Shown: in pieces, positions 1 to 64,000 of the stretch | How the letters are laid out: each line of letters starts with the position of its first letter | How positions within the stretch are numbered: the first letter of the stretch is position 1 | Source: Petrosia ficiformis | Lineage: Eukaryota; Porifera; Demospongiae; Haplosclerida; Petrosiidae | Assembly (NCBI GenBank): GCA_947044365.1 | Contig: OX345636.1 | Location: 11,427,809 to 11,491,808, forward strand | Length of the DNA stretch: 64,000 nt | Direction of reading: 5' to 3' | Made by a program: the position numbers and the translations under genes | Notes under the pieces: model-generated | Seen by the model: the letters and a program-made list of their open reading frames with translations, nothing else | Told to the model about the DNA's origin: nothing | Databases searched by the model: none

Positions 1-46
1 CCATGCATGAGTTTAAGTTTAGATATGATTGTCTTCATTTCCATAG

Positions 47-2832
47 TAACTGACACTCCTACTAACCTAACAGCAATGAGAATTGGTCTTTATCAAGGCA
101 TTGTATCATGGTCTCCTCCTGTTAGTAATGATCCTGTTGTATTAGGTTATGAATTGTTCTATGATCTACCTAATGGTACCAGAGAGAGTATAGAGGTTAA
201 AGATACACTGATCACATTCTCTACTCTTGATCCTGAATCAAGTTATCCAGTGTCTGTAGTAGCATATGGAGGAGATTTACCTAGTAGTCATAGTAAGAAT
301 ATTAATTTAAAACAAGGTAATTATTTAATTCCTTGATGTATGATTCATGACATTTCTAGTGGATTTAAATTAAATTGTTCAATAATGAAGGAATCAATAA
401 TCAATATTCATCATTAATTTTAGTTTTTTTTTCTCAGCTGTTTCAATTGAAGTTTCTCCCTCAAGTACACTCCTAATTGGTTCACACATTGTAGTCTCAT
501 GTATGGTGAATATCGCAATTGAAGTAACAGCGCACCAAGTAGTGTGGACTGATCAATACTTTAATCCTATCAACACAATTGATAGAATGGATCCAATGGA
601 TGATATAATGTTGTCATTAGATCTTGTGATCAATGAAGTTCAGGTGTTTAGTGCTGGTGTATATACATGTAGTGCTATAATAAATGATACTCTTGGTGAT
701 TCTGCTATGAGTGAAAGACATTATACTCTAACTATTGAGAGTAAGTCCCTCTTCATTATGTCATGTGATTACTATTGTTATTATTAACAGCAATTACACT
801 TCACAACACTAACTATGTGTAATATATTATTGAAATATCATGGCAAAATTTTGAGTAGGAGAACTTGGAACAATTCGCTCTCTCATCCCTCATCTTCTTA
901 TCTACCTCTTATACTTGCAATTCTTGTCATTTGATCTTCTCTTTTATCTATTATATAATCTGAAACTTCCTTAATTTCTTCCTTTTTATACTTTCAGTAC
1001 CTCCTCCAAATGTAATTTCAGTTGTGACTCCTGGTACACAATTTGGTCGTACATTTTTAAGTGGTATCTCCTCAATCGTCTGTGCTGTTAACATGACTTC
1101 TATTGACTTACCACCAAATATAATCTTCATATGGTGGGGACCACAGGGATTAGTGACTGATGATGAAAAATATGATATACAAGAGGGCATAACTGGTGAT
1201 GAGTTACAATTTGGAATCGATGAAGAAGATTATACTCACTATAGTAATCTTGTCATTATAGATTTGACATTGATGGATAATGAAACACAATATTATTGTA
1301 TAGTACAGGTTGGTGTTAATGATGTATTTAATCAGTCATCATATATTATACCTGGAACTACTACATCAGATAATATTACTGTACTAGTAGAAGGTGTGTA
1401 ATACTATGTGTTTGTGTGTGCTATTGTATATCATTCTTTATCTTTTAATAATTATGCGTGTAGATTTGTCTGTATATATAATTATTATAATTTATATCTG
1501 CTTGTTTTTGTTAGTTTATAAGTAATAACACACACACATACACACACACACACACACACACAACACACACACACATACACACACACACACACACACACAT
1601 ACACACACACACACATACGCCTAGATATTATTTATGTGGATGTTTGTTATTTAAATTTTTTTATGTCTATTTACATATTGACAATAACTGTTGTCATCAT
1701 TATATCAATGATATTTTTTAATGTTTTTATTACATAGTTCTGCCAGTACCTATATTTACTATTACACATGAGGGAGCTCCTGTTATTGGTGAATCATTTT
1801 CAATAATTTGTAATGCTACAATCGAAGATAATTTATCACCAAATATCAACCTTTTCTGGATATATAATGTCTCACTGAATAATAATGTCATGATCACCAA
1901 TAATTCAGATGGTTCTCTAACTCTCAATATCAATCCTGTTCAGGAGTCACATGAAGGATTATATACATGTGCTGCTATAATCACAATACCTGATGTCCCT
2001 CAACAGATTGTTGGAAATGAAACATATGAATTTTCAATACTTGGTAAGTTTCAATTTATGTTTTAATTAAACATAAGCCACTTGAGGTCAAGTTTGGATG
2101 ATTTACTGGTTTAATTAAAATAATAGCTAGTTAGTAATAAGTCTAGAATTGTGAAGAATTTCGATATTAGGCAATTATGCACCTTTGGTAAAATTTAATT
2201 ATGAATTCAACAGCTCTCATGATTCGGTATAGGTTCTAAGCATTGTTAAATATAGTATACTAGAGGATGATTTTTTCATAAATCGTATTATAATAATTAG
2301 TTTATAAATATTATAATAAGATAAACTAATAATTATTATAATAAATTATCTTGTTATAATTCGTTTATCTTTTATCTCATTTTAATTAGTTAGGAAGTGT
2401 ATACAGGTGTTAGTTGGAACCAAACAATCATCTAAGCTTTGACAGAACAACAGATAAATTATTTTTAACACTACAGCTTCCCTCTATAATCCTTGTGAAT
2501 TATTAATTTGTATTTCACTACAGGTGATCCTGATGTATCTATTATTATAACTGGTTCTAATACTGCTGGTAACATGTACACTCTAACTTGTGAAGTCAGT
2601 GTTGTAACAGGAGTACCAAACATCGCATGGATGTATAATGACACTAAGGTTATTGAAGAATCTGGTATCAAACTAACATTAGAAGAGAATGGACTAGACT
2701 CACGACTGATATTACAATTCAGTCCATTAGATTATGATCATGCTGGAGTGTATACATGTACAGCTAATCTCACTATACAGGAGTTCATGTTTTATGGATT
2801 CAATGAAGCTTCACAAACTGTTAATGTACAAA
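47..2832 (+). CDS. Copy A exons E4-E8: FN3 then four Ig domains
   Basis: Five exons (47-316, 438-740, 998-1393, 1738-2043, 2524-2832) are open throughout and bordered by AG acceptors and GT donors. All lengths are multiples of three. E4 is an FN3 domain and E5-E8 are Ig domains; each Ig exon ends with the Tyr-x-Cys signature of the second Ig cysteine. Unlike copy B, copy A E6 has no frameshift. Confidence 0.8.
1529..1620. repeat. (CA)n microsatellite
   Basis: A tract of CA repeats with TA interruptions in the E6-E7 intron of copy A. The mirror (GT)n tract in copy B is at about 34007-34105. Confidence 0.9.
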
Positions 2833-2926
2833 GTGAGTTTGATAAATTATAGACTATAGTATTGACTAGACTTGTAATTATTAAAGCATTATCAGATGCA
2901 TATATAGTATCCATAATGTTAGACAC

Positions 2927-3027
2927 ATACATGCATATATATATACACATACATGCATACATATATACATACATTACATACATACATACATTACATACAT
3001 ACATACATATATACATACATACATACA
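2927..3027. repeat. (TACA)n tetranucleotide repeat
   Basis: Tract of 'acatacat' type repeats in the intron after E8 of copy A; its mirror in copy B is at about 32604-32692. Confidence 0.85.
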
Positions 3028-3443
3028 CATTCATATATATTAGATAAGGAATAATTATTTATATGCATTATTTACTAAAAGTGTAATATAATTAATCAGC
3101 CATGAACAATGATTTACATCATTAAGCAATTAGTAAATGAGCTAAATCATTCACGCAGAATAATCATTTGGCTCATTAACTAATAGTGTGAGAAGCTATT
3201 TGTGAAACTTTCATAATTAATTATACTTTTATAGAGCAGCTAATCCAGTAATAGATATATACATAGATATTACATACATACAAATTATACACACGTGCAA
3301 AAAAATATATACATACATGATTATATAATAATATTTCATGAGTCGCTGTTTATACAACATTATATTTTATATTGTAGAAACATAATCTATTATAATATTT
3401 CTCACTTGTTTATACATAGTTCCAACACCTACTGTTATTATCA

Positions 3444-3445
3444 CA
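3444..3445 (+). other. Deletion scar: Ig exon E9 lost from copy A
   Basis: Copy A keeps the acceptor and about 25 bases of E9, then jumps at 3444/3445 directly to intron sequence. The 524 bases of copy B from 31651 to 32174 have no counterpart. Most of the Ig exon and its donor site are gone. Confidence 0.85.
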
Positions 3446-3556
3446 TTTAATAAATGCATTGCTGTGTATGCACACTATAATTCAACATTATTCTTATTCT
3501 GTCCATTATGCTTCTTGATTGTCAACCATATAATTTCCTCCTGTTTCTAAATTTAG

Positions 3557-3863
3557 GTATTCCTGATCCAGTAATTATTATTACAGCTATTGGTAGTAAT
3601 AATATCAGTGATAACTATACGCTAATGTGTTCAGTAGACATTGTAATTGATCTATTAAATCAATATTACCTTCTTGAGGATAACAGATGGAAGTTATCAT
3701 GTACTCTCATATGAAGAATCCTCAGGAGATGCTATCATCACTGTATACTTCACTCCTCTTATGACTTCTGATTCTGGTAGATATAGATGCTCTGTAGATA
3801 TTTCACAGACTACTATTGACTATCAAGATGTATTCTATGAATCATTTTCTGTGAATACAACAA
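3557..3863 (+). pseudogene. Copy A exon E10 (Ig) with 8-base deletion
   Basis: The exon matches copy B 31224-31538 (315 bases), but copy A is 307 bases long. Eight bases are missing near 3659-3660, after the codons for 'IDLLN', which shifts the frame. The exon's N-terminal half is read in one frame to a stop at about 3712, and the C-terminal half continues in another. Splice signals at both ends are retained. Confidence 0.85.
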
Positions 3864-4183
3864 GTGAGTGTGCATTGTGTTTTATAGGCGTAGGAACCAG
3901 AAGGGAACCTGGGGCACCTGCTCTCCCCTTCCCAAGATGTTACAAATATCAACTTGGTTCCTCCAATCCTGCTCATGGAACAACTCAGTATCTCCTCCCC
4001 TCACTTTTCCTTTCATCTGTTTAATCACCTTATTTTGTGTCCTTTATTCACTATGTCATTAGCTTGTACAAATAATCTAATAATCTATAGGGTACATATG
4101 CACTCTTAAGCATGATTCATACCTACTGATTGAACACCTTTAAAGTATTTACCAATATAATAACTGTTATTATGGCCCGTAGG

Positions 4184-4318
4184 GCCATCCCTATAATTGC
4201 TTTCCACGGGGTTTAATGTATATATATATATATATATATTCTTGTGTCACTTGCGCGACTATGCGTTGTATACGTAGTTAAGGAAGTTACGTCATTCCCG
4301 GGGGCTCGGTCAATTAAT
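4184..4318 (+). mobile_element. MITE-like family, copy 1, 5' part
   Basis: It begins with a terminal motif close to 'catccctataattgcttt', then a (TA)n tract, then the family core 'tgtgtcacttgcgcgacta ... gtcattcccgggggctcggtcaattaat'. It is interrupted at 4318 by the reverse-transcriptase element and resumes at 7707. The 10 bases 'gtcaattaat' occur at both junctions. Confidence 0.8.
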
Positions 4319-7300
4319 TCAAAGGCAAACAAATATACATAGCTTAAGGTATAATATAGTATTAATGTATAAGGTATAATGTCAAACATAGAATTAGTTT
4401 CAAATAAGTTCAAACAGTTAATAAGAGGGAACACATCCCTCAGTGGCAGCAAGTGAAATGTCTGAATTATCAATTGGACGATTTAAAGATGATCTGCTGC
4501 CACGAATACACATTACTGAGGATCTGAGTAAGGCAAATGATATCCGACACCTCAGCCATCCCATTACCATTGGATAGTGATGTTGTCGTTTTTGGGCAAT
4601 CATATCAGCCAATCGTTTATAGAAGGTTGTTGCTTCTTTTCCCATTCCTCCATTAGTAGAAAAAACTAGGGGTGTAAAAACTCCACACTCTATTTCTCTC
4701 GGACCCTTTGACCATATTGTCTCTTCTTTGCTTGCTCATGTCTTTTGTAGGCATCAGTGGAACGATTACTAGGTGCGTTGGGGTAAAAGACCCGTACATA
4801 GAAAAATGCATCTTGTGAATAGTTCCAAAAGCCTCTAGCACGAATATCCAATCGGGCATTGTCGTCAGTGTTGGCCGAGCGTGCAGTAAGGGTCTCTCCA
4901 GTTACCGGTTGTAATGATGGTTCTGTTGCAACATTGTGACAGACCTCTGTAAGTAGTGCGGCAGTAATGTCACGGATTTCATTATGCCGAATTGTGGGAA
5001 ATCCCCCCATGTGGCAAATCATTGCATGATCCACAGTGAATTGGGTCCCGCATTTACATGCTCGAGGGATGCCGCTCAGCTGCCAGCCATATCTCAGGCA
5101 TAGCGCATCTCTAAATTCCCCTTTATGGAGATAAAAACCATGTTCTTCAAGAGGTAAAACAGATAACCAGGAAGAAGCCCCTTTTTCTTTAGCTAGTTGG
5201 GCACAGCGTTTTAACTCAGGAGTTAAGTTGTTCTGCACTCTATCAGCTTGTTGAATGTATCTCAAACGATTATGTTTCCTAATGTTTTTCTTGATACCCG
5301 AAATTAATTCAGGGTCGACTGTCTGGTATGTTTCTTGAGACTGAATCAAATCCACTAGGGGGTCTGTTAGAAGCTCTGAAGCTTGAAAAGAAGGTAGTGA
5401 TAATGTTGCAGGATTAATAAGGTCTAAACCACCAAGCCTTACTGGGAGGGCCATTAGGTCTATCTCAGCAGTAGAGCACAAAGTGCGTCCTGTTATAGCT
5501 GGAATAAGATGCTGATAGAGTAGGAGATCATGTAAATTAGGGATTGTTCTCATCAGATAAGTCCACTGACTCGACATACCATGTGTAAATGCTGCATTAG
5601 CAGCATGAGGTTGAGAAACTGCAACTTTGGCCAGGCGCTTGATTTTTTCAGTCCATTCTTCCACTTTGTTATTCACATATTCTTTGGCAAAGGATCTAGA
5701 GCCAATGACTGCTCCAAAATGACGTTTGCCTTCAATGGTAATCTGGACTCCAGTGCCATCAAAAACCTCAATCGCACAGTCTTCATGCTCTTTCTTCACT
5801 ACCAGGTATGTTTTTGAAGGATTTGGATAGTAGCCGAATAGGGGACCATGACTAGAAAGTTCATCCCACCAGCTCCTTAGCTTTCTACAGGTTGAGGCAC
5901 CTGTTGCATCGTCGGCATACCAGACTTGCTTGACATCAGGGCAAAATTGTTTAAGTTTCTTGATAAGGGGGGAGATGGCAATGGCATACATGGCCATTGC
6001 CAGTGGATCACCCTGGGTGGTGCCTTCTGTAGAAGAGATTTCTCCACTTCCTGTTACAAACAGCCGAATTGGGGATCTATAGGTATTAATTAAGATTTGA
6101 GCAAGAGGTGGGCATATAATGTTGATGTTATGCAGAGCTGCTTGACGGTTAATAGAATTGAAGGCATTGGTGGCATCAACTAGAAGAGTAGCCTCAATGT
6201 CTGAATCCTTGAAGATTTTACGCATGGCGTGGACTACAGCTTCGCATCCACCATCTTGGCCAGCACATAGTTGGAGTGGACCTGCAGCTGCTTCCACGTC
6301 TCTGCTTATAATCCTAAGTATAGCCTTTGCAATAATGCGTCTGGGAACCTCACCAACACCAATGGGTCTCACTCCTGGGCACTTATTTAGAGGAATAAGG
6401 CGACAGGCCACCAGAGCACTCAGGCCTTCTGGATTGATTAAAGTGGTTGATATACGCTTGCCTACACCAGCTAAGCGGTGCAGAGACTAGTTGAAGCCGA
6501 TTTGAACGATGAGCACATGCGCCTCCATGCTTGTGCATCCAGACCAGATGGGCCTGCTGCTCCTTGAGTATGCATGGTGGCTTGAAGAATAGTATCAGCA
6601 TTCAGACCATCAAATATAATAGGATTAGTGGGCTCAGCAATGCCTTCCACAAGGGTTGATGATAAAGGAGCTTTACTCTTTGGGTGCTTATCGTTAAGGA
6701 TATCCCTAACTGAATGCATTTTAGTTTCACCATTGCTAGTGGTTTCAGAAACGAGGTCATCTAATTGAAGCACACCACCATTTGTTTTTCTTGAAAGATA
6801 GTTTAGGGCACTTTTAACTTTTCCTTGCAACATGATGTCTCTAAAAATTTTAGCAATTATTTAATCATCATCTGTTTGTCTTGTGCCTTTATATAAACGA
6901 TTCTGTATGCATTTACCTTCACTTATAAGTGATTGGACTTCACCTTTATGCCACAGATCCAGTCGTCGTTGTAAGTGGTTTACATGATCTTTACTCTTAC
7001 TGGTTCGACTTGATTTCTGTAGTAGTAAGATCGGTGCCACCATGCATGCTTTCATTGCTACTCCTTCAAGACTTGAACCATCTGCATAGGCCTGATATAG
7101 GTGTGCCAGTTCTGTAACAAAGGCTTTCCCAGCTGAACCTGAAGGAATTTGAAACAAGTTGCGCCACCAATGAACAACTTCTTCGTAAGCCTGGTTCACT
7201 ATGACATGGAACTCCTTTCCCTGGATATTACCCCAAATGAAGTTTGATTCTTCCATTGTTGGTAGTGGCCATATCACGGTAGATCGGTTGGGCGAATTGA

Positions 7301-7706
7301 CTGCAGCATTAATGGAGGGGTCAAAGATGACTGAGGTGTAAAAGTCTTCCTCTTCAAGAACTATTTCTGTCTCAATATTATTCATTCCTTCGGAGCATTG
7401 TGCACTCGTCTGCTCTACTGATGGAGGTTGTTCTTGTTCTTGTTCTTGGTTAGACGTGAGCCCATTAGCATTGGTACAGTTTCCAAGTCGTTGAGGCAAG
7501 CAGCCCTGACAAGGGGTACCACTTTTTACACAAGAGCAATTTCTACAACGGCCCGAGCGGTTACATCTGCAGCAGGTCATTTCCGAAGTAGCTAGCACTT
7601 GTAGTGCGACAGATTTGATTTGTGCTTGTCAGAGTACTTATTCCTCTAAAAGGGCTTTCTTTCTCAGTCGAAAAACCATCAACCTCGGTTGACGGCCACT
7701 CTACCA
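4319..7706 (-). mobile_element. Reverse-transcriptase retroelement, nested insertion
   Basis: The 3388-base element is inserted into MITE copy 1. It is bounded by 10-base direct repeats 'gtcaattaat' at 4309-4318 and 7707-7716, a likely target-site duplication. The gene runs on the minus strand. There are no long terminal repeats and I see no poly(A) tail. It carries an N-terminal Cys-rich region, a reverse transcriptase and a C-terminal zinc/endonuclease-like region. It probably moves as a non-LTR retroelement; I cannot name the clade with confidence. Confidence 0.75.
4690..7598 (-). pseudogene. Retroelement polyprotein, one stop and one frameshift
   Basis: Three open segments form one gene. 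6861-7598 has a Cys-rich N-terminus 'CCRCNRSGRCRNCSC ... GCLPQRLGNC'. 6471-6833 is in the same frame after a single TAA and contains 'GAAGPSGLDAQAWRRM'. 4690-6411 follows after a frame change near 6480 and holds the reverse transcriptase, with 'VDATNAFNSINR', 'GTTQGDPLAMAMYA' and the catalytic 'YADD'. Further on are 'CKCGTQFTVDHAMICHMGG' (a CCHC/H-like cluster with HxxxC) and 'ARLDIRARGFW ... FFYVRVF'. By position the last looks like a restriction-like endonuclease region, as in R2-group elements; that is inference. It is probably inactive because of the two breaks. Confidence 0.78.
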
Positions 7707-8104
7707 GTCAATTAATGGGCGTGGCGCGTAAAAGAACGCGCGTTTGAGCTACAGACCAGCCAGGAAGATTCAGAAAGGATGTAAAACTGCTAATAACTGT
7801 TGTATATAGCAGAGAAACAGTATAGATATTATGCAAGAATCTTTAACAAGTAAGTATGATAAGTTGTTGAGTTTCAGACACGAGGAAGTCATCATTTAGA
7901 ACCTTGAAGGAGTACCTCAGTCAGTTCATCAGACATCTGTGTATTTAGACTGCAATTAGGCTTACACTTACGTCTTCAGGCCCCAGGAGTACACAGAAAG
8001 GTAGAGACACTAGTGCCATCAGCAATGCTTAATACATAGTCATCACAAAGCAAATATAGGGATGTTTTTTCTCTATATACACTTGTTCTCTATATACACT
8101 TGTA
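7707..8104 (+). mobile_element. MITE-like family, copy 1, 3' part
   Basis: It continues the same element from 'gtcaattaatgggcgtggcg' to the end 'agcaaatatagggatg ... ctatatacacttgtt'. The end motif, read in reverse, is 'catccctatatttgctt', an imperfect inverted match to the 5' end of the family. It aligns along its length to the copy at 18304-18808. Confidence 0.8.
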
Positions 8105-8528
8105 TAATATATTCTTGTGTCACTTGCGCGAGTATGCGTTGTATACGTAGTTAAGGAAGTTACGTCATTTTCGGGGGCTCGGTCAATTAATGGGCGTGGC
8201 GCGTAACAGAACGCGCGCTCAAGCTAGTACAGAGCACTGAGAGCAGCAGAAGCCAGAAAGAAAGCTGATTGTAGCTTTACTAGCTTATGTAGAAACTGGA
8301 ACTAATAGCTGGCTATTCTTCCTGAAATATATTTCTAAAGTTCTAGAAGGTTCTTAAAAGGTAAGGAGAGTAGATAATCGAAATAATAACTATAGTATAC
8401 TGTTGTGTTTCAGGCATGATAATGTCAGTCATGATTACTGAATGCTGGACACCACAAAGCATACTTTTATCTTCACTTAAATTTGTAAAGCAATCATAGG
8501 GATGTTTTTTTTCGCTATATACACTTGT
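8105..8528 (+). mobile_element. MITE-like family, copy 2
   Basis: It is directly adjacent to copy 1. It starts with 'tataatatattcttgtgtcacttgcgcg', shares the first 120 bases with the family, then has a different interior, and ends with 'aagcaatcatagggatg ... ctatatacacttgtt'. The shared ends with a diverged middle suggest a subfamily. Confidence 0.75.
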
Positions 8529-9271
8529 TTTAGAGACATCTCATCAAACAAACACATTTTTGAATTTAATTAGGTATATGTAAATTTCACAGTGCTCAAA
8601 ATAGTGTCCAGCAATTGACCATTTTCCGTTTTACATTTCTTGTATAAACTGTCAGAGAAAAATGCAACAAAATAAGAAAAATTCATTGGAAATCTTTTAG
8701 TGAGCCTTATTAACATGATAGAATCATTCTTCATTAATAAAAGTGTTAATAAAAAATCTCCAATGAATTATTACAACATGGTAATAAGCATCTATAACAT
8801 TATAATAAGAACAGTAACCTCACAGCAAGGTTAATTATTAGTCATGGTCTTGTGGGTTATGTCTATATCATCATAAGCCATAAATAGGTACAATGCTGGT
8901 TTGTGAGACTTCTTTTTCTGGACAAAATTCACAAATTTTCGTGAAATATTGTATTGTCCAGATGTTTCTGTTGGACATTTTCAAAAATTATTTCAAACAC
9001 TGCACACATGAATAATTAAGGAACTAAAGTTTGCATCCAACACACACATTATTTACTCCTCCTTTTTACTGCCTTTGTATCTGTTCCTACCAATGGCATC
9101 CTCAGAATTGCTGTTCAGCAATTTTGTAACCAGTCAACATTTTGTAAATAAATTATTAATAATGGCATAGTACTATATAGATATGAAAAAAAAACTCCTG
9201 TATGGAATACTTTTTCATGACTGTCACAAGTACATATAATGTCAAACTCATCTATTATTTCATTCTTATAG

Positions 9272-9628
9272 TACCTACTCCATATGTTACTGTTACAACT
9301 AATCCACCTGATGTTGGTACACTAGTAGAGGGTACATATATTGATCTAGTGTGTACTGTTACTATCAATGATGCTGTGGACACTGATGTGAATGTTAGTA
9401 TAGAATGGTCTCGTAATGGAGGATCTCCTCTTATGAACTCATCTGCTTTTTCCATTCATCAAATCTCATTGATATAGGATCAGTATATTAGTACAGTACG
9501 TATTGAAGAACTAATGACCAGTGATAATGGAGCTACTTACTCTTGTTCTGTGAATATACAACCATCTTCTTTATCTGTTTATATCACTGGAAGTAATAGA
9601 GACAGTGACATCAGACTCAATGTGGAAG
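9272..9628 (+). pseudogene. Copy A exon E11 (Ig) with premature stop
   Basis: The 357-base exon aligns without gaps to copy B 29786-30142. Codons after 'HQISL' read ATA-TAG in A where B reads ATG-TCA, giving a TAG stop at 9475-9477. Frame continues openly on both sides of the stop. The acceptor and donor are intact, and the exon is symmetric (phase 1-1). Confidence 0.88.
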
Positions 9629-9684
9629 GTAAGTATATACTGAAACTAATATTTTATATATATAAATATTATATTATATTATTA

Positions 9685-9696
9685 CATATATATATA

Positions 9697-9758
<62 letters not shown>
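9685..9758. repeat. (TA)n microsatellite, copy A
   Basis: TA tract in the intron after E11 of copy A, immediately before the first 370-base hairpin unit. Confidence 0.9.
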
Positions 9759-9761
<3 letters not shown>

Positions 9762-10480
9762 ATAATGAGATTCATAGCCCATACATTTCTATGGGGCGTG
9801 TAAGTTTATATTTCTCATATAAACCTCAAAATAGGTTGATATTTTAAAATATCAACCTTGTGAAACTCGACGGCGATTTCTTGCGGACTCAATGACAATC
9901 TCTTGCAGGACAATCCAAGGTATGAATCTCATTCTAAAATATATCAGATATAACATGTTTCATCTTTCTATATGCGTTATATAAACCTGCCAACTCGGAT
10001 GATATCACCCTCGGGCTACGCCCTCGGGTGATATCTTACCTCGTGGCAGGTTTATATAACGCATATAGACCTCTAAAACATGATATATATAACACATATA
10101 TATATATATAATATATATATATATATATCTCATAATGAGATTCATAGCCCATACATTTCTATGGGGCGTGTAAGTTTATATTTCTCATATAAACCTCAAA
10201 ATAGGTTGATATTTTAAAATATCAACCTTGTGAAACTCGACGGCGATTTCTTGCGGACTCAATGACAATCTCTTGCAGGACAATCCAAGGTATGAATCTC
10301 ATTCTAAAATATATCAGATATAACATGTTTCATCTTTCTATATGCGTTATATAAACCTGCCAACTCGGATGATATCACCCTCGGGCTACGCCCTCGGGTG
10401 ATATCTTACCTCGTGGCAGGTTTATATAACGCATATAGACCTCTGAAACATGATATATATAACACATATGTAATAATATA

Positions 10481-10500
<20 letters not shown>
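9759..10500. repeat. 370-base hairpin repeat, two tandem copies
   Basis: A unit starting 'ctcataatgagattcatag' at 9759 recurs at 10129 almost identically, with a 370-base period and separated by (TA)n. Each unit has a perfect 24-base palindrome around 'gatattttaaaatatc' and a long hairpin (9968-10068 and 10338-10438). The hairpin's outer arms begin 'tatatgcgttatataaacc' and its inner arms are 'gatatcaccc' and 'gggtgatatc'. Copy B has only (TA)n at this place, so the repeats arrived or amplified in copy A after the duplication, or were lost from B. They look like a foldback element embedded in TA repeats. Confidence 0.85.
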
Positions 10501-10516
<16 letters not shown>

Positions 10517-11062
10517 CTGCCCAAGTGCATTATCAGGATCATAATCACTGAAACTGCCAGAGGGCAAGATGATTATAAGGCACAAAGTAGGAGAATCAAC
10601 AAATATCAACAAAGGTTTTGTCTTTTGGAAAAATAACATCCCTATATAGAGAACACAACCGTATTATATAGTATACTTATATATAATTTATAATTATATT
10701 TATAACTTTAATTATTAAATAGCTATATATAAATTATATAATTATAATTCCAATAAATTCTAATAAATATAAAACACCATCTATATAACTGTTTCTATTT
10801 TGTGTCTGAACTAACTTTGTCTATATTATAGTTACTTCTTTCTTATTAAAACATATATAGGCCCATAAACACCATGCTTATTAATTGCCCAATGCTCACA
10901 TGATGATGCATATCTTCCTTACAACAAATGATAATGCTAGAGTCACTCCTGCCTACGAGTATCATAGGATTGCAGCTGCATGGTGTTATAAAATGCCATG
11001 AAGCTATTCCATTGAATTTTTAAATATTAATCCATTCATTAATGCTTTGCTGTCCTATTCAG

Positions 11063-14000
11063 ATTTCACCGATGATAATGTGATGATAAATATTGACTTT
11101 CCCTCAAAACCTACTGCTGGTGATGAGTTCAATTTCACATGTACAGCCACAGTACCAGAGAGACTAGTACATGTACCATCTGCATTTACTATTAGTTATA
11201 ATTTAGCTGGGAATATGAGAGTTGCTGATGATAACTCAGATGCTACCGAATCATCAGTAACGAGGAATGGAAATGTATTCTCAAGAGATATCACACTAAA
11301 TACAGTGAAAACATCTGATGCTACAAACTACTTCTGTATAGTGGTATTTGAAGGTCTTATTGTAGTTGTTCATAATAATAAAAAGCTCGTGGTTAGAAGT
11401 GAGTCCTTTATCTATAATTTGTATTATTTTCATGTACATGTATCTTCTCATCCAAACATGCAGTATCCTCTCCTAACATGTCAATAGTTTTATCTCCTAA
11501 TGATCCTATATATGAAAGTATACCTCTCAACATCACTTGTACTGCTGCAGTACCCAGTGTTGTGAACACACTTGTCTCTGCTATGGTTTCTTGGATTAAT
11601 CCTACTAATGAGATTATCACTAGTGCTAATGATATGCATGTGACAGTGTTACCACCAGAGGTAATTAGCAGCCAAACATTTGAAAGTGTTCTAATATTTT
11701 ATCCTGTTGATAATGGTGATGAAGGACCATTTCATGATCAGGGAGAATACCTTTGTCAGATGACTATATCATCTACTGATAACTTGATATTGAATGGAGT
11801 CAATAACATCACTAAGAATATCTCTGTAGAAGGTAATACAGCCAATTAGCAATAATAATAATAATAATATTAATATTAATAATAAAAGTAGTCCTAATAC
11901 AGAACTCTCTCTCCTTTTCTAGAAATACCTCCTCTTGAATTGAATATCTCAACTAGTGGTTATACTCACGTTGGCCAGAGTTTCAACATGACATGTAGTG
12001 TTAAAGTAGTTGAAGGACTAGTTGAAAAACCTAATGTAACATGGATGAAAATGGATGATGTCAGTATGGGTGACCTGGATGAGCTTAATATAGCTACAAT
12101 CACAGTGATAGATGGATCAGTTACTAATGTAACTGTGATACTTGATCCAGTTCTATTTGAACACAGAGGAGTGTATATATGTATAGCTGATTACAATATA
12201 TCATTGACTTATGATACTGACTCTGATTCTCAGGAATACGAATTAATAGTGGATTGTACGTTATCCCTTTTGTTAACCTCTCTCCCACCTCCTCTTCTTT
12301 ATTTTTCTGCCTCTGTCCATTAAATTATTTTTATTTGTTATGTTTTTGACAGGGTGAGATTAAGACATGTACAATGATGACTATAGGTATAATAATTATG
12401 GTCATTATTGTTCATATTGTTCCATATACAACATTAATGTTTTTAGCAAACTTCTTTCAATGCTTTAACACTTATATTTCTTCATCTTTTTCTTTAACAG
12501 GTGGCATATATACTGTAGAGAGGAAAGCAGAGGCAAGTTTCCCATATCTATTTAAGTTGTATTTGTGTAATTATATGTACAAGCATTTAGGTTTTCTAAT
12601 TATTCAAACATGTGAGACTTCACCCACTATATTGTTGGAAAATGTGTTGGCACAACTATATAGCAGATATCTCTATCATCAAATGTCATAATACATCAAA
12701 GATACTTTTTCTGAACTAGGATCACAAGTCATGGGTAAGTGATACAATGCTATACATGTATAATTATGTGATAACGCCATTCTGATATTTGCTTGCTAAA
12801 CCAGGATTCCAGGCTCAGTGTCTAGAAATTTGCCTCAAGCAACTAGATTACCTATCAACACGTGGCATAGCTGTAAGGGAATGAGACTATGGTATGTGCA
12901 ACCGCTTAGTTTTAAAATGAGCACTGAAACCACATGCCTTTTCTGAAGTGCATAATTAAGAATTCAGTTGATTAAAAGCGATAGGCAGCAGTACTGTTGC
13001 TAAATGTGAATGATCGCAAAGTTGCATCTCCATATCATTCCTTTTGGTCACATTCTGATAACTCTATCAATCTCATAATTATAATTATTTCTCCGTTCTC
13101 TCACAGTCCCTCCATTCATAGTTGACATAACCCAAAATTATGTTGATACACTTTATGCTGGTACCCCACTCAAACTAACTTGTAACATCACATTGGATAA
13201 TCTAGTAGACATTCCAATAATAGTCACTTTCCATTGGACAAGAAACATGATGAATATCACTGAACCTACCATTACAGAATCTCTTATACAGACTGATACT
13301 AATCAATACACAGCTACTCTTGATTTCTATCCTCTTAGTGCTGTTTATGATAATGGAGAATACAGGTGTATTACACTAGTGACTGCTAATACTACTGACA
13401 GTTATATTACAAATGTAAGAATGGATGCATCATCTGATGTTGTAGTAGAAGGTAAGTATAGTTACTTTATAATGAAACATCCAAAAATACATAAATTCTG
13501 ATCAGTTTTCTGTGTCAGGTTTTCATAAATATTAAACACATGTACCTGATTGTAAACTGAATGTTTGATGAAAATGAAACATTTTGTAGTAAATTAGGAA
13601 TGCCTGACTTATAATCTACTGTTTATTTATATCTCTATATATACCCTACTATAGATCTTCCTAACCCTGATGTTATAATAACACTGACAGGTATTGATGT
13701 ACCTGGTGAACCTTACAATATTACTTGTACAGTCACTGTTGTGGATAGATTAATAGTTTCACCTGAGATTGAATGGACGAAAGAAGCTGTCAGTTTTATT
13801 AGTGAAGAAAACAATATTAGTATCTATCCAACACATTATGAAAACCAGCTTTTTCTTGAGTTTGAATTCTTGGATACTTCTGATGCTGGGAAGTACACTT
13901 GTGAAGCTACCGTTACTATTAGTGAGATTAGTGTCTCTGCGACAAATAGCTCTGTTGAAGTGCTCAAGCTACAAAGTGAGTATATAAATTAATAGTTAAG

Positions 14001-15889
14001 AAGTATTCAATTTGACAAATGTCATGAAAAGGACCAGGTCCTTCACACCACACATATCTATGAAGAACAGGCTCCACCACTCAGTACTGGGATGCTGATT
14101 TACTAATCCAGTACTGTAAAGTGGATTTACTAACTACTCATTACTCTAAGGCTAGTCCGTATTTACCATAATGCCACTTTATAAAAACAAAAAAAAGCAA
14201 TATTAAAAAACAGATCAACTTGGAAGAGCCAATTAAGTTATTTGCTGTCTTAGGTCTGTATTGAAAACCTATCAAAATGTTTAACATAGTTATTATTCTC
14301 CACCATCCCTTTTTTTAATGTTGAAGTCATTTTCAAATAAACAATATGATAGTTACCTCATAATCAAAATGCCAGACTATTAATAACATGAGTAAGTAAT
14401 GGGGCTGGTCAGGTAAGACCCTTCATGGTGGCTGTTTATCAAATATTAGATAATAATTCTGAATGAAGTGAGTGAAGAAATTATTTATCTAATCTCTTTG
14501 AAAGTTTAATATTTATGAAGAAAGGCGGTAAAACATCTCCTATACCCCCAAAGCAGTGTCCAAAATTTGCTCAATTATTTTTAGACTAGCAAGATATTAA
14601 ATTTCTTTCTATTTTTTCCTTCTAGTTCCAGTTCCTTCAGTGGTTGTAACTCACACTCAAGAGTATAACAGTCTTCTTGCTGGTAGCACTTTGACAATAT
14701 ATTGTGACATTACTATTGATGTTAATGTAGACACACCATTTAATGTGACATCAACATGGACTCGTGATAATACAGTATTACTACCAAACTCTAGAATAAT
14801 GATTATTGATCCTTATTCTACTAGTTTAAATGGGTATCAATCTCGTATTGAGTTCAGTACTCTTAGTAGTACAATAGATTCTGGTGTTTATACATGTGAT
14901 GTGTCAGTCACTAGTAGTTCTGATTACTTGTATGTGTTTGATGCTGAAAATGTTGATGATACCACTACCTTCACTGTTATAAGTGATTATATGTACTATA
15001 TAATAGTTATTATATTACAAATTATAGTAGACTAACTAAAGTAAGGTATATTATAGAAAAACTAATCTAGTAATGAATCTTGTATGTGGAATTTAGTATG
15101 TTGTGTTCGTAGGTTGTAGTACCTTCATATTTGTATATAGCTACTATAATGTATAGTTAAGCCACAAGGTTAACTGTATAACTCATGAAGAAGCAGTAGA
15201 TTGACATCTCATGTACATACAAAAACAGGAAGGAGAATAATATACTAAAACATACGTTGCTAGCATTTCATGTACATGTATATACTTTACATGTATATAT
15301 AATTGTAATAGTGAAATTACTTGAGTCACATCTACCACATTATAGACCGAATCTTAAAAAGTGTTAATTATCTATCCTGCAAGGTTGAAATTATCACTGC
15401 TGTTTTTGCAGTGTACGTAGTTAATAACAAAGGTTTAATACAGTATTTTACTCAATAAAGCAATAGATTGACATTTCACAAACAAAACTAATTTCGACGG
15501 ATTTATCATTTATCATTTATTTGAGAATACAGTTTCACTTCTTTTGTTTCTAGATCCAGAAATTGGCAATTTCATAGCTATACCAGATATTTTCATCAGT
15601 TTGGAGACCACTTGTCCGGAGTCTTTTTCATTTAGCAAATTCTCATTAACTTGTATAGCCAGCAAGCCTGAAATTGTGATTCCTGAACTTGAAGTTATCT
15701 GGTTACACAATGAAGTAAAGCGTGCAGATAACAGCAAAATAATAACTAATGGTACTCACATAGTTAATACACTCAACTTTACAACTGCAACATCCAGTGA
15801 TACTGGTAACTATACTTGTATTTCTAGAATTATAATACCAGAATCATCAAATATCCAACTATCTGAAGAAAGTGTTATTGTCGTCAGAG
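11063..15889 (+). CDS. Copy A exons E12-E18: seven Ig domains
   Basis: The exons at 11063-11398, 11464-11832, 11923-12255, 13107-13451, 13655-13975, 14626-14982 and 15554-15889 are each one Ig domain, open, phase 1-1, with canonical borders. The donor of E17 is weakened (gtgatt, against gtgagt in copy B). E12-E14 translate identically to their copy B partners. E15 and E17 are intact here but damaged in copy B. Confidence 0.85.
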
Positions 15890-16002
15890 GTAAGTAACTC
15901 AGTTGAGCATGCATTTATAACATCACACTATACATTAACAAATATAGCTGTCGTTATTTTATTACACTAGTTTCAGTTTCCACATGCATCACTTTTTCAT
16001 AG

Positions 16003-17835
16003 CTGCAAGATCTCCTTATGTTCCTGGGAATGTCGTGACCACAGTAACGCAAACTACAGCAACTATTACCTTTACTATACCGGCCATTGCTTATACACCT
16101 GAAATATATTATACACAGTATATTGGACTGGAGCTACAGAATGTATTAAGTAGTAGTACATCAGTTATGGGACTTGATGACATTACTGTAATTAATGCAT
16201 CATATAGTATAACACTATCATCACTAGAGGAGGCTAACACATATGAATTCACTGTGGTGTCTACTAACTGTATAGGAAATGTTACCACTGAAGTGATGGA
16301 GTTCACTACATTACCAGCATGTAAGAGATACTGGGAACATTTCTGTTAATCTAATCATCTCTTCTATTCTCATTTGTAGTGCCTGTTGGTTCACCTATAC
16401 ATTGTACAAATACAACTTTCCTTCCACGTACTGTTACCTTGGACTGGACTGAACCAGAAAGAGACTTACAGAATGGAGATATATCAAGCTACTACCTACA
16501 ATGTCAGATGGATGGTTCTGATATCCAAGTATCAGATGTGAACAGTACACAAGACAATCCAGATACCAATTATACCATTCCAGTATTAATACCATTCACA
16601 TCATATAGTTGTTTATTAGCTGCCATTAATCAAGTTGGGACAGGACCTCCTACTATGTGTGTATTTACAACTGCACAAGACAGTAAGTACAACAGTGATG
16701 TGATATTTAGATAATTATGGATAACATGCAATCATTAATCTACCTTCTTTGTCCAAATTTGATATGATTTGTGTAATATTATCAATATCTTTATATAGTA
16801 CCTGATGATGCTCCTGAAACCTTCCTCTCCACTCCATCAATATTTAACATTACATTTCACTGGTTACCTCCATCAGTTCCAAATGGGATCATCACTCAAT
16901 ATAATCTAACTGTTGATAATATTAATACTGGTACTACTGTAATATATATTATTAATAGTGTACAAAATCACTATACTGTTGGAGATTTTAAACCTTATCA
17001 AAGATACAGTGCATCTTTATCAGCTGGTACTGAGGCTGGATATGGACCACCTGTATATGTGTCTGGAAGAACAAAATCTGATGGTGAGTACACAATTAAT
17101 ACTTGTGGTTATTATTACTACTTTCCTATTAGTACCGGGAACAGTGTCAGCAATTGATATAACAGTATTGAATACAACTGCTGTGAGAATCACTTGGTCA
17201 CCAGTACCACAGAAAGAAGCTAATGGTAATATCACACATTATATTGTGTCTGTTAGTTTATATGAAGGAAGAGAATTATATAATAGAAACATCAGTGTAT
17301 CTAGTGACTTACAAGTGATAGTTAATGAATTAGGTTAGTGATTTCTATTCATTACATTCTATTGCCTTAACTTACGATTATTCTTATAGCTGGAGAAATT
17401 CCTTATGGAGTCACAGTAAAAGCATTGAATGAGATTGGACTAAAAGGAAAATCTAATACAGCAGTGTTTTTCACTTCAGAAGCTGGTAAGTATAATTCTA
17501 CACACATTTCCCATGAATAACTGTTTGTTTTACATTATCAATTTCAGTTCCTCCTGTTCCAACTATTATCAGTGTGCTAAGACTAAATGGTACTCATATG
17601 AATATCAGTTGGTCTCTTATACCAATCACTGAAGCTAGAGGATTCATTCAATCATATTTTATACATTATCAAGAAAATGACAACAGGAGGAGACAAATAT
17701 CAAGTGTATCTGTACCTGCTACTGATAGTAGTGTAGTTATAGGTGGACTAGATCCTGATAAATCTTATAGTGTATCTATATCAGCAAGTACTAATGCTGG
17801 ACAGGGAGCATTTACTAGTGCAGTAGTTGTTGAAG
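16003..17835 (+). CDS. Copy A exons E19-E24: five FN3 domains
   Basis: The exons at 16003-16320, 16380-16682, 16799-17083, 17133-17333 with 17390-17485 (one domain split by an intron), and 17548-17835 encode FN3 domains. Typical strand motifs are seen, such as 'ITWSPV' and 'YSVSISASTNAGQG'. E19 is 9 bases (three codons) longer than in copy B. All are open and in frame. Confidence 0.82.
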
Positions 17836-18006
17836 GTAAGCGGCTGTTTTATGAATATAAATTTCAAATGAATGTAATTCTTTTATTCAGAACCAGAAAG
17901 TTCTTTGTTTCAATTAAGAGCAGAACCTTTCACTTCATGTCAGGAATGGACTGTAAATAGTTTTTCATTTTATATTATTATGAAAAATTCTTAATTATTC
18001 CTGCAG

Positions 18007-18301
18007 ATAGCAACTGAAAATTTTGTTAAATCATTTATTCGTTCCGCAGTCGTTGGTGCAGTACAAGATTATTGTGAATGTGGATTTCTGGACAGTTTCA
18101 TCACTAATGAAACACTATTGTGTGATACACAAAATCCAACACAAGCTGTTTATAGAGCTCAAGTATTTAATTTTGGTTCTATTTCCTCTACTCAGATAGT
18201 ATCATGGATTGAAGATTGGGTATTAAATGGAGCTAGTGTAACAACTGGACCTGTTCTAGTGACATTTGATCCCACCTGTCCAGTTCCTTTGAACAGTATT
18301 A

Positions 18302-18303
<2 letters not shown>
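18007..18303 (+). pseudogene. Copy A exon E26, truncated before the transmembrane helix
   Basis: The exon starts after the acceptor at 18006 and matches the membrane-proximal domain of copy B through 'VPLNSIN'. At 18304 the host sequence is replaced by a 505-base (TA)n plus MITE-like element. The 260 host bases that in copy B (21488-21747) encode the Ser/Thr-rich stalk, the transmembrane helix and the splice donor are missing. Read-through would add a Tyr-Ile repeat and about 50 unrelated residues before a stop at 18540. Confidence 0.88.
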
Positions 18304-18356
<53 letters not shown>

Positions 18357-18808
18357 TGTGTCACTTGCGCGACTATGGGTTGTATACGTAGTTAAGGAAG
18401 TTGCGTCATTCTCGGGGCTCGGTCAATTAATGGGCGTGGCGCGTAAAAGAACGCGCGTTCGAGGCTCTTCGAGCTACAGACAAGCCAGGAAGATTCAGAA
18501 ACTGCTAATAACTGTTGTATATAGCAGAGAAACAGTATAAATATTATGCAAGAATTTTTAACAAGTAAGTATAATAAGTTGTTAAGTTTCAGATATGAGG
18601 AAGTCATCATTTAGAACCTTGAAGGAGTACTTCAGTCAGTTCATCAAAGATCTGTGTACTTAGACTGCAGTCAGGCTTATACTTACTTCTTCAGGCCCCA
18701 GCTTTCGAGTACACAGAAAAGGTAGAGACACTAGTGCCATCAGCAATGCTTAATACATAGTCATCACAAAGCAAATATAGGGATGTATTTTTTCTCTATA
18801 TACACTTG
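18304..18808 (+). mobile_element. (TA)n plus MITE-like copy 3, inside coding exon E26 of copy A
   Basis: About 50 bases of (TA)n are followed by the family core from 'tgtgtcacttgcgcgacta' to 'tatagggatg ... ctatatacacttg'. It replaces 260 host bases present in copy B (21488-21747), so insertion was accompanied or followed by deletion. It aligns to copy 1 once the retroelement is set aside. Confidence 0.85.
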
Positions 18809-19185
18809 TTTAAATTGCTCGGAAGAGATCATGTGTTCATTATCTATTCTTTATTTGAACCTCGTATTGCATGCAATAACAATTAAAATTTGAACTCTGA
18901 GCTGAAGACATAAATAATATTGTTTTAAATATTACTACATGATGTACTATCCACTATGTAGAAATATAACTTTCTGTTATAAGTACTTCCTAATTCAAAA
19001 TTCAAATGTACTATCTATTGGGGACTTAATCTTTCTATTTCTTCTGGTATGCAAAATTATAATAGGAACAGGCTGTTTTGACCTTCAGTTGGATACTTAT
19101 GTTTCAATGTAACAAAGCTCAGTTATACTACTATACTATATAATTAATATTTTGTAATAGTACCATTTCAACTTTCCTTTTTTAG

Positions 19186-19451
19186 GGTACACATAACTAA
19201 CAATGATGAAAAGTAAGTTTATTGCACTATATGATGACATTATAAATTATGTTATACTACTATCAATTTCAACACACAGTCCAGAGATTGTTAATATTGA
19301 ACTTACGAGTAACACAGCTTATGGAAATTTTGAACTTTCACCAGATGAAAGAGTGGATCGTACATATGAATCAGTGGAGAATTATGAAAATGTAGGACTG
19401 CAAGATAATGCACCACATGATTCAGAAGGGAGTGATGATACGTACATCTAA
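19186..19451 (+). CDS. Copy A exons E27-E28: cytoplasmic tail
   Basis: A 27-base micro-exon (19186-19212) is followed by a 67-base intron and the final exon 19280-19451, which ends in TAA. The tail is acidic and contains several tyrosines: 'AYGNF', 'TYESV', 'NYENV' and the C-terminal 'DDTYI'. It is nearly identical to copy B. Because E26 of copy A has lost its donor, this tail is probably no longer joined to the ectodomain. Confidence 0.8.
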
Positions 19452-19567
19452 TCAACCTCCTGCAACTAATGTTAACTGATAAACATGCAGACAGTTTAAT
19501 ACATCTAGTTTACATATTTGTGTGTGTTTCAATGGAATTATTAGTTTCAGTTTTTGTGGATAAACAA

Positions 19568-19573
19568 AATAAA
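19568..19573 (+). other. Candidate poly(A) signal, copy A
   Basis: An AATAAA hexamer lies 117 bases after the stop codon of copy A and is mirrored at 20714-20719 for copy B. It sits within the conserved end of the inverted arm. Confidence 0.4.
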
Positions 19574-19650
19574 AATAATATTAAACAGTGTGAATTTCTT
19601 GTATTAATCATTGTGTCAATTTGTTCATTTTATTGTTTAGAATTTTAATA

Positions 19651-20636
19651 AGTAAAACATCCTATTATGCCTTCAAAAACAAATGGAGGTCTTGGAGCTG
19701 AAAAAAATTGATGAATGTGAAATACGAAATCATTATGATTTTAATTACCAAACTATATATAATTTTTTGTTAATAGTAGTGTGATGTAAATGTGTAGGTA
19801 TAAATAAACTAACTATCTTTGATAACAATATTATTATAATTGGATAATTGATGAATCTGGTAATACAATTCTAGAAACACAAGAGTAGTTACCAGTATCA
19901 TTAACTATTGAGATTGATGTAAAGTTGAGTGTATATATTAACTATGAGAGTATCATTAGTGACTATATCACTATTATCAGTATGTTCTACTCCATTGTGT
20001 AACCTAATAACTTAAAGTTCAGGAAACACAATTTCAGGTTTACTGGCTTATACAAGTTAATGAGAATTCATAAAAAGGATCTGGTATAGCTGTGAAATTT
20101 CCTATGTCAGGATCTAGAAACAAAAGATGTAATAATTTCACAAATAAGTTAATTTTTATGGTGAAATATAACTAAATTAAAATTGATTGACTTATAAACA
20201 AATCTTTAATTTTGAGTGTGAAATGACAATCTATTGTTCAATCATTAATAAAGTAAAATACTGTATATATTAACCCTTTGGTATTATAATAAATTATGTT
20301 CCTTAATAGTTACTATAAGAGTTTTAGTTCTTCTGTAATGCATTAGCCTGTGACTCAGGTAATTGTATAATTGTACTACTATAATTATTTATGTAATAAT
20401 ATTACATATCATATTTATAATTATTTATACACCTACACACCAACTTTTAACACTTGTATACGGGTTACACAATATGTCGAAGGGGACTGAAACTTGAATT
20501 TGAAAGACTTTGAGGGGGCAACATACAGGGTTATCTTGATGTTTATATATATTGGCAAAACAATTCCAAGAGGGGCAAGACTCTGGCACCCCAACCCTAA
20601 ATGAAAACCTGAAGTATGTTTAGTAGTGATAATTAG
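19651..20636. other. Spacer between the inverted arms
   Basis: This 986-base segment is not part of either arm. Its middle (about 19843-20400) is a decayed copy of Ig exon 18 plus the neighbouring intron, annotated separately. I recognise nothing in 19651-19842. The stretch 20431-20636 has slightly higher GC and I recognise no gene in it. Confidence 0.8.
19843..20400 (-). pseudogene. Decayed fragment of Ig exon E18 and flanking intron
   Basis: On the plus strand this segment aligns base by base, with many substitutions and small indels, to copy B from about 24192 to 24750. Landmarks include 'gttaccagtatca', 'gtaaagttgagtgta', 'gcttatacaagttaatgaga', 'ggatctagaaacaaaaga' and, in the intron, 'gtgactca(a/g)gtaatt'. 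The exon part is about 19843-20117. It is interrupted and far more diverged than arms A and B. It has the same orientation as B and C, so it is probably the remnant of an older tandem copy. Confidence 0.8.
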
Positions 20637-20713
20637 TATTAAAATTCTAAACAATAAAATGGACAAATTGACACAATGATTAATACAAGAAATTCACACT
20701 GTTTAATATTATT

Positions 20714-20719
20714 TTTATT
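20714..20719 (-). other. Candidate poly(A) signal, copy B
   Basis: This is the minus-strand AATAAA that mirrors 19568-19573, 117 bases beyond the copy B stop codon. Confidence 0.4.
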
Positions 20720-20835
20720 TTGTTTATCCACAAAAACTGAAACTAATAATTCCATTGAAACACACACAAATATGTAAACTAGATGTATTAAACTGTCTGC
20801 ATGTTTATCAGTTAACATTAGTTGCAGGAGGTTGA

Positions 20836-21007
20836 TTAGATGTACGTATCATCACTCCCTTCTGAATCATGTGGTGCATTATCTTGCAGTCCTACATTTT
20901 CATAATTCTCCACTGATTCATATGTACGATCCACTCTTTCATCTGGTGAAAGTTCAAAATTTCCATAAGCTGTGTTACCCGTAAGTTCAATATTAACAAT
21001 CTCTGGA
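20836..21007 (-). CDS. Copy B exon 28: tyrosine-rich cytoplasmic tail and stop
   Basis: The last exon ends in TAA. It encodes an acidic tail with tyrosines in 'TAYGNFELS', 'RTYESVENYENVGL' and the terminal 'DDTYI'. Two tyrosines have Asn at +2 (Y-G-N, Y-E-N), the pattern preferred by Grb2-type SH2 domains in animals; function here is inference. Confidence 0.78.
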
Positions 21008-21074
21008 CTGTTTGTTGAAATTGATAGTAGTATAACATAATTTATAATGTCATCATATAGTGCAATAAACTTAC

Positions 21075-21101
21075 TTTTCATCATTGTTAGTTATGTGTAC
21101 C
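21075..21101 (-). CDS. Copy B exon 27: 27-base micro-exon
   Basis: The acceptor TTTAG and donor GTAAGT bound 27 bases that join exon 26 (phase 2) to exon 28 in frame, encoding 'VHITNNDE'. The same borders hold in copy A. Confidence 0.65.
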
Positions 21102-21535
21102 CTAAAAAAGGAAAGTTGAAATGGTACTATTACTATATTCACAAAATATTAATTATATAGTATAGTAGTATAACTGAGCTTTGTTACATTGAAACATAAG
21201 TGTCCAACTGAAGGTCAAAACAGCCTGTTCCTATTATAATTTTGCATACCAGAAGAAATAGAAAGATTAAGTCCCCAATAGATAGTACATTTGAATTTTG
21301 AATTAGGAAGTACTTATAACAGAAAGTTATATTTCTACATAGTGGATAGTACATCATGTAGTAATATTTAAAACAATATTATTTATGTCTTCAGCTCAGA
21401 GTTCAAATTTTAATTGTTATTACATGCAATACGAGGTTCAAATAAAGAATAGATAATGAACACATGATCTCTTCCAAGCAATTTAAAAGATGGAATTTTC
21501 AAACATCATTCTAAATTATCTGAGTTTTGTCATAC

Positions 21536-22044
21536 CTTCCTTGCTTTGACTTGAGACAGAAGTAAAATGTTACTATTATGATGAATACAAAAAATATGAT
21601 CACAATACATCCCACAGTTAATCCACATCCTATAATCACTCCCAATGAAGTAGTGGATTGTGTTGACATTATTGTAGGCATAGATGTCAAAGAAGTGGAC
21701 TGTATTGTATGTGTAGACATAGTCAATGATAGTTGACATATTTCATTATTAATACTGTTCAAAGGAACTGGACAGGTGGGATCAAATGTCACTAGAACAG
21801 GTCCAGTTGTTACACTAGCTCCATTTAATACCCAATATTCAATCCATGATACTATCTGAGTAGAGGAAATAGAACCAAAATTAAATATTTGAGCTCTATA
21901 AACAGCTTGTGTTGGATTTTGTGTATCACATAAAAGCATTTCTTCAGAGATGAAGATGTCCAGAAATCCACATTCACAATAATCTTGTACTGCACCAACG
22001 ACTGTGGAACGAATAAATGATTTAACAAAATTTTCAGTTGCTAT
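21536..22044 (-). CDS. Copy B exon 26: membrane-proximal domain, stalk and transmembrane helix
   Basis: This 509-base exon runs from phase 0 to phase 2. It holds a roughly 100-residue Cys-containing domain ('DYCECGF', 'LLCDTQNPTQAVYRAQ', 'VSWIEYWVLNG', 'DPTCPVP') that resembles SEA-like juxtamembrane modules only in general outline. A Ser/Thr-rich stalk follows, then one hydrophobic helix (about 'GVIIGCGLTVGCIVIIFFVF' and beyond), then the stop-transfer 'CLKSKQGR'. This helix is the part lost from copy A. Confidence 0.8.
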
Positions 22045-22098
22045 CTGCAGGAATAATTAAGAATTCTTCATAATAATATAAAATGAAAAATTATTTAC

Positions 22099-22160
22099 AG
22101 TCCATTCTTGACATGAAGTGAAAGGTTCTGCTCTTAATTGAAACAAAGAACTTTCTTGTT
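22099..22160 (-). CDS. Copy B exon 25: small exon before the membrane-proximal domain
   Basis: This 62-base exon (phase 1 to 0) encodes 'SSLFQLRAEPFTSCQEWT' and has one Cys. It is supported by the same borders in copies A (17891-17952) and C (40158-40219). It is too short to show up as an open reading frame. Confidence 0.72.
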
Positions 22161-22215
22161 CTGAATAAAAGAATTATATTCATTTGAAATTTATATTCAT
22201 AAAACAGCTTCTTAC

Positions 22216-22503
22216 CTTCAACAACTACTGCACTAGTAAATGCTCCCTGTCCAGCATTAGTACTTGCTGATATAGATACACTATAAGATTTATCAGGATC
22301 TAGTCCACCTATAACTACACTACTATCAGTAGCTGATACAGATACACTTGATATTTGTCTCCTCCTGTTGTCATTTTCTTGATAATGTATAAAATATGAT
22401 TGAATGAATCCTCTAGCTTCAGTGATTGGTATAAGAGACCAACTGATATTCATATGAGTACCATTTAGTCTTAGCACACTGATAATAGTTGGAACAGGAG
22501 GAA
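22216..22503 (-). CDS. Copy B exon 24: FN3 domain
   Basis: This is a 288-base phase 1-1 exon with 'MNISWSLIPI' and 'YSVSISASTNAGQG'. Confidence 0.8.
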
Positions 22504-22565
22504 CTGAAATTGATAATGTAAAACAAACAGTTATTCCTGGGAAATGTGTGTAGAATTATACTTAC

Positions 22566-22661
22566 CAGCTTCTGAAGTGAAAAACACTGCTGTATTAGAC
22601 TTTCCTTTTAGTCCAATCTCATTCAATGCTTTTACTGTGACTCCATAAGGAATTTCTCCAG
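22566..22661 (-). CDS. Copy B exon 23: second part of the split FN3 domain
   Basis: This is a 96-base phase 1-1 exon with 'YGVTVKALNEIGLKG', the F and G strands of FN3. In copy C this exon is fused to exon 22 by a deletion. Confidence 0.78.
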
Positions 22662-22716
22662 CTATAAGAATAATCGTAAGTTAAGGCAATAGAATGTAAT
22701 GAATAGAATCACTAAC

Positions 22717-22917
22717 CTAATTCATTAACTATCACTTGTAAGTCACTAGATACACTGATGTTTCTATTATATAATTCTCTTCCTTCATATAAACTAACAG
22801 ACACAATATAATGTGTGATATTACCATTAGCTTCTTTCTGTGGTACTGCTGACCAAGTGATTCTCACAGCAGTTGTATTCAATACTGTTATATCAATTGC
22901 TGACACTGTTCCCGGTA
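22717..22917 (-). CDS. Copy B exon 22: first part of a split FN3 domain
   Basis: This 201-base phase 1-1 exon contains 'VRITWSAVPQKEANGN' and 'HYIVSVSLYEG'. It is completed by exon 23, so one FN3 domain is interrupted by an intron, unlike its neighbours. Confidence 0.78.
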
Positions 22918-22966
22918 CTAATAGGAAAGTAGTAATAATAACCACAAGTATTAATTGTGTACTCAC

Positions 22967-23251
22967 CATCAGATTTTGTTCTTCCAGACACATATACAGG
23001 TGGTCCATATCCAGCCTCAGTACCAGCTGATAAAGATGCACTGTATCTTTGATAAGGTTTAAAATCTCCAACAGTATAGTGATTTTGTACACTATTAATA
23101 ATATATATTACAGTAGTACCAGTATTAATATTATCAACAGTTAGATTATATTGAGTGATGATCCCATTTGGAACTGATGGAGGTAACCAGTGAAATGTAA
23201 TGTTAAATATTGATGGAGTGGAGAGGAAGGTTTCAGGAGCATCATCAGGTA
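22967..23251 (-). CDS. Copy B exon 21: FN3 domain
   Basis: This is a 285-base phase 1-1 exon with 'FHWLPPSVPNG' and 'YSASLSAGTEAGYG'. Confidence 0.8.
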
Positions 23252-23367
23252 CTATATAAAGATATTGATAATATTACACAAATCATATCAAATTTGGACA
23301 AAGAAGGTAGATTAATGATTGCATGTTATCCATAATTATTTAAATATCACATCACTGTTGTACTTAC

Positions 23368-23670
23368 TGTCTTGTGCAGTTGTAAATACACACATAGTAG
23401 GAGGTCCTGTCCCAACTTGATTAATGGCAGCTAATAAACAACTATATGATGTGAATGGTATTAATACTGGAATGGTATAATTGGTATCTGGATTGTCTTG
23501 TGTACTGTTCACATCTGATACTTGGATATCAGAACCATCCATCTGACATTGTAGGTAGTAGCTTGATATATCTCCATTCTGTAAGTCTCTTTCTGGTTCA
23601 GTCCAGTCCAAGGTAACAGTACGTGGAAGGAAAGTTGTATTTGTACAATGTATAGGTGAACCAACAGGCA
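23368..23670 (-). CDS. Copy B exon 20: FN3 domain
   Basis: This is a 303-base phase 1-1 exon with 'VTLDWTEPE' and 'YSCLLAAINQVG'. Confidence 0.8.
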
Positions 23671-23729
23671 CTACAAATGAGAATAGAAGAGATGATTAGA
23701 TTAACAGAAATGTTTCCAGTATCTCTTAC

Positions 23730-24038
23730 ATGCTGGTAATGTAGTGAATTCCATCACTTCAGTGGTAACATTTCCTATACAGTTAGTAGACACCACAGTG
23801 AATTCATATGTGTTAGCCTCCTCTAGTCCTGATGGTGTTATACTATATGATGCATTAATTACAGTAATGTCATCAAGTCCCATAACTGATGTACTACTAC
23901 TTAATACATTCTGTAGCTCCAGTCCAATATACTGTATTTCAGGTGTATAAGCAATGGCTGGTATAGTAAAGGTAATAGTTGCTGTAGTTTGCGTTACTGT
24001 GGTCACGACATTCCCAGGAATATAAGGAGATCTTGCAG
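23730..24038 (-). CDS. Copy B exon 19: FN3 domain
   Basis: This is a 309-base phase 1-1 exon with 'ATITFTIPAI' and 'YEFTVVSTNCIG'. It is three codons shorter than copy A. Confidence 0.8.
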
Positions 24039-24151
24039 CTATGAAAAAGTGATGCATGTGGAAACTGAAATTAGTGTAATAAAATAACGACTGCTATATT
24101 TGTTAATGTATAGTGTGATGTTATAAATGCATGCTCAACTGAGTTACTTAC

Positions 24152-24487
24152 CTCTGACGACAATAACACTTTCTTCAGATAGTTGGATATTTGATGATTC
24201 TGGTATTATATTTCTAGAAATACAAGTATAGTTACCAGTATCACTGGATGTTGCAGTTGTAAAGTTGAGTGTATTAACTATGTGAGTACCATTAGTTATT
24301 ATTTTGCTGTTATCTGTACGCTTTACTTCATTGCGTAACCAGATAACTTCAAGTTCAGGAATCACAATTTCAGGCTTGCTGGCTATACAAGTTAATGAGA
24401 GTTTGCTAAATGAAAAAGACTCCGGACAAGTGGTCTCCAAACTGATGAAAATATCTGGTATAGCTATGAAATTGCCAATTTCTGGAT
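24152..24487 (-). CDS. Copy B exon 18: Ig domain
   Basis: This is a 336-base phase 1-1 exon with 'LSLTCIASK', 'VIWLRNEV' and 'GNYTCISRN'. A decayed relative of this exon lies in the spacer at 19843-20117. Confidence 0.83.
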
Positions 24488-25183
24488 CTAGAAACAAAAG
24501 AAGTGAAACTGTATTCTCAAATAAATGATAAATGATAATTCAGTCGAAATTAGTTTTGTTTGTGAAATGTCAATCTATTGCTTCATTATTGAGTAAAATA
24601 CTGTATTAAACCTTTGTTATTAACTACGTACACTGCAAAAACAGCAGTGATAATTTCAACCTTGTAGGATAGATAATTAACACATACATGTAAGATTCGG
24701 TCTATAATGTGGTAGATGTGACTCAAGTAATTTCACTATTACAATTATATATAAAGTATATACATGTATGTAATAGTAAAGAATAATTATATAATTTTAT
24801 GTAATTTTCAATGCCATTACAAGGCTACAAATGTAGTGTGATGGACAAAATGTAATTTACATAAACATTATTGACCTCAAAAGTGTTTTTCAGTTTGAAA
24901 TGCTAGGAACATATGTTTTATTATATTATTCTCCTTCCTGATTTTGTATGTACATGAGATGTCAATCTACTGCTTCTTTATGAGTTGTACAGTTAACCTT
25001 GTGGCTTAACTATACATTATAGTAGCTATATACAAATATGAAGGTACTACAACCTACGAACACAACATACTAAATTCCACATACAAGATTCATTACTAGA
25101 TTAGTTTTTCTATAATATACCTTACTTTAGTTAGTCTACTATAATTTGTAATATAATAACTATTATATAGTACATATACTCAC

Positions 25184-25540
25184 TTATAACAGCGAAGGTA
25201 GTGGTATCATCAACATTTTCAGCATCAAACACATACAAGTAATCAGAATTACTCTTGACTGACACATCACATGTATAAACACCAGAATCTATTATACTAC
25301 TAAGAGTACTGAACTCAATACGAGATTGATACCCATTTTAACTAGTAGAATAAGGATCAATAATCATTATTCTAGAGTTTGGTAGTAATACTGTATTATC
25401 ACGAGTCCATGTTGATGTCACATTAAATGGTGTGTCTACATTAACATCAATAGTAATGTCACAATATATTGTCAAAGTGCTACCAGCAAGAAGACTGTTA
25501 TACTCTTGAGTGTGAGTTACAACCACTGAAGGAACTGGAA
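25184..25540 (-). pseudogene. Copy B exon 17: Ig domain with premature stop
   Basis: The 357-base exon aligns without gaps to copy A 14626-14982. The codon after 'DPYSTS' is TAA (25338-25340) where copy A has TTA. Both splice sites are good, and the donor is a better match than in copy A. The exon is phase 1-1. Confidence 0.87.
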
Positions 25541-26186
25541 CTAGAAGGAAAAAATAGAAAGAAATTTAATATCTTGCTAGTCTAAAAATAATTGAGCAAA
25601 TTTTGGACACTGCTTTGGGGGTATAGGAGATGTTTTACCGCCTTTCTTCATAAATATTAAACTTTCAAAGAGATTAGATAAATAATTTCTTCACTCACTT
25701 CATTCAGAATTATTATCTAATATTTGATAAACAGCCACCATGAAGGGTCTTACCTGACCAGCCCCATTACTTACTCATGTTATTAATAGTCTGGCATTTT
25801 GATTATGAGGTAACTATCATATTGTTTATTTGAAAATGACTTCAACATTAAAAAAAGGGATGGTGGAGAATAATAATTATGTTTAAACATTTTGATAGGT
25901 TTTCAATACAGACCTAAGACAGCCAATACCTTAATTGACTCTCCTAAGTTGATCTGTTTTTTAATATTGCTTTTTTTGTTTTTAGTGGCATTGTGGTAAA
26001 TACGGACTAGCCTTAGAGTAATGAGTAGTTAGTAAATCCACTTTACAGTACTGGATTAGTAAATCAGCATCCCAGTACTGAGTGGTGGAGCCTGTTCTTC
26101 ATAGTTATGTGTGGTGTAAAGGACCTGGTCTTTTTCATGACATTTGTCAAATTGAATACTTCTTAACTATTAATTTATATACTCAC

Positions 26187-26507
26187 TTCGTAGCTTGAGC
26201 CCTTCAACAGAGCTATTTGTCGCAGAGACATTAATCTCACTAATAGTAACGGTAGCTTCACAAATATACTTCCCAGCATCAGAAGTATCCAAGAATTCAA
26301 ACTCAAGAAAAAGCTGGTTTTCATAATGTGTTGGATAGATACTAATATTGTTTTCTTCACTAATAAAACTGACAGCTTCTTTCTTCCATTCAATCTCAGG
26401 TGAAACTATTAATCTATCCACAACAGTGACTGTACAAGTAATATTGTAAGGTTCACCAGGTACATCAATACCTGTCAGTGTTATTATAACATCAGGGTTA
26501 GGAAGAT
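26187..26507 (-). CDS. Copy B exon 16: Ig domain
   Basis: This is a 321-base phase 1-1 exon with 'YNITCTVTV', 'IEWKKEAV' and 'GKYICEATV'. It is intact in A, B and C. Confidence 0.83.
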
Positions 26508-26693
26508 CTATAGCGGGATATATATAGAGATATGACAATAAACATTCCTAATTTACTACAAAATGTTTCATTTTCATCAAACATGCAGTTTATAATCAGG
26601 TACATGTGTTTTATATTTACAAAAACCTGACAAAGAAAACTGATCAGAATTTATGTATTTTTGGATGTTTCATTATAAAGTAACTATACTTAC

Positions 26694-27025
26694 CTTCTAC
26701 TACAACATCAGCTGATGCATCCATTCTTACATTTCAGTAGTATTAGCAGTCACTAGTACAGTACACTTGTATTCTCCATTATCATAAACAGCACTAAGAG
26801 GATAGAAATCAAGAGTAGCTGCGTAATGATTAGTATCAGTCTGTATAAGGGATTCTGTAATGGTAGGTTCAGTGATATTCATCATGTTTCTTGTCCAATG
26901 GAAAGTGACTATTATTGGAATGTCTACTAGATTATCCAATGTGATGTTACAAGTTAGTTTGAGTGGGGTACCAGCATAAAGTGTATCAACATAATTTTGG
27001 GTTATGTCAACTATGAATGGAGGGA
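26694..27025 (-). pseudogene. Copy B exon 15: Ig domain, acceptor lost and 13-base deletion
   Basis: Copy A has the acceptor 'tctcacag' before the exon; copy B reads 'tctcacaa', so the AG is gone. Inside, 13 bases are missing near 26735 (after 'ANTTE'), shifting the frame; the exon is 332 bases against 345 in A. Without an acceptor the exon is likely skipped, which would relax constraint on its coding sequence. That order of events is inference. Confidence 0.85.
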
Positions 27026-27871
27026 TTGTGAGAGAACGGAGAAATAATTATAATTATGAGATTGATAGAGTTATCAGAATGTGACCAAAAGGAATGATAT
27101 GGAGACGCAACTTTGCGATCATTCACATTTAGCAACAGTACTGCTGCCTATCGCTTTTAATCAACTGAATTCTTAATTATGCACTTCAGAAAAGGCATGT
27201 GGTTTCAGTGCTCATTTTAAAACTAAGTGGTTGCACATACCATAGTCTCATTCCCTTACAGCTATGCCACGTGTTGATAGGTAATCTAGTTGCTTGAGGC
27301 AAATTTCTAGACACTGAGCCTGGAATCCTGGTTTAGCAAGCAAATATCAGAATGGCGTTAACACATAATTATACATGTATAGTAGTGTATCACTTCCCCA
27401 TGACTTGGGATCCTAGTTCAGAAAAAGTATCTTTGATGTATTATGACATTTGATGATAGAGACATCTGCTATATAGTTGTGCCAACACATTTTCCAACAA
27501 TATAGTGGGTGAAGTCTCACATGTTTGAATAATTAGAAAACCTAAATGCTTGTACATATAATTACACAAATACAACTTAAATAGATATGGGAAACTTGCC
27601 TCTGCTTTCCCCCTACAGTATATATGCCACCCGTTAAAGAAAAAGATGAAGAAATATAAGTGTTAAAGCATTGAAAGAAGTTTGCTAAAAACATTAATGT
27701 TGTATATGGAACAATATGAACAACAATGACCATATTATACCTATAGTCATCATTGTACATGTCTTAATCTCACCCTGTCAAAAACATAACAAATAAAAAT
27801 AATTTAATGGACAGAGGCAGAAAAATAAAGAAGAGGAGGTGGGAGAGAGGTTAACAAAAGGGATAACGTAC

Positions 27872-28204
27872 AATCCACTATTAATTCGTATTCCTGAGAA
27901 TCAGAGTCAGTATCATAAGTCAATGATATATTGTAATCAGCTATACATATATACACTCCTCTGTGTTCAAATAGAACTGGATCAAGTATCACAGTTACAT
28001 TAGTAACTGATCCATCTATCACTGTGATTGTAGCTATATTAAGCTCATCCAGGTCACCCATACTGACATCATCCATTTTCATCCATGTTACATTAGGTTT
28101 TTCAACTAGTCCTTCAACTACTTTAACACTACATGTCATGTTGAAACTCTGGCCAACGTGAGTATAACCACTAGTTGAGATATTCAATTCAAGAGGAGGT
28201 ATTT
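27872..28204 (-). CDS. Copy B exon 14: Ig domain
   Basis: This is a 333-base phase 1-1 exon with 'FNMTCSVKV', 'VTWMKMDD' and 'GVYICIADY'. It ends at a GTACGT donor. The donor choice is supported by copy C, where the same position is a cleaner GTAAGT. The exon is identical in translation to copy A. Confidence 0.8.
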
Positions 28205-28294
28205 CTAGAAAAGGAGAGAGAGTTCTGTATTAGGACTACTTTTATTATTAATATTAATATTATTATTATTATTATTGCTAATTGGCTGTATTAC

Positions 28295-28663
28295 CTTCTA
28301 CAGAGATATTCTTAGTGATGTTATTGACTCCATTCAATATCAAGTTATCAGTAGATGATATAGTCATCTGACAAAGGTATTCTCCCTGATCATGAAATGG
28401 TCCTTCATCACCATTATCAACAGGATAAAATATTAGAACACTTTCAAATGTTTGGCTGCTAATTACCTCTGGTGGTAACACTGTCACATGCATATCATTA
28501 GCACTAGTGATAATCTCATTAGTAGGATTAATCCAAGAAACCATAGCAGAGACAAGTGTGTTCACAACACTGGGTACTGCAGCAGTACAAGTGATGTTGA
28601 GAGGTATACTTTCATATATAGGATCATTAGGAGATAAAACTATTGACATGTTAGGAGAGGATA
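28295..28663 (-). CDS. Copy B exon 13: Ig domain
   Basis: This is a 369-base phase 1-1 exon with 'LNITCTAAV', 'VSWINPTN' and 'GEYLCQMTI'. Its translation is identical to copy A. Copy C has a stop at the Trp codon of this exon. Confidence 0.82.
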
Positions 28664-28728
28664 CTGCATGTTTGGATGAGAAGATACATGTACATGAAAA
28701 TAATACAAATTATAGATAAAGGACTCAC

Positions 28729-29064
28729 TTCTAACCACGAGCTTTTTATTATTATGAACAACTACAATAAGACCTTCAAATACCACTATACAGAAGTAGT
28801 TTGTAGCATCAGATGTTTTCACTGTATTTAGTGTGATATCTCTTGAGAATACATTTCCATTCCTCGTTACTGATGATTCGGTAGCATCTGAGTTATCATC
28901 AGCAACTCTCATATTCCCAGCTAAATTATAACTAATAGTAAATGCAGATGGTACATGTACTAGTCTCTCTGGTACTGTGGCTGTACATGTGAAATTGAAC
29001 TCATCACCAGCAGTAGGTTTTGAGGGAAAGTCAATATTTATCATCACATTATCATCGGTGAAAT
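28729..29064 (-). CDS. Copy B exon 12: Ig domain
   Basis: This is a 336-base phase 1-1 exon with 'FNFTCTATV' and 'TNYFCIVVF'. Its translation is identical to copy A. Confidence 0.82.
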
Positions 29065-29610
29065 CTGAATAGGACAGCAAAGCATTAATGAATGGATTAA
29101 TATTTAAAAATTCAATGGAATAGCTTCATGGCATTTTATAACACCATGCAGCTGCAATCCTATGATACTCGTAGGCAGGAGTGACTCTAGCATTATCATT
29201 TGTTGTAAGGAAGATATGCATCATCATGTGAGCATTGGGCAATTAATAAGCATGGTGTTTATGGGCCTATATATGTTTTAATAAGAAAGAAGTAACTATA
29301 ATATCGACAAAGTTAGTTCAGACACAAAATAGAAACAGTTATATAGATGGTGTTTTATATTTATTAGAATTTATTGGAATTATAATTATATAATTTATAT
29401 ATAGCTATTTAATAATTAAAGTTATAAATATAATTATAAATTATATATAAGTATACTATATAATACGGTTGTGTTCTCTATATAGGGATGTTATTTTTCC
29501 AAAAGACAAAACCTTTGTTGATATTTGTTGATTCTCCTACTTTGTGCCTTATAATCATCTTGCCCTCTGGCAGTTTCAGTGATTATGATCCTGATAATGC
29601 ACTTGGGCAG

Positions 29611-29611
<1 letters not shown>

Positions 29612-29704
<93 letters not shown>

Positions 29705-29756
29705 TATATATAATATATATATATATATGTAATAATATAATATAATATATATATAT
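29612..29756. repeat. Long (TA)n microsatellite, copy B
   Basis: About 145 bases of TA repeat with few interruptions in the intron after E11 of copy B. In copy A this position holds the two hairpin repeats flanked by TA tracts. Confidence 0.9.
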
Positions 29757-29785
29757 ATAAAATATTAGTTTCAGTATATACTTAC

Positions 29786-30142
29786 CTTCCACATTGAGTC
29801 TGATGTCACTGTCTCTATTACTTCCAGTGATATAAACAGATAAAGAAGATGGTTGTATATTCACAGAACAAGAGTAAGTAGCTCCATTATCACTGGTCAT
29901 TAGTTCTTCAATACGTATTGTACTAATATACTGATCTGACATCAATGAGATTTGATGAATGGAAAAAGCAGATGAGTTCATAAGAGGAGATCCTCCATTA
30001 CGAGACCATTCTATACTAACATTCACATCAGTGTCCACAGCATCATTGATAGTAACAGTACACACTAGATCAATATATGTACCCTCTACTAGTGTACCAA
30101 CATCAGGTGGATTAGTTGTAACAGTAACATATGGAGTAGGTA
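29786..30142 (-). CDS. Copy B exon 11: Ig domain
   Basis: This is a 357-base phase 1-1 exon with 'IDLVCTVTI', 'IEWSRNGG' and 'ATYSCSVNI'. It is intact here; copy A has an in-frame TAG. The next intron contains a long (TA)n tract. Confidence 0.83.
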
Positions 30143-31223
30143 CTATAAGAATGAAATAATAGATGAGTTTGACATTATATGTACTTGTGACAGTCATGAA
30201 AAAGTATTCCATACAGGAGTTTTTTTTTCATATCTATATAGTACTATGCCATTATTAATAATTTATTTACAAAATGTTGACTGGTTACAAAATTGCTGAA
30301 CAGCAATTCTCAGGATGCCATTGGTAGGGACAGATACAAAGGCAGTAAAAAGGAGGAGTAAATAATGTGTGTGTTGGATGCAAACTTTAGTTCCTTAATT
30401 ATTCATGTGTGCAGTGTTTGAAATAATTTTTGAAAATGTCCAACAGAAACATCTGGACAAAACAATATTTCACGAACATTTGTGAATTTTGTCCAGAAAA
30501 AGAAGTCTCACAAACCAGCATTGTACCTATTTATGGCTTATGATGATATAGACATAACCCACTAGACCATTACTAATCTTGACTAATAATTAACCTTGCT
30601 GTGAGGTTACTGTTCTTATTATAATGTTATAGATGCTTATTACCATGTTGTAATAATTCATTGGAGATTTTTTATTGAGCCTTATTAACACTTTTATTAA
30701 TGAAGAAAGATTCTACCATGTTAATAAGGTTCACTAAAAGATTTCCAATGAATTTTTCTTATTTTGTTGCATTTTTCTCATAAATAATCTGACAATTTAT
30801 ACAAGAAATGTAAAACGGAAATGGTTAATTGCTGAACACTATTTTGAGCACTGTGAAATTTACATATACCTAATTAAATTCAAAAATGTGTTTGTTTGAT
30901 GAGATGTCTCTAAAATAACAGTTATTATATTGGTAAACACTTTAAAGGTGTTCAATCAGTAGGTATGAATCATGCTTAAGAGTGTATATGTACCCTATAG
31001 ATTATTAGATTATTTTTACAAGCTAATGACATAGTGAATAAAGGACACAAAATAAGGTGATTAAATAGATATGAAAGGAAAAGCGAGGGGAGGAGATACT
31101 GAGTTGTTCCATAAGTAGGAATGGGAGGAACCAAGTTGATATTTGTAACATCTTGGGAAGGGAGAGCAGGTGCCCCAGGTTCCCTTCTGGTTCCTACGCC
31201 TATAAAACACAATGCACACTCAC

Positions 31224-31538
31224 TTGTTGTATTCACAGAAAATGATTCATAGAATACATCTTGATAGTCAATAGTAGTCTGTGTAATATCTACAGAGCAT
31301 ATATATCTACCAGAATCAGAAGTCATAAGAGGAGTGAAGTATACAGTGATGATAGCATCTCCTGAGGATTCTTCATATGAGAGTACATGATAACTTCCAT
31401 CTGTTATCCTCAAGAAGGTAATATTGAGTTGTATATTTAATAGATCAATTACAATGTCTACTGAACACACTAGCGTATAGTTATCACTGATATTATTACT
31501 ACCAATAGCTGTAATAATAATTACTGGATCAGGAATAC
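31224..31538 (-). CDS. Copy B exon 10: Ig domain
   Basis: This is a 315-base phase 1-1 exon with 'YTLVCSVDI' and 'GRYICSVDI'. It is intact here; copy A carries an 8-base deletion. Confidence 0.82.
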
Positions 31539-31830
31539 CTAAATTTAGAAACAGGAGGAAATTATATGGTTGACAATTAAGAAGCATAATGGACAGAATA
31601 AGAATAATGTTGAATTATAGTGTGCATACACAGCAATGCATTTATTAAATTAGGCTGTATGAGCTACAATCATTCACTACAGGACAAGGCAGATCATCAT
31701 AATGTAGAATAATAAATGCAATCGATATTGAAATAAGGAATAGACGAGTTCTGTTGTTAGCCATTTCTTTATCCATCACCTCAATAAATATTATCAAAAA
31801 TATTCACAAGTTATGTTGTAAAATACATAC

Positions 31831-32199
31831 CTTGTACTGTAAGTGTATATGATACATCGTTATTGGTACCAATGATATAGGGTTCCATATCTACATCAAA
31901 TCCAGACCCTATTGGACTGATGGTTCCTGTACAGGTATAATCACCAGTATCAGTACTGTTCAATGGAGAGAATGCTATTGTTGAAGTATAACTATTTCCA
32001 TTAACTTGAAGTTCACTCTGATCAACTTGTTCACTACTAACATACAATACAAGTCCATCTTTCATCCATTGTACAGTGATATTAGGTGATGATGGAGAAT
32101 AAGAGGCAAGTGTGACATTACATGTTAGAGATCGTTCAGTACCACGTACAAATATATTACTCACATCATCATCGGTGATAATAACAGTAGGTGTTGGAA
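31831..32199 (-). CDS. Copy B exon 9: Ig domain (deleted in copy A)
   Basis: This is a 369-base phase 1-1 exon with 'RSLTCNVTL', 'VQWMKDGL' and 'GDYTCTGTI'. Copy A lost 524 bases here, covering most of the exon and its donor. The exon is symmetric, so its loss would be tolerated by the frame if splicing bypassed the remnant. Confidence 0.85.
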
Positions 32200-32603
32200 C
32201 TATGTATAAACAAGTGAGAAATATTATAATAGATTATGTTTCTACAATATAAAATATAATGTTGTATAAACAGCGACTCATGAAATATTATTATATAATC
32301 ATGTATATATGTATATATTTTTTTGCACGTGTGTATAATTTGTATGTATGTAATATCTATGTATATATCTATTACTGGATTAGCTGCTCTATAAAAGTAT
32401 AATTAATTATGAAAGTTTCACAAATAGCTTCTCACACTATTAGTTAATGAGCCAAATGATTATTCTGCGTGAATGATTTAGCTCATTTACTAATTGCTTA
32501 ATGATGTAAATCATTGTTCATGGCTGATTAATTAACTACCTTATAATTATTACACTTTTAGTAAATAATGCATATAAATAATTATTCCTTATCTAACATA
32601 TAT

Positions 32604-32692
32604 GAATGTGTATGTATGTATGTATGTAATGTATGTATGTATGTAATGTATGTATATATGTATGCATGTATGTGTATATATATATGCATGTA
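32604..32692. repeat. (TGTA)n tetranucleotide repeat
   Basis: Mirror of the 2927-3027 tract in copy B. Confidence 0.85.
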
Positions 32693-32787
32693 TGTGTCTA
32701 ACATTATGGATACTATATATGCATCTGATAATGCTTTAATAATTACAAGTCTAGTCAATACTATAGTCTGTAATTTATCAAACTCAC

Positions 32788-33096
32788 TTTGTACATTAAC
32801 AGTTTGTGAAGCTTCATTGAATCCATAAAACATGAACTCCTGTATAGTGAGATTAGCTGTACATGTATACACTCCAGCATGATCATAATCTAATGGACTG
32901 AATTGTAATATCAGTCGTGAGTCTAGTCCATTCTCTTCTAATGTTAGTTTGATACCAGATTCTTCAATAACCTTAGTGTCATTATACATCCATGCGATGT
33001 TTGGTACTCCTGTTACAACACTGACTTCACAAGTTAGAGTGTACATGTTACCAGCAGTATTAGAACCAGTTATAATAATAGATACATCAGGATCAC
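32788..33096 (-). CDS. Copy B exon 8: Ig domain
   Basis: This is a 309-base phase 1-1 exon with 'YTLTCEVSV', 'IAWMYND' and 'GVYTCTANL'. It is intact in both arms and followed by an intron rich in TACA-type repeats. Confidence 0.82.
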
Positions 33097-33576
33097 CTGT
33101 AGTGAAATACAAATTAATAATTCACAAGGATTATAGAGGGCAGCTGTAGTGTTAAAAATAATTTATCTGTTGTTCTGTCAAAGCTTAGATGATTGTTTGG
33201 TTCCAACTAACACCTGTATACACTTCCTAACTAATTAAAATGAGATAAAAGATAAACGAATTATAACAAGATAATTTATTATAATAATTATTAGTTTATC
33301 TTATTATAATATTTATAAACCAATTATTATAATACGATTTATGAAAAAATCATCCTCTAGTATACTATATTTAACAATGCTTAGAACCTATACCGAATCA
33401 TGAGAGCTGTTGAATTCATAATTAAATTTTACCAAAGGTGCATAATTGCATAATATCGAAATTCTTCACAATTCTAGACTTATTACTAACTAGCTATTAT
33501 TTTAATTAAACCAGTAAATCATCCAAACTTGACCTCAAGTGGCTTATGTTTAATTAAAACATAAATTGAAACTTAC

Positions 33577-33882
33577 CAAGTATTGAAAATTCATATGTTT
33601 CATTTCCAACAATCTGTTGAGGGACATCAGGTATTGTGATTATAGCAGCACATGTATATAATCCTTCATGTGACTCCTGAACAGGATTGATATTGAGAGT
33701 TAGAGAACCATCTGAATTATTGGTGATCACGACATTATTATTCAGTGAGACATTATATATCCAGAAAAGGTTGATATTTGGTGATAAATTATCTTCGATT
33801 GTAGCATTACAAATTATTGAAAATGATTCACCAATAACAGGAACTCCCTCATGTGTAATAGTAAATATAGGTACTGGCAGAA
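33577..33882 (-). CDS. Copy B exon 7: Ig domain
   Basis: This is a 306-base phase 1-1 exon with 'SIICNATI', 'NLFWIYNV' and 'GLYTCAAII'. It is intact in A and B. Confidence 0.82.
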
Positions 33883-34006
33883 CTATGTAATAAAAACATT
33901 AAAAAATATCATTGATATTATAATGATGACAACAGTTATTGTCAATATGTAAATAGACAGAAAAAAATTTAAATAACAAACATCCACATAAATAATATCT
34001 AGGCGT

Positions 34007-34017
34007 ATGTGTGTGTG

Positions 34018-34061
<44 letters not shown>

Positions 34062-34067
34062 TGTGTG

Positions 34068-34100
<33 letters not shown>

Positions 34101-34105
34101 TGTGT
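34007..34105. repeat. (GT)n microsatellite
   Basis: Mirror of the 1529-1620 tract in the copy B intron, with different interruptions. Confidence 0.9.
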
Positions 34106-34239
34106 TATTACTTATAAACTAACAAAAACAAGCAGATATAAATTATAATAATTATATATACAGCCAAATCTACACGCATAATTATTAAAAGATAAAGAAT
34201 GATATACAATAGCACACACAAACACATAGTATTACACAC

Positions 34240-34634
34240 CTTCTACTAGTACAGTAATATTATCTGATGTAGTAGTTCCAGGTATAATATATGATGACTG
34301 ATTAAATACATCATTAAACCAACCTGTACTATACAATAATATTGTGTTTCATTATCCATCAATGTCAAATCTATAATGACAAGATTACTATAGTGAGTAT
34401 AATCTTCTTCATCGATTCCAAATTGTAACTCATCACCAGCTATGCCCTCTTGTATATCATATTTTTCATCATCAGTCACTAATCCCTGTGGTCCCCACCA
34501 TATGAAGATTATATTTGGTGGTAAGTCAATAGAAGTCATGTTAACAGCACAGACGATTGAGGAGATACCACTTAAAAATGTACGACCAAATTGTGTACCA
34601 GGAGTCACAACTGAAATTACATTTGGAGGAGGTA
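34240..34634 (-). pseudogene. Copy B exon 6: Ig domain with 1-base deletion
   Basis: The exon is 395 bases against 396 in copy A. One base is missing within the 'caggttggt' stretch at about 34318-34321, which shifts the frame after 'IVQVG'. Splice sites remain. The symmetric flanks mean that exon skipping would restore the frame downstream. Confidence 0.85.
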
Positions 34635-34893
34635 CTGAAAGTATAAAAAGGAAGAAATTAAGGAAGTTTCAGATTATATAATAGATAAAAGAGAAGATCA
34701 AATGACAAGAATTGCAAGTATAAGAGGTAGATAAGAAGATGAGGGATGAGAGAGCGAATTGTTCCAAGTTCTCCTACTCAATATTTTGCCATGATATTTC
34801 AATATAATATATTACACATAGTTAGTGTTGTGAAGTGTAATTGCTGTTAATAATAACAATAGTAATCACATGACATAATGAAGAGGGACTTAC

Positions 34894-35196
34894 TCTCAAT
34901 AGTTAGAGTATAATGTCTTTCACTCATAGCAGAATCACCAAGAGTATCATTTATTATAGCACTACATGTATATACACCAGCACTAAACACCTGAACTTCA
35001 TTGATCACAAGATCTAATGACAACATTATATCATCCATTGGATCCATTCTATCAATTGTGTTGATAGGATTAAAGTATTGATCAGTCCACACTACGTGGT
35101 ATGCTGTTACTTCAATTGCGATATTCACCATACATGAGACTACAATGTGTGAACCAATTAGGAGTGTACTTGAGGGAGGAACTTCAATTGAAACAG
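34894..35196 (-). CDS. Copy B exon 5: Ig domain
   Basis: This is a 303-base phase 1-1 exon with 'VSCMVNIAIEV', 'VVWTDQYF' and 'GVYTCSAII'. It is intact in both A and B. Confidence 0.82.
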
Positions 35197-35316
35197 CTGA
35201 GAAAAAAAACTAAAATTAATGATGAATATTGATTATTGATTCCTTCATTATTGAACAATTTAATTTAAATCCACTAGAAATGTCATGAATCATACATCAA
35301 GGAATTAAATAATTAC

Positions 35317-35586
35317 CTTGTTTTAAATTAATATTCTTACTATGACTACTAGGTAAATCTCCTCCATATGCTACTACAGACACTGGATAACTTGATTCAG
35401 GATCAAGAGTAGAGAATGTGATCAGTGTATCTTTAACCTCTATACTCTCTCTGGTACCATTAGGTAGATCATAGAACAATTCATAACCTAATACAACAGG
35501 ATCATTGCTAACAGGAGGAGACAATGATACAATGCCTTGATAAAGACCAATTCTCATTGCTGTTAGGTTAGTAGGAGTGTCAGTTA
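35317..35586 (-). CDS. Copy B exon 4: FN3 domain
   Basis: This is a 270-base phase 1-1 exon. It opens with 'DTPTNLTAMRIG' and ends with 'YPVSVVAYGG', an FN3 pattern. The usual Trp of strand B reads Leu here ('GIVSLSPP') but Trp in copy A ('GIVSWSPP'). Confidence 0.78.
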
Positions 35587-35648
35587 CTATGGAAATGAAG
35601 ACAATCATATCTAAACTTAAACTCATGCATGGGCACTAAGAGACATAC

Positions 35649-35987
35649 CTGTCACATTTACTGCCTGAGATGTTGCAGTATTACCATTTGGTGCATGATT
35701 GGATACAGTACACTGATAAGTACCTCCCTGTCTCATTCCAATTGTTACTATTACCTGAACACTAATAGGATCTTCAGAAACTAATACCTCACGACTCAAG
35801 TCATCATATGAGATATTGGTGATAACAGAACCACCACCATTATCTACTTCCACAGTACAAGTGACATCAGTAGGAGGACGTCTATCTACTTCGAAAGTGA
35901 GTGTAAATACAGGAGGATCAATATCTCTTGATGTGGAGACTAATCCAAATTCAGTCTGTCTTGTTATTGATGTGAATAAACTCATAT
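35649..35987 (-). CDS. Copy B exon 3: Ig-like domain
   Basis: This is a 339-base phase 1-1 exon. 'TDVTCTVEV' and 'GGTYQCTVSN' are the two cysteine strands. It lacks the usual central Trp, so it is a divergent Ig-like domain. The counterpart in copy A, if any, lies left of the window. Confidence 0.75.
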
Positions 35988-36046
35988 CTGGAAGTAATAA
36001 TTAAATGAGTTCTTAATAACTATAGTATTATATCATACACACTTAC

Positions 36047-36427
36047 CAGATGAATCAAAATCACCACTCCCATAATCAGCTACCCATAATGTATGATCTA
36101 CTCCATTTTCATCAGGAATAACACATCTGTAAAGTCCTTGATAAACTGATATTCCCAAATCTCTTAATAGAACAATTTGACCAGTGACATGAAAGACATG
36201 TAATGGAAAATTACTAGCATCTACATCAGACACTTGTGTATCATCTGGTAGATACCATGTTCCTATCATACTACCATTATTAGCACTTTGACACCATAAA
36301 CCATCATTAAGACCATCAGAAGAGTCACTACCAGGAGTATAGTCATCATGAGCATGAAACTGTCTAGCTGCTATCATAGAAAAATTAGGTAACACTCTGA
36401 CTTCTTCACCGAGATACAACCTCACTC
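36047..36427 (-). CDS. Copy B exon 2: N-terminal Ig-like domain
   Basis: This is a 381-base phase 1-1 exon. It contains 'GLWCQS', 'GTWYLPDDT' and 'GLYRCVIPDENG', the Cys-Trp-Cys layout of an Ig-like domain. Acceptor TAG and donor GTAAGT are present. Confidence 0.8.
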
Positions 36428-36515
36428 CTACAAGTTATAGATATTTACACAACAAACAATCATTTACAAAAGAAAGATTGTATAATTATAATATATAGTA
36501 GTTAGTGGTATTTAC

Positions 36516-36615
36516 CTGTGTCTGCTAATGGTGGTGGATCACCATCTAATTGAGCAGATGATCTCTCAACTGATACAAAAAGAACAGCAATGATTAATAA
36601 GTAACTCCTCATCAT
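36516..36615 (-). CDS. Copy B exon 1: start and signal peptide
   Basis: Two adjacent ATG codons (36615 and 36612) open a signal peptide with hydrophobic core 'YLLIIAVLFVSV' and a likely cleavage after 'RSSA'. The exon ends in phase 1 at a GTAAAT donor. I chose the first ATG. This exon fell below the usual ORF length and was found from the sequence upstream of exon 2. Confidence 0.8.
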
Positions 36616-37709
36616 ATACAGATCTTGTCAGAGCTTCAAGTTAGGGATATAGCTGAAATTGCTGAACTGTTAATTATTTCTAAATGTTAATTATCACTCA
36701 TGCATTTATGGTCACTCAGAAACATAGTTCATTGTGTTACTACGACGTAATAATTATTATACTTTTACAGTGTATACCAATGATAACACCTTGCAATCAT
36801 CATCTTAATAGTACAAATGGTTGTACATAAACTATTATATAGTGGATGAGTGTATTACAATCTATAGGTATACATTGATCATTTACGAACTACAGGACCA
36901 TCATTTCTGCATTTTAGTAAATAGGTGTTCAGAGCCTATTAAGTTAAGTGACATGCTGATGTCAAATAAACTGTAAAAATAACATTGTATACTGAATAAT
37001 AAGAAAGACTAAATACTTTAAAATAGGTTTTGAAATCTGATGCCATAAAAAAATATAAAAATAACTTCACGTATAGTAATATAATTGTGTCTGAAATTTA
37101 GAAAATGATTGTAACTAAGTAAACAAATAGTGTGGGTTACGTCCATTCCATGAATTCTAGCATAGTTTATAATATATTGTGTATGAAACATTAGTGACAT
37201 GAAGTATTAACAACTGACAACAAGCAATGACTATATATAGTATTATCCTTTTTGACCATTAAATTTGTTACCATTATGATCCATGTTATATTCAATGCAG
37301 CTAATTTTTGATATTGGAAAAAGAAAAATATATAAAATATTTGTGAAAAATAAAGAAAATTAATGGGTTGCAATATCAAAAAAAAGTACAACTAACAACA
37401 ATATATAACAAGTCATTATGTATAATCATTAATTTTTATAATTGACTGTGCTTCAGCACATAGCAAATCAATCTCAGTCTCTCTTTTCACATGTTCACTC
37501 TCATTAGTTACTGGCTTCCAAACAAATTAGTTTACCACATCTTTCCCTGATACTATTATATAAACTCGGTGTGTTTGGCTAGTAATGTTACAAGGTTTTG
37601 TAGCAAGTAAATTGCATTATCAGTAGTTGGTTTTTTTTGTTCTGGTCCATAACATGACAAAAAGTATGCTTTATAAAATTGTTTTGATGCTTCATTGGAC
37701 AATGTATGA
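36616..37709. other. 5' flank of copy B, no gene recognised
   Basis: AT-rich sequence directly upstream of the copy B signal peptide exon and therefore the probable promoter side of the gene. I see no convincing coding exon or recognisable promoter element. Confidence 0.5.
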
Positions 37710-37943
37710 TTAAGACGATGTATGATTAAGACAATGTATTAAATTGGAATATAGGGCATTCAGAATTGCTGCTACACTTCCAGAGAAACATGAGCTTTGC
37801 GAAACAGCATTCTGTGTATTTGTGATCACTTCAGAAATAACATTCTCTTTTATCTCCACAAACTGTTCAATTTGTTTGTTTTCACAGGTTACACTGTGAA
37901 CACTAATAATAAAAACAGCAAACAAAATCACTTTTGCAGGCAA
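37710..37943 (-). CDS. Small putative secreted protein (77 residues)
   Basis: This open frame starts with a plausible signal peptide: 'MPAKVILFAVFIISVHSVTC' has a Lys and then a hydrophobic core. A short charged segment and a Ser/Ala-rich C-terminal part with two more Cys follow. I recognise no family. It could be a genuine small secreted peptide, the first exon of a longer gene, or chance; such a signal can arise by chance in AT-rich DNA. It is not part of the Ig/FN3 copies. Confidence 0.3.
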   Translation of the reverse strand: MPAKVILFAVFIISVHSVTCENKQIEQFVEIKENVISEVITNTQNAVSQSSCFSGSVAAILNALYSNLIHCLNHTSS

Positions 37944-39642
37944 GATTTTCTATGAAGATCTATCTCTATATAATAACTCATTATTTTCAAATGACTTGGT
38001 TGTTGGAAGATTGACAGTTATATTTGTATAAAAAGGAAATAGCAGGTGTGCAAGGAAATAAATCATTTCACGTTGTTTCACTCCATGCATGTATGTTATT
38101 TAAAAAATCAGCCAATCAGAAAAGAATAGAAGAAATGTTTACCAAATAAGATGACACATAATAATATAGGTAGTATAATAATGTATAGCTAGCAAGATTA
38201 TTGTACAAGTATATAAACACTATCTTGTTACAATCTTTTAATCATGTTTCAAAATGAAAACTAAAAAAGTAATACAATTGAGCATAATTATGAAGAATCC
38301 AGATTACAAATGTATAATATTACATTGTAAAATACAATGAAAGGGTACTGAAATTACTTTTTCCATACAAATTTTATTAGTGAAATGCAGTGTGATATTT
38401 GTGTGATAACCAAAAACATCAACATAGGATATTAAAGGTTTTAAAATGGGTAAAATTGGGCTTTAAATTTGTATTTTTTTTACTCCAGCCATTACAAACA
38501 GAATAGTCGAAATAATCGCAAAAAGGCAAGCAAAAAAAAACAAAAACCAAACAACCACAAGTTACAAGGTAATATGATGATAATACATTCTCAGTACCTC
38601 TGCATTGAATAAGTTGTTGTCGCTGTCAAACAAACTGTACTTTGTTGGGTGGGGGTGGGGGGTTGGTACTGAATTTGTTGGATGGAGGGTTGATTCAAGA
38701 GCATATTCCTGCCACTGATGTTCACAATCTCTACAAATTGTACCGAAGTTTGCCAAAACTTATCCACTGTTCAAGGATTGTTGAGGCTTGCACACCTGGG
38801 TGGATTGTGTTGCACTAGAAAAGTAGTTTTTGCCTAATGTCAGTCAACCAGTCAATCATTCCACCATTGTCATTGAGATTTTCATATGATGAGCCTAGCA
38901 TATGGTAATCGGTGTCTGGTTTCCATGTCAGTAGTCCTGATTGTACAGCCAGGAATGAATGGTTGTGATTTCATGTAGGCATGGTCTAACAGGAGCAGGC
39001 AGGGATGGAAAAGTAAGATTGCCTTGAACTGCATTTAATTACTACATACGAGAGATGTTGTCTGTTAAGAACTCTCTGAGGTCTACAAACTGCCCTGAGT
39101 GAGGTCTCTCCACCAATCGTGATGGGAAGGATTAGGGCAGAGGAAAGGACAAAGCCAGGTGAGGCACTTGTAAGAAGAAGCTGCTCATGAATAAATCTGG
39201 TCCAAACTCTGTTGGTTACTCCTGTTGACCAGAATGAGGTTGGGGAAGCTAATGACCCTGCAGTAGATGCCATAGGAGCAACTGGGGTTTAACTATCAGA
39301 ATGTGACCATGACAGATGAAACAACAAGGCCAAATGGGGTGAGAAAGACCCCAGTGATAGAAAACAGCTAGTAGACAGCTGATGATCTGTATGGCATAGG
39401 GTGGTTTAGGTAAATACATGAGGCACACAACCAATATTGAGGCTAAGAATCATATTACTAAACACACACAAGGGCATTGGCCTGATCACTTAGCACATTT
39501 ATAGCACTGTTGGAAGCTTTGAAGGGTGACTGTTAACTAACCACAGTGCATGTATCGAACATCAAAGGAATATATATGCACTCATTGCACTGTATGGGAT
39601 TTATACTATAACTATAACATTGAACCAAAAATTATTTCATAC
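37944..39642. other. Region between small ORF and copy C, no gene recognised
   Basis: AT-rich to about 38450, then a stretch of noticeably higher GC from about 38620 to 39530 without recognisable protein similarity. The 3' end of copy C would be expected here, but no tail exon can be found. Confidence 0.5.
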
Positions 39643-40219
39643 CTCCTTTGCTTTGATTTCAAACAAATGCCAATAATAATTATTATAATTACAACATTAC
39701 ACACAAACACACTTAATCCGAAAGCTGAAACACTTCCTATAATTATTACAACTGAGGATGAAGAATGTGTCGATGCAATCATTTCTTGCTGACAGATTTC
39801 ATCATTAAAACTGTTCAAAGGAACTGGACACGTGGGATCAAATGTCACTAGAATAGGTCCAGTTGTACTCTACCTCCATTTAATACCCATTCTTCAATCC
39901 ATGATACTATCTGAGTAGAGGAAATAGAACCAAAATTAAATACTTGAGCTCTATAAACAGCTTGTGTTGGATTTTGTGTATCACACAATAGCATTTCATT
40001 AGCGATGAAACTGTTCAGAAATCCACAGTCACAATTATCTATTACAACATCAACTACTGCTGAAAGAACAAATAATTTTATAGAATCCTCTGTTGATATC
40101 TGTAGAAGACATTTGATGTAATAATCATAATTATAATCCTAATTATATATCACTCACAGTCCACTCATCACAGGATGTGAAAGTTCCTGCCCTTAATTGA
40201 AACAAAGAACTTTCTGGTT
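39643..40219 (-). pseudogene. Copy C membrane-proximal and transmembrane exons
   Basis: Exon 40158-40219 and exon 39643-40099 correspond to E25-E26. A one-base deletion (about 39867) breaks the frame within 'WVLNG', while the following part still encodes 'DPTCPVPLNSFNDEIC', a shortened stalk, a hydrophobic helix and 'CLKSKQRR'. A donor GTATGA is retained at the same place as in B. Confidence 0.82.
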
Positions 40220-40269
40220 CTGAAAAGAAAGAACTTCAACTAAATTTTATGTTGAAAAGAACATCTTAC

Positions 40270-42120
40270 CATCAACAATTACTGCACTAGTAAACTCTCC
40301 CTGACCAGCATTAGTACTTGCTGATATAGACACCCTGTATGCTTTACCAGGATCTAGTCCACCTATAACTGCACTACTATCTGTAGCTGGTACACTTGAT
40401 ATTTCTCTCTTCCTGTTATCGTTTTGCTCATAAAGTATAAAATATGACTGAATGAATCCTCTTGTTTCAGTTATTGGTATACGAGACCAACTGATATTCA
40501 TATGAGTACCATTTAGTCTTAAGACACTGAGATTAGTAGGAACAGGAGGAACTGAAATAACAATTACACATTTTGGAATCTATATATGAACCCATATTAT
40601 ACCTACCATCTTCTTCAGTGAAAAATAGTGTCTGGTTTGAGATTCCTTCTTGTTCGATATCATTGAGTAAGTCACTAGATACACTGATGTTTTCATTATA
40701 TAATTCTCTTCTTTCATATAAACTAACAGACACAATATAATGTGTAATATTACCATTAGCTTCTTCTACTGGTGACCATGTGATTCTTACAGCACTAGTG
40801 TTTAATACTCCTATATTAATTGCTGAGACTGCTCCCGGTACTGAAGGTAAGTAAATAATCATAATAATATAATTACCACTATTTTTTTTCACTTACTATC
40901 AGATTCTGTTCTTCCTGATACATATGCAGGAGGTCCATATCCTGTCACAGTGGTAGCAGATAAAAATGCGCTGTATCTTTGATATGGTTCAAAATTTCCA
41001 GCAATAAAGCTGTGTTGTGAACCTTTGATGATGTATGTCGTAGATACATCAGTGTTGATATTCCAAACAGTTAAATTATATGTAATAATAATGCCATTTG
41101 GAGATGACCAATTAAACATGATGCTAAATTTTGAAGGAATGGAGTTGAAACACTGAGGGGGATCTTCTGGTACTACATAAAAATATTTAATCATTTTGAC
41201 ATAAATATAAATTATCACTTACTATCTTGTGTTTCAAATGTGCAAATTGCTTCCGGTCCTATTCCAACTTCATTAATAACAGATAAATTACATACATATG
41301 ATGTAAATGGTGTTAAATAAAGAATAGTGTAATTAGTTATTGGTGAATTTAGAGTATCATTGGTTCCTGATACTAGCTGATGAGTATCCACATTCTCACA
41401 TTGTAGATAATATCCAAATATGATTCCATTCTGTGAAGATCTTTCTGGTTCCATCCAATCAATAATGACAGTACGTGATAAAAATGTTGTGTTCCTACAA
41501 TCTAGAGGTTTGCCTGTTGGTACTATACATAATTATATAATACAAAAAATTAACTATTAATATATTGCCATCCAAAGTATATTAACTAACTTATGTAATA
41601 TCATAATGTGCATGTATGCAGTTAAATTATATTTAATTTCAGCTTTTCTTAGAACAATCAATCAAATCACAAATATTGCTACAATATTGCTATAGAAGAC
41701 ATAATTATAATGGGCCACAGCATGTCTTTGCATACATGCAACTGTCATAATAGTTTATGATTAAACATATAGAAGATATTACAATGACTAAAAAAGATCT
41801 TACATGCAGGTAGTGTTGTGAATTCATTGTCGATGTTGTAACACTTCCAATACAATTAACAGACACCACACTGAAATTATAAGTGTTATCTTCTTCCAGA
41901 CCTCCAGGTGTTATACTGTACTCTGGATTGATAGTACTAAGATTACTTTGTCCTAAAATTGCTGAACTGATTTTTCGTTCCTTTTGTAGTTCCAGTCCAA
42001 TATACTGTATACATTGTTCTTCGGGCATGCAAGCAATGGGTGAGACAATCAATGTAATGATAGCTGTAGTTGATGTTACTATTGTAGTGACATTCACAGG
42101 AGTAAAAGGAGGACGAGCAG
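40270..42120 (-). pseudogene. Copy C FN3 exons (matches to E19-E24)
   Basis: The E19 match (41804-42120) is 317 bases, not a multiple of three; a base is missing near 41825, so the frame is lost after 'TSTMN'. The E20 (41223-41522), E21 (40897-41172) and E24 (40270-40551) matches are open. The E22 and E23 matches have become one 234-base exon (40607-40840) with the intron and some coding sequence removed in frame. Confidence 0.82.
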
Positions 42121-45100
42121 CTGAAGAAATAAATATGTATGCACTCAATTACCATTGATATCAAAAATCATATAATTGTGAGTGTTTATGAAAATCCTCA
42201 CACCTCAAAAAAAGACTAGCCCTTTATTTATCTTAGAGGAAAAATTTTGCTTTACTTGAATTCCCGTGGTATAATCCTTAAGCAATTACCTTTTTCACCA
42301 CCATCATAAGCTATGCAAATTAGGCTTTTTTTGCAGCTCCAATCACAATTGCAAATTCGGCAAAAAATATATTAACATGTACACAAACCGGATACATTTG
42401 CATTGATTAGAAGATTACTTTAATGCTTACCTTTTATGGTAATTAGACTTTCTTTAGAAGACTGAACGGTTGGTGATTCAGGTATAACAATCCTAGTGAT
42501 ACATGTGTAATTACCAGAATCTTCAGGTACAAATTTTGTGAAAATTAAGGTATTGGTTTTGCATATAACATTATTCAATACAGAAGTTTGAATGTTGTTA
42601 GAAATCTCAGTTCCATTGTGTTGCCATATCACTTCTAGTTCTGGTATAACCTGTCGAGGCTTACCAACTGTACATGTTAATGTGAATTTACTATATAGCA
42701 AAGAATCTGAGCATGGTGTCTCGTATCCCACAAATGAGTCCGGTGAAGATGTGAAACTAATAATCTCAGGATCTGAATTATAAGAATTAGAAGACGCAGT
42801 CATACAATCTAATTATAAAGCATCGTAAACATGACAACTGATACATTAATATGTACTGCAAAAGGATAATGTATTCATAAAGTATCTCGTAAATGTGAGT
42901 TAATCGTTGTTTGGGTATTGTCAAAACTTAGTAAAACAAATAACTAATAACATGAAATCAGTATTTAGCTTGTATAATTGCCGCCCATTTTTAAGTTAGA
43001 AAAACAAGCTAAGTCATGTTTCTGTATTATAACAATGTATTTACTCACCAAACACAAAGAAAGTGGTTTCTATACTTATATCTTCAGCATCAAAAACATA
43101 GGAGTAATGAGGATCACTAGTAAGTGACACATTACATGTATATGTACCATTATCAACAGTACTACTAACAGTGCTGAACTCAATACGAGATTGATACTGA
43201 TTGAAACCAGTAGAATATGGACCATATGGCATCCTTCTAAAATCAGTCATTACTATGTCATCATTTTGAATCCATGTTGTCGTTATATTGAAAGGTGTAT
43301 CTACATTTTCATGTATGACAATGTCACAATATATTACCAAATCACTGCCAGCTAGAACCACTAATTCACCCTGTGATTGATAGACCTCAACTTCAGGAGT
43401 TGGAACTACAAATAACACAAAGAGAATTAACATAGTAAATGTATTAGCCATAGTAAGTGTATTAGCCTCATAAATCTACAGTGTCTTAAGAAAAAGAGCT
43501 TGATTCAACTGTTTGCACATGAGCGAAATAAATGTTTGGGGCATCTGTGAACTATCGTAGTCTTAAGTTAAAAAACCAATCACTATGACTAGCCCTGCAA
43601 TGACCACAGGTGTTCCTTTGCATGATAATTAACACATGCAGAACAGTTGAATCCAAGTTGTTTTTTTCAATAAACTGAGGAGTACATAGTCACAATGTGT
43701 TTTTTTAAGTTCCATTTTTGTGCAACATGGACCATTCCAGTCGTCCATTTTTATAGATCTTCAATAATATAAAAGTTGCATAATCCTGAATAAAAACTCA
43801 CTTTGTAAATGAATTACTTCAACAGAACTTTCAATAGCAAAAATGTTAATCTCACTAATAGTAACAGTAGCTAGACACACATACTCTCCAGCAGCAGATG
43901 TATTCAAGAAATCAAACGAAAGTACAAGCTGACCTTCATAAAGAAATGGATCAACACTGCTATCATTGTTTTTGTTGAAAAAACCCACACTTCCTTTTAT
44001 CCACTCAATCTCAGGTGAAACAATTAATCTATCCACAGCAGTGACAGAACAGGTAAGGTTATAAGGTTCACCAGCCATTTCATCACCTGTAGCTGTTGTT
44101 ATGACTACAAGATTTGGAAGATCTAGAGAAGGTATAAAAAGAATTAAAACGTGGAGTGAATGAGTTGATAACTTAAGTAATACGTAGTATAAAATCATAT
44201 TAATTATACATTTGTACCCTACAGTTAGGCATTGGACTGTCCTGACTTTATAAAGCGATATCAGGTTATTATTTAGCTAGTGTTCATAATTATTACTAAT
44301 GTATCATTATATATACTAACCGTCTACTGCAATTTTAGTTGATGTATCACTTGCTATAATATTATTTGTGATATAATCATTATGTGTATTAGTAGTCACT
44401 AGTACAGTACACTTGTATTCTCCATTATCATAAACACCACTAAGAGAATAGAAATCAAGAGTAGTTATATAATGATTAGTATCAGTCTGTATAAAGGATT
44501 CTGTAATGGTGGGTTCAGTGATATTCATCATGTTTCTTGTCCACTGGTTAGTGACTATTACTGGAATGTCTACTAGCTCATCCAATGTGATGTTACAAGT
44601 TAGTGAGAGTGGAGTACCAGCATAAAGTGTGCCACGATAATTTAGGCTTATGTCAACCGTGAATGGGGGGACTACAATAGAATAGAAAAATAAGAGACAT
44701 GCATGGGCGGTTCAGAAGTGTGGAAAAAGAAAAACCAATTATTGGACATTTGACTTTCCGTCACCACTTTTGTTCTACTCCCCCATGCTTTGTATGTTGT
44801 TTAGTTTCAAATTTATTGGACATTCTCTACACATACTTGATATATAGCCGTTTTGCTAATGTATATATGTATCCCTTCCTCTTTCTCTCTGACATTGATT
44901 CATTCATTTCTCCTGCTCTTCCATAAATGTAGAGAATCTCCAATAAATTTGAAACTGAGAGCAGAAAGAATGAAGGAAAACATTCAATGACAGAGAGAAA
45001 GAGGAAATTATACATGTGTTTAAGACATTGGCAAATAGGCAATTAAAATGATAAATTTCAATTTGCTGTAAAAAAAAAAGGGGCACAAAGAGAAAGTTTA

Positions 45101-45480
45101 ATAAAATTGATAACTTACAATGGACTATTAGTTCATATTCCTGAGAATCAGAGTCGACATCATTAGTCAATGATACATTAAACACAGCTATACATATATA
45201 CACTCCTCTGTGTTCAAATAGAACTGGATCAAGTATCACAGTTACATTAGTAACTGATCCATCTATCACTGTGATTGTAGCTATATTAAGCTCATTCAGG
45301 TCACCCATACTGACATCTTCCATCTTCATCCATGTTGTTCAACTAGTCCTTCAACTACTCTAACACTACATGTCATGATCAAACTCTGACCAACTTCAGT
45401 ATAACCACTAGTTGAGATGTTCGGTTCAAAAGGAGGCATTTCTGAAAATTGTAAAGACAGACACAGTATTCTATATCAGT

Positions 45481-45482
45481 AA

Positions 45483-45523
<41 letters not shown>

Positions 45524-45534
45524 TTATTATTATT
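45481..45534. repeat. (TTA)n microsatellite
   Basis: Trinucleotide tract in the intron between the E13 and E14 matches of copy C; shorter related tracts occur at the same position in A (about 11850-11885) and B. Confidence 0.88.
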
Positions 45535-46355
45535 GTGGTTGTTTACTTTCTACAGTAATATTCTTAGTGATGCTATTGACTCCATTCAATATCAAGTTAT
45601 CAGTAGATGATATAGTCATCTCACAGGTATATTCTCCCTGATCATCAAATGGTCCCTCATCACCATTATCAACAGGATAGAATATCAAAACACACTCAAA
45701 TGTGTTGATGCTAATCATCTCAGCTGGTAACACTGTCACACGACTATCATCCATACTAGTGATGATCTCATTACTAGGATTAATCTAAGAAACCATAGCA
45801 GAGACAGATGTGTTCACTACACTGGAGAGTGTAGCAGTACAAGTGATGTTGAGAGGTGTACTTTCGTAAATAGTATCATTAGGAGATAAAACTAGTGACA
45901 TGATAGGAGAGGATACTGTGGAAGTCAAGAGATGTGAAAATATAAATTGTGAATTGAGACAAAGCACTTACTTGTAACACTAAGCATTCTATTATCATGA
46001 GTAGATGTACCAAAATCTTGAAATACTACTATACAGAAGTAGTTTGTAGCATCAGATGTTTTCACAGGATTAATTATAAAACCTCTTGAGAATATGTTTC
46101 CATTACTCATTAATGATGATTGAGTAACATCAGAATTATCATCAACAACTTTCATATTTCCAGCTAAATCATAACTAATAATAAAACCAGTTGGTACATG
46201 TACTAGTCTCTCTGGTACAGTGGCTGTACATGTGAAATTGAACTCATCACCAGCAGTAGGTATTGATGGGAAGGCAATATCATTATCAGCAGTGAATTCT
46301 GAAGAGGATAGCAAAGTATTAATAAATGTAAATTTTAGTGGCTTTACAACGTTTT

Positions 46356-46485
46356 ATGGCCATCCCTATAATTGCTTTTCACTGGGTTATATTATGTTTG
46401 TGTCACTTGCGCAACTATTCGTTGTATATGTAGTTAAGGAAGTGTGTCATTCCCGGGGGCTGGAGCACTCAGTCCATTAATGATA
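46356..46485 (+). mobile_element. MITE-like family, truncated copy 4
   Basis: It has 'ggccatccctataattgctttt', then 'tgtgtcacttgcgcaacta ... gtcattcccgggggct', after which family similarity ends. Only the 5' quarter is present. It lies in the intron between the E11 and E12 matches of copy C. Confidence 0.78.
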
Positions 46486-46888
46486 ATATAGTGATAAAGA
46501 AACAATTATCTTATTAGTACTCAGTACATACCTTCCCCAATGAGCGTGATGTCACTATATCCATTACTCCCAGTGATATAATTAGATAAAGAAGATGGTT
46601 GTATACTGACAGAACAAGAGTAAGTATTTCCATTGTAACTTGTTATCAATTTTTTGATTTGTATTGTACTAAAATATTGATTTGTTATCAATAAAATTGG
46701 ACTAATGGAGTAGTCTGATGAATTCATAAGAGGAGATCCTCCATTATGAGACCACACTATACTAACATTCACATCAGTATTAACAGCATTACTGATAGTA
46801 ACAGTACACAGTAGATCAATATATGTACCCTCTACTAGTGTATCAACATCAGATGGATCAGTTGTAAGAAAAACCTCTGGAGTAGGTA

Positions 46889-47551
46889 CTACAACAATAG
46901 GGTAATGACATAATTATGACAAGTAAACTACAAATCATTATTCATTCCATCACACCAAAATATTTTGAGTTTATTTTTATGCAATTGTACTTTGTCATGA
47001 TTTGTATTAGGCCCAATAATAATAACACTAGACAGAATAATGTAATAATCAGAGACACACACATGCACACACACAAACACACACACACACATACACACAC
47101 ACACACAGCATCTGCAATAGTAGTGTTGCATAATTATTAATAAACACATTTCACCCCTACGTGATTCGCCGTCTGTTCCTAGCTACACGAAGCTGTCCAA
47201 ATGGTTGTAATTGGTGTCAGGCACAAGCTGATGAACGTGGCTAAAAAAGTTTATGGTTTTTCGGCCGCCCTTTGGCCTAAACAACAATCATGGGGGGAAT
47301 TTTAAAGGGGGATGTCCCCCCGTTAATGCAGGGGTTGCGAGGGGGAGCAGCCCCCTCGCTGCTGATGAATTTTGCATTTTTTGACCCCGCCCACGTGCTC
47401 TGGTGGTTACCTGAGGCATTTTCCTTGCTGTAAAACCTGAAATCGTGGGTGTAGCTGGTGCCAACATGCAGTGGGGTCATTTTGTTAGCCCCAGTTCCAG
47501 TCAAAAGAGGGAGAGCACCGCATTTGATTTGATCCTACGAAGCGCTCACTA
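46889..47551. other. Non-coding stretch with (AC)n and a GC-rich segment
   Basis: 46889-47140 is AT-rich with an (AC)n tract at 47056-47106. From about 47160 the sequence becomes GC-rich, with C and G runs and short inverted repeats (for example 'gatgtccccccgt' near 47310 and 'cagccccctcgctg' near 47350). It looks like repeat-derived DNA; I see no gene. Confidence 0.5.
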
Positions 47552-47805
47552 ATGTCCAGTATTGCCTACACCAGTCCTTAGGACAACTCAGGGCTGTCCC
47601 AGGATCCTATACACCAGTGAGTTGTCCTGACAAACAGGGGGGGTGTGGGGGGGGGCGGAGCCCCCCCCAGTTTAGGCCCTGGGATCGTTAGGGTTATCAT
47701 CCATGTTGTTTGTACAATTGATCTTAGGACAGTCCTGAGGACTGGTCTAGTATATCCTAGGATCCTGACAGGATCCTGAGGACTGGTGTAGGCAATACTG
47801 GACAT
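47552..47805. mobile_element. Small TIR element (about 254 bases)
   Basis: The ends are perfect inverted repeats of 27 bases: 47552-47578 starts 'atgtccagtattgcctacac', and the reverse complement is at 47779-47805. Inside are further copies of 'aggac' type motifs and a G/C-run hairpin. The 9 bases 'cgaagcgct' occur a few bases outside each end (47538-47546 and 47810-47818) and may reflect a target-site duplication. There is no coding capacity, so it is a non-autonomous DNA transposon. Confidence 0.8.
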
Positions 47806-47829
47806 GTCTCGAAGCGCTTGGGGACCTTC

Positions 47830-48225
47830 GAGTCCCGGTAAGCAAGTTGGTGGAGGTAGTACTCCATGTCGGAAAAGGAGCCAAGTTTGGGGTAGAGAAA
47901 GAGAACGGTGTCCACATTATATGCAATAGTGTTTGAAATGGGAAGAATTTTGAAAAACAGGCTTAGTCCTCTAAGGGTTAAATGTTCTGAGAAGTATAGA
48001 TTGTTAGAAGCTACTTCTATTACTGCCGAGATCGAGTTTAATGCGATAAAGACGTACCTTGTAATCGGCATCAAAAGCAGTAAACACTTTTCCAATGATT
48101 CTTTGCAAGTCAAATTGCTAGTAAGATTTTCAACAAAACTCTTTCGCGATTGACTGAATTGTAATTGAACTCCATTAAGCAATCCATCAATTGCTACATC
48201 AATGTGGGAAGCTCTTTCTAGATCT
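47830..48225 (-). CDS. Candidate exon, unknown protein
   Basis: An open frame of about 130 codons follows a possible acceptor at about 48225 ('ttatatacaag'). The translation includes 'DVAIDGLLNGVQLQFSQSRK', 'NTIAYNVDTVLFLYPKLG' and 'YYLHQLAYRDSKVP'. Composition looks protein-like rather than random, but I recognise no family. The 3' boundary is unclear because the sequence runs towards the TIR element. It might belong with the two small candidate exons at 48568-48782. Confidence 0.3.
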
Positions 48226-48567
48226 TGTATATAATTATATGTATATACTTTTCATGCTGTAACACGTGGTGTCTAAAAATAGTATATCCGCTAGCGTGGG
48301 AAATATCTAATTAACGGCATTCAACGTGTGGGAGTTTCACGCTCCTTCTCTCTTACTTTTTTCATCATGCCCTCCTGACAGCATGCATAACCTGTATCAC
48401 AAACTAAATAGAAATTTATGCTCTTCCTTGCAACTACACTAGTAAACTAACCAATAAATTCGCTATTTACAACTTTATATATAGTGATATATACTCTTCT
48501 ACAGAACCCAGTTTCACAACACACAGAATGGAAGAGAACAATAATATTGACACACAAAGAAACATAC

Positions 48568-48628
48568 CTGGCCTCAGATTAATATTAACATTTGTTGGGA
48601 CAACCTGATTTAAACTAGAAAATGTATC
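48568..48628 (-). CDS. Candidate small exon X2
   Basis: The 61-base segment is bounded by acceptor 'atatacag' and donor 'gtatgt'. It is in frame with X1 and encodes 'TFSSLNQVVPTNVNINLRP'. There is no family match. Confidence 0.25.
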
Positions 48629-48689
48629 CTGTATATATTTAACACATGAGTATAGAGAATTAGAATAAAGTTGATGAGATAATACTCAC

Positions 48690-48782
48690 ATTACTTGTCT
48701 CTGCAATGCTTGCATGTGGACTCTGTATATCTGTACAAGATATATCATTTGTTGAGAGATAACATCTAGAACCAGTAAATTC
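48690..48782 (-). CDS. Candidate small exon X1
   Basis: The 93-base open segment is bounded by acceptor 'ctttgtag' and donor 'gtgagt'. It encodes 'EFTGSRCYLSTNDISCTD' and further residues. It was found by its splice signals, with no known family. With X2 it may be part of a small unknown gene between the synthase and copy C. Confidence 0.28.
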
Positions 48783-49059
48783 CTACAAAGGAAGTGACAC
48801 GAATATGAATTTTTAATACATGAAGTTTTGTAATTATTAATTTGCAAAAAAATCTATTATTGTAGACTCTTTAAGTGAAGAATAACATTTTCAATAAAAA
48901 TGTACGTAGGGACGTCAGTATCCAAAATGTATGCGAACAAGGTGAGGAGGTCAATGTTGGGCCCAAAATTAAACAAACCATTTCTGTATAACCTTACATA
49001 AGTACTTATACCACTATAAAACAAAATACAAAGAGCTGTACTTAGGATTGTGAAGTGGT

Positions 49060-49745
49060 GATGGTTGTCTGGTTGTCATAGCTCAATGGTAAGAGCACTG
49101 GTAGCTTCAGTCAGTGGCCCTTCATCTCCAGTATTGATTTTAAAAGTAGTATCTTGACTGGCAACTCTGATTTTCACTATTGAGACTGTCTGTAGTTCAG
49201 ATATTATAGTATCAAAAGGTAAAACACTGACAGCTGTAGTGTCCTCTGCGTTTGCATTTGTGAGGGGCATTCACAGCTGGACATTTTTCCCTGCTGTGCA
49301 CTCCCCTGCAACAGCGAGTGCAATGATTTGTAGTCTGCTTGTGTATCTTGTTTGCAGTTGATCCAGTTGTTCCTAAGTAGCTTTTTCCATTTATTTCTGA
49401 CTCTTTCTAGCATGATAGTGTTGCTCTTGCTGTTCCTCTCCGCTGGGCTGTACAATGCAGTGATATACTACTCTGATGTTTCACCTTCTCACTGGTTCTG
49501 TCTGTTAAAAATCACATTCTTGCAAACATCAAGAAACTGTTGAACTTGGCTATATGACGTTGTCGTATTTCCCTCTGGCTTCAATCAAATATCAGTAGAA
49601 GCCAGCTATCCTCTGCCTCTTCTCCAAGACATGTAACAATGTGCTCACTTGTCTGTCATCTCCCTCAGTATCAAGTTGTATGTCAACACGAAATTGTTCA
49701 AAACGTTTCTTCCAGCATACCACAATGTCATGCATACTTTATATG
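49060..49745 (-). pseudogene. Decayed Ty3/gypsy-like gag-protease relic
   Basis: Read on the minus strand from about 49745, a gag-like segment ('WKKRFEQFRVDIQL', then a run of helix-type residues) is followed by broken frames. These contain 'CECPSQMQTQ' and then a protease-like part, 'VSIVKIRVASQDTTFKINTG', resembling the region around the catalytic Asp-Thr-Gly with Asp changed to Asn. Frames are interrupted several times. I infer a fragment of an LTR retrotransposon; no LTRs were found in the window. Confidence 0.55.
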
Positions 49746-50583
49746 ATTATGCTATAAATAGTACCTGTTCACAATATCACAACTGAACAATTCTTTTTGC
49801 CTTGTTGTGGCTAGGTTATACCTGGTGTCTCGTGATGCCAGGCATCTCACATAAAAATATATATATACCGTATAGCTGGTATTTTTAACGTGGAATTTAT
49901 TTTCGCTTAAATTCGCGGTCAATTAACAGTCATAATAGTTACTGTAGTGATACATTACTTGTAAATCTTACATGGGGCATTGCTGTTACTCTGTGATACC
50001 ACAATGTAGAAGTGGTTAGTGGATTGTTTCTTCATATCACGAAATAATGTTATATATAGTATAAGAATTATGTTAGGTTGTTTATAGTTGTTGTACAGTT
50101 ATATAGTAGTTCTGTCTTCCTATTGTTTCGTCATTAGTTTATGGTACGTGTGGTTTACTTCGCCTATAAGGTTACAGCAGTTAGTTAAGTTTGTTGTTAA
50201 GGTACCATCCCAATTGTTTTTTGGGAGGTATTTACATGATCTTCATTCTAGTTTTTTTTATAAGCTCAAAGGTTAAGCTCATTAATTAAATTAATTTAGA
50301 AGATTTCTTTGTTATTGAAGTCATACAACATTATTTTTTTAATTCATGAAATAATCAGCAATAACTTTAATTTCACCAAAAATACTAAAATTATTATAAC
50401 TATAATTATAATGTAAAACAGAACAACAAACTTAATATCGAAAATAATAGTTTAAAAAAAGTCTTTTAAAAATGTAACCAACATTCTACAATTTAAAAAC
50501 TGATAATAGCTACTATGTCCTAACGAAAATAAAATCAGTATATGTAATTATATTATCGTAATTATCACATGTCTAACTATTAA
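49746..50583. other. 3' flank of the NRPS-PKS gene, no gene recognised
   Basis: AT-rich sequence downstream of the synthase stop codon. The stretch 49868-49925 ('accgtatagctggtattttt' and on) looks like part of a dispersed repeat, but there is only one copy in the window. A minus-strand ATTAAA hexamer lies at about 50366-50371, some 215 bases past the stop, as a weak poly(A) candidate. Confidence 0.45.
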
Positions 50584-53500
50584 TCACACAACTATAAAAT
50601 CGACACTACAGTCCTTGCATTCTGAAATTCTTTTCTTTGCTATTGATGATAGGACACGACTAGGTGCAACTTCAATGAAGCTTCGAACTCCTGATTCAAA
50701 TGCTGTCAGCATAGATTGCTTCCACTGTACTGGTGAAACCAATTGTTCCTTGAGTGAGGATTTTATCTCATCTGGAGTTACGACGATTTGTCCATATACA
50801 TTCATAATGATGGGAATTGATGGCTTTAAGAATTGTACCATATCAATGACAGGATCAACCTTCTCTGCTGCTTTCTTCATGTATGAGGAGTGGAAGGCAC
50901 CAGCTACCCGCAATTTTCTTACATCAATCACAGTTAATTGCTGTTTGTGCTCTGTGTGGAGCAGGGAATCAATCAGGGCATCACAGTCTTCTTCTGTTCC
51001 TGCTACTGTGTGTTGATTATCTGCTAGAAATGTTGAGATTTGCATTCGAGGAAAACTGTGATCAAGAAATGCTTGTAGTTGCTCCAGTGTAGGACCAAAT
51101 ACACTTACCATTCCTGTGAACGACTGTTTAACTTCATCTTCCATAACTTTCCCTCGTAGTTGAACCAACCTCAGAGCATCTTCAAAACTCATAGCATTTA
51201 CATATACAAGTGCTGCAAACTCTCCTACACTTAGTCCTGCTACATGTGTTACTTTGCGTAATATATCCGGTCTTTCTATTTTAAGCTGTTCTAGCTTGGC
51301 AATGCAACCTGTAAGCAACGATACTTGGACAAATTCCGTAGATTTGAGTTTCTCTTCAACTTCAAAAGAATCTTTCAAGCAGATTTCCAAAACATTGTAT
51401 CCCAAAACTTGTTCACCCCTCCTAAAAATGGCCTCTGCTTCTGGAACACCCTTCATATTTCTTATCATGCCTACCTTTTGTGCTCCTTGCCCAGGAAACA
51501 TGAGCAAGGATGGTTCTTCTTCCATTTTGTGGCTTATTGAAGCAGTTTTAGACACTCCAGTCAAAATCTGCTGACTGTTAACACCACTGTTCAGTGACCT
51601 ACTCAATGTGGAACTCTCGTTCGATTCTGTAAGTTCTTCCATTCCATCTGCTATATAATTAGCTAGAGCCTGAAGTGTTGGGTACCCATAGGTGTCAGCT
51701 ATTTCCAGCTGGTAGCCTATTCGTACATGGACTAAGTTCATCATCTGGATTGCCAACAGAGATTCACCTCCCAATGAATTGAAGTCATCATTTGGTTCAA
51801 TGACATCCACTCCTAGGACTTCATGCCAAATCCTTTTTAATTCCTTTTGAATTGCTCCTCTGTCAATAATAAGACCTTCAGTATCTGTATCTTTTTCTCC
51901 ATCATCCAGTTCATTGTACTTCTTAACTGGATCAAAGTGATGCGCATCTGTTTCCCACCACCCAAGCTTTGGCAGATCTGAATGGGCATTTTCGTTCAGC
52001 TTCTTACTACTGCATATAAAAAGAAATTTCTCAACATGACTTCTTTCATATTTGTCAAATGGACATGAAACAAATGAACCAAATCCTGCTTTACCTAGTA
52101 CTATTTCCCATTTCTCAGGTTCCATCATTGGCTCAGCTGGTCTAAGATCATAATCTTTGAAGAACCACCATCCATCTAGAATGCCCCAAGCAAGTGTGGC
52201 CCAAGTTTCATTTTTTGCACTTTCAATGATGAACAGTGTACCATCTGTACCAAGGCAAGACTTGAGGTTCATCACTGACTCCATGATACTCTGTGTGGTG
52301 TGTATAACATTGTATGAAATAACAATATCAAATGATCCGTAAAGACCTTGGTTTGGTGCACTTTTAGTAATGTCAAATGTGGAGAATCTCATCATGTACA
52401 AATAATCACAAAACAAGAGTTTTGCATGTTCCACGAAAGATTTACCTAGATCTGTAAACCAATACTCAATATTAGGAACATCTCTTAACTTTGGGAGAAG
52501 TTGTCTGGTAACATGGCCAACACCAGCACCAACTTCTAAGACCCTGACTGTTTTCCCCCGATTAGAGAGTTGCTTAGCATAGGCCGCTATCAGTTGCATG
52601 TACATATTATAATAGACATCACCAAGCAAATCACCAAGTTTGTCAAACTGGTACATAAAGTTAAGGTCGCCTTTAGGATAGATAACAGAAAGTGGACTCA
52701 TTTCACCTTGCAGCACTAGTTTTAAGTTCTTTGAACAGTATAGGGGGAACCTAAAGCAGTCAGCCCATGAAGGATATTTTTCAATTGTATATTTGGCAAT
52801 GACTTCTGGTTCTGTATTCAAAACATGTTGACAATTGAATTGAAAAGAGTTAAGACAATGTATGGTATCATCCCAACCAGTGGCTATGACTAGATTGTTA
52901 ATCAAAAGTTCTCTGATCATCACAAAGAAGAGCTTCTCATACTTGGTAATCATGCCCGACAGAGAAAAGGCATCTCTGAAGGTGATCATTTTGCTCTTCT
53001 GCAAATATTCTGACAAGTCTGTGCAAAGGAAATACTTGATGATGATGGAAGTACAGAACTTGTTTTGAAATTCATGGAGTTCTTGTGTTGGGCCAAGTGG
53101 TAGAGTTTTCACCAATTCTCTTGTTTCCCACACCTTTCTCTGTAATAGATCATATAAACCTTCTGAATTTGTGTCTATTACTTTCGAAGTGGTGTCAAGC
53201 CAGTGCCTAGATTCACTGTACATTGCTATAGTTACTCCCAATGCACTGTCAATTTGGCAATGATTGTTAGAAAAAAGATTTTCGATATCAATCTGTCCAT
53301 TCATCAGATAGTGATCGACTGCATGAATTGTGTGTGTTAGCTTATGTTGTTTGGGACAGTATAAATAAATATCATTGCGTACTTTGGCCAACTGTAACAG
53401 AATGTCAGTATTGTCTGAAGCGCTAATATTATTCATAATATGCGATATTTGAACAGGACATTTAGCCATTATCACTAGACGCCATTGATTGTGCCCAATT

Positions 53501-56500
53501 TTAACTTCAGCCAAATCTTTCAACCTGTGGGCGACAGTCAGGCACAAGCTAGCTAGAGTGTTACTTTTTGTCTTCTGTATCGTGAGTTGTAACAATGTAT
53601 TGTGGAGCGATATTTGCTTTCTAACCTGTTCTATACTATTGCCACAGATTAGAAGAGGATAAGAGTTAAGTTCTATTTCATCAATATGGACTTGGGAACT
53701 ATGCTCAGATATTATTGCATGGCAATTAGTTCCAGTTAGACCAAATGAACTCACACCTGCTACTCTTACTCCTGTTTCACTTTCTTTCCAAAGAATTGTT
53801 TCGGTAGGAACAAATAAAGATGACTTGACGAGTTCGGCATTTGCTGCTTTGAAATTAGCTGTTGGTGCAAGCTGTTTACTGAGAAGAGAGGCTAGCACTT
53901 TAAAAACCCCAAGCAGGCCAGCTGCAGAGTCTAGATGACCAAACATACTTTTTACAGAGCCTACAGGCAATTTGTTGCTCTTAAAGACTGATGCCAGTGC
54001 TGCAATTTCTATTCTGTCTCCCAGTTTTGTTCCAGTACCATGGGATTCTACAAAGGAAACATCCGACTGTTTGAGTTTAGCAGCTTTCAAGGCTTCTTGT
54101 ATAACGATTTGCTGTGAGCTGCAAGTCGGTGCAGTTATTCCATTTCCATGACCAACACTGTTAGATGCGATGCCCTTGACAATACCATAGATATGTTTTT
54201 TTCTACCGAGAGCATTCTTGAGAGGTTCCACATGCAGACACAACACACCTTCACCAACTGCAGTGCCACATGCATCTTTGTCAAAAGGTCTGCAGTGAAA
54301 GTCTGACGATAGAATACTTGTTTTGCCAAAAATACCTGTTTTTGCTGGATAGAGTACAAGGCTAACACCTCCTACCAATGCACTTTCACACTCATTTCTC
54401 TTTATTGACTCACATGCTTCTTTCAATGCAATTAGTGAAGACGAACAAGCAGTGTCGATAAGCATTGTAGGGCCTTTAAGGTCCCACTGGTAGGCAATTC
54501 GAGTGGCAATCATTCCAGGCATTAATCCTGAAACGCATACTGCTTCATCCGGGTGATTGAGTTGAGAGTACCCAATCTCAGAACTTCCGACGAACACACC
54601 GATTTTAGAACCTTTAATCTCAGACAGTTTAGTACCTTCTGCCAGAGCTTCAGTTGCTACATGAAGAAAAAGCCTTTGTTCAGGAGACATGAACTTTGCT
54701 TCACCTGGTGCTATCTTAAAAAAGTGGTGATCGAAGTGGTCAATTTTTTCAAGAAAAGCTCCTTGAAATGTATCAGCTTCAGATAGTTTCTTTGCATCAT
54801 ATGATGAAAGGCAGCTTATTACATCATTCCTTCTTGACTCAGGAAAGTTTCTAATTAAATCACTACCCCTTTCTAATACTTCCCAAAGTTGTGATAGTGA
54901 CATGATCCCCCCTGGGAGTCTCAGACCTAAACCAGTAATTGCTACATCATCTAGATTTTGACTTTCTGTATTTCCATCAAATTCTCCTTCAACTGGTTGG
55001 TAATCATCTGTTTCAATTTTTGTGTTCTCATTACAAATATATCCTGCGAGAGAGGTTATGCTTGGGTGAGAGAATATGTCAGCAATTCCAACATTAAATG
55101 TCGTTTTCTGTTTTATTAACGAAGAGAAATGAATTAGAATTAATGAGTGACCACCCTGTTCCATGAATGTCAGTTCAGAGTGAATTTGATTGGAGTCTGA
55201 CATTCCCATTGCTTCAGCAAATAGTTCTTTTAAAGTTGATGTAGCTGAATACTGACTGCAATTTGTAGTCTTAATTTCAGGTTTAGTCACCAAAACTTCT
55301 GAGACTTTTGGCAGAGCTCTGTGGTTAACTTTTCCATGTGCAGTGAGAGGTATTTCGTCAATAATATGTACAATATCAGGCAACATATAGTATGGCAATT
55401 TCAGTTGGTTGCATACAGTTTGCCGGTCTAAATTACATTCATTACAATTCACATTGGGAACCACAAAAGCACAAAGAAATTGAATTCCACTGTCGTCACC
55501 ACTGGTCATGGGAACAACACATGTGTCCTTTATACCGTTGATAGATTTGACTAGCTGGTTTTCAATTTCAGCAGTGCTGATTCGAAAGCCTCGGAGCTTA
55601 ACCATATTGTCCAGTCGGCCTAGAAGCTCAACATTTCCAGAGGGCAGCCAGCAAGCAGCATCACCAGTCATTAGTGCATAACACTGTAGATGTTTTACAG
55701 GAACTAATTCAACATCACCTTTACCTAAAACTGGACCACTAATGCAGAGTTCACCAATTGTGCCAATTGGACAGACTTGAAGAGTTTTTGAGTCTAGAAT
55801 GTGAAAATTTACACCTGGTAATGGTTTACCAATTGGCACTGCTCCACTTCTTGTTTTTGGGAGATGGTCTCCTTCAAAGAACGAAGAATCGATGGTAGCT
55901 TCAGTCATTCCATAACTGTTGATCAGTCTTTGGTCTTTCCTAAGTAGGCCTTTGACTCTCTCATACAAGTGACAATGTAGTATATCAGAGCCCAGAATGA
56001 GAAGTTTAAGAGAATCTAAGTCACCAATACTAGCGTTCTCAACAAGCTGTAAGCCAAATTGAGGCGTAACTTCAGACATAGTTATTTTGTGTTTCTTAAT
56101 AAGATTAATTATGTAAGGCACATCCAATCTATACATATCAGGACACATAACAAGCTGGCCCTGAGCACAAACAAGAGCTCTGGTTACATCACCTACAAAG
56201 ACATCAAAAGACAATGGTGCCCATTGTAGTACATTAACTTTAAAGGTGTTCATTTTGTACTCTTCTTTCCAAGCATTAGCAATACATCCAAGGCTCTTGT
56301 GTGAGATCTTGCATTGCTTTGGCGTGCCAGTAGACCCAGAAGTTTGGATGATGTAAGCCAGGTCATCTTCAGATGTCATTAACATCACTTGAAAGTCTTC
56401 TGATGGGTCTTTAGTGAGTTCTTTCACATCCAACATTGGACAAGTTTGAAAATTCTTTACTATTGAAGAAATGCTATCAAGTTGAACATTAAACAAAACC

Positions 56501-59500
56501 GCAGCCGGTACACTTCGTTCGAAAATATCTTGGAGGCAATTCTGATTGCTTAGGGCAACTGGTAGGAAGTGACCTCCAGCTTTCCAGATGCCCAGAATTG
56601 ATGCAATTACATACTCATTTTTATTCATCACAATCACTACAGGTTTGCTTTTCAAACTGGTTGTATCCACATATTTGTAAAGACCATGTGCAATTCTATT
56701 GGCCATCTCATTCAGTTGATTGTAAGATAGCAAAGTATTATTACAAATCACCGAGATAGCATCTGGGTTTTGTACAACATGCTCCTCAAATGCTTTAAAA
56801 ATTAACATGTTTCCTTTGGGATTATAGGCATCATGAGACGAATTGAATGACTTCAATAATTCGTGCTCAAGAGGAGAGAGAGAGTCAATATCAAGCAGTT
56901 TAGAGTCGGTTGCTTTCAATGCTTTGCTGTACATTTTAACTATGCCATCAGTTAACCTTACAGCAATTTCATCATTTACAAGTTCAACAGCCCATTCAGT
57001 TTGGAGTTCAACAATTGACTCTTCCTCATTGTAGATGATATCTAGACTTAAAGGCATTTTAGCATGTTTTGAATGCACTTTCAACTCGTTTTCATATTTG
57101 CAACATGTAGAATAGTTGAACATCACACAGCAGAATGAATTCGCACCTTTACCATGCTCTTTCCATAATCTGTTTGTAACCTGGTCAAGAGGATATTGTG
57201 AATGGCTTAACGTCTTCAGCCAGCTTTCAGCAACAGTTTTGATATATTCTCTTAAAGTCATGCTTGGATCTACAACTATTCTGAATAAAACAGTGTTTAC
57301 AAAGAGGCCATCTGTATATTGATAGATGTCAGTCCGTGTTGTAACTGGAATGGCAAAGGTTATCTCATTCACACCTAGATATCTCTGCACTACTAGCGAG
57401 GTACAAGAAAGATAGAACTGAAACTGTGTCACAGCTAAAGCATTGCAATATGAAGTAATCTCTTCAACAGTCTCAGGAGGAATGCATTTGCAGCAATTCA
57501 TTGCCGAGTAGATATTTGTATCACTCCATGTAGATACAGTTTTAGGAAGAATTGCTAAATTGACATCAGGTGGGAGGGTGGCAAACATATCTTTCCAGAA
57601 CTTGCCATCAATATCATATTTTGATGATCTGAAATAGCTGTCCTCAGAGGTAATAAAAGAGGCAAAAGATGCGCTATTAGCAACTGCATTTCTTTTTAGT
57701 GATGATTCACCCATAAGTTTGAGAAGATCCTGAGAAATGTGTTTTAGTGTGATATCGTCAATGATCATGTGGTGGATATGTAGTACTAGGATACTGAAAT
57801 CGCCGGCTTTCAAATGTCGAAAGATGGCTAGTGGAGTTGAGAGTATATCTATTGAAGGAATTGATCTCCTCAGAAAATCAGCTGCAGTCTCCATATCTTC
57901 AACTACTTCAGGCTGAACTGCATAAGCACATTCTCCTTCATCATTCAGAATCATTATATATCTTTGACTTTGAGTGTCTATTTCAATTCTAGATTTTAGG
58001 ATTGGGTGCTCCTTCACTAAATCTTTTAGAATGTCTTGTGAATTTATTCTATTTCTTGTGAAGCAAGAAATTGTTTCAACGTAAGCGGTTGAATCAGGAG
58101 CAGACAACTGCATCATTACCATTCTTTGTTGAGCTGTAGAGAGGCTCACAATTTTCTCATTCAACTGCCTTACTTCTTTCTTGTCTTCACGAGTGATCTT
58201 AGCATGTAAAACAATGGCTTTGAAATCACTGTAGATGGGATTTTGTAGTAAATCCATGATACTAATGTCAATGCCACAGATTCTCTGGAGCTTTGACACT
58301 AGAAATACGGCAAAGAATGAGTTACCACCACACGTGAAGAAATTAACAGAATCTTCAGGTTCCCATTTAATATGAAGTACTTCCATCCATGCTAATTTCA
58401 GACAAAGTTGTCTATCCAAAATTTCTCCATCTACATGCTTCAAATCATCTTTAATGAGATATTCACATGGTGGAATGATGGGGAACATATCATGCTGAAT
58501 ACTTTGCTGCTTTTGGGATGAAGACCACACCGTATCAATCCACTGATTTACTTCTCTAAAACCCATGACACAGTGAGCACTTGTCAAAGCTAGTTTACCA
58601 TGGCTCTCCACCAATACTTCAACCGGGTATACATTTTCAGAAAACTCATCCAGGTCAGCCAGGTATTGAATTTGGTGAATTTTCTCAACAGATGTTGGCA
58701 AATTGAAGCTGTCTACTGTAATATACATAAGAGACAGTCCACTACACTCTACATTTAGTGACTTTAGAAACTCCAGACATGGAATGTTGCGACCTGTCTG
58801 ATTAACTGCTAATTGAAGACAATTTGATTTTGCCTCATTTGTAATTTCATACAGGATTCTCCGTTCTACTTCCCTTCCAAGAGCTCTGCAGCTCAGCACC
58901 CATTCGTTAACAAATAAGTTATTAGCACATTTAGAGAGTAAGACAACACTTATAATGCCATAAGAACCATGCTGATCTTCAAGTGATATCAACCAGCAAT
59001 AATCTTCATCTCTTGCATCATTTAACTTGATGTTTACATTATTCAATTTGAATTGAGTTGTTCTGTGCAGAAGTTCAGTAGCTCTTTTAAACAGTTTTTC
59101 GTTATGTTTTAGTGAAGCAACTGTAGTCTTACACAATGTAAGTTTCATTTCCCACTGCAAAAGTAGTTCAAGCAGCTTAAATGTGGTAGCTGAAGAATCC
59201 CCATTTTCTATGTTTTTGACCTCTTTCTGTCGGGCAAACTCACTTTTGTACATTTCAGTCCTATTGATAGATTCACTAGTGACACACATTTTGTCAAGCA
59301 ACCATAGACTATCTAGCAAGGGAGATACAAGCTGTTGTTCACTTGGAAACTGGAGTGTGAAGACTTCAGGATGAGATTCGATCATTGTTTCACATTCAAG
59401 GCTACTGTCATCAATAAAAACAAAGGTGTCTAGACCAAGATTCAGTAACTGCGAAACATGCATGATATTTGTAGCTTTCTGTTCCCAGTTAGCACTAATA

Positions 59501-62500
59501 AATACAAAGTCATCTCTGTTTAAGGTCATTTTGTTTTTCTGTATTTCGAACACAGCTTCAACATCATGTATATTATTCTTGCTTAGAATTACTAGTAACA
59601 TGCCTTGATTCTTCATTTTCAGCAAGAATTCATGAAGAATAACATTACCGTGATTAAAAGTAACGATTCCTTCGGCACATTCACCATTCCATAAAGTATA
59701 ATCTGCATCAACAGCTATCACCTTGTAAGTAGTATTAAAAATAGTAGTTCGAATTATTCTCGCAATAAACAGGCCAAAATGTGCATAGCCAATTTGTGTG
59801 AAGGGCATACTGTATTGTTCGTGTGTTTTGCTGTCACTGAATAATTCTGAAATATAGTCTGGAAGCTGTATAATTTTGCTCTTTTCAGGCAAGAGTTTAG
59901 CAGGAAATTTAGCATTACTTGATATAGCTTTGGTTGTTATGATGACAACATCTCTATCTATCCTTAAATCCCTAAACTTATTATAGGTTTCAAGATATTC
60001 CATTGCTTGGTTATTCAATTCTAAGCCGGGAATTATAATTGTAACATCTACAGCTTTTCCAGCAACATATAGAGACTGTAGTGCTTGTTCAAAAGGATAT
60101 ACAATCATTTCATCAACAGAGATCCTGTGATGCCATAGTGCATCTTTGATTATTTCAATACATTCAGGGGAAATGTTGAAGCCTGGAATGACTTCCACTT
60201 TGATTGCTTTCGTAATATCTTTTGTTCTCTCGGCCAAAATGCTTAAGTTATTCGCAACACTATTCATCACATCTTCCACCAGAGATTCACTGATGACTTC
60301 TTTGTCAAACAAGTAGCCGATTTTTAACATTCCCCCATGAATCCAGGATATCATTTCTAAGTCAAATTCCAGGATCTCCTCAGGATGGCGATGGAAATTC
60401 CCATCCTTCAAATCATGCAGCATAACCTCTATCCATGGTGTGTGTTCAAATTTAAAATCGCCACCATTGAATGCTTCCTTATTACTTGCATCGAGGGATC
60501 CTTGAAATACAAACATGATCTTTGGATATGATATTTTTACTTTTCCTGCAGACTTCAATAATCCAAATCCAAGGCCTCGGTTTGGTATTCCATTTAGCAT
60601 CTCAGAAATCAACTTTACTTGACTAACAAAGTCTTTTGTTTTTGGAGTGTCAAGTATAAACGGGAACTTACTGGTGCACCAACCGACAGTATCAGTTGAA
60701 TCCAAGCTTGCCAGTTGTCTACCATGACTTTCAAGGCATATTGCAGTTTTATCTTTACCATGCACTGAAGATAACGCTATACCGAAAGCAGTCAGAAGAA
60801 TTTGCTCGTGAGAACATCCAAGTTTAGTTGCTGTTGATAACAGTAGACTTGCATCTAGTGCTTTGCTAATCCATTTGGCTGATTTAAATCTACCAAGGAT
60901 GTTATGTTGGGAAACAACTCCAGATTCCATGCACTGCTTCTCAATGGCTTTCCAGTAAGAGATTTCTTCAGTGAAGATACCACTGCTGGCTTCTGCATGA
61001 AGGGCTTGGCAAAACGCAGAGAAAGGAAGCATGCTTTTCTGTAGAACAGGTTCACTACTGTCATTTTCACTGAGCTGCTGTAGGGCTGTTGCCAAGTCAT
61101 CTAAGATCTGTTGCCAAGAAACTGTATCAGTTACAGCATGATGAATTGCTATAAGTACATAAACCTGTAGATTGGATTCTTCTTTTTGATTAAGAGGACA
61201 TGAAACAGTTTCTGCTGAGGTAATTATAGCAGCATTCACAAGAATTCCTTTTGAAAGAGAATGGCTTTCTTCTAGTTGTTGGCAAAGAGCAGAAAATGCT
61301 GGTTCACTGCTTAAGTGCTCATGCTCTTTGACAATAAAAACTTCAGTAACCTTCGGTTCATCTGGATCAAGTTCAATAACTTGTTGTTCAGTACCACCAT
61401 CGCTGACTTCAAACTTAGAGTGAAGTGATTGATGTTTTTTCATCACACTTCGCAAAGCTGTCTGTAAGAGTTTAATTTCCAGTTTGCTGTTAAATCTAAG
61501 CAGAGCCGACAGAGCAAAGTGATCAGGATGATTTAGAGGTGGTGACCTATTGAGGTATTCCTCAACAATAGGAGTAGGTTGGAATTTTACATTCTCTTGC
61601 TCATTTGCAAATTGATGCTCCATGTTACCATCATTGCCAGCATTACTCTGAAGTATGGGGACAAGTTTGTTAATGCTAGGATTTTGAAATATATCTGCTA
61701 TAGATATTTTGAATCCTTCATTCCTCATTTTCCTGATGAGGTGAATTGCTTGCAGTGAGTCACCAGATAGGTCCAAGAAGAAATTTTCATCAGGATGGGG
61801 GAGGTGGTTAACAGGTAGAATACCTTGCCAAATTTTTTGTAGTCTTGAGACTGTTGTGGAAATCGAAGTCTCACACATCTGCACATCTGGTTTCTTGCTG
61901 CTGTTTTCATTACCTGCAATTAAATGCTCTATAAATAGTTGTTGTAAGAAAGGAATATTCTTCTTTCCATTTGCATTTGTTGGTGGAGCAGATACATCAA
62001 CCAAAACTTTTGGGATTGATCTTGCTGGTAGGGATTGTGCCAGAGAGGAAGTAAGCATTGGTTTCCAAGATTGGTTAGAAAATGAGCTCTCTGGTTTGAG
62101 CTTTACAGCAGCTCCAAGGTAGGTATGACATTTGTAAACAAAACTACAGACCCAGGCACTTTCTACAAGATGGGTGTTTTCAATAGCATGCTGTATTTCC
62201 AACAAATCTACTCTAATGCCATTAACTTTGGTGGTGTTGCAATCTTTCTTTCTGCCAAAGTAAGCCAGCTCACATATTGGCATCATTTCTACAATATCAT
62301 CAGTTAGTAGCATCTGTTCACCTGGTCTTCCCCAGCACGCAGCAGCAAAACATTTCCTTCTGTTAGCTACTTTAGTTGGTCCAGATCCAACGAAGTCTGA
62401 GCAAAGACATCTACCTCCGATACTGAGGGTTCCCTTCCCTCCAACTGGTACAGATTTAAAGTTATCCCCTACAACAGCAATGGTGACATTATCAATTGGT

Positions 62501-64000
62501 TGACCAATTGAAACAAAGTCTGATTGGTCAAGGGGGAGATCTTCACTAAAAAAGCGTTTTACAACACACCCAACGGTGGCTTCAGTCGGTCCATATTCAT
62601 TCCACACTACAAAGTCACTGCATAATTTGTTTTTCTTCAATTTAGCAAGAAGTGTTGAAGTCAATTCTTCTCCACCAATAATGAAAGTTGAAGCACTTAG
62701 AGGTAGTTTAGTTACAGACAGTATTACATCCAGCTGAAGTGGGGAAAGTTTCATTGTTGTTATGTGTGTACATGCAATCATTGCTAAATATGATTCCTGG
62801 AAATTTTTGAAGAAGAGAATGGTACTTCCACTTAATAAGGGAGGGAAGATGCTCGTTAATGTAAAGTCGAAGGTAAGAGGTGAAAACATTGGTATCGTTA
62901 CTGTATCATCAAATTTGTATGCTGTTTTTGCCCAGGTTACATAGTTAAGCAAAGCTACTTGACCAATGATAACACCTCTTGGTAGCCCAGTAGTTCCAGA
63001 CGTGTACAGTATATATACTTCATCATGAAGATTGATTTCAGTTGCCAACTCGTACACAGTTCGATGTAAGTCATCCGTACTTCTATATTTCGACTCCAAT
63101 GAGTTTTTAACATCATTAAGTGCATATGTCCCGAATTCTTCAATCTCATTAGGAAATCTGTCAATGCTGCTAGACTTTGTGAAGAGTGCATCATATCTAA
63201 ATTTGGTTAGTTCATTAGCTATAGAATAAATCTTTCTCGAGCATGACACTTTCTTTAATGTAGCGGAAGAGTGACACAAATAACGAATAAACTTCCTTGA
63301 TAAAAAAAGCTCGTTATGCCATTCGGTTTTTACCCTATGTTTAGGATGAGCATCCTTGAATGTCTTTAGTGAAATTATGAGCTCCTCTTGCAAATCTTGA
63401 TCCATTATATCTCCTATAAAGATAACTCCATTTTCACTGAGTAATTCTTCACATGCATTAAAAACTCTATGCAGATAGCTATGTCCAGGAAAGCAATGTA
63501 CGACACTGTTCATAATGATAATATCAAATTTGTGATGATGGAACACCTGACTAACTTGATCAGCTGGTATACAAGACAATTCAACATTACCCACTTCTTT
63601 GTGAAGTAGTTTCTTCTCCAGTCGTTTGATCATCTGCTCAGAAAGATCAGTTGCAAAGTAATAACCAACAAGTGGACAAATTGCCTGTGTGGTTAGCCCA
63701 GATGCACAGCCGATTTCAAGCACTTTACATGCGGGACTTAGATATTTGTGGAGTTTCTCAGAAACATTCTTAGTGTACTCGTTCATTTCTTCTATGCTCA
63801 AATGCTGGCCTGTGTAGGAGCTCTTCCAGCCACCACCTTCAATGTCATCCTCTGCATTTGAAGCTACACAATTCCATAGTTCTTTATCCATCAGAGGAAC
63901 CCCAAAAGCATCCTCTTGAAGTTCTTGGAAGTCATCACCATCAACACAAAGTATCATCTTAACAGATGGACATGCCCACTGCAGGCAATTCGCTAGAGCT
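50584..64000 (-). CDS. Giant hybrid NRPS-PKS with FkbH, epimerase and C-terminal AT (5' partial)
   Basis: One uninterrupted frame covers more than 4,470 codons, from the right edge (still open at 63999) to TGA at 50584-50586, with no intron. Residues below count from Met at 63957; that Met is not the start, because the frame continues upstream as 'LQWACPSVK'. Domain order: adenylation (A1) split by a methyltransferase, PCP, epimerase, FkbH (HAD plus GNAT-like), PCP, condensation, A2, PCP, ketosynthase, C-methyltransferase, ACP, malonyltransferase-type AT. No thioesterase, reductase, KR, DH or ER is present. It should act as a cytosolic assembly line making a peptide-polyketide after phosphopantetheinylation. 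Base composition resembles its surroundings. It lies on the same strand as receptor copies B and C. All catalytic motifs that I checked are intact, which argues for function. Family-level assignment is strong; product prediction is inference. Confidence 0.93.
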   Translation of the reverse strand, partial: ALANCLQWACPSVKMILCVDGDDFQELQEDAFGVPLMDKELWNCVASNAEDDIEGGGWKSSYTGQHLSIEEMNEYTKNVSEKLHKYLSPACKVLEIGCASGLTTQAICPLVGYYFATDLSEQMIKRLEKKLLHKEVGNVELSCIPADQVSQVFHHHKFDIIIMNSVVHCFPGHSYLHRVFNACEELLSENGVIFIGDIMDQDLQEELIISLKTFKDAHPKHRVKTEWHNELFLSRKFIRYLCHSSATLKKVSCSRKIYSIANELTKFRYDALFTKSSSIDRFPNEIEEFGTYALNDVKNSLESKYRSTDDLHRTVYELATEINLHDEVYILYTSGTTGLPRGVIIGQVALLNYVTWAKTAYKFDDTVTIPMFSPLTFDFTLTSIFPPLLSGSTILFFKNFQESYLAMIACTHITTMKLSPLQLDVILSVTKLPLSASTFIIGGEELTSTLLAKLKKNKLCSDFVVWNEYGPTEATVGCVVKRFFSEDLPLDQSDFVSIGQPIDNVTIAVVGDNFKSVPVGGKGTLSIGGRCLCSDFVGSGPTKVANRRKCFAAACWGRPGEQMLLTDDIVEMMPICELAYFGRKKDCNTTKVNGIRVDLLEIQHAIENTHLVESAWVCSFVYKCHTYLGAAVKLKPESSFSNQSWKPMLTSSLAQSLPARSIPKVLVDVSAPPTNANGKKNIPFLQQLFIEHLIAGNENSSKKPDVQMCETSISTTVSRLQKIWQGILPVNHLPHPDENFFLDLSGDSLQAIHLIRKMRNEGFKISIADIFQNPSINKLVPILQSNAGNDGNMEHQFANEQENVKFQPTPIVEEYLNRSPPLNHPDHFALSALLRFNSKLEIKLLQTALRSVMKKHQSLHSKFEVSDGGTEQQVIELDPDEPKVTEVFIVKEHEHLSSEPAFSALCQQLEESHSLSKGILVNAAIITSAETVSCPLNQKEESNLQVYVLIAIHHAVTDTVSWQQILDDLATALQQLSENDSSEPVLQKSMLPFSAFCQALHAEASSGIFTEEISYWKAIEKQCMESGVVSQHNILGRFKSAKWISKALDASLLLSTATKLGCSHEQILLTAFGIALSSVHGKDKTAICLESHGRQLASLDSTDTVGWCTSKFPFILDTPKTKDFVSQVKLISEMLNGIPNRGLGFGLLKSAGKVKISYPKIMFVFQGSLDASNKEAFNGGDFKFEHTPWIEVMLHDLKDGNFHRHPEEILEFDLEMISWIHGGMLKIGYLFDKEVISESLVEDVMNSVANNLSILAERTKDITKAIKVEVIPGFNISPECIEIIKDALWHHRISVDEMIVYPFEQALQSLYVAGKAVDVTIIIPGLELNNQAMEYLETYNKFRDLRIDRDVVIITTKAISSNAKFPAKLLPEKSKIIQLPDYISELFSDSKTHEQYSMPFTQIGYAHFGLFIARIIRTTIFNTTYKVIAVDADYTLWNGECAEGIVTFNHGNVILHEFLLKMKNQGMLLVILSKNNIHDVEAVFEIQKNKMTLNRDDFVFISANWEQKATNIMHVSQLLNLGLDTFVFIDDSSLECETMIESHPEVFTLQFPSEQQLVSPLLDSLWLLDKMCVTSESINRTEMYKSEFARQKEVKNIENGDSSATTFKLLELLLQWEMKLTLCKTTVASLKHNEKLFKRATELLHRTTQFKLNNVNIKLNDARDEDYCWLISLEDQHGSYGIISVVLLSKCANNLFVNEWVLSCRALGREVERRILYEITNEAKSNCLQLAVNQTGRNIPCLEFLKSLNVECSGLSLMYITVDSFNLPTSVEKIHQIQYLADLDEFSENVYPVEVLVESHGKLALTSAHCVMGFREVNQWIDTVWSSSQKQQSIQHDMFPIIPPCEYLIKDDLKHVDGEILDRQLCLKLAWMEVLHIKWEPEDSVNFFTCGGNSFFAVFLVSKLQRICGIDISIMDLLQNPIYSDFKAIVLHAKITREDKKEVRQLNEKIVSLSTAQQRMVMMQLSAPDSTAYVETISCFTRNRINSQDILKDLVKEHPILKSRIEIDTQSQRYIMILNDEGECAYAVQPEVVEDMETAADFLRRSIPSIDILSTPLAIFRHLKAGDFSILVLHIHHMIIDDITLKHISQDLLKLMGESSLKRNAVANSASFASFITSEDSYFRSSKYDIDGKFWKDMFATLPPDVNLAILPKTVSTWSDTNIYSAMNCCKCIPPETVEEITSYCNALAVTQFQFYLSCTSLVVQRYLGVNEITFAIPVTTRTDIYQYTDGLFVNTVLFRIVVDPSMTLREYIKTVAESWLKTLSHSQYPLDQVTNRLWKEHGKGANSFCCVMFNYSTCCKYENELKVHSKHAKMPLSLDIIYNEEESIVELQTEWAVELVNDEIAVRLTDGIVKMYSKALKATDSKLLDIDSLSPLEHELLKSFNSSHDAYNPKGNMLIFKAFEEHVVQNPDAISVICNNTLLSYNQLNEMANRIAHGLYKYVDTTSLKSKPVVIVMNKNEYVIASILGIWKAGGHFLPVALSNQNCLQDIFERSVPAAVLFNVQLDSISSIVKNFQTCPMLDVKELTKDPSEDFQVMLMTSEDDLAYIIQTSGSTGTPKQCKISHKSLGCIANAWKEEYKMNTFKVNVLQWAPLSFDVFVGDVTRALVCAQGQLVMCPDMYRLDVPYIINLIKKHKITMSEVTPQFGLQLVENASIGDLDSLKLLILGSDILHCHLYERVKGLLRKDQRLINSYGMTEATIDSSFFEGDHLPKTRSGAVPIGKPLPGVNFHILDSKTLQVCPIGTIGELCISGPVLGKGDVELVPVKHLQCYALMTGDAACWLPSGNVELLGRLDNMVKLRGFRISTAEIENQLVKSINGIKDTCVVPMTSGDDSGIQFLCAFVVPNVNCNECNLDRQTVCNQLKLPYYMLPDIVHIIDEIPLTAHGKVNHRALPKVSEVLVTKPEIKTTNCSQYSATSTLKELFAEAMGMSDSNQIHSELTFMEQGGHSLILIHFSSLIKQKTTFNVGIADIFSHPSITSLAGYICNENTKIETDDYQPVEGEFDGNTESQNLDDVAITGLGLRLPGGIMSLSQLWEVLERGSDLIRNFPESRRNDVISCLSSYDAKKLSEADTFQGAFLEKIDHFDHHFFKIAPGEAKFMSPEQRLFLHVATEALAEGTKLSEIKGSKIGVFVGSSEIGYSQLNHPDEAVCVSGLMPGMIATRIAYQWDLKGPTMLIDTACSSSLIALKEACESIKRNECESALVGGVSLVLYPAKTGIFGKTSILSSDFHCRPFDKDACGTAVGEGVLCLHVEPLKNALGRKKHIYGIVKGIASNSVGHGNGITAPTCSSQQIVIQEALKAAKLKQSDVSFVESHGTGTKLGDRIEIAALASVFKSNKLPVGSVKSMFGHLDSAAGLLGVFKVLASLLSKQLAPTANFKAANAELVKSSLFVPTETILWKESETGVRVAGVSSFGLTGTNCHAIISEHSSQVHIDEIELNSYPLLICGNSIEQVRKQISLHNTLLQLTIQKTKSNTLASLCLTVAHRLKDLAEVKIGHNQWRLVIMAKCPVQISHIMNNISASDNTDILLQLAKVRNDIYLYCPKQHKLTHTIHAVDHYLMNGQIDIENLFSNNHCQIDSALGVTIAMYSESRHWLDTTSKVIDTNSEGLYDLLQRKVWETRELVKTLPLGPTQELHEFQNKFCTSIIIKYFLCTDLSEYLQKSKMITFRDAFSLSGMITKYEKLFFVMIRELLINNLVIATGWDDTIHCLNSFQFNCQHVLNTEPEVIAKYTIEKYPSWADCFRFPLYCSKNLKLVLQGEMSPLSVIYPKGDLNFMYQFDKLGDLLGDVYYNMYMQLIAAYAKQLSNRGKTVRVLEVGAGVGHVTRQLLPKLRDVPNIEYWFTDLGKSFVEHAKLLFCDYLYMMRFSTFDITKSAPNQGLYGSFDIVISYNVIHTTQSIMESVMNLKSCLGTDGTLFIIESAKNETWATLAWGILDGWWFFKDYDLRPAEPMMEPEKWEIVLGKAGFGSFVSCPFDKYERSHVEKFLFICSSKKLNENAHSDLPKLGWWETDAHHFDPVKKYNELDDGEKDTDTEGLIIDRGAIQKELKRIWHEVLGVDVIEPNDDFNSLGGESLLAIQMMNLVHVRIGYQLEIADTYGYPTLQALANYIADGMEELTESNESSTLSRSLNSGVNSQQILTGVSKTASISHKMEEEPSLLMFPGQGAQKVGMIRNMKGVPEAEAIFRRGEQVLGYNVLEICLKDSFEVEEKLKSTEFVQVSLLTGCIAKLEQLKIERPDILRKVTHVAGLSVGEFAALVYVNAMSFEDALRLVQLRGKVMEDEVKQSFTGMVSVFGPTLEQLQAFLDHSFPRMQISTFLADNQHTVAGTEEDCDALIDSLLHTEHKQQLTVIDVRKLRVAGAFHSSYMKKAAEKVDPVIDMVQFLKPSIPIIMNVYGQIVVTPDEIKSSLKEQLVSPVQWKQSMLTAFESGVRSFIEVAPSRVLSSIAKKRISECKDCSVDFIVV
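50593..51516 (-). other. C-terminal malonyl-CoA transferase (AT, FabD-like)
   Basis: Residues about 4148-4455. 'FPGQGAQKVGM' (4154-4164), 'GLSVGE' with active Ser 4243, 'LRGKVM' with R4269, and 'GAFHS' with H4356 are present. The motif set resembles stand-alone malonyl-CoA:ACP transferases. Its position after the ACP, at the extreme C-terminus, differs from the usual KS-AT order. The protein ends 18 residues beyond the last recognisable strand, with no release domain. Confidence 0.87.
51643..51855 (-). other. Acyl carrier protein
   Basis: Residues about 4035-4105. 'DDFNSLGGESLLAIQMMNLV' has the attachment Ser at 4066. Confidence 0.87.
52003..52770 (-). other. PKS C-methyltransferase domain
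   Basis: Residues about 3730-3985. SAM motif 'VLEVGAGVG' (3806-3814), 'FDIVISYNVIHTT' and 'LDGWWFF' (3927-3933) fit the C-methyltransferases of reducing and hybrid synthases, which methylate the alpha carbon of the beta-keto intermediate. Confidence 0.85.
53698..54951 (-). other. Ketosynthase domain
   Basis: Residues about 3003-3420. It starts 'DVAITGLGLRLPGG'. The active Cys is in 'DTACSSSL' (C3171), His in 'ESHGTGTKLGD' (H3306), and Lys/His in 'VKSMFGHLDSAAG' (K3336, H3341). All catalytic residues are present. The following linker (to about 3700) contains 'VDHYLMNGQIDIENLF', a normal post-AT type linker, but no AT domain between KS and methyltransferase. Confidence 0.92.
55018..55245 (-). 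other. Peptidyl carrier protein 3
   Basis: Residues about 2905-2980. 'FMEQGGHSLILIH' has the attachment Ser at 2938. Confidence 0.87.
55288..56835 (-). other. NRPS domain A2
   Basis: Residues about 2375-2890. A3 is 'QTSGSTGTPKQ' (last Gly replaced by Gln), A5 'NSYGMTEAT', A7 'LMTGDAACWL', A8 'GRLDNMVKLRGFRISTAEIE' and A10 'LTAHGKVNHRAL'. The by-eye code, from D2585, V2586, G2589, E2629, L2653, L2655, S2681, I2689, D2690 and K2876, is DVGELLSIDK. Eight of ten positions match the ornithine code DVGEIGSIDK. The transfer of bacterial codes to this protein is uncertain. Confidence 0.84.
56908..58170 (-). other. Condensation domain
   Basis: Residues about 1930-2350. 'SLSTAQQRM' (C1), 'HHMIIDD' (2062-2068, catalytic second His and Asp) and 'DGLFVNTVLFR' (from 2216) are typical. 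The Gly after the motif's first Asp is replaced by Asp. It should join the unit on the upstream carrier to the amino acid on PCP3. Confidence 0.86.
58213..58440 (-). other. Carrier protein 2 (follows FkbH)
   Basis: Residues about 1840-1915. 'FFTCGGNSFFAVFLV' carries the attachment Ser at 1880. There is no condensation domain between the epimerase and this carrier. Confidence 0.85.
58663..60210 (-). other. FkbH domain (HAD phosphatase/glyceryl transferase plus GNAT-like part)
   Basis: Residues about 1250-1765. The HAD nucleophile motif is 'VDADYTLWNGECAEG', with D1417 and D1419. 'VILSKNN' (1456-1462), 'NWEQKATNI' with K1494, and 'FIDDSSLE' with D1516/D1517 complete the active site. The region 1600-1760 ('HRTTQFKLN', 'CRALGREVERRIL') matches the C-terminal acyltransferase-like half. 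Known FkbH domains take 1,3-bisphosphoglycerate and load a D-glyceryl group on a carrier protein, here presumably PCP2, which follows directly. Confidence 0.88.
60223..61584 (-). other. Epimerization domain
   Basis: Residues about 792-1245. Motifs are of E type rather than plain C type: 'HHAVTDTVSW' (939-948), 'ESHGR' (1076-1080, with the catalytic Glu), 'VGWCTSKFP' (1091-1099), 'GLGFGLLK' (1128-1135) and 'FVFQG' (1149-1153). It follows A1-PCP1 as in bacterial A-PCP-E initiation modules, so it should convert the PCP1-bound residue to the D form. Confidence 0.87.
61648..61851 (-). other. Peptidyl carrier protein 1
   Basis: Residues about 703-770. The motif 'DENFFLDLSGDSLQAIHLI' has the phosphopantetheine Ser at 734 (SGDSL in place of GGDSL). 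Confidence 0.88.
61888..64000 (-). other. NRPS domain A1: adenylation domain interrupted by methyltransferase
   Basis: The core motif A3 is 'YTSGTTGLPRG' (residues 318-328), A5 'NEYGPTEATVG' (453-463) and A7-like 'LLTDD' (550-554). A8 begins with 'GRKKD' (568) and A10 is 'NANGKK' (661-666). Just before A3, where the N-terminal subdomain should be continuous, there is a methyltransferase; the frame upstream ('PSVKMILCVDGDDF') looks like the part preceding A3. The by-eye ten-residue code, from D364, F365, T368, K403, I426, G428, E454, V462, G463 and K665, is DFTKIGEVGK. This is close to the asparagine code DLTKLGEVGK. Confidence 0.82.
63223..63780 (-). other. Methyltransferase inserted in A1
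   Basis: Residues about 60-245. The SAM-binding motif I is 'VLEIGCASG' (79-87), followed by 'FATDLSEQM' and 'FDIIIMNSVVHCFPG'. Methyltransferases placed between A2 and A3 are known in some bacterial interrupted adenylation domains, where side-chain methylation has been described. Whether this one acts on N, O or a side chain cannot be told. Confidence 0.8.

Follow-up and report, generated by a model that had tools for sequence, protein, structure and literature searches.

Animal-encoded hybrid NRPS-PKS chemistry is known from nematodes, whose nemamide synthetases PKS-1 and NRPS-1 form a pair of proteins that include reductive domains and a thioesterase (TE). Natural products of sponges and corals are usually credited to symbionts. 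According to the available text of a 2024 survey, all animal phyla investigated other than sponges and ctenophores have PKSs, sponge genomes yielded no protein with a KS apart from mitochondrial FAS, and some mollusc PKSs contain C domains (PMC10764717). The available text of another survey reports NRPSs in seven of 19 phyla, including an echinoderm-mollusc clade on short scaffolds, and its lists do not include Porifera (PMC10531068).

Here we describe a hybrid NRPS-PKS frame found in a 64,000-nt stretch of DNA, which we refer to as the window. Like the nemamide synthetases, it combines both chemistries, but the search of the window turned up no TE and no reductive domain for it. The frame probably represents roughly the last three quarters, towards the 3' end, of an intact synthetase gene that is animal-encoded and belongs to an old family, whose layout is KS1-T1-C1-A1(MT1)-T2-E-FkbH-T3-C2-A2-T4-KS2-cMT-T5-AT. 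We are highly confident that this is an intact animal gene whose family is present in several phyla and moderately confident of the building blocks, but have little confidence in the product. If the host is a sponge, which is likely, the synthetase contradicts the negative result for sponges in the available text of the 2024 survey (PMC10764717).

Gene extent and genomic setting

The ORF scan identified a single intronless frame of 13.4 kb running off the high end of the window (Table 1). The first-pass annotation, which had claimed an uninterrupted frame of more than 13.4 kb, was borne out by 4471 open codons on the minus strand; the second-longest ORF comprises 573 aa (among ORFs of at least 150 aa). 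The earliest ATG of the synthetase frame within the window is at 63957. The homologues P0002 and P0004 carry 1334 and 1363 residues, respectively, upstream of the window's first residue, comprising KS1, T1, C1 and the first part of A1, so that about 4 kb of the synthetase gene lies beyond position 64000. Rfam families (at gathering thresholds) and tRNAs were both absent from the window, and viral contigs scanned with the query P0001 gave no match.

Table 1. Positions of the synthetase, its domains and the adjacent receptor gene in the window.
Feature	Position	Strand	Evidence or remark
Hybrid NRPS-PKS ORF	50584..63999	-	4471 codons; stop codon 50584-50586; 5' end beyond window
MT1, methyltransferase insertion within A1, ahead of core motif A3 (residues ~60-260)	63220..63822	-	Methyltransf_12 etc.
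A1 core (A3-A10), code DFTKIGEVGK, Asn-like	61900..63102	-	Profiles, motif alignment, code comparison
T2 carrier (GDSL)	61600..61857	-	Profile and motif
E (epimerization) domain	60205..61602	-	Tree with bacterial E domains (1.000); TIGR01720 35.8 bits, cut-off 74.2
FkbH glyceryl-transferase/phosphatase-like domain	58720..59742	-	TIGR01686 194.4 bits, cut-off 146.65; residues
T3 carrier (GGNS)	58210..58422	-	Motif, domain-wise comparison
C2 condensation domain (HHxxxDD)	56860..58212	-	Pfam, motif
A2 adenylation domain, code DVGEIGSIDK, ornithine	55300..56817	-	Pfam, code comparison
T4 carrier (GGHS)	55015..55257	-	Motif
KS2 ketosynthase, no AT directly after; C, H, H present	53560..54966	-	Pfam, motif, tree
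cMT, catalytic part of C-methyltransferase	52030..52662	-	Best solved match CurJ C-MT 5thy, 119.4 bits
T5 carrier (GGES)	51640..51867	-	Pfam, motif
C-terminal AT (GLSVGE, GAFHS), FabD/MCAT type	50587..51522	-	Profiles, motif, tree
Receptor gene of Ig/FN3 type with many introns; third copy, diverged	37700..46913	-	Self-comparison, exon ends, Pfam

The neighbouring receptor gene, with the typical GT-AG introns described by the first-pass annotation, was confirmed: the ends of the 19 exon cores inspected fit AG acceptors and GT donors, and one exon matched Ig_2 with an E-value of 4e-5 and 24.2 bits, which is under the Pfam cut-off of 27. Its exon closest to the ORF starts at about 46889 on the minus strand, 3.7 kb from the synthetase stop. 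The gene, its introns and the distance were as annotated, with the correction that the 3.7 kb separates the 3' end of the synthetase from the 5' side of the receptor gene, not from its end; both genes lie on the minus strand. The joined Ig/FN3 exons returned 12 weak matches with no phylum signal.

Two inverted receptor copies of the same Ig/FN3 type, 96-98% identical, occupy 1-19650 (+) and 20637-35632 (-), and the third copy at ~37.7-46.9 kb is 79-85% alike. The inverted pair may be a palindromic assembly artefact, though its arms differ by 2-4%. Copy 1 holds a 4.36 kb stretch (4172-8527) with a reverse-transcriptase frame (4690-6486, RVT_1), for which copy 2 has an empty site at 30914/30915. 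Among the best 120 of 2324 relatives of this reverse transcriptase, Dysidea avara (52%), a sponge, is the sole animal named, no cnidarian is named, and the one other organism name is an Alphaproteobacteria MAG. In the intergenic gap (47000-50583), GC reaches 0.40 and CpG o/e 0.49; a 164-aa frame located there (47757-48251) matched no Pfam family.

The base composition of the ORF resembles that of the flanks. CpG o/e is 0.31 in both ORF halves, compared with 0.20-0.49 in the flanks, and the depletion extends over all three codon junctions (0.25 at 1-2, 0.36 at 2-3, and 0.33 at 3-1), accompanied by raised TpG (1.25-1.32) and CpA (1.44-1.46). Both the CpG depletion and the raised TpG/CpA are as in the flanks. 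As a control, the median CpG o/e was 1.17 over 58 bacterial loci, with two AT-rich loci as low as 0.39 and 0.45; these two show no TpG/CpA excess (0.92-1.11, computed for five of the 58 loci). Because this excess is missing in the two low-CpG bacterial loci, methylated animal DNA fits better than an AT-rich symbiont. Strong CpG depletion matches Amphimedon-type genomes, while other sponges vary, according to the available text of a published comparison (PMC7385117). Together with the Dysidea avara match of the reverse transcriptase, this speaks for a sponge as the likely host.

Domain organization and substrate codes

Pfam, NCBIfam and domain-wise BLAST assigned the order MT1 inside A1, A1 core, T2, E, FkbH, T3, C2, A2, T4, KS2, C-methyltransferase, T5, AT and stop. 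The window therefore holds 13 domains instead of the twelve counted earlier, whereas the conserved catalytic residues reported with that count were confirmed. In the alignment of 28 rows, the window retains the motifs of A1, T2, E, FkbH, T3, C2, A2, T4, KS2, cMT, T5 and AT, each compared with the rows covering it. The C2 motif reads HHxxxDD, not HHxxxDG. The FkbH domain scores above the curated TIGR01686 cut-off and keeps the HAD residues; DxDxT, SxN, W, K, DD and SCR are all retained in comparison with 57 bacterial domains and 11 family rows, where the conservation of DxDxTLW is built in since the bacterial loci were retrieved with that motif.

A single line unites C, A, carrier, KS and AT domains with intact active sites, and by this architecture the protein is a hybrid NRPS-PKS. 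Ketoreductase, dehydratase, enoylreductase and thioesterase are absent among the 16 Pfam families matched. The lack of KR, DH and ER families among these, together with an AT that does not follow a KS, separates the protein from animal FAS and FAS-like PKSs (AFPKs). It has an AT-less KS module and a KS of the AT-less clade in common with trans-AT PKSs, but its AT is fused at the C terminus instead of residing on a separate protein.

In the animal family, the E domain is located directly before FkbH, an arrangement not seen in any bacterial locus inspected. Bacterial loci carry FkbH in C-FkbH-T modules. L046 and L058 extend this to E-C-FkbH-T, and the same sequence is split over two frames in L001 and L043, where E ends one and C-FkbH starts the next. 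We considered the domain preceding FkbH as a bacterial-style C domain and rejected this assignment, since the tree places it with E domains. In this tree of 106 domains, which took the first 25 of 36 E-labelled rows, 25 of 305 C-labelled rows and all 27 pre-FkbH rows (labels by position), the animal rows grouped with 22 of the 25 bacterial rows labelled E with a support of 1.000, and not with C. The three other E-labelled bacterial rows fall among C domains and may be mislabelled. The E-associated NCBIfam profile TIGR01720 matched the animal E domain with 7e-9, below its cut-off (Table 1), and the best solved matches were bacitracin synthase 3 and then gramicidin S synthase 1.

We located the ten pocket positions of A1 and A2 by motif, and all ten columns agree in a joint alignment with 445 other A domains. 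The A1 code DFTKIGEVGK (I/V at one position) is present in all 17 rows covering A1, a count that leaves out 11 of the 28 rows (gaps, and two misaligned letters in P0025-P0027). The A2 code DVGEIGSIDK (I/V at one position) is found in 22 of the 26 rows covering A2, with P0022 and P0028 left out; the exceptions P0023, P0025, P0026 and P0027 constitute a shorter group with drifted codes. As the gene models of the two molluscs cover A2 and not A1, cnidarians are the only named animals to which the A1 code can be linked. The Asn-like call for A1 is based on DLTKLGEVGK, which we take to be an asparagine code; the literature search found no paper giving it as such. DVGEIGSIDK is assigned to ornithine in the available text of a published study (PMC3992020). 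Among the 445 A domains (from bacterial loci and rows P0029-P0121), the A2 code occurs once, in P0073, the best A2 match outside the family, and the A1 code does not occur; the nearest to the latter is DLTKIGEVGK in Hyalangium L043 and Enterovibrio P0076.

Animal relatives and origin of the synthetase

The whole-protein search found 346 proteins. The first 27 among the 120 listed (P0002-P0028) form the family and stand ahead of the first bacterial row. Within the family, 11 of these 27 rows span 100% of the query. The rows listed from P0029 onward, bacterial where named, cover at most 35%. The closest full-length row among the matches listed is P0003, with 61% identity along the whole query. 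Named relatives are Actinia tenebrosa LOC116297562 (54% identity over 100% of the query), Dendronephthya gigantea LOC114525576 (53% over 100%), Patella vulgata "polyketide synthase PksJ" (52% over 59%) and Dreissena polymorpha DPMN_087944 (42% over 84%); P0024, a EukProt transcript, matches at 35% over 100%. No nematode is named among the best 120 of 346. As judged from these sequences, the spread over phyla rests on four species, Actinia, Dendronephthya, Dreissena and Patella. Their proteins are like that of the window in collinear domains, A2 code and active-site motifs, but differ in being 42-54% identical and annotated as other things, the Actinia protein as a fatty acid synthase. A description of these homologues as one family was not found in the literature searched. 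The layout is collinear in the cnidarians, and in the molluscs from T2 or T3 on, with the order E-FkbH-T-C-A-T-KS-cMT-T-AT common to Actinia, Dendronephthya and Dreissena.

P0002, from a 6.9 Mb contig, is 95.1% identical over 3334 aligned residues and lacks exactly KS2-cMT-T5. The join falls on the 4-base repeat ACTG, and the gap may be a real deletion, a variant or an artefact. A GT-AG intron as the missing piece was rejected, provided that its DNA resembles the window's, because the join lies on ACTG with no AG acceptor at the end.

In an unrooted FastTree analysis of 28 rows, the window and P0002 grouped with P0003 and P0015 (0.914), then with P0014 (0.795) and then with Actinia (0.602). 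A quick unrooted IQ-TREE run with 17 rows and 4338 columns placed the window with P0003 (91) and P0014 (91), then with P0005, P0007 and P0010 (95). The placement of the long rows P0020 and P0024 is unsure in these animal trees. P0023, P0025, P0026 and P0027 make up a shorter family of 2602-2778 aa, with matches to a KS1-like start, C2, A2, T4, KS2, cMT and T5. They have no A1-E-FkbH matches and their A2 codes have drifted, perhaps indicating a second animal line.

We built a KS tree of 86 rows, taking the 40 best of the 75 AT-less rows and 30 of the 35 cis rows, with labels by position. In it, KS1 and KS2 fall together (0.996) with the AT-less KSs from Cohnella L021, Paenibacillus L036, Grimontia P0056 and Enterovibrio P0076. 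The nearest solved structure of the cMT is the CurJ C-methyltransferase. Among solved structures, the AT profile ranks 2c2n best with 179.5 bits, before FabD 3im9 (162.7) and PksC (154.3). 2c2n is presumably human mitochondrial MCAT; the near-identical 8csp is labelled mitochondrial. In control searches, MCAT is missing from FabD's list of 23 (E up to 1e-40), and PksC ranks two MCAT chains 29th and 30th of 34. MCAT and the animal ATs also join in the AT tree (0.948; 47 rows, 30 of 38 bacterial rows labelled by position, one mitochondrial MCAT row, long branches). This affinity to mitochondrial MCAT suggests that a host malonyltransferase was fused to a bacterial-type line, and bacterial ancestry of most domains is plausible given the grouping of the KSs.

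A bacterial or fungal symbiont gene misjoined to host DNA during assembly would account for the bacterial-type domains and the lack of introns, the somewhat higher GC and CpG of the 3.7 kb gap, and the low CpG also found in two AT-rich bacterial loci. We regard such a contaminant as very improbable: the CpG loss with TpG/CpA excess resembles the flanks, and this excess is missing in those two loci (among the five of 58 computed), full-length homologues exist in the Actinia and Dendronephthya records and another on a 6.9 Mb contig, and coverage by non-family proteins stops at 35% (best 120 of 346). Symbiont origin is unlikely because of the composition shared with the flanks and the collinear homologues in named animals, and host encoding, as proposed at first, is supported by the same dinucleotide pattern and by collinear homologues in two cnidarians and two molluscs. 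A recent transfer from a bacterium into this host lineage, since ameliorated, is extremely improbable. The affinity of the KSs to AT-less bacterial KSs and the single long exon would agree with it, but cnidarians and molluscs have the same order at 42-54% identity, and the best non-family match per domain reaches only ~25-44% in the set examined. The first-pass proposal of horizontal transfer with adaptation to host base composition can thus hold in an ancient sense at most: a recent transfer is too young for collinear homologues in named animals, and the order shared by Actinia, Dendronephthya and Dreissena implies that any transfer predates their split or ran between animals. If the gene were a relic, decayed or without catalytic function, or if its protein had been recruited to another role, this could explain P0002 without KS2-cMT-T5, the missing C domain between E and FkbH, and the lack of a release domain; against 4471 open codons, kept active-site residues and 61% identity to P0003 over the full query, we consider it quite unlikely. 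We rejected contamination, recent bacterial transfer and relic status on the evidence against each.

Spread of the old family by animal-to-animal transfer or patchy loss, instead of simple vertical descent from the first animals, is a substantial minority possibility. Few species are named, the two trees disagree on the window's neighbours (Actinia or P0005/P0007/P0010), and NRPSs are scattered over animal phyla in the available text of the NRPS survey (PMC10531068). However, the codes are constant, and identity drops roughly with the expected distance, from 61% for P0003 to 53-54% for the cnidarians and 42% for Dreissena.

Proposed chemistry and comparison with known lines

We propose that a host PPTase would arm the carriers and that the C-terminal AT would give malonate to the AT-less KS modules. 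KS1/T1 would supply an acyl group, which C1 would join to asparagine on T2, where MT1 may methylate asparagine and E would convert it to the D form. FkbH is expected to take a glyceryl unit from 1,3-bisphosphoglycerate and load it onto T3, and C2 would couple the chain arriving from upstream to T4-bound ornithine. KS2 might then add one malonate, with cMT methylating the alpha carbon on T5. Because E, not C, directly precedes FkbH, no domain stands out as the catalyst that would move the chain from T2 to the glyceryl carrier: E may perform this transfer, C2 may take two donors, or FkbH-T3 may be a side-loading unit. As no thioesterase or reductive domain was found, the simplest release would be an attack of an ornithine nitrogen on the beta-keto thioester, giving a lactam or pyrrolidinedione, or the action of a separate hydrolase. 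The product, the release and the T2-to-T3 step are predictions.

More speculatively, and with a probability a little short of even, many marine invertebrates might make one and the same ancestral animal metabolite, composed of acyl-D-Asn, glycerate, ornithine and a C-methylated ketide, on one chemically fixed line predating the sponge/cnidarian/bilaterian split. This line would have arisen within an early eukaryote by joining NRPS/KS modules of bacterial origin to the host mitochondrial malonyltransferase, and sponges would have kept it in spite of the negative survey result. The constant codes across phyla point to a conserved small molecule, and an intact host-encoded line with such codes in several phyla makes animal-produced hybrid peptides testable in anemones and molluscs.

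A search of titles and abstract openings, whose scope excluded most subscription journals and all preprints, found no published description of this domain layout. Members of the window's family may be present among the C-domain-containing PKSs of molluscs and in the NRPS clade of echinoderms and molluscs, but the available texts mention no FkbH, E or code for them, and sponges are negative or unlisted there (PMC10764717, PMC10531068). Bacterial C-FkbH-T modules and KS-T-C-FkbH-T-C-A-T lines (Opitutales L046, Hyalangium L043, Cohnella panacarvi L021 and Paenibacillus terricola L036) resemble the window in having FkbH in the place of an A domain, and L021 and L036 also have an AT-less KS related to the family's KS1/KS2. 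Unlike the window, these four have a C domain before FkbH, the AT of L021 lies in a separate frame, and the window's FkbH is 26-35% identical to bacterial FkbH (58 loci). L021 and L036 are the KS-T-C-FkbH-T-C-A-T lines; their A codes are DVWHFSLVDK, and in L021 an AT-like frame is located nearby.

Acyl-D-Asn prodrug lines such as that of xenocoumacin may share with the window's family an acyl source followed by C-A(Asn-like)-T-E, but in the family an MT lies inside A1, the line continues into FkbH-T, and no cleaving peptidase is known, as compared with the available text (PMC10811503). The order acyl source-C-A-T-E is present in P0004, C1 being located beyond the window and Asn being predicted from the A1 code. 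Compared with these systems, the synthetase is ordinary in kind, an assembly line, and unusual in its place, age, layout and constancy.
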